From Lachnospiraceae bacterium P6B14 (GTDB taxonomy: Bacteria > Bacillota > Clostridia > Lachnospirales > Lachnospiraceae): a stretch of 64,000 bases of DNA. Shown piece after piece: positions 1-64,000 of the stretch. The notes under the pieces are model-generated. The model made no database searches. It was not told where the DNA came from and saw only the letters and a program-made list of their open reading frames with translations. Both the position numbers and the translations under genes were made by a program. Where the stretch lies: positions 1 to 64,000 of the forward strand of contig JHWZ01000013.1 of assembly GCA_000687695.1 (NCBI GenBank), read 5' to 3'. Numbering within the stretch: the first letter of the stretch is position 1; each line of letters opens with the position of its first letter.

Positions 1-50
1 ATGCAGCAGTCGTGCTTATCCTTGGCAACGTCGATTCCAACATAGATCAT
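1..50 (-). CDS. IS110-family transposase (DEDD recombinase), N-terminal fragment
   Basis: Read on the minus strand from the ATG at 48-50, the frame gives MIYVGIDVAKDKHDCC and runs off the window edge. This is the characteristic N-terminus of IS110-family recombinases; the Asp in VGIDVAK is the first acidic residue of the DEDD RuvC-like catalytic site. A strong ribosome binding site (AAGGAGGG on the minus strand, about 61-68) lies eight or so bases upstream. Only 16 codons are visible, so integrity cannot be judged. The non-coding stretch behind it (51 to about 340) would be the left end of the element. Confidence 0.8.
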   Translation of the reverse strand, partial: MIYVGIDVAKDKHDCC

Positions 51-115
51 AGAGATGACCCTCCTTGTAGTAGTATTTGATGCTGTAAGACCCACAGGGC
101 TCTCTGTTCGTGTAA

Positions 116-282
116 CCTCGTTCTACATAAACCGTCATGCGGTATCTAACTGATTAACATTGTAACAAAGAGGCTGTGGTTGGAGCCTTTCAGTAACCGT
201 CTATGCGGTAGGAGGGCAAAACCAATCCACAGCATCTCCAACATCATACCTCATACCTATCCAAAGGTAAAGGGGTATGAGG
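116..282 (-). ncRNA. candidate IS110 bridge RNA (seekRNA) in the element's left end
   Basis: On the minus strand, just upstream of the recombinase start, three structures follow one another. First is a perfect 9-bp hairpin (274-282 with 249-257). Second is an 11-bp stem with one bulge (173-183 with 222-233) closing a large loop. Third is a broken stem (116-127 with 161-173) closing another large loop. Each large loop carries a small hairpin of nearly the same sequence, ACCG-N5/6-CGGT (196-209 and 131-143). A 5' hairpin, then two guide loops, then the recombinase ORF is the layout known for IS110/IS621 bridge RNAs, and about 167 nt is close to their length. The function is inferred; the pairings are read directly. 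Confidence 0.6.
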
Positions 283-348
283 AAGTGATAAAGACCTTGG
301 AGAGGGTCTCTAAACACTACTACTATATAATACGAGGAGGATAAGTCA

Positions 349-490
349 GTGAATAATCTTGTGGATTTACTTAGAGAATGCAAAAGTGGTATGTTCGGTG
401 TCGGTCGGGGAACAGTCGATGATCCTGCGGAGTAGTTGCAACTCTGAGATTTACGATAGACTTAGTGAACTGGAACAGGAGGAGTCATGA
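349..490 (+). pseudogene. possible frameshifted remnant of a small gene
   Basis: A GTG at 349 with a good ribosome binding site (GAGGAGG, about 334-340) opens a frame that looks coding (contains GMFGVGRGTVDDPAE) but stops at 433-435. One frame over, the sequence continues as CNSEIYDRLSELEQEES and ends at 488-490 in an ATGA overlap with the next gene. The two halves read like one protein joined by a single frameshift between about 430 and 440. I do not recognise the protein. It lies at or next to the IS110 left end, whose exact boundary is not visible, so damage by insertion is possible. Confidence 0.35.
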
Positions 491-1182
491 TTTATATAAC
501 CGGAGATGTCCACAGGCGGTTTGGACGGCTTGAGCATTTTTGTAAGGAGAACAAAACGACATCGAAAGATGTGATGATAGTGTTGGGCGATGCAAGTCTT
601 AACTATTATCTGAACGAAAAGGATCTTCGGTTAAAGGAAAGGGTGAGAAGAATCCCCTTGACATTTTTCTTCATTCACGGCAATCATGAGGAGCGTCCTT
701 ATTTGGTTGCCGGATATGAAGAAAAATAATGGAAAAACGGAATAGTGTATACTGATCCACGATATCCGAATCAGCTTTTTGCAAAGGACGGAGAAATCTA
801 TGATCTGGCCGGTCGGCAGACAATCGTCATCGGTGGTGCATATAGTGTTGGAAAACCGATTCGATTGGAACGGGGTATGCCATGGTTTCCGAGCGAGCAA
901 CCAGATGACGAGACAAAAAAACGGGTTTTGGAAAGGCTAGCTGGGAAAGAATGGAGGGTGGATGATGTTTTGACGCATACCTGTCCGTATGAGTATATTC
1001 CTAAGCATCTTTTTCTGGGAAACGTTAATCAGGCGTCTGTTGACCACACGACGGAGTATTGGTTACAGAAGATAGAGAACAGGCTTTCCTATGACAGATG
1101 GTTTTATGGGCATTATCATGGAAATCATCAAGATGGAAAGCTCCGATGCCTGTATAAGGAGATCGAAGCATTTGCAGGCTGA
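487..1182 (+). pseudogene. metallophosphatase interrupted by one in-frame TAA
   Basis: This is a calcineurin-like metallophosphoesterase split by a stop at 727-729. All hallmark motifs are present in one continuous frame across the stop: GDVH near residue 6, GDAS near 35, GNHE near 61, then after the stop TH near 170 and GHYH near 215. The second half starts INSIDE the fold (YTDPRYPNQLFAKDG), so it is not a separate gene. The ribosome binding site AGGAGGAG precedes the ATG at 487. Relatives in Clostridia are single proteins of this size. A nonsense mutation is the simplest reading; recoding of TAA is unlikely. The frame being intact elsewhere points to a recent event. Confidence 0.75.
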
Positions 1183-1220
1183 CTTATATGGTCATAGAGA
1201 TAGCGGACAACAGAAAAGCT

Positions 1221-1249
1221 TTGCAGGAAGTGTAGTTGTGTGTTATAAT
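1221..1249 (+). promoter_or_regulatory. sigma-A type promoter for the 80-aa gene
   Basis: TTGCAG (1221-1226), a 17-bp spacer and a perfect TATAAT (1244-1249), 24 bp ahead of the start codon at 1274. A ribosome binding site (GGAAGTGAGGTG) lies between. Confidence 0.6.
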
Positions 1250-1273
1250 GTAGCAAGGAAGTGAGGTGATTGC

Positions 1274-1516
1274 ATGATTAATTTCGACATTGATGCATTG
1301 ATTAAGAGTGGCGTGGATAAGGATAAACTGTCCGCTGATTTAAAGCGTTTAGGAGACATTGTCTTTCATATTCAGAACATAACAGAATCTGACATTGAAG
1401 AGGCAAAAGCGATCCTAAAGGAGTATAATGATAACGGATTTAATGTCTATGAAGAATCTGATAAAGATTTTAAAGACGAGTTGATTGACTGGGCTATGTC
1501 CAGAGTAAAGTATTGA
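1274..1516 (+). CDS. hypothetical 80-aa acidic protein
   Basis: Not recognised. The protein starts MINFDIDALIKSGVDKDKL and is rich in Asp, Glu and Lys. No signal peptide or membrane segment is visible. The middle (KRLGDIVFHIQNITESDIEEA) looks helical and could be a small helical fold. It has its own promoter and ribosome binding site and sits between two damaged phosphatase genes. Small acidic proteins beside accessory genes can be antitoxins or phage-type inhibitors, but nothing here shows that. Confidence 0.6.
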   Translation: MINFDIDALIKSGVDKDKLSADLKRLGDIVFHIQNITESDIEEAKAILKEYNDNGFNVYEESDKDFKDELIDWAMSRVKY

Positions 1517-1666
1517 ATATTACAGAATCCCACTACAGAAGTACCTTGAAACGATTTCGAGACAACTGACTGGGAGGAATGGTACTTTGCTCACTGGCAT
1601 CGTGATGAGAGTATAGGTGATTTACACTGTTTGTACTACGAAATTATCGAATTGGACTTAGAATGA
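1517..1666 (+). pseudogene. C-terminal remnant of a second metallophosphatase
   Basis: One frame reads NPTTEVP, a stop at about 1549-1551, then NDFETTDWEEWYFAH, WHRDESIGDLHCLYYE and so on to the stop at 1664-1666. WYFAHWH followed by a short tail matches the last metal-binding motif of metallophosphoesterases (compare WFYGHYH in the broken gene at 487-1182). No start or N-terminal motifs exist, so this is the tail of a lost gene. The sequence differs from the neighbouring phosphatase, so it is a divergent paralogue rather than a recent duplicate. Confidence 0.6.
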
Positions 1667-1684
1667 TAGAACGGAGGATCCTTC

Positions 1685-3439
1685 ATGAGTAATCAGGAAA
1701 ACAAAGAGTTTTTATCAGATGAGAAGGTTGACGAACTGATCAAGCTCGCCAAAGAAGGTGACAACGATGCCTGGATGAGTCTGTATAATAATTATGAAAG
1801 ATATGTTTGGTTTCGTGTTGAAGAATTGTCAAAAGGGGTTGCTAATGATAAAAATTCCAAGGATGACCTTTTTGAAGACGGTTGGTGTGGATTTGTTGAT
1901 GCACTTAGAAACTATGATCCCCAAAAAGGAAAACTATCAACTTTTGCTAAAAAATATATTGACGGAGAGATAATCAAGGGGATTAAAAGGGAGACCAATC
2001 CTTTGGGCATAAAAGGCTTACCCAAAGAGGGCGGCAAGCTCAAAAGAGTGTCCTATGAGGATGCACATGAGTTACATCCGGCATTGGCTGCCGAAATAGA
2101 ATCCGCTATCGAGAAGTCAAAAGAACCTGTTTCGAGATTGACAAAGGCTGATTTGGATCTAAAAGAGCCGGAAGATAAAAGCTTGTATTCCGGTGAGGCT
2201 AAAAATACACTTCAGATTATGGAAGTTCTCAGACTCCTTACGGATGAGAAGCACAGTCTTACAAAGGCAGAACTTGCTGAGCAGTTGCATACCTATCGTG
2301 CAGGTAAATACCTTCTTGATACCCCCATCATACCGGATAATACGATTACCTCGCTTATGGACAAGATCCTCAGCGAGGTGAACCCGGATCGATACATCGA
2401 AGAAGATGTCGAGAATGAAATTAAGTCGAATGATGGAGACTATCGGATTAAATATTCCGGTTACAAAGAGGACGCTTTATGGAAGAAAACACATAAGGAA
2501 AAAGGTGAAAAAGCACCGGCTATTACAGAATTCAGATACACGCATAAGCTTGATTATGACGCTTTGGACAGGCTGATTCAGATCATCACCTTTTCAGATT
2601 TTCTTTCTTATGAGATGAAAAATGATCTGATCGATCGTCTGGTGTCCTTGGGGAGTGTATATTATGAGTCGGAATTCTGGGATGGTGAGAAGCTCAAGTT
2701 CAATCCGAACGGAATCCATGGAAGGTTTACCAAAAGGAATATGCAGGGCGGCCCTGATGTGATGAAGAATATCCGCGTGATTCAGGAAGCGATGAATAAA
2801 GCGGCGCAGGTTCGCTTCAAGTTTAACCGCTATACCGAAGATTATGGAATGGTACATAAAACCGAATGGTGGCATACGTTAAGCCCTTATCATCTTGTGG
2901 TTTATCAGGACAGATATTACTGTATCGGTTTAAGAGGTGAAAATGACACAGGTAATCCGCTGATTAAAACTTACGGGTATGACACGAGTGTCACAATGAA
3001 GGAGCATCTTGAAAAGGAAAGGATTTGGCATTATCGCGTGGATTTGATGTCAGATGTTGAAATACGTCTTGATGAAAACGGAAACAGAGTGCCGATGCGT
3101 GTATTCTCCTTCCAGGGGCTTCCTATCCAGAATATCAACTGGAATCCGGAAAAATATATGGCCGAGCACATGAACATGGCATTTGATAAGCCGCGTCCGA
3201 TTAGACTGAAGATAAAGAATACAGACTATACGATGCTCCATGATTGGTTCGGTGATCACTATAGGAAGACAGTCATTGATTGCGAGGATGGGTATGATAT
3301 TGTGGAGGTGACGTGTTCGCCGTTTATGATGGTGCACTGGGCGATGCAGTACGGTGATGCTGTGGAAGTGATGGATGAGGAGCTAAGGAAACAGATTCGT
3401 GAGGAAGCAGAAAGGATGGTGGAGAGATATGGTAAGTGA
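1685..3439 (+). CDS. sigma-70 region 2 - winged HTH - WYL fusion regulator
   Basis: This 584-aa protein appears to join two regulator types. Residues about 10-115 resemble sigma-70 region 2: an alternating Trp/Tyr-rich stretch (WMSLYNNYERYVWFRVEEL), an acidic DDLFEDGWCGFVDAL helix, and NYDPQKGKLSTFAKKYIDGE, the segment that in sigma factors contacts core polymerase and the -10 element. Residues about 180-245 look like the winged helix of WYL regulators (MEVLRLLTDEKHSLTKAEL). Residues about 370-560 resemble a WYL ligand domain (VRFKFNRYTED, SPYHLVVYQDRYYCIG, YRVDLMSDVEI). The usual sigma region 4 is not seen. The start has a GGAGGATCC ribosome binding site. The protein likely controls nearby accessory genes in response to a nucleic-acid-like ligand; that role is inference. 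Confidence 0.6.
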   Translation: MSNQENKEFLSDEKVDELIKLAKEGDNDAWMSLYNNYERYVWFRVEELSKGVANDKNSKDDLFEDGWCGFVDALRNYDPQKGKLSTFAKKYIDGEIIKGIKRETNPLGIKGLPKEGGKLKRVSYEDAHELHPALAAEIESAIEKSKEPVSRLTKADLDLKEPEDKSLYSGEAKNTLQIMEVLRLLTDEKHSLTKAELAEQLHTYRAGKYLLDTPIIPDNTITSLMDKILSEVNPDRYIEEDVENEIKSNDGDYRIKYSGYKEDALWKKTHKEKGEKAPAITEFRYTHKLDYDALDRLIQIITFSDFLSYEMKNDLIDRLVSLGSVYYESEFWDGEKLKFNPNGIHGRFTKRNMQGGPDVMKNIRVIQEAMNKAAQVRFKFNRYTEDYGMVHKTEWWHTLSPYHLVVYQDRYYCIGLRGENDTGNPLIKTYGYDTSVTMKEHLEKERIWHYRVDLMSDVEIRLDENGNRVPMRVFSFQGLPIQNINWNPEKYMAEHMNMAFDKPRPIRLKIKNTDYTMLHDWFGDHYRKTVIDCEDGYDIVEVTCSPFMMVHWAMQYGDAVEVMDEELRKQIREEAERMVERYGK

Positions 3440-4094
3440 AGAGCAGGAGATCGAAAGGCAGGAGATCGAAAAATGGAAGGAAGTGTTTAAAGATAGAAAA
3501 CTAGAGATTAGCGAGGACGATGAAACTTTAGCAAAGGTGATGATTGGGCTAAATCGTAATAAAATATTTTGTTCTTTTAACTTACAAACAAAAGATGATA
3601 TTGAAAAAAAACTGAGAAGAATTCTTGGAGCTGAGTATAAAGATAGAGTGTTCGTCAAAGAAACAGGGTTTTCTCCTGAAGAATGGGTAGGGAAAAACAA
3701 TGGAAGAATGAAATGGGCCAATCAAATGGTTTTAGATATATACAAAAAAACAAGAAGAGAATTAGATGATAAACAAAAGCTCCATTTTTCATACATAAAG
3801 TTTGCGAGACATAGGGACACACACGAGATATACGGAATTGCTGGTTGTAAAAGCTTGTTTAAAAAGAAATCTTGTTCGGACTTAGAATTCTATAGTATAA
3901 TGGATCAAAAAAAAGGATGTAAAGAACCGTATAATATGGATAGATGGGCAAGGGTTCCGTATTATATGTTATATAATAATCTCGAATGGTATACAGATGA
4001 AGTTCTTATTCTTAAAAATGTCGATGATAGTGATAGTAATGAAGCATATTCAAATGAATTACTCTTACAGAGAATGTTCAACCTCTTCGACTAA
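3429..4094 (+). CDS. hypothetical protein, 221 aa, coupled to the sigma-WYL gene
   Basis: Not recognised. I start it at the ATG at 3429 (MVSEEQEIERQEIEKWKEV), which overlaps the end of the sigma-WYL gene by 11 bp and has GGTGGAGAG just upstream; the frame is open a further ten codons. The first third is highly charged and probably coiled coil. The rest contains ARHRDTHEIYGIAGCKSL and ends RMFNLFD. Base use is visibly more AT-rich than in the core genes further along, as expected for transferred DNA. The overlap suggests it is made with, and may act with, the regulator. Confidence 0.6.
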   Translation: MVSEEQEIERQEIEKWKEVFKDRKLEISEDDETLAKVMIGLNRNKIFCSFNLQTKDDIEKKLRRILGAEYKDRVFVKETGFSPEEWVGKNNGRMKWANQMVLDIYKKTRRELDDKQKLHFSYIKFARHRDTHEIYGIAGCKSLFKKKSCSDLEFYSIMDQKKGCKEPYNMDRWARVPYYMLYNNLEWYTDEVLILKNVDDSDSNEAYSNELLLQRMFNLFD

Positions 4095-4095
4095 C

Positions 4096-4179
4096 ATCCT
4101 CAACATTCTGAGGATACCCGTCTCAATAATATAAGTGAAACCAAAAACAGAGCTGCGGCCGCCTGGCAGTGGCTTTTTT
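4096..4179 (+). promoter_or_regulatory. repeated leader cassette, copy 1 (inverted repeat + terminator hairpin)
   Basis: A 7-bp inverted repeat ATCCTCA-N6-TGAGGAT (4096-4115) is followed by ten bases, then ATAATATAAGTGAAAC, then a 10+10 hairpin AGCTGCGGCC/GGCAGTGGCT (4151-4174) with a run of five T. The same order and spacing recur at 6493 and 8920. The hairpin plus T run looks like an intrinsic terminator placed directly ahead of the ribosome binding site of the next gene, so it may act as an attenuator. Confidence 0.65.
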
Positions 4180-4200
4180 AGCCGGCAAAGGAGGGTTACG

Positions 4201-4470
4201 ATGGACGGAGGAATCAAGTTTAAGGAAATAAGAGAGTATATTTCTAGAATTGATCGTATATCAATCAGCTTTGAAGATAGGAGTTATGACAATTATTTTT
4301 CAATCATGGATGTACCGGAGGGTAAGTACGACGAAATGTATGTTTTCGGAATCGGAATGGTTCATGTGGAGTTTCCGAAGGACAAAGAAGACGAGTCGGA
4401 TTCAATCGCCCCGAGTAAATGCGAAATGCTTCCGGCACTTGAAATCTATTTACGTGACAGACCAAGATGA
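4201..4470 (+). CDS. hypothetical protein, 89 aa
   Basis: Not recognised. The start at 4201 is set by AAAGGAGGGTTACG; the longer open frame upstream runs through the repeated leader and is rejected. The protein begins MDGGIKFKEIREYISRIDR and contains the pattern SISFEDRSYDNYFSIMDVPEG, then EMYVFGIGMVHVEF, which looks like a small beta-rich domain. No signal peptide is seen. The segment EYISRIDRISI with VPEGKYDEMYVFGIG resembles small Lachnospiraceae proteins of unknown role, but I cannot name a family. It heads a two-gene unit with the 116-aa gene. Confidence 0.6.
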   Translation: MDGGIKFKEIREYISRIDRISISFEDRSYDNYFSIMDVPEGKYDEMYVFGIGMVHVEFPKDKEDESDSIAPSKCEMLPALEIYLRDRPR

Positions 4471-4497
4471 AAAAAGAAAAACAAGGAGGTTTGAATT

Positions 4498-4848
4498 ATG
4501 AAAAGAGAAGGATATTCATTTTATTTTATTGTTGATTCTGAGGATAAGAATATAACTCTGAATGATAATGCTATACAGGAAACTATGGATAAGGTTGTTT
4601 CTGACACCCTTATTTCTCTTTATACTACTATAGCTGGATCAAATACTAGAGATTCTCTTTTTATGAAAAAAGAATTTCAGGATAATGATTTAGATTCTAT
4701 AATGATTATTTTTGTTAATAAAGATTTAGAAACAATCTTTATTGGAAATAGTTATGTAAAAAAGGTATATGATATAATCAAAGAAAACAATACAAGTGTC
4801 GATATGGCAGAAATAATAAGAAACTTTTTAAAAAACAATGGTTTTTGA
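4498..4848 (+). CDS. hypothetical protein, 116 aa, AT-rich
   Basis: Not recognised. A good ribosome binding site (ACAAGGAGG, 4480s) precedes the ATG. The protein starts MKREGYSFYFIVDSEDKNIT and has an alternating hydrophobic strand (SIMIIFVNKDLETIFIG) and a C-terminal helix (MAEIIRNFLKNNGF). Codon use is strongly A/T at third positions, unlike the metabolic genes of the right half. It lies 27 bp after the 89-aa gene, so the two are probably cotranscribed, and it converges on the hip operon. Confidence 0.55.
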   Translation: MKREGYSFYFIVDSEDKNITLNDNAIQETMDKVVSDTLISLYTTIAGSNTRDSLFMKKEFQDNDLDSIMIIFVNKDLETIFIGNSYVKKVYDIIKENNTSVDMAEIIRNFLKNNGF

Positions 4849-4863
4849 GCCCATAGGCTCAAA
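4844..4863. terminator. hairpin between convergent genes
   Basis: TTTGAGCC-CATA-GGCTCAAA, an 8-bp perfect stem with a 4-base loop that overlaps the stop codon of the 116-aa gene and lies five bases beyond the end of hipT. There is no clear T run on either strand, so termination may be weak. Confidence 0.45.
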
Positions 4864-4868
4864 TCCTA

Positions 4869-5822
4869 TTACAAAAGCTTGATTCTATCCGTTACTATGC
4901 TTTTTAGATTCTCTTTGAGATCCGGTGTAATATAGGAATCCTCGATCTCGCAAAGATACATATTCTCTTGCTGCTTTAAGCTGTCAATCAGCCTAAGAGC
5001 AACGGATTTGTCGATATCACAGGTGGTGGCAAGTTTCAGAAAATCATTCTTGTGAAGGTTATTCTTTTTCCCGTTCAGCGTTAGAGCCAGCTGCTCGGTG
5101 TCGGCGGGATTGACGGAGTTTACGGGGAGCATATCGTATGCGTCGGAGAGAATATATGTGCCGCTTCCTTCATCCGTTTCTATAAGTGAGAAGTTTTTCA
5201 TATGCATGTCAGAGTTTCCGACAATATATGAGAATACAAGTCGGATGAAGAACTCTGTCATATCAAGACCATATCTGGAAGAATGCATTTTTATGATCTT
5301 TGAGCATTGCTCATAGGAACCTTTATACTTATCTTCGGTGAGTCGTTCCGAAAGCTGGCAGAAATCCTCCATAGCAAGGATTTTTCCATCAGCGCGGTCA
5401 ATACGTTTTGTAATATAAGCATAGCTATCTTGAGATTGCAGATATATTAATGCATGAGGAACAGTCTTGATGCCGGATTTTTCCGCCATCATCATTACCA
5501 GGTATTCTGCCTCGGGAAGGCAAGGGTATTCCTTAGTCTGGGGTTTCAGGATATATCCGGTGGGATGATTGACAAGTGTAAGTCGCGGTATGGTCCCACT
5601 GTTTTCAAGATGCAATGATAATTTCTTTTGAACGCCCGGTACTGTCAGACCTTTGTTTGTGTTTTTTATGGCTAGCTGCTCAAGGACATCTTCGGTTATG
5701 TCTATATCCGGGAGACTTTTTGTCCCGAAAAATCTTTTTACGCATGCGGAATGCCAGCGAGAAGAGAGTTCTTTCTCACTCGCGTTATCTTTGATAAGTT
5801 TTCCGCAGCATAGACATTTCAT
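4869..5822 (-). CDS. hipT: HipT-like serine/threonine kinase toxin with N-terminal zinc finger
   Basis: This 317-aa HipA-family kinase starts at the ATG at 5822, whose A is the last base of the upstream stop (TAATG). Residues 1-30 carry a probable zinc site (CLCCGK, then WHSACVKRFFG). Next are a glycine-loop region (GLTVPGVQKKLSL), the ATP lysine in GYILKPQ, the catalytic loop GNSDMHMKNF and the metal site LSDAYDML, so the kinase looks intact. The HipA N-terminal subdomain 1 is missing and is encoded by the separate gene just upstream, as in HipBST systems. HipA-type kinases inactivate translation factors (aminoacyl-tRNA synthetases in known cases); the target here is unknown. Confidence 0.8.
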   Translation of the reverse strand: MKCLCCGKLIKDNASEKELSSRWHSACVKRFFGTKSLPDIDITEDVLEQLAIKNTNKGLTVPGVQKKLSLHLENSGTIPRLTLVNHPTGYILKPQTKEYPCLPEAEYLVMMMAEKSGIKTVPHALIYLQSQDSYAYITKRIDRADGKILAMEDFCQLSERLTEDKYKGSYEQCSKIIKMHSSRYGLDMTEFFIRLVFSYIVGNSDMHMKNFSLIETDEGSGTYILSDAYDMLPVNSVNPADTEQLALTLNGKKNNLHKNDFLKLATTCDIDKSVALRLIDSLKQQENMYLCEIEDSYITPDLKENLKSIVTDRIKLL

Positions 5823-6148
5823 TATTCTTTCTCCATGATTGAAACATTTCCGATAGGGTCCTTGCACGCAACAAGTAAGATTCCAAATCGATCCCTTGCA
5901 TCCAATTTCCAATTTTGTACGACCAGGTTCAGCAGCCATCCTTCAGGTATCAATCCATCAAAGAATGCAAAGAGTGTTTTTGAAGAATAAGGCGTATTGG
6001 TGATCGGTAAGGTAAGGCTCACAGGGGATGGTGATTCTTTCTCAAGATACTTCGAATCGTACTCGAAAGAGTATCCTTCGTCAGTTTCACTCAGGAGTCC
6101 CGCCAATTCACCTCTGACCATCACCTGTGCAGTACGGTATTCACTCAT
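5822..6148 (-). CDS. hipS: HipS-like antitoxin (stand-alone HipA N-terminal subdomain)
   Basis: A 108-aa protein matching HipA N-terminal subdomain 1: AQVMVRGELAGLLSE, SVSLTLPITN-like SPVSLTLPITN, FFDGLIPEGWLL, WKLDARDRFGILL and ending DPIGNVSIMEKE. In tripartite HipBST loci the equivalent small protein is the antitoxin that neutralises the HipT kinase. I choose the ATG at 6148, with GGAAGG about nine bases upstream; an ATG at 6154 is the alternative but is too close to that site. The start overlaps the end of hipB by eight bases and the end overlaps hipT by one, so the three are translationally coupled. Confidence 0.8.
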   Translation of the reverse strand: MSEYRTAQVMVRGELAGLLSETDEGYSFEYDSKYLEKESPSPVSLTLPITNTPYSSKTLFAFFDGLIPEGWLLNLVVQNWKLDARDRFGILLVACKDPIGNVSIMEKE

Positions 6149-6350
6149 CGACATTTTCCTTCCTGCCCGGTACGGCTTCCATTCCAAACATAGCAAGTGC
6201 CTGATTGACCTTATCCATACGGACGGTAGTTTTTCCCTGCTCGAGTTCCCGCACGAAGCGAAGCCCAAGACCTGAGCGCATAGCAAACTCTGCCTGGGTT
6301 AAACCGGCTTTCTTTCGGCTTTTCTTTATAAACTGAGCTATATTATTCAT
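6141..6350 (-). CDS. hipB: HipB-like HTH_3 (XRE) DNA-binding protein
   Basis: A 69-aa single-domain XRE regulator: IAQFIKKSRKKAGLTQAEFA, then RSGLGLRFVRELEQGK (recognition helix) and a short tail. It is the first gene of the hipB-hipS-hipT operon. In known systems HipB binds operators at its own promoter and enhances repression with its partners. The three regularly spaced sites upstream (6370-6466), one of them over the -10 box, fit autoregulation. The start has GGTGATGAT upstream. Confidence 0.85.
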   Translation of the reverse strand: MNNIAQFIKKSRKKAGLTQAEFAMRSGLGLRFVRELEQGKTTVRMDKVNQALAMFGMEAVPGRKENVDE

Positions 6351-6367
6351 ATATCATCACCAAATCC

Positions 6368-6396
6368 ATATTACACCCTATCGGTTATAAAGTCAA
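6368..6396 (-). promoter_or_regulatory. hip operon promoter
   Basis: On the minus strand: TTGACT (6391-6396), a 17-bp spacer, TAATAT (6368-6373), 18 bp ahead of the hipB start. The -10 box overlaps the nearest operator-like site. Confidence 0.75.
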
Positions 6397-6466
6397 GGGA
6401 AAACGATAAAATTATACCTGTTAGGGATGAAATTAGTTAGGAATGTGTCGAATTATACCCGAAAGG
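6370..6466. promoter_or_regulatory. three operator-like sites in exact 41-bp register
   Basis: Plus-strand ATTAYACC-N5-GG occurs at 6370-6384 (ATTACACC), 6411-6425 (ATTATACC) and 6452-6466 (ATTATACC). The starts are 41 bp apart twice, about four helical turns, so all three face the same side of the helix. The first covers the hip -10 box. They are the best candidates for HipB (or HipBST) binding. Confidence 0.65.
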
Positions 6467-6492
6467 GGTTATAGAGAGAGGAAAAAGTATCC

Positions 6493-6577
6493 ATCCTCAA
6501 TATCCTGAGGATATCCATCTCCATAATATAGGTGAAACCAAAACAAAGAGCTGTTGCCGCCCGGCAGTGGCTTTTTT
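6493..6577 (+). promoter_or_regulatory. repeated leader cassette, copy 2
   Basis: ATCCTCA-N6-TGAGGAT (6493-6512), ten bases, ATAATATAGGTGAAAC, then AGCTGTTGCC/GGCAGTGGCT (6549-6572) with a GCCC loop and five T. Compared with copy 1 the left arm of the hairpin changed while pairing (with wobbles) was kept. It precedes the 125-aa gene and lies next to the hip operators. Confidence 0.65.
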
Positions 6578-6615
6578 CACCATGGAAACAGAACCACAAG
6601 AAACGGAGGTACACT

Positions 6616-6993
6616 ATGAAGAATTATGATGATATTATTATGTTTACAAACAAGTACAGATCGGAACCAAGTTTGGTAACTATGAACCTTATTGATGTAG
6701 AAGGATCTAATGAGTGTTGGGCACTCAGGGAAGATGGTACCATTGTCGAATTATGTTATGACGAATACTATGACTTATATCGAAATAATTATTGGAAGTA
6801 TTTCGATAAAGGCAGTAATCCGTTTTGGGAAGAGTATGGCTCGTTCAGCTACGCAACACTGACAGGATCATCAACTTATGTTCGAAAGGACATTTTAGAC
6901 AATTACGAGAAAAAACGTGCGCGCGGTAGAACAAGTTATTCTATAATGAAAAGCATAGCCGAAGATATAAAAGAAGGATATGTGATTTTATAA
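6616..6993 (+). CDS. hypothetical protein, 125 aa
   Basis: Not recognised. The start at 6616 is set by ACGGAGG; an in-frame extension upstream lies inside the leader cassette. The protein is rich in aromatic and acidic residues (CYDEYYDLYRNNYWKYFDKG) and ends KSIAEDIKEGYVIL. NECWALREDGTIVEL looks like a two-strand turn with a Trp. No membrane segment or signal peptide. The composition suggests a soluble cytoplasmic protein. It is the only gene between leader copy 2 and the phosphodiesterase. Confidence 0.6.
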   Translation: MKNYDDIIMFTNKYRSEPSLVTMNLIDVEGSNECWALREDGTIVELCYDEYYDLYRNNYWKYFDKGSNPFWEEYGSFSYATLTGSSTYVRKDILDNYEKKRARGRTSYSIMKSIAEDIKEGYVIL

Positions 6994-7051
6994 TAAAATG
7001 ACATATCTTTAGGTTATAATGGAAGCGTCTATTATGGAGGAGTATGGAATT

Positions 7052-8152
7052 ATGATAAAGGCGGAACCGCATTACGAGAAATGCTTAACAGAGATGGCAA
7101 ACTCCATTTTAAAAAGATTTGGTGTTCCACCGGTGGGGCCGACGCTTCCGTTGGCGGATATGCTTTTAGAGAAACATCACAGGAATACGGTGGTGTTTCT
7201 TCTGGATGGGATGGGAAAGAGCGTCCTCGAGGGAAATCTGGAAGAAGATGGTTTTCTTCGATCACATTTGGTGGATACTTATTATTCGGTCTTTCCCCCG
7301 ACGACCGTCGCGGCAACGACTTCTCTTTTGACCGGTCTGGATCCATGCGGTCACTCCTGGCTCGGGTGGGACTGCTATTATCCGGATATCGATAAAAATG
7401 TCACGGTATATCCCAACACAATTCAGGGGACGAAGGAGCCGGCAGCGGATTATCCGGTTGCGCAGACAATCTGTCCATACAAAAGCATCATTGAGAGGAT
7501 CAATGATGCCGGCGGTATGGCCTGCTATGCTTCTCCTTATCAGGAGCCGTATCCGAAGACATGGAAGCAGATAATTGACCGCGTGCATGAATTATGTGTG
7601 CTTCCCGGCGAGAAGTTTATTTATGCTTACTGGGAGGAGCCGGATCATACCATGCATAACAGCGGTTGTTTCAGTAAGTCAACCCGACGCGTGCTACGAA
7701 GGATTGAGAGTCGTTTGGTGGAGTTGGCGGAGGAGCTTACAGATACTCAGATAATCATTACGGCAGATCATGGCCATATCAACTCCAGGGGTGTAGCGCT
7801 GGAAAGCTATCCGAAGATCACAGATTGTTTGATTCGTATGCCATCTATCGAGCCTCGTGCCCTGAATCTTTTTGTAAAGCCCGGGAGAGAGAAAGAGTTT
7901 GAGCGTCTATTTAAGGAAGCGTTCGGAGAGGGCTATATCCTGATGAATCGGGAAGAAGTTCTGAATCAGAATCTTTTTGGAAAAAGTGAGGAACATAAGC
8001 AGTTTCGTCGAATGCTAGGTGATTACATAGGAATTGCGATATCGGATCTGACCATATATCGTACAGAAAAAGATGCCGCAAAACATATCGGGGTTCATGC
8101 AGGACTTACGGAGGATGAGATGGTAATCCCACTGATTTCTTTTTCATCTTGA
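7052..8152 (+). CDS. alkaline phosphatase superfamily phosphodiesterase/pyrophosphatase
   Basis: This 366-aa protein carries the metal and nucleophile motifs of type I phosphodiesterases/nucleotide pyrophosphatases: LLDGMGKS (first Asp), FPPTTVAATTS (Thr nucleophile), EPDHTMHNSG (Asp and His), ITADHGH (Asp-His) and a late GVHAGL His. No signal peptide, so it should act in the cytoplasm on a phosphodiester or phosphomonoester that cannot be named from sequence. I start at 7052 because GGAGGAG lies nine bases upstream; earlier in-frame ATGs at 7019 and 7034 have no such site. A TATAAT at 7015-7020 may be its -10 box. It is followed by a PPP phosphatase. Confidence 0.75.
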   Translation: MIKAEPHYEKCLTEMANSILKRFGVPPVGPTLPLADMLLEKHHRNTVVFLLDGMGKSVLEGNLEEDGFLRSHLVDTYYSVFPPTTVAATTSLLTGLDPCGHSWLGWDCYYPDIDKNVTVYPNTIQGTKEPAADYPVAQTICPYKSIIERINDAGGMACYASPYQEPYPKTWKQIIDRVHELCVLPGEKFIYAYWEEPDHTMHNSGCFSKSTRRVLRRIESRLVELAEELTDTQIIITADHGHINSRGVALESYPKITDCLIRMPSIEPRALNLFVKPGREKEFERLFKEAFGEGYILMNREEVLNQNLFGKSEEHKQFRRMLGDYIGIAISDLTIYRTEKDAAKHIGVHAGLTEDEMVIPLISFSS

Positions 8153-8175
8153 GTATCAGATAAGGAGGATAAAAC

Positions 8176-8892
8176 ATGGCGACATTTGTAACGGCAGATA
8201 TACATGGCGAGTACGAAAAGTTCAAAAGACTGCTTCAAAAGATTGAGTTTAAGGATACGGATACACTTTATATTCTGGGAGATATCTTTGATCGGGGTTC
8301 ACATCCTATATTAACCATGATTTCGATTTTTGATATGCCGAATGTTCATTGTCTGATCGGAAATCATGAACTGATGGCACTGGAGTGCATGGAATTTCTA
8401 TTGCAGGAGATCACGGATGAATCGATCGAAATGCTGGATGATAAGATGTTCGGAAATCTCATGACTTGGTATCATAACGGAGCCGGGACTACGATCAAAG
8501 AAATGCAGATGTTTGATTCGGACGGGCGAAGGACGATCCTTGATTCTATCAAGGAGTTTTCGGTGTTTGAAGAACTGTCCGTAGGAGATAAGGATTATCT
8601 GTTGGTTCATGCCGGGCTCGGAAACTACCGGCCTGATAAGGATATGGATGAATATTCGCTGAAGGAACTGGTATGGAATCGTGCGGATTACGATATTCAA
8701 TATTTCCCGGATAAGTATGTTATTACCGGTCATACACCGACACAGTTAATCAAAGAGAATCCCAATCCCGGCTATATTTTTCGACATAACAATCACATTG
8801 CCATCGACTGCGGCGCGTGTTTTCCCGGAGGGCGCTTGGCAGCCATTTGCCTTGAAACAGATGAGGAATATTATATTGAGTCAGTGGAATAG
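8176..8892 (+). CDS. PPP-family serine/threonine protein phosphatase-like enzyme
   Basis: A 238-aa metallophosphatase with the full PPP set: ADIHGEY (D-x-H-G), GDIFDRGS (GDxxDRG), GNHE, LVHAGL and GHTP. Bacterial members of this family (PrpA/PrpE-like) dephosphorylate phosphoproteins or dinucleoside polyphosphates. The ribosome binding site AAGGAGG sits nine bases ahead of ATG 8176. It lies 23 bp after the phosphodiesterase, so they probably form one transcript. The protein has about 60 residues between GNHE and VHAGL that likely form a substrate lid. Confidence 0.8.
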   Translation: MATFVTADIHGEYEKFKRLLQKIEFKDTDTLYILGDIFDRGSHPILTMISIFDMPNVHCLIGNHELMALECMEFLLQEITDESIEMLDDKMFGNLMTWYHNGAGTTIKEMQMFDSDGRRTILDSIKEFSVFEELSVGDKDYLLVHAGLGNYRPDKDMDEYSLKELVWNRADYDIQYFPDKYVITGHTPTQLIKENPNPGYIFRHNNHIAIDCGACFPGGRLAAICLETDEEYYIESVE

Positions 8893-8919
8893 TAGGGATA
8901 AGTCGGGTCATATTCGTTT

Positions 8920-9004
8920 ATCCTCAACATCCTGAGGATATGTTTTTCCATAATATAAGTGAAACAAAAACAAAGAGCTACTGCCAAAAGACAGTGGCTT
9001 TTTT
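8920..9004 (+). promoter_or_regulatory. repeated leader cassette, copy 3
   Basis: ATCCTCA-N6-TGAGGAT (8920-8939), ten bases, ATAATATAAGTGAAAC, then AGCTACTG-N8-CAGTGGCT (8976-8999) followed by five T. In this copy the stem has become ACTG/CAGT instead of the wobble-rich pairs of copies 1 and 2, so pairing is conserved while bases change. It heads the seven-gene operon. Confidence 0.65.
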
Positions 9005-9046
9005 GATGCATCCGTTGTCACAACAACTTGCAAAGGAGGTAGCACC

Positions 9047-10072
9047 ATGGAAAAAGAAACAAGAATCAAATGTGACAGGAGTTACAATGAATTGTACGGT
9101 AGGAGAGGGATTCTTCCTGAGGAAGCGAAGAGTTCAGCAATCAGGGAGATAGCAAGGTTTTATGATTCGCTGAAAACGCCATATCTATGGATTTGCGAAA
9201 ATGGGATCCCGAGGCTCTGCTATCTGAAATCTATCAATTTGTATCGTTGGGATACTGTTCATCATCAGATTTGTGACGATATTTCAGGACCGGGTGAACA
9301 GAACGAGAGTGTTAATCTACAACTCAGTTATATTGAGAATAGGAGGATTGTAGAATGTTATCGAAGCTTCAGTGTTAATGTATTAGGAGATATGGATGAA
9401 ACATATTCGGAAATGATAGAAAAAGAAGATATAAGGATACCGAGCAGCTGGGAGCTTAGTATGGCAGAGTATGAAGATGGAGTACCGATATACAGAAAAA
9501 GATTTTCTAAAGCCGAGGATCGAAAAAACAGTTATGTTGAATGGCTCAATGGTGTGATTAAATCATATAAACTCCCTCATGAGATATACCATGATCGGGA
9601 AAGCGTTCATTTCAGGATTCGTCATACTATTACCGAAAACAAAGCATATGATCATATATTTGAGTATATATCGATCAGTAATGAAGTGGTTGAAATCAGA
9701 TTCACGTATGGAGGTGCGGGAGAAACACTTCCCAATGACACAAAAGAGGAGCTAAATTCTTTTTTGTCATTTATTAATGAGCGATTGGTGTATTATAGTC
9801 AGGGGGAATGGCCATTTTTTTCACATCAGTTTTCGATTCCGGAAACACAGATTGGTGATGATGGACATGTAGAAATACGAATTGAAACATATCCGGGAAA
9901 TGATTTTCCTGAAAACAATGAGAGGAGGACGATTGACATCCTATTACATGAGGGTACGCGTATCCTTGGGCAAATCGTTGAGTACATCATCGGAATCAGC
10001 TCAGGGAAGATGGATGCGGAAAAGGCAATAAATAAATACAATGGTCCACGAGTAAAGGAGGTAATGATATGA
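9047..10072 (+). CDS. hypothetical protein, 341 aa, first gene of the AAA+ operon
   Basis: Not recognised. Starts after GCAAAGGAGGTAGCACC. The N-terminal half has PYLWICENGIPRLCYLKS and the pattern SWELSMAEYEDGVPIYRKRF; the C-terminal half has beta-rich pieces (HVEIRIETYPGN) and a helical end (TRILGQIVEYIIGI). No catalytic motif, signal peptide or membrane span is clear. It ends in an ATGA overlap with the next gene, and all seven genes to 17302 are overlapping or within 13 bp, so it likely belongs to the same complex or pathway as the AAA+ ATPase. Confidence 0.6.
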   Translation: MEKETRIKCDRSYNELYGRRGILPEEAKSSAIREIARFYDSLKTPYLWICENGIPRLCYLKSINLYRWDTVHHQICDDISGPGEQNESVNLQLSYIENRRIVECYRSFSVNVLGDMDETYSEMIEKEDIRIPSSWELSMAEYEDGVPIYRKRFSKAEDRKNSYVEWLNGVIKSYKLPHEIYHDRESVHFRIRHTITENKAYDHIFEYISISNEVVEIRFTYGGAGETLPNDTKEELNSFLSFINERLVYYSQGEWPFFSHQFSIPETQIGDDGHVEIRIETYPGNDFPENNERRTIDILLHEGTRILGQIVEYIIGISSGKMDAEKAINKYNGPRVKEVMI

Positions 10073-11253
10073 TAAAAATCAATTGTAAAGAAGATCTATT
10101 AAAATGTATGAGAAATGAGCTTGTACCCGATAATCCGAAAGTGGAGTACACAGGGATAAGAGGTTTGTTACAGTTCCTTGCAAATGGATCAAAAAACAAA
10201 ACAAATCCTGAGTGTATATACACAAAATACGAATTCGGAGAGGGATGGAGCGGAAAATCAAAAACTGCAGAGTGTTTTGAAACTATCTATGGTATCGATC
10301 CGTTTGAGATCGGAAACAGTGATACGATTTTTAACTGTTTATCATTTTTAAGCAGATTTACACGTGGAATGATTGGAGAGGATCCGGAGGAGACGATGAA
10401 AATCATAGATGATACTTTTGCCGGATTTGGAAGGTCATATCCCGAGCACGACGGATTGAGGGAAAAGCTTGATAAGTTGGCAGATTATCATCATTCTTTG
10501 GCGAACTTTATGCCGGCTCCCGACCATTTCAGAGTGACAAAACTATATGACGGAAAAGGAAGAGTCGATCAGGATAATGATATGCCGGATCTCTATTATG
10601 AAAGGGCAGAAACGGAGTTCCCGGAGAAATATCAATGGATAAATGAAAACATGGATCGATTTGCCCTTGGAGCCTTTAAGAATTTCAAATCGTATTTGAA
10701 AAATGGCGAGGCAAATGAGCCGCTGGATTTCGATAATCCGGATCGTGTGGCAGAGTTTGAAAAAAGCATTGACAGTGCCATTGATTGTTTGGAAAAAAGG
10801 GCCGAAGAGCTCTGGGATCTCAGGGAAAACTTCATAGCGTTTTTCAAGAACATTGAGTTGTCAGAGTCCCATTTTTTCTGGGGGGATGATGTGGCTGTTA
10901 ATAAGGTTACAAGACTTCTGGGAGAGTGTAACGGAGGAGTATTCGGGACAGGGAGAGGTCGACGGGGAGAAACTGAGGAAGATATCATAAACAGAGCTTT
11001 GGAACAGCCATATATGAAGAAGGCCATGAAAAAAGCAAAGAAATACTATATGTTAGTTACCGGGATAAGTCTTATTGAAGCAGGTGATATGATGTCGTAC
11101 GTAGAAAAGAGGTTTGGAAACAGACCCGAGGTTATGTGGCTGAGATCGCGGCTTTATTGTCGGGATGAGGACGTCGTTGTGACTATGGTTGTTACAGATT
11201 CAGCTCAAGAAGAGAAGGTGATCGAAGATGAAAACAAGCAGAATAGTATTTAG
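10069..11253 (+). CDS. hypothetical protein, 394 aa, DUF6994-like region
   Basis: A soluble helical protein. Around residues 135-155 it reads LADYHHSLANFMPAPDHFR, which resembles LKVWHLLGNFMPVPVGFN in the product of 11737-12681. The shared L-x-NFMPxP signature and flanking helices make the two likely paralogues. This resembles what I recall of the DUF6994 family, but I am not certain. Long charged helices follow (EKSIDSAIDCLEKRAEELWDL). Its start overlaps the upstream stop (ATGA) with AAGGAGG inside the upstream gene; its end overlaps the next gene by 26 bp. No enzyme motif is visible. Confidence 0.6.
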   Translation: MIKINCKEDLLKCMRNELVPDNPKVEYTGIRGLLQFLANGSKNKTNPECIYTKYEFGEGWSGKSKTAECFETIYGIDPFEIGNSDTIFNCLSFLSRFTRGMIGEDPEETMKIIDDTFAGFGRSYPEHDGLREKLDKLADYHHSLANFMPAPDHFRVTKLYDGKGRVDQDNDMPDLYYERAETEFPEKYQWINENMDRFALGAFKNFKSYLKNGEANEPLDFDNPDRVAEFEKSIDSAIDCLEKRAEELWDLRENFIAFFKNIELSESHFFWGDDVAVNKVTRLLGECNGGVFGTGRGRRGETEEDIINRALEQPYMKKAMKKAKKYYMLVTGISLIEAGDMMSYVEKRFGNRPEVMWLRSRLYCRDEDVVVTMVVTDSAQEEKVIEDENKQNSI

Positions 11254-11740
11254 TTCGCAGCAGGTCAAGGAGTCATTTTTGAAGAGAGTCCGGGAGGGGG
11301 TTAACGGAGTATATGGGGTTGGAATCTCACCTGAAGTCGCTGAAGGGATTGATAATGAGCTTACGGACAAGGAGAAAAAACAGAGTTCGGTGATCAATAA
11401 CAATGTGGTCAGAGACTTCCTTACCAGCCAAAGATTCGTTAAAGCTCTCATAAAAAGCGGTAAAGAAACGGTGTTCCTTATCGTTAAAAACGGTGACGAG
11501 ATCACTTTCATTCTGAATAACCATATCGACACAATTATAAAGGGGGATCGTTTTCTGAAGAGAACGATCCCGGGTCTTTTTTTGGACAATAATATATTTC
11601 TGGATAAGGATTTAAAGAATCCGCCGCGACAGAAACGAATTCGATTTCTGGTTGAGGAACACCACTCGTATCCGATCAAAATTGTGCTTGAGGATTGTAA
11701 AACAAATCCGGAGAGCTTTATCAGGGAGGAAGCATTATGA
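11228..11740 (+). CDS. hypothetical protein, 170 aa
   Basis: Not recognised. It begins MKTSRIVFSSQQVKESFLKR and has a hydrophobic strand pair KETVFLIVKNGDEITFILNN followed by HIDTIIKGDRFLKRTIPG. The core looks like a small alpha/beta domain. Starts within the preceding gene (26-bp overlap) after GAGAAGGTGATCG and ends in an ATGA overlap with the next gene, so its synthesis is tied to both neighbours. A regulatory or adaptor subunit is possible but not shown. Confidence 0.6.
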   Translation: MKTSRIVFSSQQVKESFLKRVREGVNGVYGVGISPEVAEGIDNELTDKEKKQSSVINNNVVRDFLTSQRFVKALIKSGKETVFLIVKNGDEITFILNNHIDTIIKGDRFLKRTIPGLFLDNNIFLDKDLKNPPRQKRIRFLVEEHHSYPIKIVLEDCKTNPESFIREEAL

Positions 11741-12681
11741 ACAGGGAATATGATTTTACAAATGACACGACATACGGGCCATTCTATACGGATGAGAAAT
11801 CAATCTGGAAGAGATACTTTTTGTACAAGAATGGGGTCGGGGCAGCCGATCCCGATTCGATGAGCTACAAGCTGCAACAGATCTATCGAAAGCTATGGGG
11901 AGATGATCAGCCGGATTACATGATGACATGTAAAAATGCGTATAAAAAAACAGATGGTATATACGATTGTATATATTGTAGAAATACCTTGGAATCAAAC
12001 CCTGAGATTCAATCCATATGTGGAGATACTCTGAACACACCCACAACAGTACTGAATTGGATACTTGCTCCGAGCGGATTGAAATCCGTGAAGAATCAGA
12101 CTATCTTCTATCTTTGCACGGGGTGTGATGATAAAGAATTTGAAAAGAAACTGAAATCCATGGAGAAGGATCCGTCGGTACAGGGAAAGGAACCATCACT
12201 CGTCGATAGTATAATTGAATATCTAAAGGTCTGGCATCTGTTGGGAAACTTTATGCCGGTGCCGGTCGGGTTTAACTGTGGACGGTATCCTGCGACATTT
12301 GACTTTTTTGATGTGACACTGAAGTTGATCCATGACTGGTATTTGTATGGGGATGAGAGCAATATCCTTGATATTCTGATATCAAGTAAAAACCCAACTG
12401 AAAAGGTTACGGCTATAGAGAATACTCACAAATGGCTTTCATCATTTAAGGAAAATGATACACCTTCCTGGCAGGTTTTTGTTGAAAAAAACTATCTGGG
12501 GGCTTTCGTGGAGAAAAAGGAAGATGGAAAATATGGTAATCCGAAAGAGTTTTGGGCAGGCCACTTTGACAGTCAAAAAATGCCTTATAACATGGGTGAA
12601 TGTAGACAGTTCTTTTTAAATGCTACCAAGTGGATACGGGATCGAAACACGGAAATGTATGATGTTCTTGATGGTAAATGA
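11737..12681 (+). CDS. hypothetical protein, 314 aa, DUF6994-like
   Basis: Begins MNREYDFTNDTTYGPFYTDE, then ADPDSMSYKLQQIYRKLWG, which resembles the 'DPD..S..L...H..LW' pattern I associate with DUF6994 proteins, and near residues 165-182 LKVWHLLGNFMPVPVGFN, shared with the 394-aa protein upstream. No known catalytic role. The start follows CAGGGAGGAAG and overlaps the previous stop. Thirteen bases separate it from the AAA+ gene. Two related proteins in one operon suggest a heteromeric partner pair, perhaps substrate receptors for the ATPase; that is inference. Confidence 0.6.
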   Translation: MNREYDFTNDTTYGPFYTDEKSIWKRYFLYKNGVGAADPDSMSYKLQQIYRKLWGDDQPDYMMTCKNAYKKTDGIYDCIYCRNTLESNPEIQSICGDTLNTPTTVLNWILAPSGLKSVKNQTIFYLCTGCDDKEFEKKLKSMEKDPSVQGKEPSLVDSIIEYLKVWHLLGNFMPVPVGFNCGRYPATFDFFDVTLKLIHDWYLYGDESNILDILISSKNPTEKVTAIENTHKWLSSFKENDTPSWQVFVEKNYLGAFVEKKEDGKYGNPKEFWAGHFDSQKMPYNMGECRQFFLNATKWIRDRNTEMYDVLDGK

Positions 12682-12694
12682 TTTGGAGGTTAAT

Positions 12695-15538
12695 ATGAGG
12701 TATTATAGCTTTTCTTTGGGAGTGAATGTGGATTATCTCTTGGATAATGCGAGAGAAAAAATCAAGCATTATTCATTCCAGGAACCAATCGATGGTCTAA
12801 ATAACTATATGTACAGGAATCTGGAAAACAGTATTTCATTTCTTGCATACAGAGAAGAAGATAACTCTATATTGGCATCGTTTACTTATGATGAAAAACG
12901 ATATAAATACGATGAGGTATATGAGTACCTTGTTGGAACTTTGGCTTTAGTCTTTAAGGTAAATCAATTAAGAGAGCAGCCTTATGAGATTACGATGTTT
13001 GAGTTTCTCGACAATTTAATGGAGGCTAAAAGAAGAGAGTATATTAACTTTTCGAACAGGCTTGCGGATGCTACGAAGCTTTGGATGTATTATTCAGAGG
13101 GACCGGATTATCAATATGGTTTTGAAGAAAAGATTATCGCTGAGGATGCTCGTCATGATCATCTGATCTATGACAGAGGATTTATTGATGAGTTGAACAA
13201 TATTGACAACCACATGGAAAACGATGAGTTGATGCATGGGAATGTGGTTCATTATGTTATTTCAGGTCGTAGTATAGAGGCGGCAAGTGAACTGACGGAA
13301 ACACTTATGAAAGAGCTATATCGTTGTGGTAGGATCAATAGTCGACGAATGGAGATAATCAGCGATATGGATCCTGAATTATACAAAAAGCATAATCATA
13401 TCGAAGAGATCATCGAGAACAATAATGGTGGTGTAGTAGTTTTTGATATGTCGGAGAGATTTGGTCATAAAGCTACGGAATACACTATGCTGTCAAAGCA
13501 GATTGAAAAGCTTGTAAAAAAATATCGGAATGAATGTTTATTTGTTTTTACTTATAACATGGATAATCCGGGCTTTTCTTATTCTCTTCTGCCGCGACTG
13601 AAGAATCTCGTAATACCGGTAATGTTGCGGGAGGGTTCCGGAGATAGGAGAGCTGCCGTGGAGTACCTGAAATCCCTGATACAAAAGTCGGAGTATTCCG
13701 AGTATTCAGAAAAGGCAAGCGAGTTTATGAAGCAGTTTTCGGGAGATACATTTACACAGACAGATGTGTTGAATGCTTTTGAACAGTTTGGTCCATGGTG
13801 CTTGAACATAACTCTCGAAAACGCATATAGCTTTGATACATCGGAAGGATTTGTTCTCGATAGAAATGAGAATGAAATGTCTTCGTATGAGAGACTTCAA
13901 AAACTGATCGGTCTTGATTTGGTAAAAAAGCAGATTGACAGTATCATTTCTTCGGATATAATGGAAAAGGAGAGAAAAAAAAGAAGGGCACATAATTATC
14001 AAACCGGAACGATGCACATGGTATTTGCCGGCAATCCGGGAAGTGCCAAAACGACAGTCGCAAAGCTTTTTGCCGGAGTCGCCAAAGAAAAGGGCATACT
14101 GAAAAGCGGTGCCTTTGTTATGAAAGGCGGGATGGATCTCGACGGGATGACACGCGTTGTGTCGATACGTGAAGCATTTTTGGCGGCAAAGGGAGGAGTG
14201 CTTTTCATCGATGAAGCGTATTCGATGAAATCAGATACAGCGGTAACGGCTCTGATACAGGAGATGGAGAATCACAGGGAGGATGTGATCGTCATTCTGG
14301 CAGGCTACAACGAAAGGATGAAGGAGTTCCTGAAGATAAATGAAGGATTGAAAAGTCGTGTGCCTCATTGGATTGATTTTCCGGACTATACTGCGGATGA
14401 GCTGACGGATATATTCAAACTGATGCTTAGAGAACGCGGATTTCGCGCCACTAAGGATGCCGTAAAGGAAGCAAATTACATATTTGAAAAGGCGAGAAAC
14501 ACTTATAACTTCGGAAACGGAAGATATGTGAGAAACCTTATCGATCGTGCTATACAGAATCAGTCGGTAAGACTGACAGATAGTGGCAAGGATACCTCCG
14601 AGATCAAAAAAAGTGAGCTTTTTCGGATTGAAAAAATGGATATCTGTATGCCGGGTGAAGGTCAAAGAGAAGAAAGAGAACCCGGAACTGCCGAAAAAGA
14701 GCTTGGTGAGATGATTGGCCTTTCTTCCGTGAAAGATGTGATAAGAAAGGCCACCGCGAACTATAAGCTGAGGAAGCTTTGTGTTGAAAAAGGAATCCCG
14801 AAAGACCGGGTATCCATGCATATGGTTTTCACAGGGAATCCTGGGACGGCGAAGACGACTGTGGCGAGGCTTTTTGCAGAGATCATGAAGGATGAGAAGA
14901 TTCTTCCGACAGGTTGCTTTGTTGAAGTCGGAAGAGCTGATCTGGTCGGATGTGTAGTCGGTTCGACAGCTAAGCTTGTAAAAGAAAAGTTCAAAGAGGC
15001 GCAGGGAGGAGTTCTGTTTATCGATGAGGCGTATGCACTCCTTGACGGGTATTCAAATGGATATGGAGATGAGGCTATAAACACTCTTGTACAGGAGATG
15101 GAAAACCACAGGGAAGATGTGATCGTTGTTTTTGCAGGATATCCGGAACCCATGAAAGCTTTTCTCAACAGGAATCCCGGCATGTTCTCCAGGATTGCAT
15201 TTCAAGTGGAGTTTGATGACTATTCTGTTGGGGAGCTTCGAGAGATCACGAGGTTGATGCTTGAGAAGAAGCAGATGAAAATTACTGATGATGCGATGGA
15301 AAAGCTTCAAAGCATATACGAGCAAGTACACGAAAAGGAGGACTACGGCAATGGTAGATTTGTTCGAAGGATGCTTGAGGAAGCGGAGATGAACCTCGCC
15401 GAGAGAGTTCTTAAACTCCCGAAATCGCAGATAACGGCAGAGTTGATCACGACCATCGAAGAAAGTGATATCCCTGAGCTTCCGGATGAGCATAGTAATA
15501 ATTGCCGAAGATTTGGATTTGTAACGAATGGAGGTTGA
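12695..15538 (+). CDS. tandem AAA+ ATPase, CbbX/SpoVK type
   Basis: A 947-aa protein started at 12695 after TTTGGAGGTTAAT. Residues 1 to about 400 are unique and may be a degenerate third ATPase-like fold (GGVVVFDMSERFG, ECLFVFTYN). Two CbxX/CfxQ-type AAA+ domains follow. The first has Walker A GNPGSAKTT (about residue 446), Walker B VLFIDEAYS and an arginine region LKSRVPHW. The second has Walker A GNPGTAKTT (about 714), Walker B VLFIDEAYA and FSRIAFQVEF. The family remodels protein complexes (RuBisCO activation by CbbX). The usual YVG pore motif is CVVG in the second domain and absent (DGMTRVV) in the first, so the substrate or mechanism may differ. It sits in the middle of a seven-gene operon. 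Confidence 0.85.
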   Translation: MRYYSFSLGVNVDYLLDNAREKIKHYSFQEPIDGLNNYMYRNLENSISFLAYREEDNSILASFTYDEKRYKYDEVYEYLVGTLALVFKVNQLREQPYEITMFEFLDNLMEAKRREYINFSNRLADATKLWMYYSEGPDYQYGFEEKIIAEDARHDHLIYDRGFIDELNNIDNHMENDELMHGNVVHYVISGRSIEAASELTETLMKELYRCGRINSRRMEIISDMDPELYKKHNHIEEIIENNNGGVVVFDMSERFGHKATEYTMLSKQIEKLVKKYRNECLFVFTYNMDNPGFSYSLLPRLKNLVIPVMLREGSGDRRAAVEYLKSLIQKSEYSEYSEKASEFMKQFSGDTFTQTDVLNAFEQFGPWCLNITLENAYSFDTSEGFVLDRNENEMSSYERLQKLIGLDLVKKQIDSIISSDIMEKERKKRRAHNYQTGTMHMVFAGNPGSAKTTVAKLFAGVAKEKGILKSGAFVMKGGMDLDGMTRVVSIREAFLAAKGGVLFIDEAYSMKSDTAVTALIQEMENHREDVIVILAGYNERMKEFLKINEGLKSRVPHWIDFPDYTADELTDIFKLMLRERGFRATKDAVKEANYIFEKARNTYNFGNGRYVRNLIDRAIQNQSVRLTDSGKDTSEIKKSELFRIEKMDICMPGEGQREEREPGTAEKELGEMIGLSSVKDVIRKATANYKLRKLCVEKGIPKDRVSMHMVFTGNPGTAKTTVARLFAEIMKDEKILPTGCFVEVGRADLVGCVVGSTAKLVKEKFKEAQGGVLFIDEAYALLDGYSNGYGDEAINTLVQEMENHREDVIVVFAGYPEPMKAFLNRNPGMFSRIAFQVEFDDYSVGELREITRLMLEKKQMKITDDAMEKLQSIYEQVHEKEDYGNGRFVRRMLEEAEMNLAERVLKLPKSQITAELITTIEESDIPELPDEHSNNCRRFGFVTNGG

Positions 15539-15542
15539 TGCT

Positions 15543-16604
15543 ATGTTTGAATTAGTTCCATCTGAGTATATGAGAGAAGTATTCAGGAAGAATAATTATG
15601 AGTTCTCTGATTTCAATAAGGCTACTATTATTTGGAATAGGAAAGATGTCAGGCGAGAAGAGCGGATTTCTGCGTTAAAGGAACTCGCGGTGAACACGGA
15701 AGATCAGGAATTAAAGCAGCAGATCCTTGATAGATTATATTATGAGGACAGCATGCTGAAAAGGCATAAGAACAACAAGAATAAAAAATGTGTCTATGTG
15801 GTTTTGGATTCAGATGAGTGCGGATGTGGCTATTTTTCTGATTATGATATGGCATATGAATACGGAAAGGAGATTGCAGCCCATTACGATGAAGATAAAT
15901 TCTCGATCGAAAAACAGTATATTATTTCAGAAGAACATGATATGATAGTTAGGAGTGGGGCGAGGACCAATCCGTATATGTTTAATGAAAAAGTAGAGCC
16001 TGAAACAGAAGCATATAGTGGCGAACCGTTATCGGTAATCAGTTTTTATGACGACGGTCAGATCAAGCGGATTTGGTCAAATGAGATGTCTCTGGAGGAA
16101 GAAGAAAAGGTGGATTCTTTCAGACCGGATCGATTTGAGCATCAGTTTTTCAAGATTCCTTTTGAGGGGGAAAAAGGAATGGTGGTACGCGATCTCACTG
16201 ATTGCTCCGAGAATGCTTGTGGGATTCTGATGCAGGATACTGAAGGATGGAACAGACATCTGATTGAGACAAATCTACGGGAAGCATATTTGGATTACAG
16301 TGATATATCGGTAATTGTTGTGTTTTTGAATTGTCAGGGTAGGTGGGTTCACGAGCATATTAACCCTATTTATCTCGAGGCTGCTAAATATCCTGATCTC
16401 GGAACCAAAAAGTCTGAGGCAATGCAAAGGGCTATAGTGGCCTTTTCGGAATATCAGCAGAAGAAGACGGAAGGGGTGGATGATATTAGTCAGTATGAAA
16501 AAAAGGTGATTCGGCTTTCTAAAGAGTACAGTGAAGCGTATTTTGAAGCGGAGAAAGAAAGTAATCAAAGAATGTATGGCTGGAAGGACTGGGGAGAATT
16601 ATGA
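15543..16604 (+). CDS. hypothetical protein, 353 aa, in the AAA+ operon
   Basis: Not recognised. I start it at ATG 15543 (MFELVPSEYMREVFRKN), eight bases after GGAGG and four bases after the AAA+ stop; the ATG at 15528 lies on top of the ribosome binding site. Early helices (LKELAVNTEDQELKQQILDRL) are followed by a strand-rich part (KKCVYVVLDSDECGCGYF, with two Cys) and a third region LSVISFYDDGQIKRIW. The C-terminus is a long charged helix. It ends in an ATGA overlap with the AlkD-like gene. Confidence 0.6.
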   Translation: MFELVPSEYMREVFRKNNYEFSDFNKATIIWNRKDVRREERISALKELAVNTEDQELKQQILDRLYYEDSMLKRHKNNKNKKCVYVVLDSDECGCGYFSDYDMAYEYGKEIAAHYDEDKFSIEKQYIISEEHDMIVRSGARTNPYMFNEKVEPETEAYSGEPLSVISFYDDGQIKRIWSNEMSLEEEEKVDSFRPDRFEHQFFKIPFEGEKGMVVRDLTDCSENACGILMQDTEGWNRHLIETNLREAYLDYSDISVIVVFLNCQGRWVHEHINPIYLEAAKYPDLGTKKSEAMQRAIVAFSEYQQKKTEGVDDISQYEKKVIRLSKEYSEAYFEAEKESNQRMYGWKDWGEL

Positions 16605-17302
16605 AAGGAACAGTAGAAATCCAAAAAGAACTTTTCCGTATGCAGGATGAGAAATACCGTGATTTTCAGGGAGGGTTGATCCCTTCGGAAGACGATAAAA
16701 AAATGATAGGAGTGCGTACGCCGGAACTCCGTGCATATGCAAAGAAACTGTCAAAGCGGGAGGACATCGGGGTATTCCTTGATGATCTTCCGCATACGTA
16801 TTTTGACGAAAACCAGTTGCATGCTTTTATCATCTCCGAGATGCGGGATTATGAGCAGTGTCTTTCAGAGGTACGTCGCTTTCTTCCCTATGTGGACAAT
16901 TGGGCTACCTGCGATCAGATGTCTCCAAAGGTATTTAAGAAGCATCGCATGGAGCTGCTTGAGGCTATCCGTGAGTGGATCGCGTCGACCGAAACCTATA
17001 CGATACGCTTTGGTATAAAGATGCTGATGACGCACTTTTTGGATGACGACTTTTCTACAGAGTATCCGGATATGGTCGCCGGTGTTCGTTCGGAAGAATA
17101 CTATGTAAACATGATGATCGCCTGGTATTTTGCCACCGCGCTCGCAAAGCAGTGGGACGCGATCATCCCGTACATCGAAAAAAACAGGCTGGATACCTGG
17201 ACGCACAATAAGACAATCCAGAAGGCCGTTGAGAGCTATCGCATCACGCCTGAACAAAAGGATTATCTCAAAGGATTAAAAAAATCTGAAAAAAAGAGTT
17301 GA
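16601..17302 (+). CDS. AlkD-like DNA alkylation repair protein (HEAT-repeat)
   Basis: A 233-aa all-helical protein of the DNA alkylation repair (AlkD/AlkC) family: MIGVRTPELRAYAKKL, DNWATCDQMSPKVFKKH, IRFGIKMLMTHFLDDDF, YYVNMMIAWYFATALAKQW and TWTHNKTIQKAVESYRI. Family members are DNA glycosylases that remove bulky or charged alkylated bases without base flipping. The W-x-T-C-D and H-N-K signatures are present. It starts in an ATGA overlap with the preceding unknown gene, which makes it the seventh member of the AAA+ operon. It may be cargo of the operon rather than part of its mechanism. Confidence 0.8.
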   Translation: MKGTVEIQKELFRMQDEKYRDFQGGLIPSEDDKKMIGVRTPELRAYAKKLSKREDIGVFLDDLPHTYFDENQLHAFIISEMRDYEQCLSEVRRFLPYVDNWATCDQMSPKVFKKHRMELLEAIREWIASTETYTIRFGIKMLMTHFLDDDFSTEYPDMVAGVRSEEYYVNMMIAWYFATALAKQWDAIIPYIEKNRLDTWTHNKTIQKAVESYRITPEQKDYLKGLKKSEKKS

Positions 17303-17327
17303 CAGGAAAAGATTTATGTGATACTAT
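17299..17327 (+). promoter_or_regulatory. promoter of the thiol-peroxidase module
   Basis: TTGACA (17299-17304), 17-bp spacer, TACTAT (17322-17327). The -35 overlaps the last codons of the AlkD-like gene. Confidence 0.75.
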
Positions 17328-17344
17328 CAGTTTAACACAAACGC

Positions 17345-17367
17345 TTGCGCACAAGTAAATAGCGCAA
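17345..17367. promoter_or_regulatory. inverted repeat, candidate MarR/OhrR operator
   Basis: TTGCGC-N11-GCGCAA just downstream of the promoter and 19 bp before the regulator start. It is well placed for autorepression; binding is inferred. Confidence 0.45.
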
Positions 17368-17386
17368 AAACAAAAGGAGAGTTGAT

Positions 17387-17851
17387 ATGGGTAAAACGGA
17401 CGAGGGATATGAGTCTTTGAAGCTTTGCAATCAGGTGTGTTTCCCACTGTACGCGTGCTCAAAGGAATTGGTGAGACAGTACACTCCTTATCTGAAGAAG
17501 CTTGACCTGACCTATACGCAGTATCTCGTTATGATGGTCCTCTGGGAGAAAGAAGAGGTAACATCGAGAGAGCTTGCGGGGTGTTTGCACCTGGATTACG
17601 GGACGTTGACACCGGTACTGAAGAGGTTGGAAAAATCTGAGCTTCTTATCAGGCAGAGGATGGAGGAAGACGAGAGACTGCTCGCTATCAGGATCACGAA
17701 GAAGGGGAAAGAATTGCAGAAAAAAGCAGTTGATATCCCGATGTCCATGGCATCACGTATAGGGCTTACAAAAAAAGAATTTGAAACACTCTATCAACTC
17801 ACCTACAAGGCACTCAGTAACATGGAAAACAATAGTATTAAGGGGGAATGA
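17387..17851 (+). CDS. MarR-family regulator, OhrR-like peroxide sensor
   Basis: A 154-aa MarR winged helix: LTYTQYLVMMVLWEKEEVTSRELA, then the recognition helix LDYGTLTPVLKRLEKSELL and wing RMEEDERLLAIRIT. The N-terminal helix has NQVCFPLYACSKE, matching the reactive cysteine position of OhrR, which is oxidised by organic hydroperoxides and then releases DNA. It heads a module of peroxidase, thioredoxin reductase and thioredoxin, which fits that sensing role. A second Cys five residues after the first may serve disulfide formation. Its stop overlaps an alternative start of the next gene. Confidence 0.8.
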   Translation: MGKTDEGYESLKLCNQVCFPLYACSKELVRQYTPYLKKLDLTYTQYLVMMVLWEKEEVTSRELAGCLHLDYGTLTPVLKRLEKSELLIRQRMEEDERLLAIRITKKGKELQKKAVDIPMSMASRIGLTKKEFETLYQLTYKALSNMENNSIKGE

Positions 17852-17853
17852 GC

Positions 17854-18402
17854 ATGGCTAACGTATATGATTTCAAGGTAAAGGACAGATCAGGAAATGA
17901 AGTAAGTGTAGGCGATTACAGCGGAAAGGTACTTCTCGTAGTGAACACGGCGACCGGGTGTGGGTTCACTCCTCACTATGAGCCGCTCGAGTCTATGTAC
18001 AAGGATCTGAGGGATAAGGGATTTGAGATACTTGATTTCCCATGCAATCAGTTTGCAGGTCAGGCACCCGGATCGGATGATGAGATCCATGAGTTCTGTA
18101 CTGTGAAGTTCGGAACAGAGTTTCCGCAGTTTTCAAAAATCGATGTAAACGGTGATGATGCCGATCCTCTCTTTGCTTATCTCGCCGGAGAGAAGCCATT
18201 TGAGGGATTCGGAAAAGGCATGAAGGCGGCAGCGATGAATAAGTTTACAAAGATGAATAATAAAAAATACGGAGACAAGGCATACATCAAGTGGAACTTC
18301 ACGAAGTTTCTGGTAGACAGAAACGGAAATGTGGTTGAAAGATTTGAGCCTACCGTGGATATGGATGAGGTAAGAAAAGCAGTAGAAAAATTAGTGGGGT
18401 AG
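17854..18402 (+). CDS. glutathione-peroxidase-family thiol peroxidase
   Basis: A 182-aa GPx-fold enzyme with NTATGCGFTPHY (catalytic Cys, not selenocysteine), the resolving-type motif FPCNQFAGQAPG (Gln of the catalytic tetrad) and WNFTKFLVD (Trp/Asn). Clostridial and Lachnospiraceae members usually draw electrons from thioredoxin, not glutathione, and here thioredoxin reductase and thioredoxin are the next two genes. I start at ATG 17854 with AAGGGGG seven bases upstream; the ATG at 17848 is too close. Reduces hydroperoxides in the cytoplasm. Confidence 0.88.
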   Translation: MANVYDFKVKDRSGNEVSVGDYSGKVLLVVNTATGCGFTPHYEPLESMYKDLRDKGFEILDFPCNQFAGQAPGSDDEIHEFCTVKFGTEFPQFSKIDVNGDDADPLFAYLAGEKPFEGFGKGMKAAAMNKFTKMNNKKYGDKAYIKWNFTKFLVDRNGNVVERFEPTVDMDEVRKAVEKLVG

Positions 18403-18407
18403 AAGGT

Positions 18408-19271
18408 ATGAGTGATAACCGCTTTGATATCGCGATCATAGGATGCGGGCCTGCCGGAGTATCGGCTGCGATCACGGCCAGGATCCGAAATAAATCAGTT
18501 CTTTTGATCGGTGATGAGATCAGCAGTAAGGTTGAAAAAGCACACGCTATACAAAACTATCCGGGCTTGCCGGATATCGCGGGAGCGGACCTCGCAGGAG
18601 CATTTTTATCACATCTTGAAAAGATGGAGATAGACATCACGAAGAAGCGTGTGAGCACGGTGTATGCGATGGGAGATTATTTTGCGATACAGGCTGATGA
18701 GGAGATGCTCGAGGCAAGGAGTGTCATCCTGGCTACCGGGATCGTGACCGGCAAATCGCTTCCGGGTGAGGATGAGTTACTGGGCCGCGGGGTGAGCTAC
18801 TGTGCAACCTGCGATGCATCACTGTATCGCGGAAAGTCGGCGATCGTCATCGGTTACAGCAAAAAGGAAGAAAGAGAAGCCGCATTTCTATCTGAGGTCT
18901 GTAACGAGGTGATATATATCCCCGTTTACAAGGACGAAACCGAGCTGCCGGATAATGTCAGAGTGGTAAGAGAGCAGGTAAAAGAAATCCGTTCGGACGG
19001 AGACAAGCGTATCGTGATCACGTCGGAGGGTGAGTATGAGACAGATGGTGTTTTTGTGCTGAGGGATGCGATCGCCCCTGACAGGCTGGTTCCGGGACTG
19101 GAGACGGATGGTGGACATGTCGTGGTTGACCGTCACATGCAGACAAATCTCGACGGAGTTTTTGCCTGCGGGGATATCGCCGGGACACCGTATCAGTACA
19201 TAAAGGCAGCGGGAGAAGGAAATGTTGCTGCGCTCGCCGCAGTAAAATATCTTGATGAAAAAGGAAAGTGA
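18408..19271 (+). CDS. thioredoxin reductase-like flavoprotein lacking the usual NADPH motif
   Basis: A 287-aa TrxB fold: FAD motif IIGCGPAGVSAA, redox CATC near residue 132 and the C-terminal FAD motif FACGDIAGTPYQYIKAAGEG. In the second nucleotide domain, where TrxB has GxGxxA and HRRxxxR for NADPH, this protein reads VIGYSKKEEREAA and YIPVYKDE. Both NADPH signatures are missing. Clostridial ferredoxin-dependent flavin thioredoxin reductases share this loss, so the electron donor may be ferredoxin. It lies five bases after the peroxidase gene and ahead of thioredoxin. Confidence 0.85.
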   Translation: MSDNRFDIAIIGCGPAGVSAAITARIRNKSVLLIGDEISSKVEKAHAIQNYPGLPDIAGADLAGAFLSHLEKMEIDITKKRVSTVYAMGDYFAIQADEEMLEARSVILATGIVTGKSLPGEDELLGRGVSYCATCDASLYRGKSAIVIGYSKKEEREAAFLSEVCNEVIYIPVYKDETELPDNVRVVREQVKEIRSDGDKRIVITSEGEYETDGVFVLRDAIAPDRLVPGLETDGGHVVVDRHMQTNLDGVFACGDIAGTPYQYIKAAGEGNVAALAAVKYLDEKGK

Positions 19272-19281
19272 GGTAGAGATC

Positions 19282-19596
19282 ATGGTAAAGAAGGTAAATG
19301 CAGAGCAGTTTGAAAACGAAGCAAAAAAAAGTGAAGTAGCGATTGTGGATTTCTCCGCAACATGGTGCGGACCGTGCCAGATGCTGGCACCCGTACTCGA
19401 ACAGGTCAGCTCATCATTGGGTGACCGGGTTGACTTTTACAACGTTGATGTAGATGACGCACCGGAGTTGGCGGGAGAGTATAAGGTACAGTCGGTTCCG
19501 TGCCTGATACTCATGAAAAACGGAGAGTTGGTTGATCAATCCGTCGGTTTCAAGCCGGAACCTGCCATCAAAGGATGGATCGAGAGCCATCTTTAA
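19282..19596 (+). CDS. trxA: thioredoxin
   Basis: A 104-aa thioredoxin with WCGPC at residues 28-32, the cis-Pro motif VQSVPCLILMKNG and normal length. Start at 19282 with GAGGTAGAG upstream; the frame extends back into the reductase gene. Note the cysteine after the cis-Pro (PCL), less usual than PTL. Last gene of the OhrR-peroxidase-reductase-thioredoxin module, followed by a terminator. Confidence 0.92.
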   Translation: MVKKVNAEQFENEAKKSEVAIVDFSATWCGPCQMLAPVLEQVSSSLGDRVDFYNVDVDDAPELAGEYKVQSVPCLILMKNGELVDQSVGFKPEPAIKGWIESHL

Positions 19597-19620
19597 GATC
19601 AGATTTTATGACCATGATAA

Positions 19621-19646
19621 AAGCCTTGCAAACGCAGGGCTTTTTT
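19621..19646 (+). terminator. intrinsic terminator after trxA
   Basis: AAGCCTTGC-AAAC-GCAGGGCTT, a 9-bp stem with one wobble followed by TTTT. Confidence 0.85.
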
Positions 19647-19727
19647 CGTATAATAAAACATAGGCATCGTATTATTCGGGATGTATGATTGTCGGAAGGT
19701 GCGGTTTAGCCTCACAAGAGGAGAGTA

Positions 19728-21143
19728 ATGGAGGAGCCTATGGATTTTCAGAAGATTGTTGACAGTATGGGAGCTATGACGTGTATCGTTTCCGTGGAAA
19801 AACTCGAGGGAGATAGGTACGGCAAGGTCAAAATAGTTGCGGGCAACAAGGCATATATCGACTCCATTGAGAACCCTGCACCGGGTACGGAGATGCTCAC
19901 CGACAAGTTTGTTCCCAATACGGAGTATACCAACTATCTTACCAGAGATCTGAACTTCGAAGACTATTGTTACCGCGCTGCGGTTCAGAAAAAATGTCTG
20001 CACTCCTATGTTCATCCCGACAGGATGAACGTATGGTTCAACATGAGCTTTCTTCCGGTTTTTCCTGATGAAGGAAACCTCTGTTATTGTATGTATATGA
20101 TGGAAATAAACTTTGAGCCGAACTCGGAGCACATGTCAAACATCTCGGGCGAGATGGCTTCCGCGGTTCTCGAGACCACCATTAAGCTTCGTGGAACTGA
20201 TGACTTCAGGGCGACGATAAAGGATGTTGTTGCCGATATCAGAGATATGTGTGATGCGGAGCATTGTTGTATACTTACGATGAATGAGTATGACAGGTCA
20301 TGTGAGGTGCTCGGAGAGGCATTTTCTGATGGAACAGGTTTGAAATCCATGGATGAATACCTGGATGGTTTCTATGACATAGCGGAGTCATGGGAGGATA
20401 CCATAGCAGGCAGCAACTGTCTTATTGTTAAAAACGAACAGGACATGGAGGTTGTCAGGGAGCGAAATCCGGTTTGGCATGCATCACTCACTGCTGCCGG
20501 CGGAGAGTCGATCGTTTTGTTCCCGCTCAAATCAAGAAACCAGCTTCTCGGATACATGTGGGCTATCAACTTTGATGCGGAAAACGCGGTAAAGATAAAA
20601 GAAACACTCGAGTTGACGACGTTTATTTTAGGGTCTGAGCTTGGAAACTATCTCCTTTTGGATCGATTAAAAATACTGAGCTCGAGGGATCTGTTGACCG
20701 GTGTACTGAACCGTAATGAGATGAACAATTACGTAGACAGTATGAGCGACGGGGACGAGTATACAGGTTCTGTCGGAGTTTGTTTTGCAGATCTGAACGG
20801 ACTGAAAAAGGTCAATGACGAGGAAGGTCATCCCGCAGGTGATACTCTCTTAAAGGATGCTGCAAAGGCTCTCTGCGAGGTATTCGACGAGTCAGAGATA
20901 TTTCGTGCCGGAGGTGATGAGTTCTCGATCATCGTCAGAGATGTAACAGCTGAGGAGATGCAGAAAAAGGTAGAACAGATCCGTGAGGCCGCCACTCATT
21001 ATGACAAGGTATCATTTGCTCTGGGATGCAGTGTTGAGGCCGATTGTAAGAATGTTCGTCAGGCACTCAGAAATGCGGATTTGGATATGTACGAGGATAA
21101 AAAACGGTATTATAACGAGTTCCCTGACCGTAAACACAGGTAA
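19728..21143 (+). CDS. sensor diguanylate cyclase (PAS-like + GAF-like + GGDEF)
   Basis: A 471-aa cytoplasmic protein without membrane segments. Residues 1-130 look PAS-like (IVDSMGAMTCIVSVEKL). About 145-305 look like a GAF domain (FRATIKDVVADIRDMCDAEHCCIL). About 320-470 are GGDEF (DLLTGVLNRNEMNN, RAGGDEFSI near residue 395, ADLDMYEDKK). The signature is intact, so it should make cyclic di-GMP. No RxxD inhibitory site is found upstream of GGDEF, so product feedback may be absent. The start at 19728 follows GAGGAGAG; ATG 19740 is an alternative. Single-gene unit between two terminators. Confidence 0.88.
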   Translation: MEEPMDFQKIVDSMGAMTCIVSVEKLEGDRYGKVKIVAGNKAYIDSIENPAPGTEMLTDKFVPNTEYTNYLTRDLNFEDYCYRAAVQKKCLHSYVHPDRMNVWFNMSFLPVFPDEGNLCYCMYMMEINFEPNSEHMSNISGEMASAVLETTIKLRGTDDFRATIKDVVADIRDMCDAEHCCILTMNEYDRSCEVLGEAFSDGTGLKSMDEYLDGFYDIAESWEDTIAGSNCLIVKNEQDMEVVRERNPVWHASLTAAGGESIVLFPLKSRNQLLGYMWAINFDAENAVKIKETLELTTFILGSELGNYLLLDRLKILSSRDLLTGVLNRNEMNNYVDSMSDGDEYTGSVGVCFADLNGLKKVNDEEGHPAGDTLLKDAAKALCEVFDESEIFRAGGDEFSIIVRDVTAEEMQKKVEQIREAATHYDKVSFALGCSVEADCKNVRQALRNADLDMYEDKKRYYNEFPDRKHR

Positions 21144-21157
21144 ATAGAATATGCGAA

Positions 21158-21186
21158 AAGCCTTGCGTGTGCGAGGCTTTTTTTGT
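21158..21186 (+). terminator. intrinsic terminator after the GGDEF gene
   Basis: AAGCCTTGC-GTGT-GCGAGGCTT, a 9-bp stem with one wobble, then a T run. Confidence 0.85.
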
Positions 21187-21194
21187 TTTTCTTC

Positions 21195-21242
21195 TTGACA
21201 GGCTAATGACCATTTGCTATAATGTCGCTAATGTTAGTTAGC
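21195..21242 (+). promoter_or_regulatory. promoter and palindromic operator of the TetR/ABC operon
   Basis: TTGACA (21195-21200), 17-bp spacer, TATAAT (21218-21223). Right after it lies a 16-bp palindrome GCTAA-N6-TTAGC (21227-21242), near the expected transcription start; GCTAATG also occurs inside the spacer (21202-21208). This is a natural site for the TetR product to repress its own operon. Confidence 0.75.
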
Positions 21243-21272
21243 CATGGTAAGGATTGCGAAGGAGGCGATGCT

Positions 21273-21866
21273 ATGACGACAAAGGAAAAGATAATGGACT
21301 CGGCATTGACACTTTTTTCGAGAAACGGATATAACGGAACAAGTGTAGAGCAGATAGCGGAGAGGGTCGGGATAAAAGCGCCGTCTCTTTATAAGCATTT
21401 TAAAGGAAAGGCGGATATCCTAAATAGTTTGGTTGATGTCGTGGATGCGCGTTATAATGAGATGTTCGGATCTGAGGAGCATATCGGAGAGCTCCCGGAC
21501 AGTATTGATTCATTTATAAAAGACACCATGAAAAGAATAGATTTTACGATGCATGATCCCATGGTATTGAAAATGCGAAAGCTGGTCATCCAGGAGCAGT
21601 TCAGGGACGAGCGCCTGGCGGAGACCGCGAGCAGGCATCAACTCCACGGGATCCAAAGGATGTATACAAGAATAATAAAAGAAATGATGGATAAGGGTAT
21701 GTTTGTTAAGGATGATCCGGAGCTCATGGCGATGGAGCTCACGGCGCCTGTTGTTCTGTATCTGGCGCAGGTTGACAGACAGCCGAAAACAGAGAAATCA
21801 GCATTCAAAAATATTGATAGACATTTAAGACATTTTTGCGAAACATATAAGGGGGAAAAATGGTGA
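21273..21866 (+). CDS. TetR-family regulator
   Basis: A 197-aa TetR protein: IMDSALTLFSRNGYNGTSVE, IAERVGIKAPSLYKHFKGK (helix-turn-helix) and a ligand domain with many Met residues. Start at 21273 follows AAGGAGGCGATGCT; the longer open frame would include the operator. It overlaps the ABC ATPase gene by seven bases, so it is the first gene of the transporter operon and probably controls it through the palindrome at 21227. Confidence 0.88.
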   Translation: MTTKEKIMDSALTLFSRNGYNGTSVEQIAERVGIKAPSLYKHFKGKADILNSLVDVVDARYNEMFGSEEHIGELPDSIDSFIKDTMKRIDFTMHDPMVLKMRKLVIQEQFRDERLAETASRHQLHGIQRMYTRIIKEMMDKGMFVKDDPELMAMELTAPVVLYLAQVDRQPKTEKSAFKNIDRHLRHFCETYKGEKW

Positions 21867-22825
21867 ACGAAACAAACGATATTTTGGTTATGAAAAATAT
21901 CTCGAAGGAGTTTAAGGTATTAAACCGTCATGAAGGATTGAAGGGCAGCATAAAGGATCTTTTTTCCAGAGACTACAAATACATAAAGGCCGTGAATGAT
22001 GTTTCTCTTACGGTAAAAAAGGGTGAGATCATCGGCTACCTCGGACCAAACGGAGCCGGTAAATCTACAACCATAAAAATGATGACGGGCGTTTTGGAGC
22101 CGACAACGGGAGAGATATTAGTAAACGGAAGAGTTCCGTACAAGGACAGAGTACATAACTCCGAAAACATAGGAGTAGTATTCGGACAGCGCAGTCAGCT
22201 TTGGTGGAACCTGCCACTCGTGGAGTCATTCAAGCTTCTCCGCGATATTTATATGGTTTCCGAAAAGGATTATCAGGATATGCTTGAGTTGTATTCAACA
22301 CTTGTTGACATCGAGCCTATTCTTCATAAACCGGTGCGCCAGATGTCACTCGGTCAACGTACGCTGAGCGACATCCTGGCGGCCTTCCTGCATGATCCGG
22401 CCATAGTATTTTTAGATGAGCCGACTATCGGACTTGACGTATCGATGAAGGCAAAAATAAGAGAGCTTATCCTGGGACTTAACGAGAAAAAGGAAACGAC
22501 AGTCATCCTTACAACGCACGATATGGGTGATGTCGACGCACTCTGCAAAAGAATAGTGATCATCGATGAAGGCAAAAAGATCTATGATAATGATATCGAT
22601 CATCTGAAAAATTACTTCGGATCATATCGTACTCTTCGCATGCGTCTTGAGGACGGGACCTGGGATGAGAGAGTTATCGATGAAAAGAAGACTGATGTTA
22701 TGCACGTGATCGCGGAGACTCAGAAGGAGCATAAGATAAAGGATATTCAGCTTGAGGAGATCTCAACTGAGGAGGTCATCAGAAAGATATATGAGGGAGA
22801 ATCCTCCCGAGAGGAGGCGTCATGA
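21860..22825 (+). CDS. ABC-2 exporter ATPase subunit
   Basis: A 321-aa ATPase: Walker A GPNGAGKSTT, the subgroup motif VFGQRSQLWWNLP, signature MSLGQRTLSDI (degenerate LSGGQ), Walker B IVFLDEPTIGLD and switch LTTHDMGD. The LWWNLP motif is typical of ATPases paired with DUF990-type ABC-2 permeases, which are the next two genes. The substrate is unknown. About 90 residues after the ATPase core form an accessory domain. Confidence 0.9.
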   Translation: MVNETNDILVMKNISKEFKVLNRHEGLKGSIKDLFSRDYKYIKAVNDVSLTVKKGEIIGYLGPNGAGKSTTIKMMTGVLEPTTGEILVNGRVPYKDRVHNSENIGVVFGQRSQLWWNLPLVESFKLLRDIYMVSEKDYQDMLELYSTLVDIEPILHKPVRQMSLGQRTLSDILAAFLHDPAIVFLDEPTIGLDVSMKAKIRELILGLNEKKETTVILTTHDMGDVDALCKRIVIIDEGKKIYDNDIDHLKNYFGSYRTLRMRLEDGTWDERVIDEKKTDVMHVIAETQKEHKIKDIQLEEISTEEVIRKIYEGESSREEAS

Positions 22826-23625
22826 AAAAACTGTTGGCGCTGACCAGAGCCGGAGTTATCGAGTCATTTCAGTTTCGACTGAGTATCCTCGTAACGATCT
22901 TCGGAAACCTGGTCTATCTTGCTCTCGTATTCTTTTTGTGGAGGGCGATATACGATTCCGCCGGGACAGATACGGTAGGCGGAATGACTTTTTACGATAC
23001 CATGATTTATCTTGTACTCGCTACAGCCATGTTCAATCTCCTTGAGATGTTCATCATCTGGGAGATGAGCCGGGCGGTGCAGTCAGGTGAGATTGTTATG
23101 CATCTGTTGAAACCGATGCGTTATCGTAAATACACTTTTTGGAGTTATTCAGGTGGATATGTAATACATTTTTTACTTGAGTTTATACCTACATTTTTTG
23201 TGATAATGCTGGTAACAAACGGTGCGATACCGATGGGTATAAACCTTTTATACTTTGTTATATCACTGGCATTGGCATTGTTTCTTAATTACAATTTTGA
23301 GATGCTGATATCCCCGATATGTCTGTATACGGAGTCGACATGGGGTGTTAATATGGTAAAAGAAACCATCGTATTGCTTTTATCCGGCGCGATGATACCG
23401 CTCGCATTTTTCCCGGATTGGTTGAGAAATGTGGTTGAGTGGTTACCGTTCCGCGCTGTGTACGATATACCGTTATCGATACTTCTCGAGAAAAATAACA
23501 CGACAGACTTTATGACCATGTTGATGAACCTCGGGATACAGGCCGCATGGTGTGTTGTACTGGCATTTTTCGGAAATCTTTTCTGGCATCGTGCCGTGAA
23601 AAAGATCACGGTAAATGGAGGGTGA
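22822..23625 (+). CDS. ABC-2 family permease, subunit 1
   Basis: A 267-aa membrane protein with about six hydrophobic spans, starting MKKLLALTRAGVIESFQFRLSI. The N-terminal helix with RLSI, then IWEMSRAVQSGEIVMHLLKP is typical of DUF990/ABC-2 permeases whose pattern is 'R.i..G.i...LL.P'. Starts in an ATGA overlap with the ATPase gene. It likely forms a heterodimer with the next gene's product. Confidence 0.85.
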   Translation: MKKLLALTRAGVIESFQFRLSILVTIFGNLVYLALVFFLWRAIYDSAGTDTVGGMTFYDTMIYLVLATAMFNLLEMFIIWEMSRAVQSGEIVMHLLKPMRYRKYTFWSYSGGYVIHFLLEFIPTFFVIMLVTNGAIPMGINLLYFVISLALALFLNYNFEMLISPICLYTESTWGVNMVKETIVLLLSGAMIPLAFFPDWLRNVVEWLPFRAVYDIPLSILLEKNNTTDFMTMLMNLGIQAAWCVVLAFFGNLFWHRAVKKITVNGG

Positions 23626-23628
23626 GAT

Positions 23629-24450
23629 ATGGAAAAAACTATGATAAAAAAGAAACGCGGATTCCGTTTCTATATCTCGATATACAGAAAGATACTTGTG
23701 CAGGATTTGAAAAGTAAGATGGCCTTCCGGGCGGATTTCATTCTGTCTACTTTCGGTATGATACTTACAAATATAGCGGGATTCATTACTTTTATGATTC
23801 TGTTTCATAACTTCCCGAGTATCAACGGATGGAACTATCATCAGATGCTGTTTTTATACGGTTTTACTTTGATCGCTCTTACACCGGTTCAGTGTTTTTT
23901 TGATAACAACTGGAACCTGAGATTCATGGTGAGAACAGGTGATTTTATCAAGTATTGTTTCAGACCGATAAATGTATTTTTCTACTTTATATCCGAGGTG
24001 TTTGATATAAAGGGTGTCGGACAGTTTTTGTTCGGACTGGGAACATTGATCTATGCCTGGGCACATCTGGGTATCCCGGTGACGTTTATTACGATAACCG
24101 AAGTAATACTTTTTCTGATTACAGCATCGCTCTTTATGATAGCGATCATGAACGCTTCGGCGGCGACATGTTTTTGGATCATCAATTCAGGTTATGTGAT
24201 GGTGATCATGTTCAGATTCAAGGACTTTGCGAAGTATCCGGCAAGCATTTTTAACAGTGTATTTAAATTCATTTTTTCATTTATTATACCGATTGCTTTT
24301 GTCGCTTACTACCCGAGTCTGGTTTTCATCACACCGGATCACGTGCCGTTACTTTCATGGCTATCACCGTTTATCGGGATAGTATTTTTCTGGCTCAGTT
24401 ATAAGTTTTGGATGCTGGGCGTGAGACGGTATGATTTTACGGGGTCATGA
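23629..24450 (+). CDS. ABC-2 family permease, subunit 2
   Basis: A 273-aa membrane protein with about six spans. LRFMVRTGDFIKYCFRPIN is the counterpart of SGEIVMHLLKP in subunit 1. N-terminal basic stretch, then QDLKSKMAFRADFILSTFG. Starts three bases after subunit 1 with GGAGGGTGAG. With the ATPase at 21860 it completes a TetR-controlled exporter. Confidence 0.85.
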   Translation: MEKTMIKKKRGFRFYISIYRKILVQDLKSKMAFRADFILSTFGMILTNIAGFITFMILFHNFPSINGWNYHQMLFLYGFTLIALTPVQCFFDNNWNLRFMVRTGDFIKYCFRPINVFFYFISEVFDIKGVGQFLFGLGTLIYAWAHLGIPVTFITITEVILFLITASLFMIAIMNASAATCFWIINSGYVMVIMFRFKDFAKYPASIFNSVFKFIFSFIIPIAFVAYYPSLVFITPDHVPLLSWLSPFIGIVFFWLSYKFWMLGVRRYDFTGS

Positions 24451-24488
24451 TAACATGAAAGATTTCACGAAATGGAGAGAGAAACTGA

Positions 24489-26312
24489 ATGAAAAAGCAT
24501 AGCACGATCAGTAATCTTGTTTACACGCTAAAACAGGTTTGGAGAGCGGATAAACCTCTCCTTGTTTTTGCGTTGTTTAAAAATGCGATCGAGCAGGTTT
24601 TCTACGTTTTTTTCTTTGTGTATCTGACGAAGTATATCTTTAATTGTATTGAGAATAATATCCCATATGAGAACCTGTTTTGGTTTCTGGTTATCGCCTG
24701 CTCGGGTCACATCGTGATACACTTTATCTGTGGGTGGTATGAGGCATATAAGAAGATAAAAAGGCCTGCGGTTTATAAACAGATTTTCCATCGAGTAATG
24801 GACATCTCTGATGATCTGGAATTAAAGGATTATGAGAATCCGGAGTTCTATGATAAGTATGCCAGAGCGCTCGATCAGTGTGTGGAGGAGTCGCTGGAGA
24901 TCACCACAAAGACAGGTGTATATATCGGAAATGTAATCTCAACTATTATGTCACTTGTTATCGTGATAAGTGTTGATCCGGCATTTCTGTTTTTCCTTAT
25001 CATACCGATGTTTGTAAGTCTCTATCTCGGCAGGAAAAACGCGAAATGTAACTATGACAGAGAGACAGATATAACTCGTGATAAAAGAACTGCGGACTAT
25101 GTAAAAAGAGTTTATTATGAGAAAAAATATGCAGCCGAGGTGCGTCTGTTTGATATCAATTCCCTTATGCTAAAAAGGCAGGAAGAAGCTGTAGATAGGA
25201 TGGAAAAGATATCGCTTAGATACAGATGGAAATCAGCATTTTATACCTTCCTTATGAAGGGAAGCTACTCGATACTTGCGGGTGTCTGTGCATTTTTCTA
25301 TGTGGTACTGAAAGTAAAATACGGACATGTTTCCGATATGTCGAGTTACATCGCGATGATCACTGCGATGGCTTTCTCGACTGATCAGCTGAAGGATGCG
25401 GTGGAAAACAGAATCTATATCAGTAACGGATCTAAGCTCTTCCAAAACCTCAGAGAGTTCCTCGAGCAGGACAGGAAACCGAAGGAGCAAAAAACAGTTA
25501 TTGAGGGAATCGAATCCGTCGAGCTTAAGGATGTTTCATTTACATATCCGGGTGCCGATAAGCCGACCATAGAGAACATAAACCTGAAATGGAATAAGGG
25601 AGAAAAGCTGGCGATCGTCGGATATAACGGTGCCGGAAAAACAACTCTTATTAAGCTTATCATGGGGCTTTATCCGGTAACAAAAGGTCAGATTCTCATA
25701 AACGGAAAAGACATAAATGATATCGATGCTGATGCGTACAGAAAGAGATTCGGAACAGTATTCCAGGATCTCCAAGTGTTCGCGATGACGCTCGCTGAGA
25801 ATGTTATTATGAGAAGACCTGAGAGCGAAGCCGATTATGAAGCGGTAAAAACCGCACTTAAAAATGCTCAGTTTGATATCACGCACAGAGGTCTTACAAA
25901 CGGACTTGATACGATGATAAGCCGTGAGTTTGACGAGGAGGGATTTGTCCCGTCAGGCGGTCAGGCACAGAAGATAGCGATAGCCAGAGTCTTTGCACAG
26001 AGTCCGGATATGGTTATCCTTGATGAGCCTTCATCAGCACTCGACCCTCTGGCAGAGTACAACATGTACAACAACATGATGAAACTGTCAGAAGGAAAAG
26101 GTGTGATCTTTATTTCTCACAGGCTTTCCTCCGCTCGTATGGCAGATCATATTTACCTTATGAAGGATGGAGGTATCGTCGAGCAAGGAAGTCATGAGGA
26201 AATGATGGAATTAAACGGACACTATCATGAGATGTTCTTACTGCAGGCTGAGAACTATCAGGATAGTATCCCTGAGGAGATGCTGAAAGGAGCGGTGGCG
26301 TACTATGGATAA
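24489..26312 (+). CDS. ABC half-exporter (TMD-NBD), subunit A
   Basis: A 607-aa exporter half: membrane domain (spans at about 20-40, 60-80, 150-190 and 260-290), then an ATPase with Walker A GYNGAGKTT (about residue 378), Q-loop TVFQDLQVFA, signature PSGGQAQKIA (LSGGQ with Pro first), Walker B VILDEPSSALD and H-loop FISHR. It overlaps the next gene by eight bases, and the two are about the same size and related, so they likely form a heterodimer. No peptidase C39 domain. The operon ends with a lipoprotein gene. Confidence 0.9.
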   Translation: MKKHSTISNLVYTLKQVWRADKPLLVFALFKNAIEQVFYVFFFVYLTKYIFNCIENNIPYENLFWFLVIACSGHIVIHFICGWYEAYKKIKRPAVYKQIFHRVMDISDDLELKDYENPEFYDKYARALDQCVEESLEITTKTGVYIGNVISTIMSLVIVISVDPAFLFFLIIPMFVSLYLGRKNAKCNYDRETDITRDKRTADYVKRVYYEKKYAAEVRLFDINSLMLKRQEEAVDRMEKISLRYRWKSAFYTFLMKGSYSILAGVCAFFYVVLKVKYGHVSDMSSYIAMITAMAFSTDQLKDAVENRIYISNGSKLFQNLREFLEQDRKPKEQKTVIEGIESVELKDVSFTYPGADKPTIENINLKWNKGEKLAIVGYNGAGKTTLIKLIMGLYPVTKGQILINGKDINDIDADAYRKRFGTVFQDLQVFAMTLAENVIMRRPESEADYEAVKTALKNAQFDITHRGLTNGLDTMISREFDEEGFVPSGGQAQKIAIARVFAQSPDMVILDEPSSALDPLAEYNMYNNMMKLSEGKGVIFISHRLSSARMADHIYLMKDGGIVEQGSHEEMMELNGHYHEMFLLQAENYQDSIPEEMLKGAVAYYG

Positions 26313-28158
26313 TAAAAACAACACCGTTTCTTTAGGACGGATGATAAAAAATACCTTCTTTATGATCAGATACGCGGCTAAATATGACAAGCCTCTGGTC
26401 GTAAAAATAATGCTTCTATTTATACTGTCAGAGGGTGGCTGGGCCGCAAACTCGACATTTATATTAAGAGCTATTATCAATGGTCTCACGGGAAATGCTG
26501 CCGTATCTGACATAATAATTGTGCTTTGCATCTCATTTGTTTTGGTGATTATTCTGGAGTGGACCGACCAGCTTATAAATGAGTGGTCGAAGGCAAAACT
26601 CATTAAACTCAGTGGGATAATCCAGAGAGATTTGATTGAGAAAAACAGCAGGATGGATCTCATTTATTACGATGATCCGGACTACTATGATACATATGTT
26701 ATTGTTGCAAATAATGCGGATCAGATGATAGAAAAAACCGTCATGATAGTGAGCCGTATCCTTGCGGGAATAGCAGGATTAGCTGTGGCAGCGGTTCTGA
26801 TATTCAGTATTGATCCGATACTTGCACTCTTCCCGATAGCAGGATTTACCATCAATCTTTTGACGAGATTCAAGATAGAAAGACTTGAGTATCAGTGGGA
26901 TATCGCAAATAAAAAAGCACTCAGAAAGGCAGACTACTCAAAGAGAGTTTTTTATCAGCCGGAGTACGCCAAGGAATGTAAACTTACGGATGTAAAGAAC
27001 CCTCTTCGCGAGCAATTTGATGAGGCTTTAGAGGAGGCGACAGCGGCAGGTAAAAAATACGCCCCTGCCCTTACATGGATATCACTTCTCAACTGGATAT
27101 CGGTGTTTACAGTGTTCTCATTTTTTGCGGTGCCGGCTTATCTCGGATACCTTGCATTAGTAGTAAAAAAGATCGCGCTTGGAGAAGTTGCATCAGCAAA
27201 TAATGCGTCAAACTTTGTACGAGGAAATCTGAATCAGATTAACTTTTGCTTGGTTGATTTCCAGCAGATCGGACAGTATGCAGAGAAGTTCAGAGTGATG
27301 CTTGACTATGAGCCGATCATAGAAAATGCGGATGGCGAAACACCGAAAACAGAAGCGCAGATCCTCACCCTGGAAAACATGAGCTTCCGTTATCCACACA
27401 CGGAGAAGAATACTCTTAACGACATCTCGCTTTCGATCAAACCGGGTGAAAAGATCGCGATAGTGGGCGAGAACGGTGCGGGTAAAACTACATTTGTCAA
27501 GCTCCTTATGAGGCTTTATGATGTGACTGACGGTAGTATAAGATACGGCGATCATGACATCAGAGACTATGCTACAAATGAATACAGGAAAAAGATCAGT
27601 GCAGTATTTCAGGATTATAATATCTATGCGGGAACGATAGCCGAGAATGTTTTGATGAGAGAGACAAATCCTTCGTATAAAGATCAGGAGTTGGGTGCAA
27701 ACAGTTTATCGGAGGAAGATAAAAAACGTGTAGTGGAAGCTCTTGAAAAGGCTGACTTCGGAAAGAAGCTGGCAAAGCTTCCTGACGGGATCAACACAGT
27801 TCTTACCAAGGAGTTTGACGAGTCGGGTACAAACCTCTCCGGTGGTGAGAGCCAAAAGATCGCGATCTCGAGGATATTTGCGAACAGTGGCGAAAGGACC
27901 ATCTCAATTCTCGATGAGCCTTCATCCGCGCTGGATCCGGTATCGGAATATAAGCTGAATAAAAATTTGATTGAAAACGCAAAAGATGATACAATAATAT
28001 TCATATCGCACAGACTGTCAACAACCAGGATGGCGGACAGAATATATCTCTTTGACAAGGGCTCCATCAAAGAGCAGGGAACACATGATGAGCTGATGCA
28101 GCAAAATGGTTTGTACAAGGAGATGTTCGACAGACAGGCGCAGAATTATTTGGTTTGA
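26305..28158 (+). CDS. ABC half-exporter (TMD-NBD), subunit B
   Basis: A 617-aa partner of subunit A: Walker A GENGAGKTT (about residue 391), Q-loop AVFQDYNIYAG, canonical signature NLSGGESQKIA, Walker B ISILDEPSSALD and H-loop FISHR. A 20-residue insertion sits before the signature region (ETNPSYKDQELGANSLSEED). Both ATP sites of the pair keep the catalytic Glu. Substrate unknown; adjacent TetR, ABC-2 exporter and lipoprotein suggest export of a peptide, lipid or drug. Confidence 0.9.
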   Translation: MDNKNNTVSLGRMIKNTFFMIRYAAKYDKPLVVKIMLLFILSEGGWAANSTFILRAIINGLTGNAAVSDIIIVLCISFVLVIILEWTDQLINEWSKAKLIKLSGIIQRDLIEKNSRMDLIYYDDPDYYDTYVIVANNADQMIEKTVMIVSRILAGIAGLAVAAVLIFSIDPILALFPIAGFTINLLTRFKIERLEYQWDIANKKALRKADYSKRVFYQPEYAKECKLTDVKNPLREQFDEALEEATAAGKKYAPALTWISLLNWISVFTVFSFFAVPAYLGYLALVVKKIALGEVASANNASNFVRGNLNQINFCLVDFQQIGQYAEKFRVMLDYEPIIENADGETPKTEAQILTLENMSFRYPHTEKNTLNDISLSIKPGEKIAIVGENGAGKTTFVKLLMRLYDVTDGSIRYGDHDIRDYATNEYRKKISAVFQDYNIYAGTIAENVLMRETNPSYKDQELGANSLSEEDKKRVVEALEKADFGKKLAKLPDGINTVLTKEFDESGTNLSGGESQKIAISRIFANSGERTISILDEPSSALDPVSEYKLNKNLIENAKDDTIIFISHRLSTTRMADRIYLFDKGSIKEQGTHDELMQQNGLYKEMFDRQAQNYLV

Positions 28159-28199
28159 TGTATACTGAGATGTATAAATCGGAAGGGGATTTATTGTAT

Positions 28200-29513
28200 A
28201 TGGACAGAGGATACAAAAAGATATGGGCGCTCGCTCTGGTGATGCTACTCACCGCGTGTGGTACGGCGACCGAGCTCGAGTCTGCTCCTACCGCCACACC
28301 GAAACCTGCAGGGGGGATCGATGCTCCCGGCTTTGAGCGTACCATGATGAACGCAGAGCGTGAGGCGAGCGGAGAGAAATATGTTCACGGTGAGGAGGGG
28401 TATTTCATGCTCTCCGATGAAGGAGCTGATCTGGAATTAAAGATGCAAAAAGGCCAGCGAACCGGGTGGGTTTATGCTGCGTCCACATCGATGGAGAGTG
28501 CTGCATATCTGAAAGACGGAAAGCAGATAAAGATCGATCCTTTTGATATACTGGATAAAACATACGGAGACGAAAAAGAAGAGGGTTATTTTTCCGAATC
28601 AAATAATAATCTTGTTGTGAGTGGTCATGGTCGTTATGTGGCAGCGACTCTGTCAAACGGATTCAGAGACAGAAATCAGGACTCCGGATATCGTGTTCTC
28701 ACAGCTGCAAGAAACTGTGAAGACTTGAGTCCGGAACAGATAAAAGATGCGATAAAAACTCACGGTGCCATGACGATGGGGATCAAGGAAACCCACAATG
28801 GAAGAGGATTTAACGACGGATATTTTACTCAGTATGACAAGAATAATATTGACGATCATATAGTTGCTATCGTAGGCTGGGATGATCACTTCCCGAAGGA
28901 AATATTCGCAAAGACTCACTTTGTTGAGACTCCATCCCAGGACGGAGGATGGATTGTTCAGGACTCGCTCATAGGTTCTGATTATGTTTATATTTCTTAT
29001 GATACAGAGCTTAAGGATAACTATATTTTTGAGAGCTCTAATGAGTATGGTGAGGTCGCATCATATGATTTCGGAAACGAAAAAACAATAAGCACGAAAG
29101 ACGCTACTACTCTTGCGAATGTATTTCATAAAAAAGGGACAATAAAAGCTGTCGGAACATTTTTTACGAAGAATGATGAAAGCATCACGATAAGAATTGT
29201 TGATGAGAAATCCGGGGATGTCCTCCATGAGCAGACTGCGACAGAGGAGATAAAGGGTTACTATGTGATCCCGCTCGATAAAGAGATTGAGGTTTCGGAT
29301 TACCGCGTTGAGGTCACCTATGACGGTGAGGCTCCTGTGGAGGGTGAAAAATGGTCCGACGGACATATCAAATATCGTCCGAAAAGTAAGAAGGGTCAGT
29401 CCTTTGTGAAATTGCAAGATAAATGGTACGATCTGGCGGAGAAAGGTACAAGAAAGAAGCTGGGTCTCGATTTCAATCCGAATAATGCATGTATAAAGGC
29501 GCTATACGCGTAA
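28200..29513 (+). CDS. lipoprotein with inactive papain-like (C1) domain and lectin-like tail
   Basis: A 437-aa lipoprotein. Signal peptide from ATG 28200 (MDRGYKKIWALALVMLLTAC) with lipobox LTAC. After a Thr/Pro-rich linker the body resembles clostridial C1 peptidases, but the key residues have changed. The catalytic region reads KGQRTGWVYAAS where papains have a C-W; the His is kept in DDHIVAIVGWDD; the Asn region reads GGWIVQDSLIG instead of KNSWG. The enzyme should be dead. A C-terminal 150-residue beta-rich part resembles the lectin-like domain found after such peptidases. It follows the ABC exporter pair by 41 bp and could bind their cargo outside. Confidence 0.65.
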   Translation: MDRGYKKIWALALVMLLTACGTATELESAPTATPKPAGGIDAPGFERTMMNAEREASGEKYVHGEEGYFMLSDEGADLELKMQKGQRTGWVYAASTSMESAAYLKDGKQIKIDPFDILDKTYGDEKEEGYFSESNNNLVVSGHGRYVAATLSNGFRDRNQDSGYRVLTAARNCEDLSPEQIKDAIKTHGAMTMGIKETHNGRGFNDGYFTQYDKNNIDDHIVAIVGWDDHFPKEIFAKTHFVETPSQDGGWIVQDSLIGSDYVYISYDTELKDNYIFESSNEYGEVASYDFGNEKTISTKDATTLANVFHKKGTIKAVGTFFTKNDESITIRIVDEKSGDVLHEQTATEEIKGYYVIPLDKEIEVSDYRVEVTYDGEAPVEGEKWSDGHIKYRPKSKKGQSFVKLQDKWYDLAEKGTRKKLGLDFNPNNACIKALYA

Positions 29514-29637
29514 GCATCTGATTATGTTCACTAAACAAAAGTTAAAGATTACTTAATGTTTGAATGCTATAATTCCTAAGTAAGAAGGGTTAAGAAGTGT
29601 ATCCAGACACCGATGGGGTGATCGGAACGGAGGAATT

Positions 29638-30870
29638 ATGGCAGAGAGAAAAAAGAGTAACTTTGGAAAGTTTATGCTTTTGTGGGCGGGCGAGCTCGTA
29701 TCCTCAATAGGAGGCGGACTCACCAGCTTCGGACTTGGCGTATATGTTTTTAATCAGACAGGAAGCGCGGCCGGGATGGCACTGATCACGCTACTCGGTT
29801 TCCTGCCTACGTTTGTATTCAGTGTGCCGGCGGGTGTCCTCGCTGACAGGTATGACAGACGTGTTCTCATGATGATAGGAGACGGCTTCTCGGCCCTCGG
29901 AATCATCTACATCCTGATCTGTATGATGCAGGGTGACTGTGCGATCTGGCAGATCGGTGTAGGTGTATTTATTAGTTCAACATTTCAAGCGCTGCTTGAG
30001 CCTGCCTATCTTGCTACGGTTACTGATCTGTTGACAAAGGAGGAGTTTTCCAGGGCGAACGGTCTTGTAAGTATCGCAGGTAACTCGCGTTATCTGATCT
30101 CTCCACTGATCGCGGGACTTCTTCTCAGCTTCAGTGATGTGAAGCTTTTGATGATCATTGACATCTGTACATTTTTCCTGACGGTGGCTTCGACCTTTGT
30201 TGTGAAAAAAGGAATTGAAACAAAAAAAGACGAAGAAAAGGAAGGTTTTTTCGAGAGCTTCAAAGCCGGTTGGAATGCGGTACACGGCAGACGAGGCGTA
30301 TGGATTCTGATCCTGGTTTCGTCGGCAATAACACTTTTTATGGGAATGTTTCAGATACTCGCCGAGCCTATGGTTCTCGCGTTTTCGGATGCCAAAACTC
30401 TCGGTATCACGGAAACCATATGCGCGAGTGGAATGATGGTCTCGAGTATATTTTTGGGAATAATAGGAATAAAAAAGAATTATGTAAAAACACTTTCAAT
30501 ATCGTTAGCAATAGCCGGGGTGTTTATATTCGGTTTCGGGATATGGGAAAACATAGTACTTATCGCGATGTTTGGTTTCGGATTTTTCCTTATGTTACCT
30601 TTGCCGAATAACTGTCTGGATTATCTGGTAAGGACAAATATTCCCGATGAGCTTCAGGGGCGCGCATGGGGCTTTATAGGCTTTATATCAAAGATCGGAT
30701 ATCTGATCGCATTTGGAGCGTCGGGCCTGCTTTCAGACTTTCTGGGAGATGTGCTTAAGATCGGCGTTGGTCGTGGGGCCGCTCTGGTTGTGCAGGGTGC
30801 CGGTGTTCTCATGATCATTATTGCTCTTTTCATTCTGAGGCTTAAGAGTGTAAGGGAGCTGGAAAAATAA
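29638..30870 (+). CDS. MFS permease (12 TM, efflux type)
   Basis: A 410-aa major facilitator protein with 12 hydrophobic segments in two halves and a charged central loop (KKGIETKKDEEKEG). The loop-2 motif VFSVPAGVLADRYDRRVLM is the classic MFS signature with basic pair. Best match is the drug/siderophore efflux branch (MFS_3-like). Ribosome binding site CGGAGG; a TATAAT at about 29570 lacks a good -35 partner. It is 14 bp upstream of an ABC exporter pair. Confidence 0.88.
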   Translation: MAERKKSNFGKFMLLWAGELVSSIGGGLTSFGLGVYVFNQTGSAAGMALITLLGFLPTFVFSVPAGVLADRYDRRVLMMIGDGFSALGIIYILICMMQGDCAIWQIGVGVFISSTFQALLEPAYLATVTDLLTKEEFSRANGLVSIAGNSRYLISPLIAGLLLSFSDVKLLMIIDICTFFLTVASTFVVKKGIETKKDEEKEGFFESFKAGWNAVHGRRGVWILILVSSAITLFMGMFQILAEPMVLAFSDAKTLGITETICASGMMVSSIFLGIIGIKKNYVKTLSISLAIAGVFIFGFGIWENIVLIAMFGFGFFLMLPLPNNCLDYLVRTNIPDELQGRAWGFIGFISKIGYLIAFGASGLLSDFLGDVLKIGVGRGAALVVQGAGVLMIIIALFILRLKSVRELEK

Positions 30871-30884
30871 GGAGGCATTAAAAA

Positions 30885-31649
30885 ATGGAAGAAAAGGTTA
30901 TGCTTGAGATCAAAAACTACACCAAGACTTACGGTGAAGGAAAAAAGGCATGTGATGATGTCTCGCTCACTGTTATGAGTGGTGATATCTACGGTTTCAT
31001 CGGACACAACGGAGCCGGTAAGTCTACCACCATCCGTGCCGTAGTGGGTGTACTTGATTTCACGGAAGGGGATATTTTTATCGACGGTCATTCCGTAAAG
31101 ACAGAGGCGATGGAGTGTAAAAAGATCACTGCGTACATCCCCGATAACCCGGATCTTTATGAGAACCTGACAGGTATCCAGTATCTGAATTTTATTTCAG
31201 ATGTTTTTGACATTGATGAAAAAACTCGTGAAGAAAGAATAAAAAAATACGGCGACATGTTTGAGATAACGAGTGCGCTCGGAGACCAGATTGGCTCGTA
31301 TTCACATGGTATGAAGCAGAAGGTTGCCATCATCTCGGCGCTTATTCATGAGCCGAAACTCCTCGTGCTCGATGAGCCTTTCGTAGGACTCGATCCGAAA
31401 GCATCCTTTACTTTGAAGGAAGTAATGCGCGAGATGTGTGAGAGGGGCACAGCGATATTCTTCTCAACGCATGTACTTGATGTGGCGGAGAAGCTTTGTA
31501 ATAAGGTTGCCATCATCAAGCAGGGAAAGATCATCTCCACAGGAACGATGGAAGAGATCACTGAAGGAAACTCACTCGAGGAAGCGTTCCTTGAGGTGGA
31601 GGGTGTGAAAGTAGATAAAGGCACGGAAAGTGAGGCTGAAAATGAATAA
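30885..31649 (+). CDS. ABC exporter ATPase subunit
   Basis: A 254-aa ATPase with Walker A GHNGAGKSTT, signature YSHGMKQKV (variant of LSGGQ seen in ABC-2 ATPases), Walker B LLVLDEPFVGLD and H-loop FSTHVLD. A 15-bp gap separates it from the MFS gene, and it overlaps the permease by eight bases. Substrate unknown. Confidence 0.9.
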   Translation: MEEKVMLEIKNYTKTYGEGKKACDDVSLTVMSGDIYGFIGHNGAGKSTTIRAVVGVLDFTEGDIFIDGHSVKTEAMECKKITAYIPDNPDLYENLTGIQYLNFISDVFDIDEKTREERIKKYGDMFEITSALGDQIGSYSHGMKQKVAIISALIHEPKLLVLDEPFVGLDPKASFTLKEVMREMCERGTAIFFSTHVLDVAEKLCNKVAIIKQGKIISTGTMEEITEGNSLEEAFLEVEGVKVDKGTESEAENE

Positions 31650-33243
31650 AAACATCCTGCTTTTAAAAACACTGCTCTTATCTACGAGCCAGATAAATAA
31701 ACTCAAATACTGTAATGATAAAAAGAAAAAAGGTAAGATCATAGGCGGTATCGTCGGAGTAGTGGTCATATATCTTTTGATCATGGGCTTCGCGATCCTG
31801 ACATGTATCGGATACGGTGTTACGGGTATGATCGATGCGGCGCCGGTAATGTGTGCTCTTATCATCAGTCTGCTCGCGTTTGTATTTACTCTGTTTAAAA
31901 CAAACGGATATCTTTTCAATTTCAAGGAATACGACATGCTCATGAGTCTTCCTTTCGAACCGAAAAAGGTAGCTGCTTGTAAGTTTTTATACATGTATAT
32001 AAAGAGTATGGCTTGGCATGTAAGTATATCCGTAGCGATGATGATAGGCTATGGTATATTTGCAAGGCCGGCTTTTTATGTCTATATTATTTGGGCAGTT
32101 CTGACTGTATTTTTACCGATCATACCGACCTTGATCGCTTCATTTTTCGGGTTTATAATTGCGAGGATCTTTGCGGGATTTAAGAAGAGAAATATCCTGC
32201 AAACAGTATTTACTTTTATTTTCGTTATTCTTGCCTTTTCATCCCGATTTTTAATTCAGGGAATGTTTGAGAATGATAAAGTAAAGGAAACTCTCCAGTC
32301 AGCTCAAGATTTGACAACAGGCGCGGCAAAAATATATCTTCCTGCGAGATGGTTTTCCGATGCGATAACAGCGGCGGATATCCTGTCGATAGTTCTTTTG
32401 ATCGGAATAAGTGTTATTCTTTTTGCAGTATTATTTGCCATCGTGGGACGTTCCTACAGAAAGATAAACTCACAACTTAAAAACCATGCTGCTGCGAGAA
32501 ACTTCAAGATGAAATCGCAGAAGAAAAAGAGCATTCTGAATACAATCGCGTATAAAGAGTTTAAAAGACTTACCGGATCGACAACCTATATGACAAACGG
32601 TGCAATGGGAGTGATACTGGCGACCGTACTCGGTGTGGTCACACTTTTTATCGGCTTTGACACGATCATCGGACTGGTGGTAAGGGGAGCAAAGTTTGAT
32701 TACGCTGTGGTTCAGCCGGCTATTCCTTTTATCATTTTCTTCTTTATCGGGATGGTATCTACGACCTGCTGTTCACCTTCATTGGAGGGAAAGAATTATT
32801 GGATCATCCAGAGTTTGCCACTCGATAAAAGAAAGGTTTATCAGGGCAAGATGCTATTCAACATGTATATGGATGTGCCGGTTATGGTTCTCGCCACATT
32901 GTGCATGTGTATATCGTCCGGGGCTCCAATTCTTGACACGATACTGTACTTGATACTCGGGTTCTCGCTGTGCGCGTTTTCAACCACTTGGGGATGTGTC
33001 TGCGGTATAAAGCATATGAAGCTGGAGTGGGAGAATGAGATAGAGGTTGTCAAGCAGGGAGCGGCCGTGACCATCTATCTTCTTCCCAATATGTTTGTTA
33101 CCATGATCTTTTCCGCGTTATCGGTAATCCTTGGAATATTCATAGGCAGGCTGGTACCGACTGTGATCTTTATAATCTTTTATTCGGGACTCGCAGTGAT
33201 ATGTTATTTAGGCGCTATGTCACTCGCAAGAAAACGAGGGTAA
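31642..33243 (+). CDS. large ABC-2 type permease
   Basis: A 533-aa membrane protein with about 12 hydrophobic stretches, starting MNKNILLLKTLLLSTSQINK at ATG 31642, six bases after GTGAGG; a GTG at 31630 is less likely. Two half-repeats are separated by a charged region near residue 285 (RNFKMKSQKKKSILNT). It resembles the fused ABC-2 permeases found beside ATPases of this type in Lachnospiraceae. Followed by a strong bidirectional terminator. Confidence 0.8.
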   Translation: MNKNILLLKTLLLSTSQINKLKYCNDKKKKGKIIGGIVGVVVIYLLIMGFAILTCIGYGVTGMIDAAPVMCALIISLLAFVFTLFKTNGYLFNFKEYDMLMSLPFEPKKVAACKFLYMYIKSMAWHVSISVAMMIGYGIFARPAFYVYIIWAVLTVFLPIIPTLIASFFGFIIARIFAGFKKRNILQTVFTFIFVILAFSSRFLIQGMFENDKVKETLQSAQDLTTGAAKIYLPARWFSDAITAADILSIVLLIGISVILFAVLFAIVGRSYRKINSQLKNHAAARNFKMKSQKKKSILNTIAYKEFKRLTGSTTYMTNGAMGVILATVLGVVTLFIGFDTIIGLVVRGAKFDYAVVQPAIPFIIFFFIGMVSTTCCSPSLEGKNYWIIQSLPLDKRKVYQGKMLFNMYMDVPVMVLATLCMCISSGAPILDTILYLILGFSLCAFSTTWGCVCGIKHMKLEWENEIEVVKQGAAVTIYLLPNMFVTMIFSALSVILGIFIGRLVPTVIFIIFYSGLAVICYLGAMSLARKRG

Positions 33244-33256
33244 TTTTTAGAGTATA

Positions 33257-33295
33257 AAAATACTCCGGAGCCAATCTGTGGTTCCGGAGTATTTT
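33257..33295. terminator. strong bidirectional terminator
   Basis: AAAATACTCCGGA (33257-33269) pairs with TCCGGAGTATTTT (33283-33295), 13 bp, plus an inner CC/GG pair around a 7-base loop. A-rich and T-rich flanks serve both strands, between a plus-strand permease gene and a minus-strand secreted protein gene whose stops are 53 bp apart. Confidence 0.9.
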
Positions 33296-33296
33296 A

Positions 33297-35969
33297 TTAT
33301 TTAATAGTTATATATACAGTTGACTGAGTCATGTTTACCTGCTTGTATTGGTCGACCTTTACATGTATTGAATAGGTGCCCTTCGGGGCGCCTTTCTTTA
33401 TTGTGACGACTCCTTTTTTTGATATTGATATATATTTCTTTTTTGATCCCTCGGTTGTATTTGTAAAGTGCATTTTGCCCTTGCCGTTCATTTTTTTAAT
33501 GGTGGTTTTTTGCGCTTTCTTTTTAACATCCTTGTAGGAGAAAGAACTTTTTGTGATGTATACTCTCGCAAACTGATCATTGATCGAGGAGTGCGAGGGA
33601 GCCTTACTCACATAGGAATCATAATCAAGGTAAGCGGGCTCATCACCCTCTTTCCACTTGGCATAAACCGTGAAGTCTCCGTTCGGATATACGTTACGAT
33701 ATGCGGTGATCTTTTTTCCGCCACCGTTCTTTTCGGTATACCAGCCGTCAAAGGTATATCCCTGTCTGCGCGGCTTGGGAAGAAGTCCGTAGCTGGCGCC
33801 CTCATATACTATTTTTTTATCCGTCGGAGTGGTCCCGCCATCCGCGTCAAATCTGACGGTGAAGCTCTTTACGGAAGATAGCTTCGACAGATCAGTAGGC
33901 AGGATTTCACGAATGTCATAGTTATGATTCTTATCGTTTTTTCCGTCTTTGGCATCGAGAGGATAGGTATTCCAGTCGACAGACGGGTTTCCATTCAGGG
34001 TTTTTACCTTTACTTTATTTCCGTCAACCTTTACCGAGTATACCAGCGCATAGTGACCGGCTGAGAAGTGAAGTACATCACCCGGTTGGATCTCATATGA
34101 GCCGCCGGCATATACTGTATCGCTCCACTTGATCTCATCAAGGTTGCCGGTGTAACCCAGACACTCTCTGGGAATCCCCGCCATATTCAGACACCAATCA
34201 CAGTAGTTTCCGCACCAGCCGCCATAGCCGTACTTATACTGACTCTTATCCACGAGGTCTTTCATACCCCACTGCCAGTCGGGAAGTCCGGAATAGTAAT
34301 TATATTCGGTGTAGTATTCGCCACCCTTTTTGTTGTAGCCGTGCATTTCTTTTTCGCTGTTTCCCTGATGATAGTTTAGCTGTGAAACACCGATATTAAG
34401 AGCATCGGTAACGAGATTTCCCGAGTATCTCACATCGTGAAGCTGCTTATAAAAAATGCCTTTTTTGTATGTGGAGGAGAAGTCGGGGTGTAAAAAATAA
34501 GCTCCGCGAAAAACGAAGCATCCGTGCTTGACATTTTTGCGACCGCCGAGATAGTTTACGGTCTCAAGCGCGTCGCAATTCTGAAATGCACCATCATTGA
34601 TTATCTTAACGCTTGCCGGGATGGTTATTTCCGTCAGTGTTCTGCGGCTGGAGCATGCGTATTCACCGATGGAGGTGACCGTCATCCCGTCGATTTCTGC
34701 AGGGATATCGGGGCCCGTAAACTCTCTCGGGAAGTAATCAATCTGATTAAGTTTTCTGTTGATACCCCAACGAAGTCCGTCCGGACCGGTGACATATTCA
34801 GTTTCACCCTCAGTGTAAGCAGCTGCACTGAGGGTGTTATTTGAGCCTGAAATAAGATCAGATAAGTATTCAAGATTAAGTCTGTCGCAACGGTGATCAC
34901 TTGCGCTCATCCCGGCGATCTGACAGTTAAAGTAACCAAGCGGGTCATCTTTTTCGGAATATGTATTGTCAATCCAGATCCATTTGCTGTCAATATAAGC
35001 GACATTGAAAACGTGATCTATTTTTTCTCCTTCTTTTTGTACCCGGTGAACGTGGATACAGGGGATGCCGGCACAGGCAAAAAGTGCCTGGGTGAGGTTT
35101 CCGTATCCGCCACAGGTTGTCATGGCAGTCTCGCCATCGTGCTCGCTTTTTTTCCAGGTGATCAGGTTATAGGCGTCGGTGTATTTTTTAATAGGGAATA
35201 CTTCCTTGTCTTCATCATGAGTCTTTCGCCACTCCTGGAATTTCTCCATCCAGGAATCGTTATAATGAAGATGGGCTACGATCCAACGACTGATTGCTTT
35301 GGCCTTGTCCATATCGGTTTTCCAACCTTCAGTGATCAGCTTTGCCTGGTTCTCAACGACGGTCCATTCTTCGTCTGTATACTTATGATGACCGTTTCCT
35401 TCCTCATCCGGAACCCATTGGTTTTTAGCCTCGCGTACGTGCTCCACATAGTACTGCGGATCCTGCGTTTTCAGATAGGCCAGCGTGTCGGTAAAGGTCT
35501 TCATTTCCTGTGCCCAGGTTTTGTCGGGATTATTTACAACGGTTTTTAGATTATTTGAGTCCCAAAAGAGAAGGTTTTCACGAACGTAACCGTTTTTCAT
35601 CTTGAAGCCCTTCGGGAACACAACCTTTTTCAGATTCGGACAGCCCCCAAAGGCGTAGCGTTCGATTTTTTTTACCGAGGAGGGGATATTGGCTGTCTTG
35701 ATATTTTTGTTATTGCAGAAGGCGGATTTACCGATTATCTTAACCTTTTTTCCCGCGATCTTTTTCGGAATGTAATTAAGACCCGCAGACCAGGTGATCA
35801 TGGACTTTTCTTTATCAAACCCGACCCACTTCCCTTTGATCTTGTAGTATTTAACCTTGGCCGCGGCCTGCCGCGTAGCGGGTGCGACACCCACACTGAG
35901 TCCCAAAGATAGGGTTATTGCCAAAAATACGCCGATACTCTTTGATACGATCCTATTTTTGATAATCAT
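33297..35969 (-). CDS. secreted multidomain protein: LRR, transglutaminase-like, CHAP-like, InlB-type repeat
   Basis: An 890-aa exported protein with a signal peptide (about 37 residues, ending around ATRQAAAKV). Order: BspA-type LRR_5 (SVKKIERYAFGGCPNLKKV, about 70-115); transglutaminase-like core (Cys in TTCGGYGNL near 285, DHVFNVAYIDSKW, DNTY) about 205-345; a second LRR_5 (PASVKIINDGAFQNC, about 435-475); a CHAP-like amidase region (YGGWCGNYCDWCLN, later GHYALVYS) about 575-690; an InlB B-repeat (GYTFDGWYTEKNGG) about 705-770; and a C-terminal Ig-like part. It has no LPXTG, so how it is held at the surface is unclear. A wall-remodelling or adhesion role is inferred. Ribosome binding site GGGAGGACG. 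Confidence 0.8.
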   Translation of the reverse strand: MIIKNRIVSKSIGVFLAITLSLGLSVGVAPATRQAAAKVKYYKIKGKWVGFDKEKSMITWSAGLNYIPKKIAGKKVKIIGKSAFCNNKNIKTANIPSSVKKIERYAFGGCPNLKKVVFPKGFKMKNGYVRENLLFWDSNNLKTVVNNPDKTWAQEMKTFTDTLAYLKTQDPQYYVEHVREAKNQWVPDEEGNGHHKYTDEEWTVVENQAKLITEGWKTDMDKAKAISRWIVAHLHYNDSWMEKFQEWRKTHDEDKEVFPIKKYTDAYNLITWKKSEHDGETAMTTCGGYGNLTQALFACAGIPCIHVHRVQKEGEKIDHVFNVAYIDSKWIWIDNTYSEKDDPLGYFNCQIAGMSASDHRCDRLNLEYLSDLISGSNNTLSAAAYTEGETEYVTGPDGLRWGINRKLNQIDYFPREFTGPDIPAEIDGMTVTSIGEYACSSRRTLTEITIPASVKIINDGAFQNCDALETVNYLGGRKNVKHGCFVFRGAYFLHPDFSSTYKKGIFYKQLHDVRYSGNLVTDALNIGVSQLNYHQGNSEKEMHGYNKKGGEYYTEYNYYSGLPDWQWGMKDLVDKSQYKYGYGGWCGNYCDWCLNMAGIPRECLGYTGNLDEIKWSDTVYAGGSYEIQPGDVLHFSAGHYALVYSVKVDGNKVKVKTLNGNPSVDWNTYPLDAKDGKNDKNHNYDIREILPTDLSKLSSVKSFTVRFDADGGTTPTDKKIVYEGASYGLLPKPRRQGYTFDGWYTEKNGGGKKITAYRNVYPNGDFTVYAKWKEGDEPAYLDYDSYVSKAPSHSSINDQFARVYITKSSFSYKDVKKKAQKTTIKKMNGKGKMHFTNTTEGSKKKYISISKKGVVTIKKGAPKGTYSIHVKVDQYKQVNMTQSTVYITIK

Positions 35970-36005
35970 AAAGCACGTCCTCCCGAAAAAAAAGATATAT
36001 ACAAC

Positions 36006-36034
36006 ATCATATCATGTTTGCACATAAATGTAAA
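36006..36034 (-). promoter_or_regulatory. promoter of the secreted protein gene
   Basis: On the minus strand: TTTACA (36029-36034), 17-bp spacer, TATGAT (36006-36011), 37 bp before the start codon. It diverges from the histidine kinase promoter, the two -35 boxes being 17 bp apart. Confidence 0.7.
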
Positions 36035-36051
36035 GACTCCCCAAATACCCC

Positions 36052-36080
36052 TTTACAATGCACGGGAAAAAGATTATAAT
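36052..36080 (+). promoter_or_regulatory. promoter of the hybrid histidine kinase
   Basis: TTTACA (36052-36057), 17-bp spacer, TATAAT (36075-36080), 21 bp before the start at 36102. Confidence 0.75.
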
Positions 36081-36101
36081 CTATATGTTTGGAGGAGTAT
36101 T

Positions 36102-38933
36102 ATGCGAGAAGTACTTTTAACGATTCAGTATATAAGCATCGCGGGTGTTTTTATCGAGAGCCTGATAGTGGTCAGCAACTGGAAAAAGCCCCTGCACACT
36201 TATTTGTTTTTGAGCTGCCTGGCAACTCTTGTAAACAACCTCGGATATCTGTTTGAGATGACTTCAAAGACCAGAGATGAATATGTGGTCGCATTGAAGA
36301 TCTCTTATGCGGGACGAGTGTGGTTTACATTCTTTATGTTTTTGTTTATCTGTGAACTGGCCGGGAAACGGGTACCGACTATTGTTAAAGGAATTCTGAT
36401 CGCTGCTCATACGGGAATATATACAGTTTCTTTTGTTATAGGCAGCGGGAATTTTTACTATCGAAGAATGCAATTTTCAACAGGAGGTATATTCCCGAGA
36501 CTGACGCATGAAAACGGAGTTGTATACATAGTATTTCTTTCGATGCAGATTCTCTATATCATCATCGGGCTGACGATATTATTCACAACCAGAAAAAAAC
36601 AAAGGAGAATAAACAAGGCCAGAAAGAGAATAGATGTTATCATCATATCCGTTCTGGTGGAAGCGTTGTTCTATATACTTCAGGTGATGGGTATCGGTAC
36701 GCTTACCGAAGAGTATGACATAACCATGCTGGGATACTTTATCGGAACTCTCATAATGCTCTTTGCCATAGTGAAGTATGATCTTTTGGGTACGAGTGAG
36801 ATCGCCAGAGACTTTGTGGTTGATCGACTTGCAGAGGGTATATTTGCAACTGATACATCCGGTGAGATACAGTATTACAACGCACCGATGAAAACACTTT
36901 TTCCCGAAATAGAAAAGAATCCTGAAAGCGTATATAAGTTTGTAAAAAGAGCGGTTGAACGTGATGAAAGTATCAACGTAAATAAACGTGTTTATATACC
37001 CGAGGAAAACGATCTTGTGTACGAGGGAGAGGGTATAGGAAAACTGTATGCGCTCGTAGATGAGACGGAGCATTTCAGATATATGGCTGAGCTTGAGGAG
37101 CAGAAAGCTCTCGCCGATCAGGCGAATCAGGCGAAGTCATCCTTCCTCGCAAATATGTCTCATGAGATCCGTACTCCGATCAATGCGGTGCTCGGTATGG
37201 ATGAGATGATACTGAGAGAGAGCAGAGAAACCCAGACGAAGAAGTATGCTACGGACATCATGTCCGCGGGCAAGACTTTGCTTTCCCTGATCAATGATAT
37301 CCTCGATCTGTCAAAGATAGAAGAAGGAAAAATGGAGATCATACCTGTACAGTATGAGCTCGCATCCATTATAAATGATCTGTTAAATATGGTAAGAGAA
37401 CGAGCTGAAAAGAAAGGATTAAAGCTCGAAATAGATGTAGATGAAAAGACGCCGTTTCTTCTTTACGGTGATGAGATCCGCATCAGACAGTGTGCGTTGA
37501 ACCTTCTTACAAATGCGGTCAAGTATACCGAAGAGGGAACAGTCAAACTATCTGTTTCTTTTGAAAAGAAAGATGAAGAACATATATTACTTAATATAAG
37601 AGTCAGTGACACGGGAATCGGTATCAGGCAGGAGGATTTGAAAAAACTCTTTGAGACCTTCACGCGTATCGAGGAAAAGAGAAACCGAACCATCGAGGGT
37701 ACCGGTCTGGGTATGAACATAACTCAGGAGTTACTCAGCCTGATGGGAAGCAAGCTCGATGTAAGTAGTGAGTACGGAAAAGGTTCCGAGTTCTCATTTA
37801 CAGTGGAGCAGAAGGTTTGCGGATGGAACGAGATAGGTGATTATGCAAGCCGTTTTGAAAATGAAAAGGAGCATAAATATAATGTTCTTTTCCATGCACC
37901 GAACGCGAGCATACTTGTTGTGGATGATACGGAGGTTAACTTATCTGTTATCGAGAACCTCCTTAAGAGAACCAAGATCAAAGTTGATACGGCATCATCC
38001 GGAAAGGCTGCATTGAAGCTGGCGGAAGAAAAACAATATGATATTATCCTTCTCGATCATATGATGCCTGAGATGGATGGAATCGAGACGCTGCACCATA
38101 TGAAGGAGTCGGGTAAAAATACCGAGACGCCGACTGTGGCACTGACTGCGAATGCTGTATCCGGAGCCAGAGAGAAGTATTTGGAAGCTGGCTTTACTAC
38201 TTATATGTCAAAGCCTGTTGACGGAGAAAAACTGGAAAAACTGCTTTGTGATCTTCTTCCTGATAACAAGCTGGAAATGTATGAGATGGGTACGGACGAA
38301 GCCGGCTTCGATTTTGTTCCCGACAAAGAGAGCACGGATAAAATTCCCGAGTGGCTTTTTGAAGTACAGGGAATAAATGTCAGTGACGGAGTCAGATTCG
38401 GTGGCGGACAGGATGGATTTTTATCTATCCTGAATGTGTTCTATCGCACGGCAGAAAGCAATGCCGACGAGATAGAAAAGCTGTATAATGATAATGATAT
38501 AGAAAACTATACGATAAAGGTTCATGCATTAAAAAGTGCTTCAAGGATAGTTGGAGCGGCAGAGATATCCGAGCTTGCAAAAAGCCTGGAGATGGCAGGC
38601 AAAAACGGTGATAAAGAGTATATGGATGAGCATACCAAAGAACTGTTGGATATGTATCGTACGCTTAAAAAAGATCTGGGACAACTTGAAGCTACGAATG
38701 AAAACAGTGAAAAAGATAAACCTGAGCTTGGCGGCGCGGAGCTAAAGGAGGCCTACCAGACTATTATCGAGATCGCGGGAAGCATGGACTTCGATATGAT
38801 GGATGGGATACTGAAAGATCTGGATAATTACAGACTGCCTGAGAAGGATATAGAACTGTTAAAAGAAATCAAAGCATTATGTCTTGATATGAATTGGGAT
38901 GAGATCAAAACAAGAGTACAGGAGGTTATGTAA
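36102..38933 (+). CDS. 7TM hybrid histidine kinase (7TM-PAS-HisKA-HATPase-REC-HPt)
   Basis: A 943-aa phosphorelay kinase. The first 225 residues hold seven membrane spans of the N-terminal 7TM_HK sensor type. A PAS-like domain follows (VDRLAEGIFATDTSGEIQYY). HisKA has SHEIRTPINA (His near residue 353), and HATPase has NLLTNAVKYT and DTGIGI...GTGLGM. REC has VVDDTEVN and the phospho-Asp in LLDHMMPEMDG near 650. HPt has VHALKSASRI (His near 808). All relay residues are present. Start at 36102 after TTTGGAGGAG. The response regulator gene begins immediately after its stop. The stimulus is unknown. Confidence 0.9.
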   Translation: MREVLLTIQYISIAGVFIESLIVVSNWKKPLHTYLFLSCLATLVNNLGYLFEMTSKTRDEYVVALKISYAGRVWFTFFMFLFICELAGKRVPTIVKGILIAAHTGIYTVSFVIGSGNFYYRRMQFSTGGIFPRLTHENGVVYIVFLSMQILYIIIGLTILFTTRKKQRRINKARKRIDVIIISVLVEALFYILQVMGIGTLTEEYDITMLGYFIGTLIMLFAIVKYDLLGTSEIARDFVVDRLAEGIFATDTSGEIQYYNAPMKTLFPEIEKNPESVYKFVKRAVERDESINVNKRVYIPEENDLVYEGEGIGKLYALVDETEHFRYMAELEEQKALADQANQAKSSFLANMSHEIRTPINAVLGMDEMILRESRETQTKKYATDIMSAGKTLLSLINDILDLSKIEEGKMEIIPVQYELASIINDLLNMVRERAEKKGLKLEIDVDEKTPFLLYGDEIRIRQCALNLLTNAVKYTEEGTVKLSVSFEKKDEEHILLNIRVSDTGIGIRQEDLKKLFETFTRIEEKRNRTIEGTGLGMNITQELLSLMGSKLDVSSEYGKGSEFSFTVEQKVCGWNEIGDYASRFENEKEHKYNVLFHAPNASILVVDDTEVNLSVIENLLKRTKIKVDTASSGKAALKLAEEKQYDIILLDHMMPEMDGIETLHHMKESGKNTETPTVALTANAVSGAREKYLEAGFTTYMSKPVDGEKLEKLLCDLLPDNKLEMYEMGTDEAGFDFVPDKESTDKIPEWLFEVQGINVSDGVRFGGGQDGFLSILNVFYRTAESNADEIEKLYNDNDIENYTIKVHALKSASRIVGAAEISELAKSLEMAGKNGDKEYMDEHTKELLDMYRTLKKDLGQLEATNENSEKDKPELGGAELKEAYQTIIEIAGSMDFDMMDGILKDLDNYRLPEKDIELLKEIKALCLDMNWDEIKTRVQEVM

Positions 38934-39701
38934 ATGAGCGATTCAAACGAAGCAGGACAGGTTACTATCATCAGTGCGACAGAGAGCTTCCTTGCAAAAA
39001 GTCTGATATCGAAGTTCCAGGGAAACGATATAAAGACTGTTTTTGTTCATGCAAAAATAAAGGATATAGAGGATGTCCTTGAGGACACGGAGCTGTTCAT
39101 ATTGTACATGAGCGAGGGCATGGATGAGATCGCGGACACGCTCGTGTATCTGAAGGATGTGGTCAGTGACAGGGATATCGGACTGATACTTATCGGTGAG
39201 CTCGATCAGTATGAGTTTGTGAAAAAGATCATCCCCGAGCAGAGCATACTGGAATGTTATATGAGACCGTTGGACATCGATCTCCTTATGAAAAACGTAA
39301 ATACATATCTGGAAAAAAATACCGGTGAAAACCGAAAGAAAACAGTCATGATAGTAGACGATGACCTGACCTATATGTGGACGATCAGAGAGTGGCTCGG
39401 CGGTATTTATCATATACGCATGGCAAATAATGGAGTCCAGGCTATATCGCAGCTTGCAAAGAACAAAGTGGATCTGGTTCTGCTTGATTACGAGATGCCG
39501 ATAGCAAACGGACCGCAGGTTGCGTCAATGCTTAAAAATGATTCGGACACGGGCAATATCCCTGTTATGTTTTTGACGAGTCATGGAGATAAAGAAAGTG
39601 TGCTCTCAGTAGTAAATCTGGAGCCGGCTGATTATTTATTAAAGACTATCGATAAAGATGGACTGATAGCTAAACTCGAGGCATTTTTTGAAAAGAGGTA
39701 A
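38934..39701 (+). CDS. response regulator, degenerate REC + REC
   Basis: A 255-aa protein with two receiver-like halves and no DNA-binding domain. The N-terminal half (ATESFLAKSLISKF) lacks the acidic pocket and phospho-Asp and looks like a pseudo-receiver. The C-terminal half is a full REC: VMIVDDDLTYMW, phospho-Asp in LVLLDYEMP near residue 183, and the Lys region YLLKTID. The gene starts immediately after the kinase stop, so the kinase probably passes phosphate to it, through HPt. Output is likely protein-protein. Confidence 0.85.
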   Translation: MSDSNEAGQVTIISATESFLAKSLISKFQGNDIKTVFVHAKIKDIEDVLEDTELFILYMSEGMDEIADTLVYLKDVVSDRDIGLILIGELDQYEFVKKIIPEQSILECYMRPLDIDLLMKNVNTYLEKNTGENRKKTVMIVDDDLTYMWTIREWLGGIYHIRMANNGVQAISQLAKNKVDLVLLDYEMPIANGPQVASMLKNDSDTGNIPVMFLTSHGDKESVLSVVNLEPADYLLKTIDKDGLIAKLEAFFEKR

Positions 39702-39727
39702 CATATAATGCGACCTGAAAAAAACTC

Positions 39728-39813
39728 TTGACACATTCGGTTTCATATGTTATGATACATAGCGTTGAGGCAAAGGCGTCTCGGAGAAATCCGGGGCGCC
39801 TTTTACTTTTTTT
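39728..39813 (+). promoter_or_regulatory. nitrogen-type promoter + hairpin leader ahead of purF (copy 1)
   Basis: TTGACA (39728-39733), 17-bp spacer, TATGAT (39751-39756). Eight bases later comes GTTGAGGCAAAGGCG, a 13-bp hairpin (39772-39784 with 39791-39803, loop AGAAAT) followed by TTTTACTTTTTTT and directly the ribosome binding site. The leader is therefore a terminator-like hairpin ahead of purF. The same unit precedes amt (41357) and asnB (52894). Confidence 0.75.
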
Positions 39814-39823
39814 GGAGGAAATC

Positions 39824-41317
39824 ATGAATTCCATTCACGAAGAATGCGGGGTGTTCGGAGTGTATGCAGATACGGCCTACGCAGTTGCGAAGGATGTTTA
39901 CTACGGTCTGTACTCACTTCAACATCGCGGACAGGAAAGCTGTGGCATCGTAGTATGTGACGACGGCTTATTCTTCTCACACAAGGATCTCGGAGAGGTT
40001 CGTACTGTCTTTGACGGAGAGACACTGGACAAGCTCCCCACGGGGACGATGGGTATAGGGCATGTCAGATACTCGACGACAGGCGGTGACGGGAGGAATA
40101 ACTGTCAGCCTATGGAGGTCAACCACCAGAAGGGTAGGATGGCTCTTGCGCACAACGGAAATATCAGTAACGCTTTTGAGCTTAGGAGTGAACTCGAGCT
40201 CGGCGGCGCTATATTTCATTCAACCTCAGATACGGAGATCATAGCTTATCTTGTGACGAGAGAGAGGCTCGTTCATCCGTCGATCGAGGAAGCGGTGCTT
40301 GCGACGATGTCTCATCTGGAGGGTGCGTATTCGCTCGTGCTGATGTCCGCGACTAAGCTTATCGCCGCTCGTGATCCTCATGGTTTCAGGCCACTTTGTT
40401 ATGGAAAAAAGGACGACGGTCACTATGTTGTAGCGTCGGAGAGCTGTGCACTGGAGGCGGTGGGAGCCGAGTTTATCAGGGACTTGAGTCCCGGCGAGGT
40501 TCTGGTCTTCGGACAGTCCGATGAAAAAGCATTTTCATCTGCGCCTGCCAGAAACGGTGTATCCATCACAAAGGAAGCACCGGGCATCATAAGCTATATG
40601 GGTCATGTACAAAAGAAAGAAAAAAAGACATGCATATTCGAGTATATCTACTTTGCCAGACCGGACTCGGTAATTGACGGTGTATCCGTACATGAAGCCA
40701 GGCTCCGTGCCGGAAGGATATTGGCGAGAAATGATTCGGAGAGTATCGCCGATGTGGTAGTAGGTGTACCGGACTCAGGGCTCGATGCAGCTCTCGGGTA
40801 TTCTTTGGAATCAGGTATACCTTATGGCATAGGCCTTATTAAAAATAAATATATTGGAAGAACTTTCATCTCTCCCACTCAGGAGGAGAGAGTGAATCAG
40901 GTACGGATCAAGCTTAATCCGGTCCGTTCGACTGTAGAAGGGAAGAGGATTATTCTCATAGATGACTCCATTGTCCGAGGTACAACCAGCGGACACATAG
41001 TAAAACTCCTTAGAGAAGCGGGAGCAAAGGAGATACATATGCGTATCTCCGCGCCTCCGTTTCTGCATCCGTGTTACTACGGAACAGATATCGATTCGGA
41101 GGAAAACCTCATCGCCTGTCATCACTCGGTTGATGAGATCGCAGAGCTCATAGGAGCAGATTCTCTAAGTTATTTACCGGTTGATTCGCTTCACGAGTTG
41201 ATCGGAAGTAATGACTTTTGTAACGCATGTTTTACAGGGGCGTATCCTACGCCGGTGCCCGAAAATACGGAGAAAAATCGGTTTGAACAACCTCTTTCCA
41301 AGAGGAATAATAAGTGA
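39824..41317 (+). CDS. purF: amidophosphoribosyltransferase
   Basis: A 497-aa PurF, first step of purine synthesis: glutamine + PRPP to phosphoribosylamine. Starts at 39824 after TTTGGAGG. The short propeptide MNSIHEE precedes the catalytic Cys in ECGVFGVYA. The glutaminase domain has HRGQESCGI and GHVRYSTTGG; the PRTase domain has the PRPP loop IILIDDSIVRGTTS. Cys residues in CIFEYIYFARPD, CYYGTD and FCNACF match the Bacillus-type iron-sulfur enzyme. No other purine genes adjoin it; instead it shares a leader with amt and asnB, so it appears to be controlled with nitrogen genes. Confidence 0.93.
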   Translation: MNSIHEECGVFGVYADTAYAVAKDVYYGLYSLQHRGQESCGIVVCDDGLFFSHKDLGEVRTVFDGETLDKLPTGTMGIGHVRYSTTGGDGRNNCQPMEVNHQKGRMALAHNGNISNAFELRSELELGGAIFHSTSDTEIIAYLVTRERLVHPSIEEAVLATMSHLEGAYSLVLMSATKLIAARDPHGFRPLCYGKKDDGHYVVASESCALEAVGAEFIRDLSPGEVLVFGQSDEKAFSSAPARNGVSITKEAPGIISYMGHVQKKEKKTCIFEYIYFARPDSVIDGVSVHEARLRAGRILARNDSESIADVVVGVPDSGLDAALGYSLESGIPYGIGLIKNKYIGRTFISPTQEERVNQVRIKLNPVRSTVEGKRIILIDDSIVRGTTSGHIVKLLREAGAKEIHMRISAPPFLHPCYYGTDIDSEENLIACHHSVDEIAELIGADSLSYLPVDSLHELIGSNDFCNACFTGAYPTPVPENTEKNRFEQPLSKRNNK

Positions 41318-41356
41318 ATAAATATTTGATAATTTTTAACAAGTGTAAAAAAATAG

Positions 41357-41440
41357 TTGACAAAATAGTTTAACTATGTTATGATGTGTTTCGTTGAGGC
41401 AAGGGCGTCTCGGTTTTGTGACCGAGGCGCCTTTTGTTTT
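41357..41440 (+). promoter_or_regulatory. nitrogen-type promoter + hairpin leader ahead of amt (copy 2)
   Basis: TTGACA (41357-41362), 17-bp spacer, TATGAT (41380-41385). The spacer contains the palindrome ATAGTT-T-AACTAT (41366-41378). Then GTTGAGGCAAGGGCG and a 13-bp hairpin (41401-41413 with 41422-41434, loop TTTTGTGA), then T-rich sequence. The stem matches the purF copy with one U-G replaced by U-A. Confidence 0.75.
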
Positions 41441-41470
41441 ATACAAAAAAAAGAAACGGAGGATGATAGT

Positions 41471-43237
41471 ATGGACGATTTAATTCAGCTGATGGACGGA
41501 AAACTTTTTGGAGTCTGGTTCCTTATCGGCGCAGCACTCGTCTTTTGGATGCAGGCGGGATTTGCAATGGTGGAGTCAGGATTTGCCAGGGCAAAGAATG
41601 CCGGCAATATTCTGATGAAGAACCTGATGGACTTCTGTATCGGGTGCGTGGTATTTATCCTGATCGGGTTTGGCCTTCTCCTGGGGGAAGATATGGTCGG
41701 ACTGATCGGACAGCCCGGACTTGATATTTTTACAAATTATGCGAACTTCGATTGGTCAAACTTCGTGTTCAACCTCGTGTTCTGCGCGACCACAGCGACC
41801 ATCGTTTCGGGAGCGATGGCAGAGAGGACAAAGTTCCTCAGCTACTGTGTTTATTCAGCAGTTATCTCAGCACTTATCTACCCGATCGAGGCACACTGGA
41901 TCTGGGGCGGCGGCTGGCTTGCCGAGATGGGCTTTCATGATTTTGCAGGGTCATGTGCCATCCATATGGTCGGCGGTATCGCAGCCCTCGTGGGAGCGAT
42001 CATGGTCGGCCCGCGTATCGGTAAGTTTGAGAGAGATAAAAACGGCAAGGTTATCAAGGTTAACGCCTTCCCCGGTCACAACCTGGTGATCGGCGCCCTG
42101 GGTGTATTCATCCTGTGGCTCGGTTGGTACGGATTCAACGGTGCGGCATGTACCACAACGGAGCAGCTCGCATCAGTGTTTGTAACAACCACTATCGCAC
42201 CTTCAGTTGCGACTGTAATATGTATGATCTTTACCTGGATCAGATATGGCAAGCCGGATGTTTCGATGTGTCTGAACGCATCACTTGCAGGATTGGTTGC
42301 CATCACTGCTCCATGTGATGTAACAGATGCTACGGGATCTATTGTTATCGGTGCTGTTGCAGGACTTTTGGTAATCTTCGGTGTATGGCTGCTTGATCAC
42401 AAGCTTCATATAGACGACCCGGTTGGTGCCGTAGCGGTTCATATGATGAATGGTATCTGGGGTACCATTGCAACAGGACTTTTTGCTACAGCAAGTGCAC
42501 CGGGCTTTGAGCTCGCAGGTATCAAGGAAGGTCTTTTCTACGGAGGAGGCTTCGAGCAGCTGTGGATCCAGTTGGTAGGTTTTGCAAGTGTTGCTGCTTG
42601 GGCAGCGATCGGAATGCTTATCGTATTCGGTATCATCAAGCTTATATTTGGCTTGAGGGTTAGCGAGGAAGAAGAGCTCGAGGGTCTCGACCTTACCGAG
42701 CATGGTCTGGCAAGTGCTTACTCAGGTTTCTCCATCATGGATGTATCCGCAGGTGGAATGATCGCAAACGAGAATACAAACCTCGGTGTTGCGGCGTATG
42801 AGGATGCGAGTGAGGCGATGCGAAACGCGGCGGTTCCGGTTGAAAATGTTGCAAAGACACTCGAAGGAACTATCCCGGATTCGGGTATTTATAAGGTGGT
42901 TATCATCACCAAGCTGTCGCGCTATGACAAGATGAAGAGAGCGCTTAACAGCCTCGGTGTAACCGGTATCACCGTTACGCAGGTCAGCGGTTGCGGTATC
43001 CAGAAGGGTGCCGGCGAGATGTACCGTGGAGTCGAGATGGATATGACACTCCTTCCAAAGATCAAGCTGGAGGTAGTAGTCAGCGGAATCCCGGTAGACA
43101 GCGTGATCGAGGCTGCAAAGAAGACTCTCTATACCGGAAAGATCGGCGATGGAAAGGTCTTTGTATATCCTGTAACACGTGTCGTAAAGATCCGTACAGG
43201 CGAGGAAGATTTCGCGGCTCTGCAGGATGTAGAATAA
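41471..43237 (+). CDS. ammonium transporter fused to a PII regulator (Amt-GlnK)
   Basis: A 588-aa fusion. Residues 1 to about 410 are an Amt channel (spans throughout; GAMAERTKFLSYCVYSA, WGGGWLAEMGFHDFAGSCAIHMVGG, LGWYGFNGA). After a linker, residues about 473-588 are a PII domain: IITKLSRYDKMKRAL, T-loop Tyr in GEMYRGVEMD near 518 and the signature TGKIGDGKVFVYPV...KIRTGE. PII normally blocks Amt when glutamine is ample and 2-oxoglutarate low; here sensor and channel are one chain. Start at 41471 after ACGGAGG. Shares its leader type with purF and asnB. Confidence 0.9.
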   Translation: MDDLIQLMDGKLFGVWFLIGAALVFWMQAGFAMVESGFARAKNAGNILMKNLMDFCIGCVVFILIGFGLLLGEDMVGLIGQPGLDIFTNYANFDWSNFVFNLVFCATTATIVSGAMAERTKFLSYCVYSAVISALIYPIEAHWIWGGGWLAEMGFHDFAGSCAIHMVGGIAALVGAIMVGPRIGKFERDKNGKVIKVNAFPGHNLVIGALGVFILWLGWYGFNGAACTTTEQLASVFVTTTIAPSVATVICMIFTWIRYGKPDVSMCLNASLAGLVAITAPCDVTDATGSIVIGAVAGLLVIFGVWLLDHKLHIDDPVGAVAVHMMNGIWGTIATGLFATASAPGFELAGIKEGLFYGGGFEQLWIQLVGFASVAAWAAIGMLIVFGIIKLIFGLRVSEEEELEGLDLTEHGLASAYSGFSIMDVSAGGMIANENTNLGVAAYEDASEAMRNAAVPVENVAKTLEGTIPDSGIYKVVIITKLSRYDKMKRALNSLGVTGITVTQVSGCGIQKGAGEMYRGVEMDMTLLPKIKLEVVVSGIPVDSVIEAAKKTLYTGKIGDGKVFVYPVTRVVKIRTGEEDFAALQDVE

Positions 43238-43265
43238 GATGTGATGTAAAAAAATACATATATAG

Positions 43266-43297
43266 GAGGACATCGGTTGACGGTGTCCTCTTTTTTT
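43266..43297 (+). terminator. intrinsic terminator after amt
   Basis: GAGGACATCG-GTTGA-CGGTGTCCTC, a 10-bp stem (one wobble), followed by seven T. Confidence 0.88.
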
Positions 43298-43305
43298 AGT
43301 ATAAT
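43277..43305 (+). promoter_or_regulatory. promoter nested in the amt terminator
   Basis: TTGACG (43277-43282) lies in the loop and descending arm of the terminator; 17 bp on is TATAAT (43300-43305). It would drive natAB, whose start is 37 bp downstream. Confidence 0.55.
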
Positions 43306-43341
43306 CAGAGAGTTGACATTAAAAAAACAAAGAGGAGGTTT

Positions 43342-44262
43342 ATGTCAATGCTACTTGAAGCGAAAAAGTTAAACAAGAGCTTTGGAGAAAAGCATGTCCT
43401 TAAAGATGTGGAGTTCTCCGTTAAAAGCGGACAGGCGCTGGGATTACTTGGTCGAAACGGCGCAGGAAAAACGACGACCATAAGAATTCTCATGGATGTG
43501 TTCGGAGCTGATTCGGGTGAGATTTTACTCGATGGTAAGCCTATCGACCACAAAAGTGTGACAAAGGGGTATCTTCCGGAGGAGAGAGGCCTGTATCCGA
43601 AGAAAAAAATAGGTGATCAGCTTGTCTATCTCGCGAGACTGAAAGGCATGAGCAAGTCCGAAGCCGTAGCCGGTGTCGACAAATGGTTAAAAAAGCTTGG
43701 TATGCTCCAGCATAGAGATCAGAGGCTCGATACTCTTTCAAAGGGTAATCAGCAAAAGATTCAGCTCGTTACGGCAGTTATTCATGATCCCGAGATCGTG
43801 ATACTCGATGAGCCCTTCTCAGGACTTGATCCTGTAAACGCGATGGTTCTCGAGGATGTGGTAAAGAGTCAGATTGATAAAGGAAAGATAGTTCTCTTTT
43901 CCAGTCACCAGATGAATTATGTCGAGGAGTTCTGCGACAACATCGCTATCCTGAACGACGGACATATCGTGCTCGATGGCGAGATTCGTGAGATAAAAAG
44001 AAGCTACACCAGAGACAAGCTCGTTATCAAAAGTGAAAAAGCAGAGGATATTCAGAAGGCTTTTGGCGATGATTGCAAGCTGAAAGAAGACGGTTCTCTT
44101 ATTTTAAAAATGTCAAGTCCCGATGATAAAAAGCAGCTTATGCAGAAGATCGCATCCGAATATGATGTGGATGAGATCCGTGTATATGAGCCGTCGATGA
44201 ATGATATATTCGTTGAGTATACCGGAGAAGATAAGGGAGGTGATGACAGTGAAACAGTTTAA
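43342..44262 (+). CDS. natA: NatA-like ABC ATPase
   Basis: A 306-aa ATPase: Walker A GRNGAGKTTT, the NatA/YhaQ-type motif GYLPEERGLYPK, signature LSKGNQQKIQ, Walker B IVILDEPFSGLD and H-loop FSSHQM. The C-terminal 90 residues form an accessory domain ending PSMNDIFVEYTGE. NatAB in Bacillus extrudes Na+ or alcohols/cations; the substrate here is uncertain. Ribosome binding site GAGGAGG. Overlaps the permease gene. Confidence 0.85.
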   Translation: MSMLLEAKKLNKSFGEKHVLKDVEFSVKSGQALGLLGRNGAGKTTTIRILMDVFGADSGEILLDGKPIDHKSVTKGYLPEERGLYPKKKIGDQLVYLARLKGMSKSEAVAGVDKWLKKLGMLQHRDQRLDTLSKGNQQKIQLVTAVIHDPEIVILDEPFSGLDPVNAMVLEDVVKSQIDKGKIVLFSSHQMNYVEEFCDNIAILNDGHIVLDGEIREIKRSYTRDKLVIKSEKAEDIQKAFGDDCKLKEDGSLILKMSSPDDKKQLMQKIASEYDVDEIRVYEPSMNDIFVEYTGEDKGGDDSETV

Positions 44263-45484
44263 GACCGTATTTGGATATGAGCTTATGACTCAGATTAAAA
44301 ATAAGGCTTTTATCGGTGTTACTATTTTCCTCGTAGTTGTCATCGCCGGAGCTTTGTTTTTGCCTCGTATATTTGCTTCCGACTCGTCAAATGAGGGATC
44401 GGAGAAAGAGGGTAAAACCGCAAAGCTTGCTATCCTGGTTGAGGGTGACGTGGATAAAGAGCTGGCAGAGCAGGTTTTTACAGAGGAAGCTCAGGCACAA
44501 GACCGCGAGCTCGCAGTGGAAACCAGTCTTGATGCTCTCAAAGAAAAGGTTATGTCGGGTGATTATGTTTGCGGATATGCCATCCATGACCTGAAGAATT
44601 ATACTTATTATGTGGAAACACTGAGTGTATATGATACAAATGAAGCAAGTAATGCCGCAATGATGAGGCTGAATTATTATACTATGATGAAGCAGAGTGG
44701 CATGAGTCTTGACGAGATAAAAAAGGCAGCGGATATTACTATCGAGGGCGTACCTGAGGTACTCGGAAACGATCAGTCGCAGAATTATTTCTATACATAT
44801 ATCATGATATTTGCGCTTTACATGATCATCCTTCTTTACGGACAGATGGTTGCTACAAGTGTTGCGAGCGAGAAGAGCTCTCGCGCGATGGAGGTTTTGA
44901 TAACATCGGCGAAGCCTGTCTCTCTGATGTTCGGAAAGATACTCGCTGCATGCTCGGCCGGTATGGGACAGCTGATCCTGATATTCGGAACTGCGTTTGT
45001 ATGTTACAACGTAAATAAGGAATATCTGGAGGGCATATTTATCTTCAATTCGATATTCAATATTCCGGCAAGTATGATACTGTTTATGCTTTTGTTCTTC
45101 CTGCTGGGATTCCTTCTGTACGCTATGATGTTCGGTGCCATCGGCTCCATGGCTACAAAAGTAGAGGATATAAATACACTTCAAACACCCGTGACTATGT
45201 TGTTTGTGATAGCTTTTATGATCGTTATTTTTGGAATGAACGGAGATGTTAATTCACCTATCATGGTGGTGGCATCTTATATACCGTTTACCTCACCGAT
45301 GGCTATGTTTACGCGAGTTGTAATGGGAGATATAATGTGGTATGAGATTGCTGCATCTGTTGCGATCCTGGTCGCATCGACGATTGGTATCGGTATCCTT
45401 TCAGCAAGGATCTACCGCGCAGGTGTACTCCATTATGGAAAAGCACCGAAGTTTATGGAGATGTTAGCTAAGGCAAAGAACTGA
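44249..45484 (+). CDS. natB: NatB-like ABC-2 permease
   Basis: A 411-aa permease with one N-terminal span (GVTIFLVVVIAGALFLP), a large extracellular domain (about 40-190) and about five spans at the end, the ABC-2 NatB layout. Contains SVASEKSSRAMEVLITSAKP, typical of the family. I start at GTG 44249, eight bases after GGGAGG; ATG 44243 is too close to that site. It overlaps natA by 14 bp. Confidence 0.8.
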   Translation: MKQFKTVFGYELMTQIKNKAFIGVTIFLVVVIAGALFLPRIFASDSSNEGSEKEGKTAKLAILVEGDVDKELAEQVFTEEAQAQDRELAVETSLDALKEKVMSGDYVCGYAIHDLKNYTYYVETLSVYDTNEASNAAMMRLNYYTMMKQSGMSLDEIKKAADITIEGVPEVLGNDQSQNYFYTYIMIFALYMIILLYGQMVATSVASEKSSRAMEVLITSAKPVSLMFGKILAACSAGMGQLILIFGTAFVCYNVNKEYLEGIFIFNSIFNIPASMILFMLLFFLLGFLLYAMMFGAIGSMATKVEDINTLQTPVTMLFVIAFMIVIFGMNGDVNSPIMVVASYIPFTSPMAMFTRVVMGDIMWYEIAASVAILVASTIGIGILSARIYRAGVLHYGKAPKFMEMLAKAKN

Positions 45485-45490
45485 AAAACC

Positions 45491-45519
45491 TTGCCTTTTG
45501 CCCGAACTTGTGTTATAAT
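45491..45519 (+). promoter_or_regulatory. promoter of trpEG
   Basis: TTGCCT (45491-45496), 17-bp spacer, TATAAT (45514-45519), followed at once by a 16-bp palindrome TACAAAA-TT-TTTTGTA (45521-45536) that could be an operator. No leader peptide with Trp codons or T-box is seen. Confidence 0.6.
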
Positions 45520-45555
45520 TTACAAAATTTTTTGTAGGAGGCAAAGACTCTTATC

Positions 45556-47025
45556 ATGACTATTTTTCCATCTTTGGAGCAGGTCAGGGATTTCGCTTCA
45601 AAAAAAGAATATGATATCGTACCTATAAGCATGGAGATTCTGTCGGATTTTATCACTCCGATAGAGGCCATGCGTATACTTCAGAATATCTCGACTCATT
45701 GCTTTATGCTTGAGTCGGCTCTCGCTCAGGAGCATTGGGGACGCTATACATTTATGGGCTTTGATCCGAAGCTCGATATCACCTGTATCGACGGACATCT
45801 CGAGGCGGGCGATCTTTTCAATATCGAAACGGACAACCCCTCGGCATTTTTACGTGATATCCTGAAAAAATACCGCGCACCCCGTCTCCCGGAGTTGCCT
45901 CCGTTTACGGGCGGCCTGGTAGGCTACTTTGCTTTTGACTATCTGGGGTATTCGGAGCCTACGATCCGTGTTGATGTGGAAGATGAGGAAGCGTTCAAGG
46001 ATGTCGACCTGATGCTTTTTGATAAGGTCATTGCCTTCGATCATGTAAAACAAAAGATAATACTGATCGTAAACATAAAGCTCGAGGATATCGAGACCTC
46101 ATATAACAAGGCAGTTGTCGAGCTGAATCAGATAAAGGATCTTCTTAAAAACGGCGAGAAAAAACAAGACTGCTCCGGTCATATCACCGGCGAGGTTGAG
46201 GCTCTTTTTTCGGAAGAAGAATACTGCGAGATGGTTGAAAAAGGAAAGAGCTACATACGCGAGGGAGATATCTTCCAGATCGTACTTTCCAACCGTCTTT
46301 CGGCGCCGTTTGAGGGTAGTCTTTTAAACACTTATCGTATGTTACGTACCATCAATCCGTCTCCGTATATGTTCTATTTTTCGGGAACGGATGTCGAGGT
46401 TGCGGGCGCGTCACCGGAGACACTTGTGAAGCTCGAGGATGGTATTCTTCATACCTTCCCTCTGGCGGGTTCACGTCCGAGAGGTACCACTGATGAGGAA
46501 GACAAGGCGTTGGAAAAAGAGCTTCTTGCTGATGAAAAAGAGCTCGCTGAGCACAACATGCTTGTTGATCTCGGAAGAAATGACATCGGTCGTATTTCTA
46601 AGTTCGGAACCGTAGAGGTTGAGACGCTACGAGAGGTGCAACGTTACTCACACATCATGCACATCGGCTCGACTGTCCGCGGTGAGATACGTGATGACAA
46701 GGACGCTCTTTCTGCCATCGAGGCGATACTTCCCGCCGGAACACTTTCCGGTGCGCCGAAGATCCGCGCATGCCAGCTTATCGGCGAACTTGAGAACAAC
46801 AAAAGAGGTATTTACGGCGGAGCGATCGGTTACATCGATTTCACCGGAAATATGGATACGTGTATCGCGATCCGTATCGCATACAAGAAAAATAACAAGG
46901 TCTTCATCCGAAGCGGAGCGGGCATCGTCGCAGACAGTGTGCCCGAGACCGAGTATGTGGAGAGCCTGAATAAAGCGCGTGCCGTGATCACTGCGCTGGA
47001 GCGTGCAGAGGAGGAAGACAAATGA
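45556..47025 (+). CDS. trpE: anthranilate synthase component I
   Basis: A 489-aa chorismate-using enzyme that makes anthranilate with TrpG ammonia. TrpE character: PIEAMRIL and the inhibitor region CFMLESA; catalytic core [28 protein letters not shown]-like [41 protein letters not shown] and [12 protein letters not shown]. Normal length. PabB is the alternative, but trpG follows directly and the LES motif supports TrpE. The rest of the trp pathway is not here. Ribosome binding site TAGGAGG. Confidence 0.9.
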
Positions 47026-47636
47026 TTCTTTTGATAGATAACTATGACAGCTTTTCCTACAATTTGTACCAAATGATAGGTTCAATAGATCCCGATATCA
47101 AGGTGGTTAGAAATGACGCACTGACAACATCCGAGATCAGAGATATGCACCCGACCTGTATCATTCTTTCACCGGGACCGGGTCGTCCCGTTGACGCAGG
47201 TATTTGCGAGGATGTGGTGCGTGATCTGTCGGGAGAGTTCCCTATTCTCGGAGTATGTCTCGGTCACCAGGCGATATGTGAAGCCTTCGGTGCGACAGTA
47301 ACATATGCAAAAACTCTGATGCACGGCAAGCAGTCAGAGACAGAGTTTGATACTGACTGTCCTGTATTTGCATCGTTACCGAAGAGTGCTCCGGTAGGAA
47401 GATATCATTCACTTTCAGTTGATAAAAAAACAATTCCGGACGAGCTTAAGATAACAGCAACTGCTGATGACGGAGAGGTTATGGCGCTGTGTCACAAAAC
47501 ACTCCCCGTATACGGACTCCAGTTTCATCCGGAATCAATTCTTACCCCATATGGTCGTCAGATGCTCGAAAACTTTTTAGAGGAGAGTCGTCGTTTCAAG
47601 GCTCGTCAGTATGATGCGAGCAACTATGGAATCTGA
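47022..47636 (+). CDS. trpG: anthranilate synthase component II (glutamine amidotransferase)
   Basis: A 204-aa class I amidotransferase: IDNYDSFSYNL, SPGPGRP, nucleophile in GVCLGHQ and the His-Glu pair FHPESILT. It supplies ammonia to TrpE. The ATG overlaps the trpE stop (ATGA). It could also serve PabB. Typical length with a short C-terminal extension. Confidence 0.92.
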   Translation: MILLIDNYDSFSYNLYQMIGSIDPDIKVVRNDALTTSEIRDMHPTCIILSPGPGRPVDAGICEDVVRDLSGEFPILGVCLGHQAICEAFGATVTYAKTLMHGKQSETEFDTDCPVFASLPKSAPVGRYHSLSVDKKTIPDELKITATADDGEVMALCHKTLPVYGLQFHPESILTPYGRQMLENFLEESRRFKARQYDASNYGI

Positions 47637-47664
47637 TCAGCAAGGTTAATAAGGGAGTTGCATC

Positions 47665-49194
47665 ATGAAACGTAGAGGGATTCTGTCTGTTTTTGTATGT
47701 CTTGTTTTGGTATTTTCTTTGATACCAACATATATTCCAAACGAGGTTATTTCAAGAGCATCATCTGCTCAAGATTTCAAGAATAATATAGCGACTGTTT
47801 CATCAAACAACATCGGAACCGAGCTCAAGGACTACGCTGTTCATTGCATACAGGCGTCTGTTACTGATCCAAAAGTAGGTTCCATGGGCGGAGAGTGGGC
47901 GGTACTCACACTCGGAAAAACAGGAAGTGCTACAGATGAGTTCAAAAACAAATACCGCGCAAGTGTAAAATCGACGGTTTCATCGGCAACTAACGGAAAG
48001 CTGAACTCATCAAGGGCGACAGATAATGAACGAGTTATGATCGCGCTCTCTGCTATCGGGGACAGTGTGGTAGTGGACGGCGTCGACCTCGCGGATCCGC
48101 TCTATGATTTTTCATATACGACAAAGCAGGGGATAAACGGAGCCATATATGGGCTTATAGCACTCGACATGTCGGGTTACTATAAGGTAACTGAGGCTGA
48201 GAACCAGACGAGTGCAGAGGATCCGGTTTCCGTCAGAGACGACCTGCTCAGATTTATTCTGGGTAGAGAGTTGTCCGGAGGTGGATGGGTACTTGGAGCA
48301 GGAACAAATCCCGATCCTGATATAACGTTTATGGTTATCCAGGCGCTCGCTCCTTACTACACGAAGGATGCTTCGGTTAAGGCAGCGGTTGACAGAGCAC
48401 TCGCAGTTATGAGCGAAAAGCAGGATGAAAACGGCGGATTTTCTACTGCGTCTTCCATGGGTGCTACAGCATCATCTGAGTCTGTATCACAGGCGATCAC
48501 GGCACTTGCTTCGCTCGGCATCGATCCGGGAACTGATACCCGTTTTATTAAAAATAACAAGTCACTTGTTGATAACCTTCTCTCCTATAAGGTAAGTGGA
48601 GGGTTTGCACATACGGGAACTGCATATAATCAAATGGCTACCGAGCAGGCTGCTTATGCGTGTGTGGCGCTGTGGTTACTGGACAGTGGCAAGCATTTAT
48701 ATGACAGGTCGGGTGAGATCTACAGAGCACCGGCAGGAACTCCGACGCCGATTCCCTCACCGACTATAACACCATCTGCAGCGCCGACTATAGTGCCGAC
48801 TGCCACACCGAGTGCGACTCCTACATCAGACCCCACGCCGACAGTATCACCTCAGACAAAAATAAACGGTGTAACATATGAGGAAGGTAAGTCAGGTGCG
48901 GTAATAAAGAAGATTCCGAATAAAGTGGCAGTGAGTATTAAAAGTACTGTTGAAATAAACGGAAAAAATGTAAAAGTGACAACACTCGCTAAGGGTGCAT
49001 GTAATGGTTTGTCTAAAACAAAGAAGCTTAAGATAACAACAAAGTATCTGAAAAAAGTTGAGAAGGGATCACTTTCAGGACTCAATATAAACGCAGTTAT
49101 ATACCTGCCAAAGAAAAAGTATAAAGCATATAAAAAACTGATTATAAAGAAGGGGACCGGTTACAAAAAAACAATGAGGATCAAAAAGATCTAA
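47665..49194 (+). CDS. secreted alpha/alpha-toroid protein (prenyltransferase-like, transcobalamin alpha-like)
   Basis: A 509-aa secreted protein: signal peptide (MKRRGILSVFVCLVLVFSL). Residues about 40-355 form repeated helical pairs of the squalene-cyclase/prenyltransferase type (GINGAIYGLIALDMSGYY, GGGWVLGAG, ENGGFSTASSMGATASSESV, EQAAYACVALWLLD). This is the same alpha/alpha barrel as the N-terminal domain of animal intrinsic factor and transcobalamin. A Thr/Pro linker leads to a Lys-rich C-terminal domain (LRR_5-like or Ig-like; KTKKLKITTKYLKKVEKG). Followed by a DUF4430 protein and an ECF transporter, so it may capture a vitamin outside. Confidence 0.7.
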   Translation: MKRRGILSVFVCLVLVFSLIPTYIPNEVISRASSAQDFKNNIATVSSNNIGTELKDYAVHCIQASVTDPKVGSMGGEWAVLTLGKTGSATDEFKNKYRASVKSTVSSATNGKLNSSRATDNERVMIALSAIGDSVVVDGVDLADPLYDFSYTTKQGINGAIYGLIALDMSGYYKVTEAENQTSAEDPVSVRDDLLRFILGRELSGGGWVLGAGTNPDPDITFMVIQALAPYYTKDASVKAAVDRALAVMSEKQDENGGFSTASSMGATASSESVSQAITALASLGIDPGTDTRFIKNNKSLVDNLLSYKVSGGFAHTGTAYNQMATEQAAYACVALWLLDSGKHLYDRSGEIYRAPAGTPTPIPSPTITPSAAPTIVPTATPSATPTSDPTPTVSPQTKINGVTYEEGKSGAVIKKIPNKVAVSIKSTVEINGKNVKVTTLAKGACNGLSKTKKLKITTKYLKKVEKGSLSGLNINAVIYLPKKKYKAYKKLIIKKGTGYKKTMRIKKI

Positions 49195-49219
49195 GGATAC
49201 ATTTTGATCAGGAGAGTCT

Positions 49220-50032
49220 ATGTATTTTTTAAAGCGGAACTGGAAGAATCTGATTGTCTTTGCGCTGTGTGTGATCTGCCTGGTACTGTGGATATGCACC
49301 ATCAGGACCGGCTCGGTTGATCAGACACAACGTATAAGCCGCTCTGTGGCGGGCATGGAAACACCCATACCTGCTGCTTCCGGTTCTGCTGTTTTTAATA
49401 GTCCGGAATTAAGTCAGTCAGATCCCGCCACGATAAGCTCAAATGAAAGCGGTACATCCGACAACAACCCGGATAATAATGACGATAAAGCAAAGCAAAA
49501 GGACAATAAAAACAAGAATAATAAAGATAAAGAAAAGCCGGGTAAAATAAAAAAAACCGAGACCACTCCCGCTCCGACGGAAAAACCGAAGCCTGTAAAA
49601 AAAGATGACCAAGCAGAAGATAAGGACTGGTTTTATGTATACTTATCCATCGATTGTAAGAAGATACTTGATCATATGGATGATCTGACCGAGGGCCTGG
49701 AGAATTACGTGGGCGACGGAACTATTCTGAAAAAAACAAAGGTGAAATGCTATAAGGGTGAATCTGTCTGGGATGTGCTCCTACGCGAGTGTAAGGCCAG
49801 GGGAATAAACCTCGAATCAGAGTATACGGCTACATACGGAGCCGTTTATGTAGAGGCGATAAACAACATAGCAGAGTTTGACTGCGGTGAGCTGTCCGGG
49901 TGGTGTTATAGTGTGGATGGATGGTATCCGAACTACGGAGCGTCGAAATATATATTGAAAGAATCGGAAGAGATAAAGTGGAGATACACATGTGATCTCG
50001 GAAGAGATTTAGGTGCAAACGTAAACAAATAA
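49220..50032 (+). CDS. membrane-anchored DUF4430 protein (transcobalamin beta-like)
   Basis: A 270-aa protein: one N-terminal span (LIVFALCVICLVLWICT), a low-complexity Asn/Lys/Pro spacer (about 60-135), then a DUF4430 domain (about 138-268) with SVWDVLLRECKARGI and LSGWCYSVDGWYPNYGASKY. DUF4430 is the fold of the C-terminal domain of transcobalamin/intrinsic factor, which closes over cobalamin. Paired with the alpha/alpha-toroid protein just upstream (26 bp apart) and ECF genes just downstream. B12 or a related corrinoid is the inferred substrate. Confidence 0.75.
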   Translation: MYFLKRNWKNLIVFALCVICLVLWICTIRTGSVDQTQRISRSVAGMETPIPAASGSAVFNSPELSQSDPATISSNESGTSDNNPDNNDDKAKQKDNKNKNNKDKEKPGKIKKTETTPAPTEKPKPVKKDDQAEDKDWFYVYLSIDCKKILDHMDDLTEGLENYVGDGTILKKTKVKCYKGESVWDVLLRECKARGINLESEYTATYGAVYVEAINNIAEFDCGELSGWCYSVDGWYPNYGASKYILKESEEIKWRYTCDLGRDLGANVNK

Positions 50033-50053
50033 AAAAGGAGGCCGCTCGAGACC

Positions 50054-50863
50054 ATGCAGCTTAGGCATCCCCTGGTGGAATTCATAGGGTATATAGCACT
50101 CTTACTATATATAAGCTTTTCACTTAACCCGATCGGGATAGGGATTGTTTTGGTCGGCCTGCTCGTGATAAAACCCAAGTCTGTTCCGGTTGTAGCTATT
50201 ATTATTCTTCTCACTACCATAGTGAATCCATTAGTCAATCATAAGGGTGAAACCTATCTTTTTTATCTGAATGATAATATCATAACACTTGAGTCTGTCA
50301 TATACGGAGTTCTTTTAGGATGCCAGGTCAGTTGCCTGATACTGGGCTTCAAGCTCATGAGTGACAACATGACCTCCGAAAAAATAATCTCTGTAACGTC
50401 ATATCTTTTTCCACCAGTTTCACTGCTGTTATCAATGGCAGTCAGATCTCTTGGAAAGTATTCAAGAAAAACAAAGGAAGTATACCTGTATCAGAAAACC
50501 TTCTCGGAAAAACCCGGTTTCTTTCGGATGATTATTATCTGTATAAATACTTTCTCGATCATGGTGGGATGGATACTTGAAAACTCAATAGAAACAGCCG
50601 ACTCTATGGTCTGCAGAGGATACGGTTCGACCAGAAGAACGACCTTCAGGAAAGTCAGGATAAACAGAAATGACATAATAGAAATATTACTGATTATATC
50701 CTTGTTTACAGCTTTTTATATAACGATCCCGGAAACAATAATCGTGCCCTACTTAGATATCGGTATCGATGTTATAAATATAATTGCAGTAAGTGTTTTC
50801 ATAGTATATGAGGTGTTCAATGAAAGATTTCGATGTGAATATAAAACGACTTTCAATAGATGA
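50054..50863 (+). CDS. ecfT: ECF transporter T component
   Basis: A 269-aa EcfT with about five to six spans and the coupling-helix motif DSMVCRGYGSTRR (family A-R-G pattern, here C-R-G). Couples the ATPases to the S component in the membrane. Overlaps the ATPase gene by 44 bp. Ribosome binding site AAAAAAGGAGGCC. A dedicated T gene beside its own ATPase and S gene indicates a group I, substrate-specific ECF system. Confidence 0.85.
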   Translation: MQLRHPLVEFIGYIALLLYISFSLNPIGIGIVLVGLLVIKPKSVPVVAIIILLTTIVNPLVNHKGETYLFYLNDNIITLESVIYGVLLGCQVSCLILGFKLMSDNMTSEKIISVTSYLFPPVSLLLSMAVRSLGKYSRKTKEVYLYQKTFSEKPGFFRMIIICINTFSIMVGWILENSIETADSMVCRGYGSTRRTTFRKVRINRNDIIEILLIISLFTAFYITIPETIIVPYLDIGIDVINIIAVSVFIVYEVFNERFRCEYKTTFNR

Positions 50864-52208
50864 TCATGATATCCTTCATGATATCAGTCTTTCTATCGAA
50901 GACGGGATCACCGTGATCGCGGGAGCAAGCGGAGCGGGAAAGACTCAGTTTGTCAGACGGCTCGTGCCGAAACTCTCGCAGATAGGAAAGTTGGATGGCA
51001 GTATCACCTACGGTGGTGAGCCGATCGAAAGTATCAGGCCGGGAACCATAGGATTTATATCACAGAATCCGGACAACCAGATTGTATGTGATAAGGTATG
51101 GCATGAGCTCGCCTTCGGTCTCGAGTCGATCGGGATGAAGAGTGATCTGATCAGAAACAGGGTTGCCGAGGTGGCGACAGTGTTTGGTATCGATCCCATA
51201 TTTGATCAGGCTACGGATACCCTTTCGGGCGGACAGAAGCAGAAGGTCGTACTCGCATCGGTACTGTGCATGGATCCCGATGTAGTTGTTATGGATGAGC
51301 CATCCTCCATGCTCGATCCGATAGCGACGGTTGAGTTTTTCGAGCTGGTAGTGAGGTTAAACCGTGACCTCGGAGTTTCATTTATAATAGTTGAACATAA
51401 CCTCGATTACATACTTGACTATGCAGATAAAACTGTTTATATAGAAGACGGAACTGTCAAGGAAAAAGAATTAAAAACAACAAAACAAAAGCTTATCGAT
51501 AGGCTCGGAGATCCAGAGAAAGCATACGAAGTAACTCAGAGTATAACAGATACAAGTAGAGTTATTTATAAAGAAAAATCCATCAGAAAATCCTTTGGCG
51601 GATTCACATTAAATATACCTACGTTCGAGATACATGAAGGCATCACGTGCATCATCGGACCGAACGGAGCAGGTAAATCAACACTTGCAAAATACCTTTC
51701 GGGCTTCTACGGAAAAAAGAAGCTGGATTCCGTAAGCCTCCTTCCTCAGGATGTACTGATGATCTTTGTAAAGGATACCGTTAAGGAGGAGCTCGAGTGT
51801 ATAGCTCCCATACCGGACTATCTGGATGCAGAGCTAAAGCATCTGTATGATAAGCATCCACTTGATATCTCCGGAGGAGAGCAGCATCTCGTTGCACTTG
51901 CGAAGGTGATGCTGAGAGGATCTAAGCTCACAATACTTGACGAGCCTACAAAGGGAATGGACGAAGACTATAAAGAGCGTGTGAAGGTCCTGATAGAAAA
52001 GGGCTTTGAGGGACGCGACGTCATTATCATAACTCATGATCTTGAGTTTGTGGCTGAGATTGCAGATGATGTAATATTTATGTTCGGCGGAGATATCGCA
52101 TCGCAGGGTGAGGCACACGATGTACTCTGCTCCAACACGATGTACAAGCCGACAATTTCTAAACTATGGAAAGGTGCTCTTAGATGGCAGGAAGTAAAAG
52201 TATACTGA
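50820..52208 (+). CDS. ecfA: fused ECF transporter ATPase (EcfA-EcfA')
   Basis: A 462-aa protein with two ATPase domains. First: Walker A GASGAGKTQF (about residue 36), signature LSGGQKQKV, Walker B VVVMDEPSSMLD, H-loop IVEHNLD. Second: Walker A GPNGAGKSTL (about 280), signature ISGGEQHLV, Walker B TILDEPTKGMD, H-loop ITHDLE. Both sites look functional, so one chain replaces the usual EcfA/EcfA' pair. Start at 50820, after GAGGTG. Overlaps the S gene by 25 bp. Confidence 0.9.
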   Translation: MKDFDVNIKRLSIDDHDILHDISLSIEDGITVIAGASGAGKTQFVRRLVPKLSQIGKLDGSITYGGEPIESIRPGTIGFISQNPDNQIVCDKVWHELAFGLESIGMKSDLIRNRVAEVATVFGIDPIFDQATDTLSGGQKQKVVLASVLCMDPDVVVMDEPSSMLDPIATVEFFELVVRLNRDLGVSFIIVEHNLDYILDYADKTVYIEDGTVKEKELKTTKQKLIDRLGDPEKAYEVTQSITDTSRVIYKEKSIRKSFGGFTLNIPTFEIHEGITCIIGPNGAGKSTLAKYLSGFYGKKKLDSVSLLPQDVLMIFVKDTVKEELECIAPIPDYLDAELKHLYDKHPLDISGGEQHLVALAKVMLRGSKLTILDEPTKGMDEDYKERVKVLIEKGFEGRDVIIITHDLEFVAEIADDVIFMFGGDIASQGEAHDVLCSNTMYKPTISKLWKGALRWQEVKVY

Positions 52209-52807
52209 TCGATAATTATTACCTGATCAGTCTGATCATCATACTCATCGGAATAGTGGTCGTAGGTCTCTATTATCGCAGGCGTATACTCGCCAGAGAG
52301 ATCGTGCTGATCACTTCCCTTTCTGCGCTTATTGCGATCTCCAGAGGTGTGATGGCATGGGCCCCGGAGGTAAAGCCGGTGTCAGCTCTCATTATCACGG
52401 TAGCATCCATATTCGGCTCGGTTCCGGGTATGCTGATCGGAGCGCTGTCTGCATTTCTTTCGAACTTTTTTATCGGGCAGGGTCCGTGGACACCGTTCCA
52501 GATCATCGCGTGGGCGCTCGTCGGATACCTCGCGGGATTCATAAAAACAGAGAACAAGGTAGTACCAATGTTACTTTCGATACCACTTGTTCTCTGTGTT
52601 TACTCGGTTCTTGTCAACATCGCATCAGCAATCCTCATTACCGGGAGCCTCACCTGGGACTCCTTTGTTGCGATGGAGATATCAGGCTTTCCGTTGGACC
52701 TGGTGCACACGGGATTTACGGTTGTCATGATATTTTTTATATGGAAACCGTTCAGGAAAAAGCTTATGCGTATGCACACGAAGTACAGGATACTCGCGAG
52801 ATTTTAA
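52184..52807 (+). CDS. ECF transporter S component (substrate-binding)
   Basis: A 207-aa membrane protein with about six spans: LISLIIILIGIVVVGLYY, then REIVLITSLSALIAISRGVM, FGSVPGMLIGALSAFLSNFF, GQGPWTPFQIIAWALVGYL. It resembles S components grouped with cobamide transport (CblT/CbrT-like), where WAPEVKPVSA is typical, but the specificity is not proven. The neighbouring transcobalamin-like proteins support a corrinoid. No cobalamin riboswitch is seen upstream of the operon. Confidence 0.75.
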   Translation: MAGSKSILIDNYYLISLIIILIGIVVVGLYYRRRILAREIVLITSLSALIAISRGVMAWAPEVKPVSALIITVASIFGSVPGMLIGALSAFLSNFFIGQGPWTPFQIIAWALVGYLAGFIKTENKVVPMLLSIPLVLCVYSVLVNIASAILITGSLTWDSFVAMEISGFPLDLVHTGFTVVMIFFIWKPFRKKLMRMHTKYRILARF

Positions 52808-52865
52808 ATAACATCATGAACGTTGTATTTAGAGTGCGATTATAGGGGTTTAGGGTATATTATTA

Positions 52866-52893
52866 GGGAAATTAGTAAAACTGAAATTTTCCC
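52866..52893. repeat. inverted repeat abutting the asnB -35 box
   Basis: GGGAAA (52866-52871) and TTTCCC (52888-52893) with AT-rich extension, ending one base before TTGACA. Could end the ECF transcript or bind a regulator. Confidence 0.4.
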
Positions 52894-52980
52894 TTGACAA
52901 AATTGTTTAAGTATGGTATTATGTCATGCAGTGAGGCAAAGGCGTCTCAGAGGAAACTCTGGGACGTCTTTGTCTTTCTT
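52894..52980 (+). promoter_or_regulatory. nitrogen-type promoter + hairpin leader ahead of asnB (copy 3)
   Basis: TTGACA (52894-52899), 17-bp spacer with GTTTAAGTATG, TATTAT (52917-52922), then GTGAGGCAAAGGCG and a 16-bp hairpin (52937-52952 with 52957-52972) closed by a GAAA tetraloop, followed by TCTTTCTTT. Same order as the purF and amt copies; the 3' arm changed (CGTCTTTG instead of CGCCTTT) while pairing stayed. Confidence 0.75.
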
Positions 52981-53001
52981 TGGTTTTAGGAGGATGATAA
53001 A

Positions 53002-54702
53002 ATGTGTGCGATATTGACTTATGCCCGCACGGATGTGACTGAAAGCTTCTTCACGGACATGCTGATGAAGACGCAGTCGAGGGGCCCGGATATGACCGAC
53101 CATATCAAGACAAAGGGAGGTTGGATCGGATTCAACCGACTGTCGATCATGGGACCGGAGCCGACCGGAATGCAGCCCTTCACACACCGCGGAAACGCAG
53201 TTGTCTGCAACGGAGAGGTTTACGGATACGGACCGCTGAAGGAATATCTGGCATCGATTGGGTATCCGTTTGAGAGCGGAAGCGACTGCGAGCTGCTGAT
53301 GCCGCTTTATGAAAAGCTCGGCACGGCGATGTTCGGAATCCTGGATGCGGAGTTTGCATGTGTCATCTATGACGGAGAGAAAAATGAGTTCATAGCCGCA
53401 AGAGATCCGATTGGAATCAGACCTTTGTACTACGGCTACGACGATGACGGATATATCATTTTTGCATCAGAGCCTAAAAACATGGTGGGGGTAGTTAAAG
53501 AAATAAAGCCGTTTCCGCCGGGACATTTTTACAAGGATGGAGAGTTCATCTGCTACCGCAATATGACGACAGGCGGTGTGTATGCAAAGGATGAATGGCA
53601 TCCCGGTAAGGCCGGACAGGGCAGACACTTAAGCGGAGTCGGAAACGCCGAGAGCCGAAAGACTCAGGGCAGCATGACACTGTCGAACGGGATCGGGATT
53701 CATGACGAGGGAGTCGACGCAATCTGCGAGGGAATCCACGACAGACTTTTAAACGGTATCAGAAAGAGACTTACCGCGGACCAGCCGGTCGGATTCCTGC
53801 TCTCGGGAGGACTTGATTCTTCACTGGTATGCGGGGCGGCGGCGAAGCTTTGGGACGGCCCGATCGAGACATTCGCAATCGGAATGGACATCGATGCGAT
53901 CGATCTTAAGTACGCAAGACAGGTTGCCGATTACATCCATTCAAATCACCATGAGGTGATCATCACAGCAGACGATGTCATCGAGGCTGTCGAGCCAGTA
54001 ATACAGGCGCTGGCGACATACGACATCACGACGATCAGAGCGTCGATCGGAATGTATCTGCTGTGTAAGTGGATCAGAGAAAATACAGATATAAAAGTGC
54101 TCCTGACAGGAGAAATATCCGATGAGCTTTTCGGATATAAATACACAGACTTTGCACCGGATGCTGAGGCGTTCCAGGAGGAGTCGAGAAAGAGGATAAG
54201 GGAGCTTCATATGTACGATGTGCTCCGCGCCGACAGGTGCATCAGCGTAAACTCACTTGAGGCGAGGGTGCCATTTGGAGATCTGGATTTCGTCGATTAT
54301 GTAATGGCGATCGATCCCGAGAAAAAGATGAACACCTACGGCATCGGAAAGTATCTTTTGAGACACGCTTTCGAAAAGGATGAGCTGATACCTCATGAGA
54401 TACTGATGAGAGAAAAGGCAGCATTCTCAGACGCGGTTGGTCACTCGCTCAGAGACGACCTGATGGACCTCGCCGAGAGGACTTATACAGATGAAGCTTA
54501 TGAGGCGGGCATTCAAAAATATGATCATGCGAAACCGTTTACAAAAGAATCGCTTTTGTATCGTGATATTTTTGAAAAGTATTATCCGGGGCAGTCGCAC
54601 ATGGTCGACGATTTCTGGATGCCGAATAAGTCATGGGAAGGTTGCGATGTAAATGATCCGTCCGCTCGCGTATTATCAAACTACGGCGCTAGCGGAGAGT
54701 AA
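53002..54702 (+). CDS. asnB: asparagine synthase (glutamine-hydrolysing)
   Basis: A 566-aa AsnB: catalytic Cys2 (MCAIL), glutaminase motifs SRGPD, GFNRLSIMG, NGEVYGY; synthetase PP-loop FLLSGGLDSSLV near residue 268, LLTGEISDELFGY and SLEARVPFGD. It makes asparagine from aspartate, ATP and glutamine. Between the domains is an odd stretch rich in Gly, His and Lys (KAGQGRHLSGVGNAESRKT, about residues 200-225), probably a flexible linker. Ribosome binding site TAGGAGG. It lies in the nitrogen cluster before glnN and gltBD. Confidence 0.93.
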   Translation: MCAILTYARTDVTESFFTDMLMKTQSRGPDMTDHIKTKGGWIGFNRLSIMGPEPTGMQPFTHRGNAVVCNGEVYGYGPLKEYLASIGYPFESGSDCELLMPLYEKLGTAMFGILDAEFACVIYDGEKNEFIAARDPIGIRPLYYGYDDDGYIIFASEPKNMVGVVKEIKPFPPGHFYKDGEFICYRNMTTGGVYAKDEWHPGKAGQGRHLSGVGNAESRKTQGSMTLSNGIGIHDEGVDAICEGIHDRLLNGIRKRLTADQPVGFLLSGGLDSSLVCGAAAKLWDGPIETFAIGMDIDAIDLKYARQVADYIHSNHHEVIITADDVIEAVEPVIQALATYDITTIRASIGMYLLCKWIRENTDIKVLLTGEISDELFGYKYTDFAPDAEAFQEESRKRIRELHMYDVLRADRCISVNSLEARVPFGDLDFVDYVMAIDPEKKMNTYGIGKYLLRHAFEKDELIPHEILMREKAAFSDAVGHSLRDDLMDLAERTYTDEAYEAGIQKYDHAKPFTKESLLYRDIFEKYYPGQSHMVDDFWMPNKSWEGCDVNDPSARVLSNYGASGE

Positions 54703-54910
54703 TATTAGCGCGAGCAGAAAAAAATGTTAGCGCGAGCGCTATGGTAGCTTTATATCCTCGCTCGCGCATATGAAGCGCTCCTCGGATATAAACTACCGCC
54801 GCTCGCGCGGGAACACTAAAGATTAGTTTGTTTATCCGACAAGCAAAGATTAACAACGAGGGTTTGTTTGTACCAATTGGAGTATAAACTCCACATGTAA
54901 CCAAAAAGCA
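54703..54910 (+). repeat. asnB-glnN spacer, part 1: 79-nt palindrome at 54730-54808
   Basis: GCGCGAGCG (54730-54738) pairs with CGCTCGCGC (54800-54808). Inside, GGTAG and TTTATATCC (54743-54757) pair with GGATATAAA and CTACC (54784-54797). The loop holds GCGC-N7-GCGC. Just before it, TTAGCGCGAGC is repeated directly (54706 and 54728). After it, 54809-54910 is A/T-rich and holds a small hairpin GGAGT-ATAA-ACTCC (about 54879-54892). No ORF is supported and there is no T run, so this is not a normal terminator. Confidence 0.75.
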
Positions 54911-54990
54911 TGTGCAAGCGGCAGGAGATATATTCCGAGGAGTGCTTTAATGCACGAGCGAGGAATATATACTCCGATCGCGCTTGCACA
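54911..54990 (+). repeat. asnB-glnN spacer, part 2: 80-nt palindrome
   Basis: TGTGCAAGCG (54911-54920) pairs with CGCTTGCACA (54981-54990). The inner stem GGAGATATATTCC (54924-54936) pairs with GGAATATATACTCC (54962-54975) with one bulged A, and the centre GTGC-TTTAAT-GCAC closes. It has the same plan as the palindrome at 54730 (GC outer, AT inner, short inner hairpin). It ends 31 bp before the glnN start and would lie in its leader RNA. Confidence 0.75.
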
Positions 54991-55021
54991 GGAAACTTTA
55001 GTAGAATAGGAGGAAATTATC

Positions 55022-57130
55022 ATGATGGAAGCAAAGAGATTACCCGAGGAATATGGAAGTTTAGTATTCGGCGACAAGGTGATGCGCGAGCGTCTGCCAA
55101 AGGATGTTTACAAAGCAGTCCACAAAACGATCGTAAACGGAACACACTTAGAGCTCGACGTGGCGAACGCAGTTGCAGTAGCAATGAAGGAGTGGGCGAT
55201 CGAGAACGGCGCCACACACTACACACATTGGTTCCAGCCGATGACAGGACTTACCGCTGAGAAGCACGACAGTTTCATTTCACCTGAGGGTGACGGCAGC
55301 GTGATCATGGAGTTCTCCGGAAAAGAGCTTGTAAAGGGCGAGCCGGATGCATCGAGCTTCCCGTCAGGAGGTCTTCGCGCTACATTCGAGGCAAGAGGAT
55401 ATACTGCATGGGATCCGAGTTCACCGGCATTCATCAAGGACGGATCACTTTATATCCCGACAGCGTTCTGCTCATACGGTGGTGAGGCCCTTGATAAAAA
55501 GACACCGCTGCTTCGTTCTATGGAAGCACTTTCAAAAGAAGCTGTAAAAATGATGAATATCCTCGGTTACGAAGATGTGTCCAGAGTAAACACGACCATC
55601 GGATCCGAGCAGGAGTATTTCCTTATTGACAAGGAAGATTATAAACAGAGAAAAGACCTTCTCTTCACAGGACGTACTTTGATCGGTGCGCCTGCAACAA
55701 AGGGACAGGAGATGGAGGATCATTACTTCGGAGTTATCAAGCCGAAGGTATCTGCTTTCATGCATGACCTCGATGAGGAGCTGTGGAAGCTCGGTATCCC
55801 GGCAAAGACAAAGCATAACGAGGTTGCCCCTTCACAGCACGAGATGGCTCCTGTATTTGAGACAGCAAACGTAGCTGTCGATCACAACCAGCTGACTATG
55901 GAGGTTATGAAAAAGGTTGCTGATAAGCACGGATATGCATGCCTCCTTCATGAAAAACCATTCGACGGTATCAACGGTTCAGGAAAGCATAACAACTGGT
56001 CCATCTGCACGGACACCGGGATCAACCTCCTCGATCCCGGAAAGCATCCTGATGACAACGTACCGTTCCTCGTAACATTGATCGCGGTCATCGCAGCAGT
56101 GGATGAATATGCTGAGCAGCTTCGTTTGTCAGTAGCATCCGCCGGAAACGATCACCGACTCGGAGCAAACGAGGCACCGCCGGCAGTTATCTCGATATTC
56201 GTCGGCGACGAGCTTGCAAAGGTACTTGAGAGTATCGAGCAGGGAACAGCCTTCAAGGGCGGCGCAAAGATTAAAATGGAGATGGGTGCTGAAGTACTTC
56301 CGCACATCACCAAGGATAACACGGATCGTAACCGTACATCGCCGTTTGCCTTCACAGGTAACAAGTTCGAGTTCCGTATGCCGGGTTCATCAGTATCGGT
56401 TGCAAACGCAAACATCGTACTTAACACGGCAGTTGCCGAGATCCTTTCACGCATGAGCGCAGAGCTCGACGGACTCAGCGGAGACGCTCTTCACGACAAG
56501 CTGACAGATCTTCTGAAGACAACACTTGTCGAGCACAAGAGAGTTCTCTTCAACGGAAACGGATATACAGACGAGTGGATCGAGGAAGCAGCAAAGAGAG
56601 GTCTTCCGAACCTCAAGTCACTTCCGGATGCTATGCCGGAGTGGATCTCAGACAAGTCGATCAAGCTCTTTACCTCACACCAGATCTTCACAGAGGAAGA
56701 GATCAGATCACGTTACGAGATACTGCTTGAGAATTATTCAAAGTCAATAAATATCGAAGCGCTTACCATGCAGGAGATGGTTCGTAAGGATCTGACATCA
56801 GGTCTTATCGCATACGAGCAGGATCTGACAAACGAGATCCTCCAGAAGGAAAAAGCACTTCCGGGAGCTAAGGCAGTACTCGAGGGACAGATTTTGAAGT
56901 CACTCGATGATACATCAGCAGAGATCGCTGAGAAGCTCGAAACTCTGAAAAAGGATACACTCGAGGCTGAGGGTATCGAGGATGTCCAGAAGCAGGCTGA
57001 CTTCTATGAGAAGAAAGTCCTTAAGGATATGGACGAGTTGAGAGTATATGCTGATCATGCAGAAGCGCTTATCCCTGATGAGTATCTCAGTTATCCGACC
57101 TACGGACAGATGCTGTTTTCACTCAGATGA
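55022..57130 (+). CDS. glnN: type III glutamine synthetase
   Basis: A 702-aa GSIII, the large form found in Bacteroides and many Lachnospiraceae. Motifs: MMEAKRLPEEYGSLVFGD, THYTHWFQPMTG, SFPSGGLRATFEARGYT, GSEQEYFLID, KHNEVAPSQHE, HEKPFDGINGSGKHNN, NDHRLGANEAPPA and NRTSPFAFTGNKFEFRMPG. It makes glutamine from glutamate and ammonia. Ribosome binding site TAGGAGG; the leader contains the 80-nt palindrome. It sits between asnB and gltBD, which would form a GS-GOGAT route. Confidence 0.95.
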   Translation: MMEAKRLPEEYGSLVFGDKVMRERLPKDVYKAVHKTIVNGTHLELDVANAVAVAMKEWAIENGATHYTHWFQPMTGLTAEKHDSFISPEGDGSVIMEFSGKELVKGEPDASSFPSGGLRATFEARGYTAWDPSSPAFIKDGSLYIPTAFCSYGGEALDKKTPLLRSMEALSKEAVKMMNILGYEDVSRVNTTIGSEQEYFLIDKEDYKQRKDLLFTGRTLIGAPATKGQEMEDHYFGVIKPKVSAFMHDLDEELWKLGIPAKTKHNEVAPSQHEMAPVFETANVAVDHNQLTMEVMKKVADKHGYACLLHEKPFDGINGSGKHNNWSICTDTGINLLDPGKHPDDNVPFLVTLIAVIAAVDEYAEQLRLSVASAGNDHRLGANEAPPAVISIFVGDELAKVLESIEQGTAFKGGAKIKMEMGAEVLPHITKDNTDRNRTSPFAFTGNKFEFRMPGSSVSVANANIVLNTAVAEILSRMSAELDGLSGDALHDKLTDLLKTTLVEHKRVLFNGNGYTDEWIEEAAKRGLPNLKSLPDAMPEWISDKSIKLFTSHQIFTEEEIRSRYEILLENYSKSINIEALTMQEMVRKDLTSGLIAYEQDLTNEILQKEKALPGAKAVLEGQILKSLDDTSAEIAEKLETLKKDTLEAEGIEDVQKQADFYEKKVLKDMDELRVYADHAEALIPDEYLSYPTYGQMLFSLR

Positions 57131-57159
57131 AAAATCAAAATTGATGTAATTTGGAATGG

Positions 57160-60100
57160 ATGATGATGATGAATAATAGTGACAATAATAATCAGATCAA
57201 TAATGCTGATTGGTGGAAAAATGAACACGATGCTTGTGGTATCGGAGCCGTTATTAATATTGACGGTAAAAAGGACCACAGAGTTTTAGACGATGCGCTT
57301 AGTATCGTTGAAAAACTCGAGCATCGTGCCGGAAAAGATGCCACCGGAAAAGTCGGTGACGGTGTCGGGATCCTGACTCAGATCTCGCACTCATTTTTCA
57401 AAAAAATATGTAAAAAATCAGGAATAGAAATAGGCGATGAAGGCGACTACGGAATCGGTATGTTTTTCTTTCCGCAGGATGATATCAAGCGTCGTTTTGC
57501 AATGAGGATGCTTGAGGTCATCGCTGAAAAGGAAGGGATCGAGTTCCTCGGCTGGCGTGATGTGGACACACACCCGGAGCTTCTCGGTCAGGTAGCCGTA
57601 GACTGCATGCCTCACATCAGCCAGTGCTTTTTGAAAAGACCTGATGATGTAGAAAAGGGACTCGATTTCGACAGAAGACTTTTCTGTCTGCGTCGTGAAT
57701 ATGAGCAGAGTTCCGAGGATACATATATCTGTTCACTGTCCTCTCGTACCATCGTGTACAAGGGTATGTTTTTGGTAGGACAGCTCAGAAACTTCTATGA
57801 GGATCTGCTGTCGAAGGATTACAAGACAGCGATCGCTTTAGTTCACTCCAGATTCTCAACCAATACTACTCCGTCGTGGCAGCGTGCTCATCCGTATCGT
57901 ATGATCGCGCATAACGGTGAGATCAACACGATCCGCGGTAACGCAGACCGTATGCTCGCTCGTGAGGAAACGATGAGTGGTGCGGTACTCACTGACGATC
58001 TTAAAAAGGTTTATCCTGTTATCGCTGCGTCCGGTTCTGATTCCGCGATGCTTGATAACACATTGGAGTTCCTCTACATGAACGGGATGGAGCTCCCGCT
58101 TGCCATGATGATCACGGTGCCTGAGCCGTGGAAACATGACGATGCGATGAGTCAGGAGCGCAAGGATTTTTATCACTATTATGCAACCATGATGGAGCCG
58201 TGGGACGGCCCGGCAGCCATTCTTTTTACAGACGGAGAGCTCTTCGGTGCAACACTCGATAGAAACGGACTTCGTCCGAGTCGTTATTATGTAACCAAAG
58301 ATAAAAGACTCATCCTCGCGTCAGAGGTGGGTGTACTTGATATACCCGAGGACACGATCGAAAAGAAATCGAGACTGTCACCGGGAAGAATGCTTGTAGT
58401 TGACACCAAAGAGGGCAGGATCCTCACCGATGCCGAGCTCAAGGAGCGTTATGCTCACGCTCATCCTTACGGTGAGTGGCTCGACCGTCATCTCCTGCAC
58501 TTAGATCACTTAAATATTCCAAATAAAAAAATCCCGACACACGAGCAGCCTGTACGCGATCGTCTTTACAAGGTGTTCGGCTACTCTTATGAGGATATTA
58601 AAAATCAGATCCTTCCGATGGCAATGGACGGCGTGGAGCCTACGGTATCGATGGGAAACGATGTTCCGCTTGCGATGCTCTCATCACATCACCAACCGCT
58701 GTTCTGCTATTTCAAGCAGCTGTTCGCGCAGGTGACCAACCCGCCGATCGACTCACTCAGAGAGAAGATCGTAACGGATACAACGGTTTACATCGGTTCC
58801 GACGGTGACCTTTTGCAGGTAAAGAGTGATAACTGTCGCGTGCTCGAGGTAAACAGTCCGATACTTACCGGTGTTGATCTGATGAAAATAGAAGCGCTCG
58901 ATACAGAGGGCTTCCGCACCGCAAAGGTGTCATTACTTTATTATAAAAATACTCCGCTCGAGCGTGCTCTTGATCAGTTAAATATTGCAGTTGACAGAGC
59001 TGTTTCAGAGGGTGCAAATATAATCACTCTCTCCGACCGCGGAGTCGATGAAAACCATATGCCGATACCGTCACTGCTTGCGGTATCATCAGTTGAGCAG
59101 CACCTGGTACGTACCAAAAAAAGAACCCAGGTTTCACTCATACTCGAGAGCGGTGAGCCGAGAGATGTGCACCAGATCGCATGTCTTCTTGGTTATGGTG
59201 TGCGTGCTATCCATCCGTATCTGGCGCATGAGTGTATCGCTGAGATGATCGATATCGGCATGATCGATAAGGATTATCATACTGCAATTGAAGATTATAA
59301 TAAAGCACTGTTAAACGGTGTTGTAAAGATCGCTGCAAAGATGGGTATATCAACCTTGCAGTCTTATCAGTCTGCGCGTATTTTTGAAGCGATCGGTCTT
59401 TCAAAAGAATTAATAGATACTTACTTTACAGGTACCGTAAGCCGCGCAGGCGGAATCGGAATCCGTGAGATCGGAGAGGATGTAGAGCTTTGCCACAACA
59501 AGGCATTTGATCCTTTGGGTCTGCCGGTCGACTCTACGCTCGACTCCATCGGATTCCATGGACTCAGAAGCGGTGCCGACAAAGAGGATCATATGTACAC
59601 GCCGAAAACCATAGTAACTCTTCAGCGTGCAGTAAGAGAGGGCGACTACGATATATTTAAAGAGTATGCGCGAATGGTCGACGATGAGAACAGACCGCAT
59701 ACGTTGCGAGCACTGCTCGAGTTTATTCCGGCTAAAAAACCTATTCCTTTGGATGAAGTGGAGAGCGAGGATGAAATAGTAAAACGCTTCCAGACAGGAG
59801 CCATGTCATATGGTTCCCTGTCACAGGAGGCACACGAGACTCTCGCGATCGCTATGAACAGACTCGGCGGCAGATCAAATACCGGCGAGGGTGGCGAGGC
59901 TACGGAGCGCTTCGGCACAGAGAGAAACTCAGCTGTTAAGCAGGTAGCCAGTGGACGATTTGGTGTGACCTCGAGCTACCTTATGAGTGCAAAAGAAATA
60001 CAGATAAAAATGGCCCAGGGCGCGAAGCCCGGTGAGGGCGGACATCTTCCCGGTAAAAAGGTTTACCCGTGGGTAGCCAAGACCAGATTCTCCACACCGG

Positions 60101-61713
60101 GTGTGTCGCTTATTTCCCCACCGCCGCATCATGACATCTACTCGATCGAGGATTTGGCTCAGTTGATCTACGATCTGAAAAATGCCAACGACCGGGCTCG
60201 TATCTCAGTCAAGCTTGTATCCGAGGCAGGAGTCGGAACCATCGCATCAGGTGTTGCAAAGGCCGGTGCGGGTGCCATACTTATCTCGGGTTACGACGGA
60301 GGAACGGGAGCAGCTCCTTCCTCATCGGTACATCATGCGGGGCTTCCGTGGGAGCTCGGTGTCAGCGAGGCGCACAGAAGCCTGGTTGAGAACGGACTTC
60401 GTTCACATGTTGTCCTCGAGACAGACGGAAAGCTTATGACCGGACGTGACGTAGCGATCGCGGCTCTGCTTGGAGCAGAGGAGTTTGGCTTTGCGACAGC
60501 TCCGCTTGTTTCTCTCGGATGTATGATGATGAGAGTCTGCTCGAAGGATACATGTCCTGTCGGTATCGCAACTCAGAACGAGTGCCTGAGAAAGCGTTTC
60601 GCAGGAAAGCCGGAGCACGTGATGAACTTCATGAGATTTGTCGCAAGACAGCTTCGTGAGATAATGAGCGAGATGGGCTTCAGAACCGTCGAAGAGATGG
60701 TAGGTCGTACCGACTGTTTGAAGACCAGACAGGAGGGTCGTGAGGACAGAGCGGTACTCGCTGATCTCTCCAGGATATTAAACAGCGACTATGCTGAAAA
60801 GAAAAAGCTTAACACTCATTTCGTAAAGAAAAATGCATACGACTTTGGTCTTGAGAAAACCCTTGACGCAAAGGCTCTTATCCCGGCTTATAAAAAGAAA
60901 AAGGGCAAGGGAACACAGACTATCGAGGTGGAGATCTCGAGTACCGACAGGTCGTTCGGAACGCTCCTCGGATCACGTATCACTGCTGATCATGAGGCCA
61001 AGCTTAAGGATGACTCAGTTACTGTAGTGGCGCACGGAGGAGCAGGTCAGTCATTCGGAGCATACATCCCGCACGGTCTTACACTCAGACTTTACGGTGA
61101 TGCTAATGACGGTTTCGGTAAGGGACTTTCAGGTGGAAAGCTGATCGTCACTCCTGCCAAAGAGGCTGCATACGATGCACATGACAACATCATCATCGGT
61201 AACGTGGCACTCTATGGTGCGACAGCCGGAAAAGCATATATTAACGGTATCGCGGGTGAGCGATTCTGTGTCAGGAATTCAGGCGCGACTGCTGTAGCAG
61301 AGGGCTGCGGTGATCACGGACTTGAGTATATGACAGGCGGACGTGCGGTGATCCTCGGTATGACTGGAAAGAACTTTGCTGCAGGTATGAGCGGTGGTAT
61401 AGCATATGTACTTGATACCGAGCATACCCTGTATCTGAGAATGAACAAGGATATGGCTTCTCTGACGGAGGTTACCGGAGAGTATGATATCGCAGAGCTC
61501 AAGGGAATTCTTACGGACTATGTGAAGGAGACCGGATCTGAGTTCGGCAAGAAGGTGCTGGATAACTTCGACGAATACTTACCGGACTTCAAGAAGATCG
61601 TGCCGAACGATTATCAGAAGATGCTGACGGCAATATCACATTTTGAGGAGCAGGGAATAGATCCTGAAACAGCAGTATACGAAGCTTTCAAAGAAGTTAC
61701 AGGGACGAACTGA
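57160..61713 (+). CDS. gltB: glutamate synthase large subunit (GOGAT alpha)
   Basis: About 1,517 aa. Amidotransferase domain with the catalytic Cys in HDACGIGAVINIDG after a short propeptide; central domain; FMN-binding domain with GAKPGEGGHLPGKKV, the loop SLISPPPHHDIYSIEDL, LISGYDGGTGAAP and the [3Fe-4S] cysteines in CMMMRVCSKDTCPVG; C-terminal glycine-rich beta-helix. Transfers glutamine nitrogen to 2-oxoglutarate to give two glutamates. The start is uncertain: a TTG at 57151 and four ATGs at 57160-57171 follow one another and the ribosome binding site is weak, so I take the first ATG. Confidence 0.93.
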   Translation: MMMMNNSDNNNQINNADWWKNEHDACGIGAVINIDGKKDHRVLDDALSIVEKLEHRAGKDATGKVGDGVGILTQISHSFFKKICKKSGIEIGDEGDYGIGMFFFPQDDIKRRFAMRMLEVIAEKEGIEFLGWRDVDTHPELLGQVAVDCMPHISQCFLKRPDDVEKGLDFDRRLFCLRREYEQSSEDTYICSLSSRTIVYKGMFLVGQLRNFYEDLLSKDYKTAIALVHSRFSTNTTPSWQRAHPYRMIAHNGEINTIRGNADRMLAREETMSGAVLTDDLKKVYPVIAASGSDSAMLDNTLEFLYMNGMELPLAMMITVPEPWKHDDAMSQERKDFYHYYATMMEPWDGPAAILFTDGELFGATLDRNGLRPSRYYVTKDKRLILASEVGVLDIPEDTIEKKSRLSPGRMLVVDTKEGRILTDAELKERYAHAHPYGEWLDRHLLHLDHLNIPNKKIPTHEQPVRDRLYKVFGYSYEDIKNQILPMAMDGVEPTVSMGNDVPLAMLSSHHQPLFCYFKQLFAQVTNPPIDSLREKIVTDTTVYIGSDGDLLQVKSDNCRVLEVNSPILTGVDLMKIEALDTEGFRTAKVSLLYYKNTPLERALDQLNIAVDRAVSEGANIITLSDRGVDENHMPIPSLLAVSSVEQHLVRTKKRTQVSLILESGEPRDVHQIACLLGYGVRAIHPYLAHECIAEMIDIGMIDKDYHTAIEDYNKALLNGVVKIAAKMGISTLQSYQSARIFEAIGLSKELIDTYFTGTVSRAGGIGIREIGEDVELCHNKAFDPLGLPVDSTLDSIGFHGLRSGADKEDHMYTPKTIVTLQRAVREGDYDIFKEYARMVDDENRPHTLRALLEFIPAKKPIPLDEVESEDEIVKRFQTGAMSYGSLSQEAHETLAIAMNRLGGRSNTGEGGEATERFGTERNSAVKQVASGRFGVTSSYLMSAKEIQIKMAQGAKPGEGGHLPGKKVYPWVAKTRFSTPGVSLISPPPHHDIYSIEDLAQLIYDLKNANDRARISVKLVSEAGVGTIASGVAKAGAGAILISGYDGGTGAAPSSSVHHAGLPWELGVSEAHRSLVENGLRSHVVLETDGKLMTGRDVAIAALLGAEEFGFATAPLVSLGCMMMRVCSKDTCPVGIATQNECLRKRFAGKPEHVMNFMRFVARQLREIMSEMGFRTVEEMVGRTDCLKTRQEGREDRAVLADLSRILNSDYAEKKKLNTHFVKKNAYDFGLEKTLDAKALIPAYKKKKGKGTQTIEVEISSTDRSFGTLLGSRITADHEAKLKDDSVTVVAHGGAGQSFGAYIPHGLTLRLYGDANDGFGKGLSGGKLIVTPAKEAAYDAHDNIIIGNVALYGATAGKAYINGIAGERFCVRNSGATAVAEGCGDHGLEYMTGGRAVILGMTGKNFAAGMSGGIAYVLDTEHTLYLRMNKDMASLTEVTGEYDIAELKGILTDYVKETGSEFGKKVLDNFDEYLPDFKKIVPNDYQKMLTAISHFEEQGIDPETAVYEAFKEVTGTN

Positions 61714-61815
61714 CAGTTTCCAATCAGGGGTTTGAACTGCGCAACAACGCTCGCAAATGCCCCCTTGTAAAAACTGTTATCCGACCCCTTGCATTTTTAG
61801 AAATGGAGTGATAGA

Positions 61816-63282
61816 ATGGGTAAGATTGGTGGATTTTTGGAATATGATCGAAAGGAGAATCAGAAAGTTTCTCCGATTGACAGGATTAAGAGTTTCCAGG
61901 AATTCTATGTCGTAAATAATGCCGAGGAGCGAAGATGTCAGGCAGCGAGATGTATGGACTGCGGAGTGCCTTTCTGTCAGTCGGCGATGAGCCTGGGCGG
62001 AATGGTTGTAGGTTGTCCGCTCCACAACTTGATTCCTGAGTGGAATGATGCTATATTTAGAGAGCAGGATAAGCATGCGCTCAGCAGACTTTTGAAGACA
62101 AATCCTTTTCCTGAGTTTACGGGCAGGGTTTGTCCCGCGCTCTGTGAGAAGGCCTGCATCAATGGTCAGGATGGCGAGAGCGTTACAGTCCATGATAATG
62201 AAAGATATATCATCGAGACCGCTTACGAGAACGGTTGGATGAAGCCGAAACAGATCCGCCACAGAAGCGGTAAAAAGGTTGCCGTGATCGGCAGCGGCCC
62301 GTCAGGGCTCAGCACCGCAGATACACTTAATAAGCGCGGTCATCTGGTGACTGTATTTGAGAGAGAGGATCGCATCGGCGGACTCCTCATGTACGGCATT
62401 CCAAATATGAAGCTTGACAAAAATGTCATACTCCGCAGACAAAAGCTGATGGAGGAAGAGGGTGTCATCTTCAAGACAGGTGTGGATGTCGGTAAGGATA
62501 TAAAGATCGCTCAGCTGAAAAAGGAATTCGATGCCATCGTAATGTGCTGCGGTGCTAAAAAAGCGAGAGCTCTTACCGCAAAGGGTATCGACGGTGTAAA
62601 GGGTGTCAGATTCGCAGTTGATTTCCTCACGGAAGTAACGAAAAATCTCCTTTCGGATAATCTTGAAAAATCAGTTACTAAAGACGTTAAAAATAAGCAT
62701 ATAGTAGTGGTCGGCGGAGGTGATACAGGTAACGACTGTATCGGTACATCCATCAGACTCGGAGCGAAGAGTGTTACGGCACTTGAGATGATGCCAAAGC
62801 CGCCTGTAGAGCGTGCCGAGAACAATCCTTGGCCACAGTGGCCGAAGGTATTAAAAACCGATTACGGTCATGAAGAAGCCATAGAAAAATATGGTGAAGA
62901 TCCGAGGATTTTTGAGACCACTGTAAAGGAAGTTATTTCAGATAAAGGAAAGATAAAAAGTATAGTCACCGTAAAGGTAAAATTTGAAAAAGGAAAGCTT
63001 ACCGAGGTGAAGGGTTCCGAGCAGACACTGCCATGTGACCTGCTTCTGATCGCGGCAGGTTTTGTCGGAGCTGAGGATTACCTTCCGAAAAATGCAAAAA
63101 CAGAGCTTGGTCCGAGAGGAACCGTGGCTACGGAGGAAGGCAGTTACAGATCGAACGTTGAGGGTATTTTTACAGCGGGAGATATGCATCGCGGACAGTC
63201 GCTCGTAGTTTGGGCAATCGCAGAAGGAAAGGCCTGCGCCAGAGAGGTAGACGACTATCTGATGGGCTATACAAATCTATAA
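61816..63282 (+). CDS. gltD: glutamate synthase small subunit (GOGAT beta)
   Basis: A 488-aa flavoprotein that passes NAD(P)H electrons to GltB: N-terminal cysteine clusters (CMDCGVPFC, VGCPLHNLIPEWND, FTGRVCPALCEKAC) for [4Fe-4S], FAD motif VAVIGSGPSGLS, NAD(P)H motif VVVGGGDTGNDC and FAD motif GIFTAGDMHRGQS. The start at 61816 lies 103 bp after gltB; that gap has a hairpin-like CAG/CTG stretch but no clear terminator, so the two are probably cotranscribed. Confidence 0.95.
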   Translation: MGKIGGFLEYDRKENQKVSPIDRIKSFQEFYVVNNAEERRCQAARCMDCGVPFCQSAMSLGGMVVGCPLHNLIPEWNDAIFREQDKHALSRLLKTNPFPEFTGRVCPALCEKACINGQDGESVTVHDNERYIIETAYENGWMKPKQIRHRSGKKVAVIGSGPSGLSTADTLNKRGHLVTVFEREDRIGGLLMYGIPNMKLDKNVILRRQKLMEEEGVIFKTGVDVGKDIKIAQLKKEFDAIVMCCGAKKARALTAKGIDGVKGVRFAVDFLTEVTKNLLSDNLEKSVTKDVKNKHIVVVGGGDTGNDCIGTSIRLGAKSVTALEMMPKPPVERAENNPWPQWPKVLKTDYGHEEAIEKYGEDPRIFETTVKEVISDKGKIKSIVTVKVKFEKGKLTEVKGSEQTLPCDLLLIAAGFVGAEDYLPKNAKTELGPRGTVATEEGSYRSNVEGIFTAGDMHRGQSLVVWAIAEGKACAREVDDYLMGYTNL

Positions 63283-63299
63283 CTAAGGAGACATGATCC

Positions 63300-64000
63300 A
63301 TGGAAGCAAAACAGAAAAAGCTGATCCTGGAGGACGGAACAGTCTTTATCGGGGACGGCTTCGGGGCGGACGCCGACGTTGTGTGTGAGCTCGTGTTCAA
63401 CACGTCGATGGTAGGCTATCAGGAGATAGTATCCGACCCGTCCTACACTGATCAGGCGGTGGTGATGAGTTATCCTCTGATAGGAAACTACGGTATCACG
63501 GATGAGGATTTCGAGAGCAAGATCGTCGCGCCGACGGCGTTGATCGTCAGGGATTATAATGATCAACCATCTAACTTCCGGTATACAAAAACCTTATCCG
63601 AACTTCTGGCTGATAACGGTATCCCCGGAGTGACCGGGATCGACACCAGGAAGCTGGTCAGACACATAAGGGATTATGGATCACAGAGAGTCCTCATCAC
63701 CTCGGACAATATAAGTGCCGAGGAGGGACAAAAGATAATCGCTGATACGCCAGTTCCTCATGATGCAGTGATGAGGGTGAGCAGTAAAAAAAGGTGGTAC
63801 GCGAGAACAGCGAATCCGAAATTTAATGTGGTCGCTATCGACTGCGGAATCAAATTGAATATCGTCCGTATGCTGAATAAATACGGCTGCAACGTCGTTG
63901 TAGTGCCGCATGACACGGGAAGTGATAACATCCTTCAGATGCATCCGGACGGTGTTTTTGTGTCTAACGGACCCGGAGATCCCGCCGATGTCGGCGTGGT
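63300..64000 (+). CDS. carA: carbamoyl-phosphate synthase small subunit, 5' part
   Basis: The frame from ATG 63300 runs past the window end. It has KKLILEDGTVFIGDGFG, ELVFNTSMVGYQEI, DPSYTDQAVVMSYPLIGNYG, GIPGVTGIDTRKLVRHIRD and the amidotransferase start VAIDCGIKLNI...VFVSNGPGDPAD, all typical of CarA. The catalytic Cys would be just outside the window. The ribosome binding site CTAAGGAG lies nine bases upstream and gltD ends 17 bp before. It supplies glutamine nitrogen for carbamoyl phosphate, another glutamine user in this cluster. Confidence 0.93.
   Translation, partial: MEAKQKKLILEDGTVFIGDGFGADADVVCELVFNTSMVGYQEIVSDPSYTDQAVVMSYPLIGNYGITDEDFESKIVAPTALIVRDYNDQPSNFRYTKTLSELLADNGIPGVTGIDTRKLVRHIRDYGSQRVLITSDNISAEEGQKIIADTPVPHDAVMRVSSKKRWYARTANPKFNVVAIDCGIKLNIVRMLNKYGCNVVVVPHDTGSDNILQMHPDGVFVSNGPGDPADVGV

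Follow-up and report, generated by a model that had tools for sequence, protein, structure and literature searches.

The genes for PurF, an ammonium transporter with a C-terminal P-II domain, and glutamine-hydrolysing asparagine synthase share a common promoter plus attenuator in the window (the whole 64,000-nucleotide stretch that was analysed). Most probably, this unit is a transcription attenuator that is read by an ANTAR protein whose gene closely follows glnA, through a single hexaloop hairpin at +1 of the RNA. The argument is built from computed features: the hairpin and its covariation, a terminator that cannot form together with it, the spacing from the promoter, gene content, and the co-occurrence and linkage of the unit with an ANTAR gene. 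The original prediction, which described the unit as a shared nitrogen-control RNA or antiterminator site, is partly supported as a whole.

A promoter and attenuator shared by purF, amt and asnB

Each of the three promoters is followed by TGAGGCAANGGCGTCTC and then by a strong hairpin, the terminator, with a T-rich stretch between it and the ribosome binding site:

39728..39756, + strand: purF promoter (TTGACA 39728-39733, 17-nt spacer, -10 box TATGAT 39751-39756)
39767..39782, + strand: purF antiterminator, P2-like (GAGGC, loop AAAGGC, GTCTC; predicted fold)
39772..39813, + strand: purF intrinsic terminator with T tract; the antiterminator loop and 3' arm form the 5' arm of this terminator
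39824..41317, + strand: purF, glutamine-using amidophosphoribosyltransferase (TIGR01134 above cut-off; ATG 39824)
41357..41385, + strand: amt promoter (TTGACA 41357-41362, 17-nt spacer, TATGAT 41380-41385)
41396..41411, + strand: amt antiterminator (GAGGC, loop AAGGGC, GTCTC; predicted fold)
41401..41441, + strand: amt intrinsic terminator and T-rich tract
41471..43237, + strand: amt, ammonium transporter with a P-II domain at its C-terminus (ATG 41471)
52894..52922, + strand: asnB promoter (TTGACA 52894-52899, 17-nt spacer, TATTAT 52917-52922)
52933..52948, + strand: asnB antiterminator (GAGGC, loop AAAGGC, GTCTC; predicted fold)
52938..52982, + strand: asnB intrinsic terminator and T-rich tract
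53002..54702, + strand: asnB, glutamine-hydrolysing asparagine synthase (ATG 53002)

All three copies thus have the TTGACA-N17-TATnAT promoter that had been predicted from the window, followed by G(T/TT)GAGGCAA, a hairpin and a T-rich stretch before the ribosome binding site. The 2.69-Mb genome contains six exact matches to the pattern, three in the window and three outside it (C2:184993, C2:192066 and C6:105180). Since only about 0.001 exact matches are expected by calculation for 16 fixed bases, the unit is beyond chance. The remaining 14 of the 20 genome matches have three mismatches each and are at chance level, the reversed pattern used as a control giving 31 matches at up to three mismatches. 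All six copies have a TTGACA-N17-TANNAT promoter. Two shared spacer elements had been proposed, GTTT and ATG; the former is common to the three window copies but absent from the other three, whereas the latter recurs in all six and is probably the TGn of an extended -10 element.

The hairpin that had been noted in each leader is present and is the terminator; what had been overlooked is a second hairpin, which cannot coexist with it and arises from about the first 18 nt of the transcript. This stretch, GAGGC-AANGGC-GUCUC, can form a 5-bp stem with a six-base loop, and the first 21 nt of the purF leader, folded alone, give just this hairpin (-6.5 kcal/mol). Because it consumes the 5' arm of the terminator, we regard it as an antiterminator. 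Its loop has A at position 1, G at position 4 and a closing C:G pair, with A1 and G4 in a six-base loop at all six sites, and these are the features of the published ANTAR signature, which comprises such a hexaloop and overlap with a terminator (PMC3369931, PMC7496416).

The candidate antiterminator hairpin is conserved and covaries

An alignment of 68 sites from 54 family genomes, six of them our own sites that trained the model, was made with a model of the terminator only. In it the five pairs of the antiterminator stem can form in 93.2% of cases, as against 27-64% in slid controls. The stem carries 40 double changes, compared with 8.3 +/- 6.3 in shuffles (0 of 500 as high), and its covariation is 0.321 versus 0.189 in shuffles, a control that ignores the relatedness of the 68 sites. 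The hairpin is therefore conserved in relatives, and L128-L130, the nearest three of the named relatives, also carry it 5' of asnB. The terminator that the hairpin overlaps itself covaries across the 68 sites; the compensating stem changes that the original prediction had reported are located in the terminator rather than in the antiterminator hairpin.

The closing pair is C:G at 64 of the 68 sites (a criterion taken from NasR SELEX), and the loop reads AANGGC at 61, although the alignment model itself favours such a loop. A hairpin of at least 4 bp with A1 and G4 is present at 58 sites; the 10 aligned sites that lack one are probably plain terminators and were left out of the tallies of genes and upstream hairpins below. 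We considered whether AANGGC is kept merely as the base of the terminator, and rejected this: the two loop G positions stay G in at least 65 of the 68 sites, while the C opposite them in the terminator has drifted to U in 10 and 8 sites. More weight than the loop count, given the bias of the model, goes to a motif-blind test in which 80 asnB upstream regions were fetched by protein and scanned for hairpins that follow a promoter, sit at +1 and have a stem of at least 5 bp. Fifty of the 80 regions fail the full scan. Hairpins with a six-base loop occur in 22, and all 22 have A1 and G4; there are 1, 2, 1 and 1 loci with loops of 3, 4, 5 and 7 nt, and 10 with 8-nt loops, at least five of these being the same hexaloop with its closing pair counted as loop.

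The narrow distance between promoter and inverted repeat would also suit a DNA operator at +1, bound by a repressor, with the downstream terminator incidental. We rejected this reading, which we consider extremely improbable, since the arms vary between sites yet remain complementary, G-U pairing is frequent (at the second stem pair, in 24 of 68 sites), the loop is asymmetric and conserved, and the same bases make up the 5' side of a terminator that itself covaries.

Most genes behind the leader handle glutamine or ammonium

The unit had also been predicted to serve nitrogen genes, and it is not confined to unrelated ones: of 56 genes downstream of the unit, 49 serve the synthesis, transport or use of glutamine or ammonium, as do 45 of 50 when our own genome is left out. 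The 56 proteins are the 68 rows minus the 10 without a hairpin, L052 (no downstream frame) and the second L031 site (a duplicate). Together with the conserved hairpin, this gene content supports a shared nitrogen-control antiterminator site. Two targets in our own genome, an S1-domain protein and a RelA/SpoT-like protein, have no obvious nitrogen role.

If a strong promoter simply preceded a partial terminator without regulation, or a hairpin that stabilises the 5' end, the very stable terminator folds of our six leaders (-19.7 to -34.6 kcal/mol) would be accounted for. Such an arrangement would require no conserved hexaloop, and no covarying 5' hairpin in competition with the terminator, before mainly one functional class of genes; we rejected it on these grounds and give it almost no credence.

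The signal had been thought to act through a protein or a small molecule. With a hairpin of 18 nt a small-molecule sensor is unlikely, and the unit does resemble no known riboswitch: no Rfam family matches the window at its gathering score. At E values up to 10, a search of positions 39600-41700, a range that among the three leaders covers those of purF and amt, gave 13 matches, all below gathering scores, including the best (E 0.04).

An ANTAR protein encoded beside glnA

The search for an ANTAR or other antiterminator protein that had been suggested yielded exactly one ANTAR gene in the genome, beside glnA and 4.8 kb past the window. Its product has a receiver-like and an ANTAR domain (Pfam Response_reg and ANTAR), and the best structure matches of its model are Rv1626, RNA-bound EutV (TM 0.73) and AmiR (Foldseek matches 1s8n/1sd5, 6ww6, 6wsh and 1qo0). 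An Asn stands opposite the acceptor Asp of Rv1626. From 30 loci, 21 proteins were extracted, of which eight were left unaligned (seven short models and L082); the acceptor Asp is absent from 14 of 14 aligned proteins, replaced by Asn, Gly, Ala, Ser or Thr, and kept in L082, outside the alignment. Because the receiver-like domain lacks the acceptor, the protein would be controlled by means other than phosphorylation. The receiver-like domain of AmiR, for comparison, is held by a partner protein instead of being phosphorylated.

Strong R2 matches (E<=1e-6) occur in 51 of 196 genomes of the class with an ANTAR gene versus 2 of 195 without (391 genomes; Fisher p 1e-14, without correction for shared ancestry). 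In the family, 53 of 54 R1-positive genomes have the gene, and 20 of the 48 class matches compared lie within 15 kb of it. Generic terminators as a cause of model matches were checked by inspecting genomes that lack ANTAR. Among 20 such class genomes with R2 matches, 11 were inspected, including G329 (L258): eight have plain terminators without an antiterminator, and three have an antiterminator. In the family set, five of 12 were inspected: the hairpin is present in G202, G199 has a stem with loop GAAGGC before amt (G replacing A1), G109 has a stem with the non-consensus loop AAACGC, and G186 and G064 have R2 matches and no antiterminator hairpin.

The few good hairpins in assemblies without a detected ANTAR gene (in the class, G460, G291 and G532) would fit a variant in which a different protein, or a small ligand, holds the same attenuator fold. 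We think this unlikely: loop size, A1, G4 and the closing C:G agree with the ANTAR consensus, the unit co-occurs and is linked with the ANTAR gene, and a metabolite aptamer of 18 nt would be very small.

Proposed mechanism and relation to known systems

Based on these analyses we can propose how the ANTAR-read attenuator might work. RNA polymerase would start within a few bases of the hairpin, and the first ~18 nt would fold into the short hairpin with loop A-A-N-G-G-C. An activated ANTAR protein would bind and hold it, so that its 3' arm and loop could not pair with the downstream arm; the terminator would then not form, and purF, amt or asnB would be transcribed. Without this hold, the more stable terminator would form and transcription would end before the ribosome binding site. 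Readthrough would be expected to rise when fixed nitrogen or glutamine is short.

The scheme resembles the EutV, NasR and AmiR systems, except that a single hexaloop hairpin lies at the 5' end in place of two in tandem. The eut leaders of Enterococcus faecalis likewise have A1/G4 hexaloops on short stems, with the second hairpin overlapping an intrinsic terminator, and EutV is a REC-ANTAR protein; however, they need both hairpins, set 5-12 nt apart, and EutV dimerises on phosphorylation, whereas our protein has Asn for the acceptor Asp. RNAs selected by NasR of Klebsiella oxytoca share the closing C:G, A1 and G4, and its genes concern nitrogen, but NasR senses nitrate for the nas operon, and the nasF leader has two hairpins for full affinity. 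AmiR of Pseudomonas, an ANTAR antiterminator whose structure is among the top matches of our protein, acts in the amiE leader on a dual-hexaloop substrate (PMC3369931). Also tied to ammonia assimilation are NitR of Clostridium acetobutylicum, an antiterminator protein, and an ANTAR gene inside an ammonia-assimilation cluster of C. thermocellum, although the relevant passage of PMC4676874 describes no one-hairpin RNA target for either. Ramesh et al. 2012 predicted nitrogen regulons in Desulfotomaculum and others, with ANTAR leaders before genes for P-II, ammonium transporters, GS and GOGAT; their search model was a dual-hairpin motif, which by design would pass over one-hairpin leaders.

More tentatively, and with rather less than even confidence, we suggest that throughout the Clostridia a single start-site hexaloop suffices for ANTAR antitermination in vivo, and that an unphosphorylated receiver-like ANTAR protein senses nitrogen through a partner (glutamine synthetase or P-II, for example), gating a regulon that makes, moves and spends glutamine. 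If so, the requirement for two hairpins would be a special case. The attenuator scheme itself also puts forward a nitrogen regulator, with the genes it would control, for a large group of bacteria from gut and rumen (habitats according to record titles).

Probably one hairpin rather than two

The published ANTAR antiterminators compared here have two hairpins each, and our leaders have one. Deletion of P1 abolished EutV induction (PMC3369931), which counts against one hairpin being enough, and the affinity of NasR drops about tenfold with a single hairpin (12 vs 1 uM; PMC7496416). Our leaders could accordingly be canonical two-hairpin leaders whose first hairpin was missed, because transcription starts further upstream or P1 is unusual, and tandem attenuators in a few relatives (L031, L093, L097) indicate that two hexaloops can share one RNA. 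We nevertheless judge this improbable. In all six of our copies about 10 nt separate the end of the -10 box from the hairpin, which leaves no room for another one, and in 50 of the 54 sites with both hairpin and promoter the distance is 5-13 nt. Upstream hexaloop A..G hairpins are rarer in the 58 sites than in mononucleotide shuffles at every stem length: five versus 7.7 at 3 bp or more, one versus a mean of 2.9 at 4 bp or more (within ~50 nt upstream), and none versus 1.2 at 5 bp or more. An upstream P1 with a short linker, as in the published dual-hexaloop criterion, was not found.

Our search of the open-licence PMC literature found neither one-hairpin ANTAR leaders nor such a nitrogen regulon. 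Walshe et al. 2022 (PMC8934654) found that the two hexaloops are not contacted by an ANTAR dimer together but singly; the authors asked why antitermination needs both, expected single-hexaloop sites where the time limit set by a transcribing polymerase is absent, and urged their further study. The single-hairpin attenuators described here, embedded in terminators, provide many candidates for natural single-hexaloop sites, and so make the one-versus-two-hexaloop question directly testable; at these sites, the narrow spacing from the start site may substitute for a recruitment hairpin.

Leader anatomy and fold competition

Inspection of the window bore out the original prediction that purF, amt and asnB share a leader, each copy reading, in order, TTGACA, 17 nt, TATNAT, TGAGGCAANGGCGTCTC, a strong hairpin, a T-rich stretch and the ribosome binding site. 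Exactly six perfect copies of TGAGGCAANGGCGTCTC occur in the genome (2.69 Mb, 35 contigs searched), all six behind a TTGACA-N17-TANNAT promoter; the three outside the window precede genes for a RelA/SpoT-domain protein, a Peptidase_C26/glutamine-amidotransferase-like protein and an S1-domain protein. The first of these (L023:1994-3043) could tie alarmone signalling to nitrogen attenuation.

The hairpin originally described is real and is the intrinsic terminator; what had been overlooked is an alternative hairpin at the very 5' end of the transcript (first ~18 nt), with a GAGGC stem arm, a six-base loop AANGGC and a GUCUC arm. Folded alone, the first 21 nt form this hairpin in all six leaders (-6.1 to -7.0 kcal/mol), and the full leaders favour the terminator (-19.7 to -34.6 kcal/mol, versus -11.8 to -16.5 kcal/mol with the short hairpin enforced). 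Because the two structures have bases in common they are mutually exclusive, and the leaders are classic attenuators. The short hairpin also fits the signature of ANTAR antiterminator hairpins described in PMC3369931, PMC7496416 and PMC8934654: its loop has six bases with A1 and G4, a C:G pair closes that loop, and the hairpin overlaps the terminator.

Conservation of the antiterminator hairpin

R1, a covariance model trained on the six sites with the terminator as its sole structure, matched at least 68 sites in at least 54 of 250 family genomes at E≤0.001, the P6B14 genome included. Covariation was computed on an alignment fitted to the terminator (A3), the antiterminator pairs not being known to the model as pairs. 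Over the 68 sites the five antiterminator pairs are 93.2% paired (27-64% in slid controls). They carry 40 double changes; shuffles, which ignore genome relatedness, gave 8.3 ± 6.3, and none of the 500 reached 40. For the terminator the corresponding figures are 91.5% pairing and 92 double changes. Stem variants include AAGGC/GUCUU, AAAGC/GCUUU, GAGGC/GUCUC, GAAGC/GCUUC and AAGAC/GUCUU. The loop is AANGGC at 61 of 68 sites (41 AAAGGC, 9 AAGGGC, 8 AAUGGC, 3 AACGGC), a frequency that partly reflects selection, because the training sites had AA(A/G)GGC loops. A promoter scoring at least 9 of 12 lies upstream of 58/68 sites versus 9/68 shuffled.

The hairpin also appears in a set chosen by protein alone, comprising up to 300 nt upstream of the best 80 of 564 confirmed asnB relatives in named genomes. 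Among these 80, where a promoter scoring at least 9 was followed at the transcription start by a hairpin of 5 bp or more, the loop measured 3, 4, 5, 6, 7 and 8 nt at 1, 2, 1, 22, 1 and 10 loci, respectively; at least five of the ten eight-nt loops are that same hexaloop, enlarged by including its closing pair. All 22 six-base loops carry A1 and G4 (19 AAAGGC, one AAGGGC, one AAAGAC and one AAUGAU, the last probably by chance). A full scan that demanded A1, G4, a C:G closing pair, a stem of 4 bp or more, pairing of the terminator and a run of T was positive in 30 of these best 80 regions, 23 of them with AANGGC loops; mononucleotide shuffles gave 0.16 positives on average and the reverse strand gave 3. 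The remaining 50 were negative, yet at least two of these (L190, L195) show the hairpin; asnB is not always controlled by such a leader. All three nearest named relatives (L128 to L130, asnB 82-88% identical; by title an uncultured Lachnospiraceae and two rumen 'Eubacterium' MAGs) have it. Two asnB upstream regions (L155, L177) have variant CGGC-AAAGGA-GUCG hairpins behind good promoters, with A1 and G4 kept and A as the loop end.

One hairpin rather than two

Of the 68 sites, 58 have an A1/G4 hairpin whose stem is 4 bp or longer, and 54 of these 58 have a promoter scoring at least 9; in 50 of the 54, the end of the -10 box lies 5-13 nt from the stem. Transcription starts ~7 nt past the -10 box, so the stem begins at or near the RNA 5' end. 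The published dual-hexaloop ANTAR family has a second, upstream hexaloop hairpin; when this was looked for in the ~50 nt upstream, an A..G hexaloop of at least 4 bp was found at 1 of 58 sites, below shuffles (2.9). Two attenuators in series, each with its own terminator, precede type III glutamine synthetase (GSIII) genes in 3 of 54 family genomes (L031:1428-1554, L093:445-555, L097:1943-2053), and the class locus L259 appears to hold a second unit upstream. Since each unit has its own terminator, the tandem copies look like repeats of the attenuator unit, not a P1-P2 pair (the first and second hairpin of the published leaders).

For EutV, PMC3369931 reports that deletion of P1 abolished induction and that linker changes cut it drastically. 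Walshe et al. (PMC8934654) report that an ANTAR dimer touches one hexaloop at a time, pose the need for both as a question, and suggest that single-hexaloop sites might exist where transcription imposes no time limit. The sites described here are single-hexaloop, yet lie inside terminators.

The ANTAR protein and its association with the leader

The genome has one ANTAR match, encoded 4.8 kb past the right window end:

C13:67577-68794, glnA
C13:68849-69484, directly 3' of glnA, protein with receiver-like and ANTAR domains

Rv1626, EutV bound to RNA (6ww6, TM 0.73), EutV alone and AmiR all match its AlphaFold model (mean pLDDT 88, pTM 0.65, 14 sequences) better than ordinary receivers do. Asn occupies the position of the Rv1626 acceptor Asp, and an Asp is found there in none of 14 aligned ANTAR proteins (Asn, Gly, Ala, Ser or Thr instead); these are the P6B14 protein and 13 of 21 extracted from 30 loci, leaving out seven short models and L082, which keeps an Asp. 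The N-terminal domains of the 14 take two shapes, one shared by the P6B14 protein and L071 and a commoner one. With no acceptor Asp, phosphorylation of the P6B14 protein is therefore unlikely. AmiR is reportedly controlled by a partner protein, and by analogy the same is a reasonable guess here, with glutamine synthetase or the Amt-fused P-II domain as candidate partners.

Leader and protein occur together, in comparisons uncorrected for ancestry. Within the family, 53/54 R1-positive genomes have an ANTAR match versus 166/196 others (p = 0.005), and a broader model built from the 68 sites (R2) matches 179/219 genomes with ANTAR versus 12/31 without (p = 1.5e-6). Across 391 genomes of the class, a set that takes in P6B14 and G180, both part of R2 training, R2 matches at E≤1e-6 in 51/196 with ANTAR versus 2/195 without (p = 1e-14), and at E≤1e-4 in 102/196 versus 20/195. 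Eleven of these last 20 were inspected: eight are plain terminators and three (G460, G291, G532) have the hairpin. Among 48 matches in 47 genomes with a listed ANTAR position (the best match each, plus a second in G557), the distance to the ANTAR gene is under 15 kb for 20, versus roughly 1 in 100 by chance. An A1/G4 hexaloop of at least 3 bp is present at 26 of 27 class loci inspected (five from the P6B14 family) when the best candidate close to the predicted position is taken at each, and GSIII or amt genes lie downstream at about 21 of the 27 by eye.

Regulon and proposed mechanism

We assigned the downstream proteins of hairpin-positive sites by nearest plausible frame and Pfam family; 49 of 56 are related to glutamine or ammonium (45/50 without the P6B14 genome).

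Table. Glutamine- or ammonium-related proteins downstream of hairpin-positive sites (Pfam; of 56)
Type III glutamine synthetases: 26
Class-II amidotransferases, AsnB/PurF kind: 10
Glutamate synthases: 4
Ammonium transporters: 3
CTP synthases: 2
Carbamoyl-phosphate synthase small chains: 2
Peptidase_C26: 1
Carbon-nitrogen hydrolase (looks like a glutamine-dependent NAD synthetase): 1

Seven fall outside these classes: a RelA/SpoT-like protein, an S1-domain protein, DAP epimerase, an aminotransferase, a PucR-like regulator, a Na/alanine symporter and one without a family. A weaker site with a stem of 3 bp (L040), not among the 56, precedes a urease gamma subunit gene.

We propose that the ANTAR protein would bind the hairpin as the RNA leaves the polymerase, thereby blocking the terminator, and that nitrogen or glutamine shortage would switch antitermination on. 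As genes that make glutamine and genes that use it both belong to the regulon, the sign of this response is uncertain. ANTAR antitermination in nitrogen control is already known: PMC3369931 describes regulons, and PMC4676874 describes NitR of C. acetobutylicum as an antiterminator of ammonia assimilation. The leader would work in the manner of the dual-hexaloop family, but the second hairpin of that family was not found here; no account of an ANTAR attenuator with one hairpin turned up in the open-licence PMC literature searched.

Other features of the window

36018-39701, hybrid histidine kinase (7TM sensor, Hpt domain), then a receiver-domain protein, ending just 5' of the purF promoter
41471-43237, ammonium transporter with fused P-II domain, a sensor domain within a regulon target
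47665-49194, open frame of 509 aa, unmatched in Pfam at E≤0.001
54710-55010, dispersed palindromic repeat between asnB and the GSIII gene
55022-57130, GSIII gene

The GSIII gene has no leader of the one-hairpin kind, though GSIII is the commonest target in relatives, and may be served by readthrough from asnB. The repeat contains two inverted-repeat pairs, has 17 more alignments at about ten places in the genome (74-90% identity) and looks like a REP/MITE-type element.
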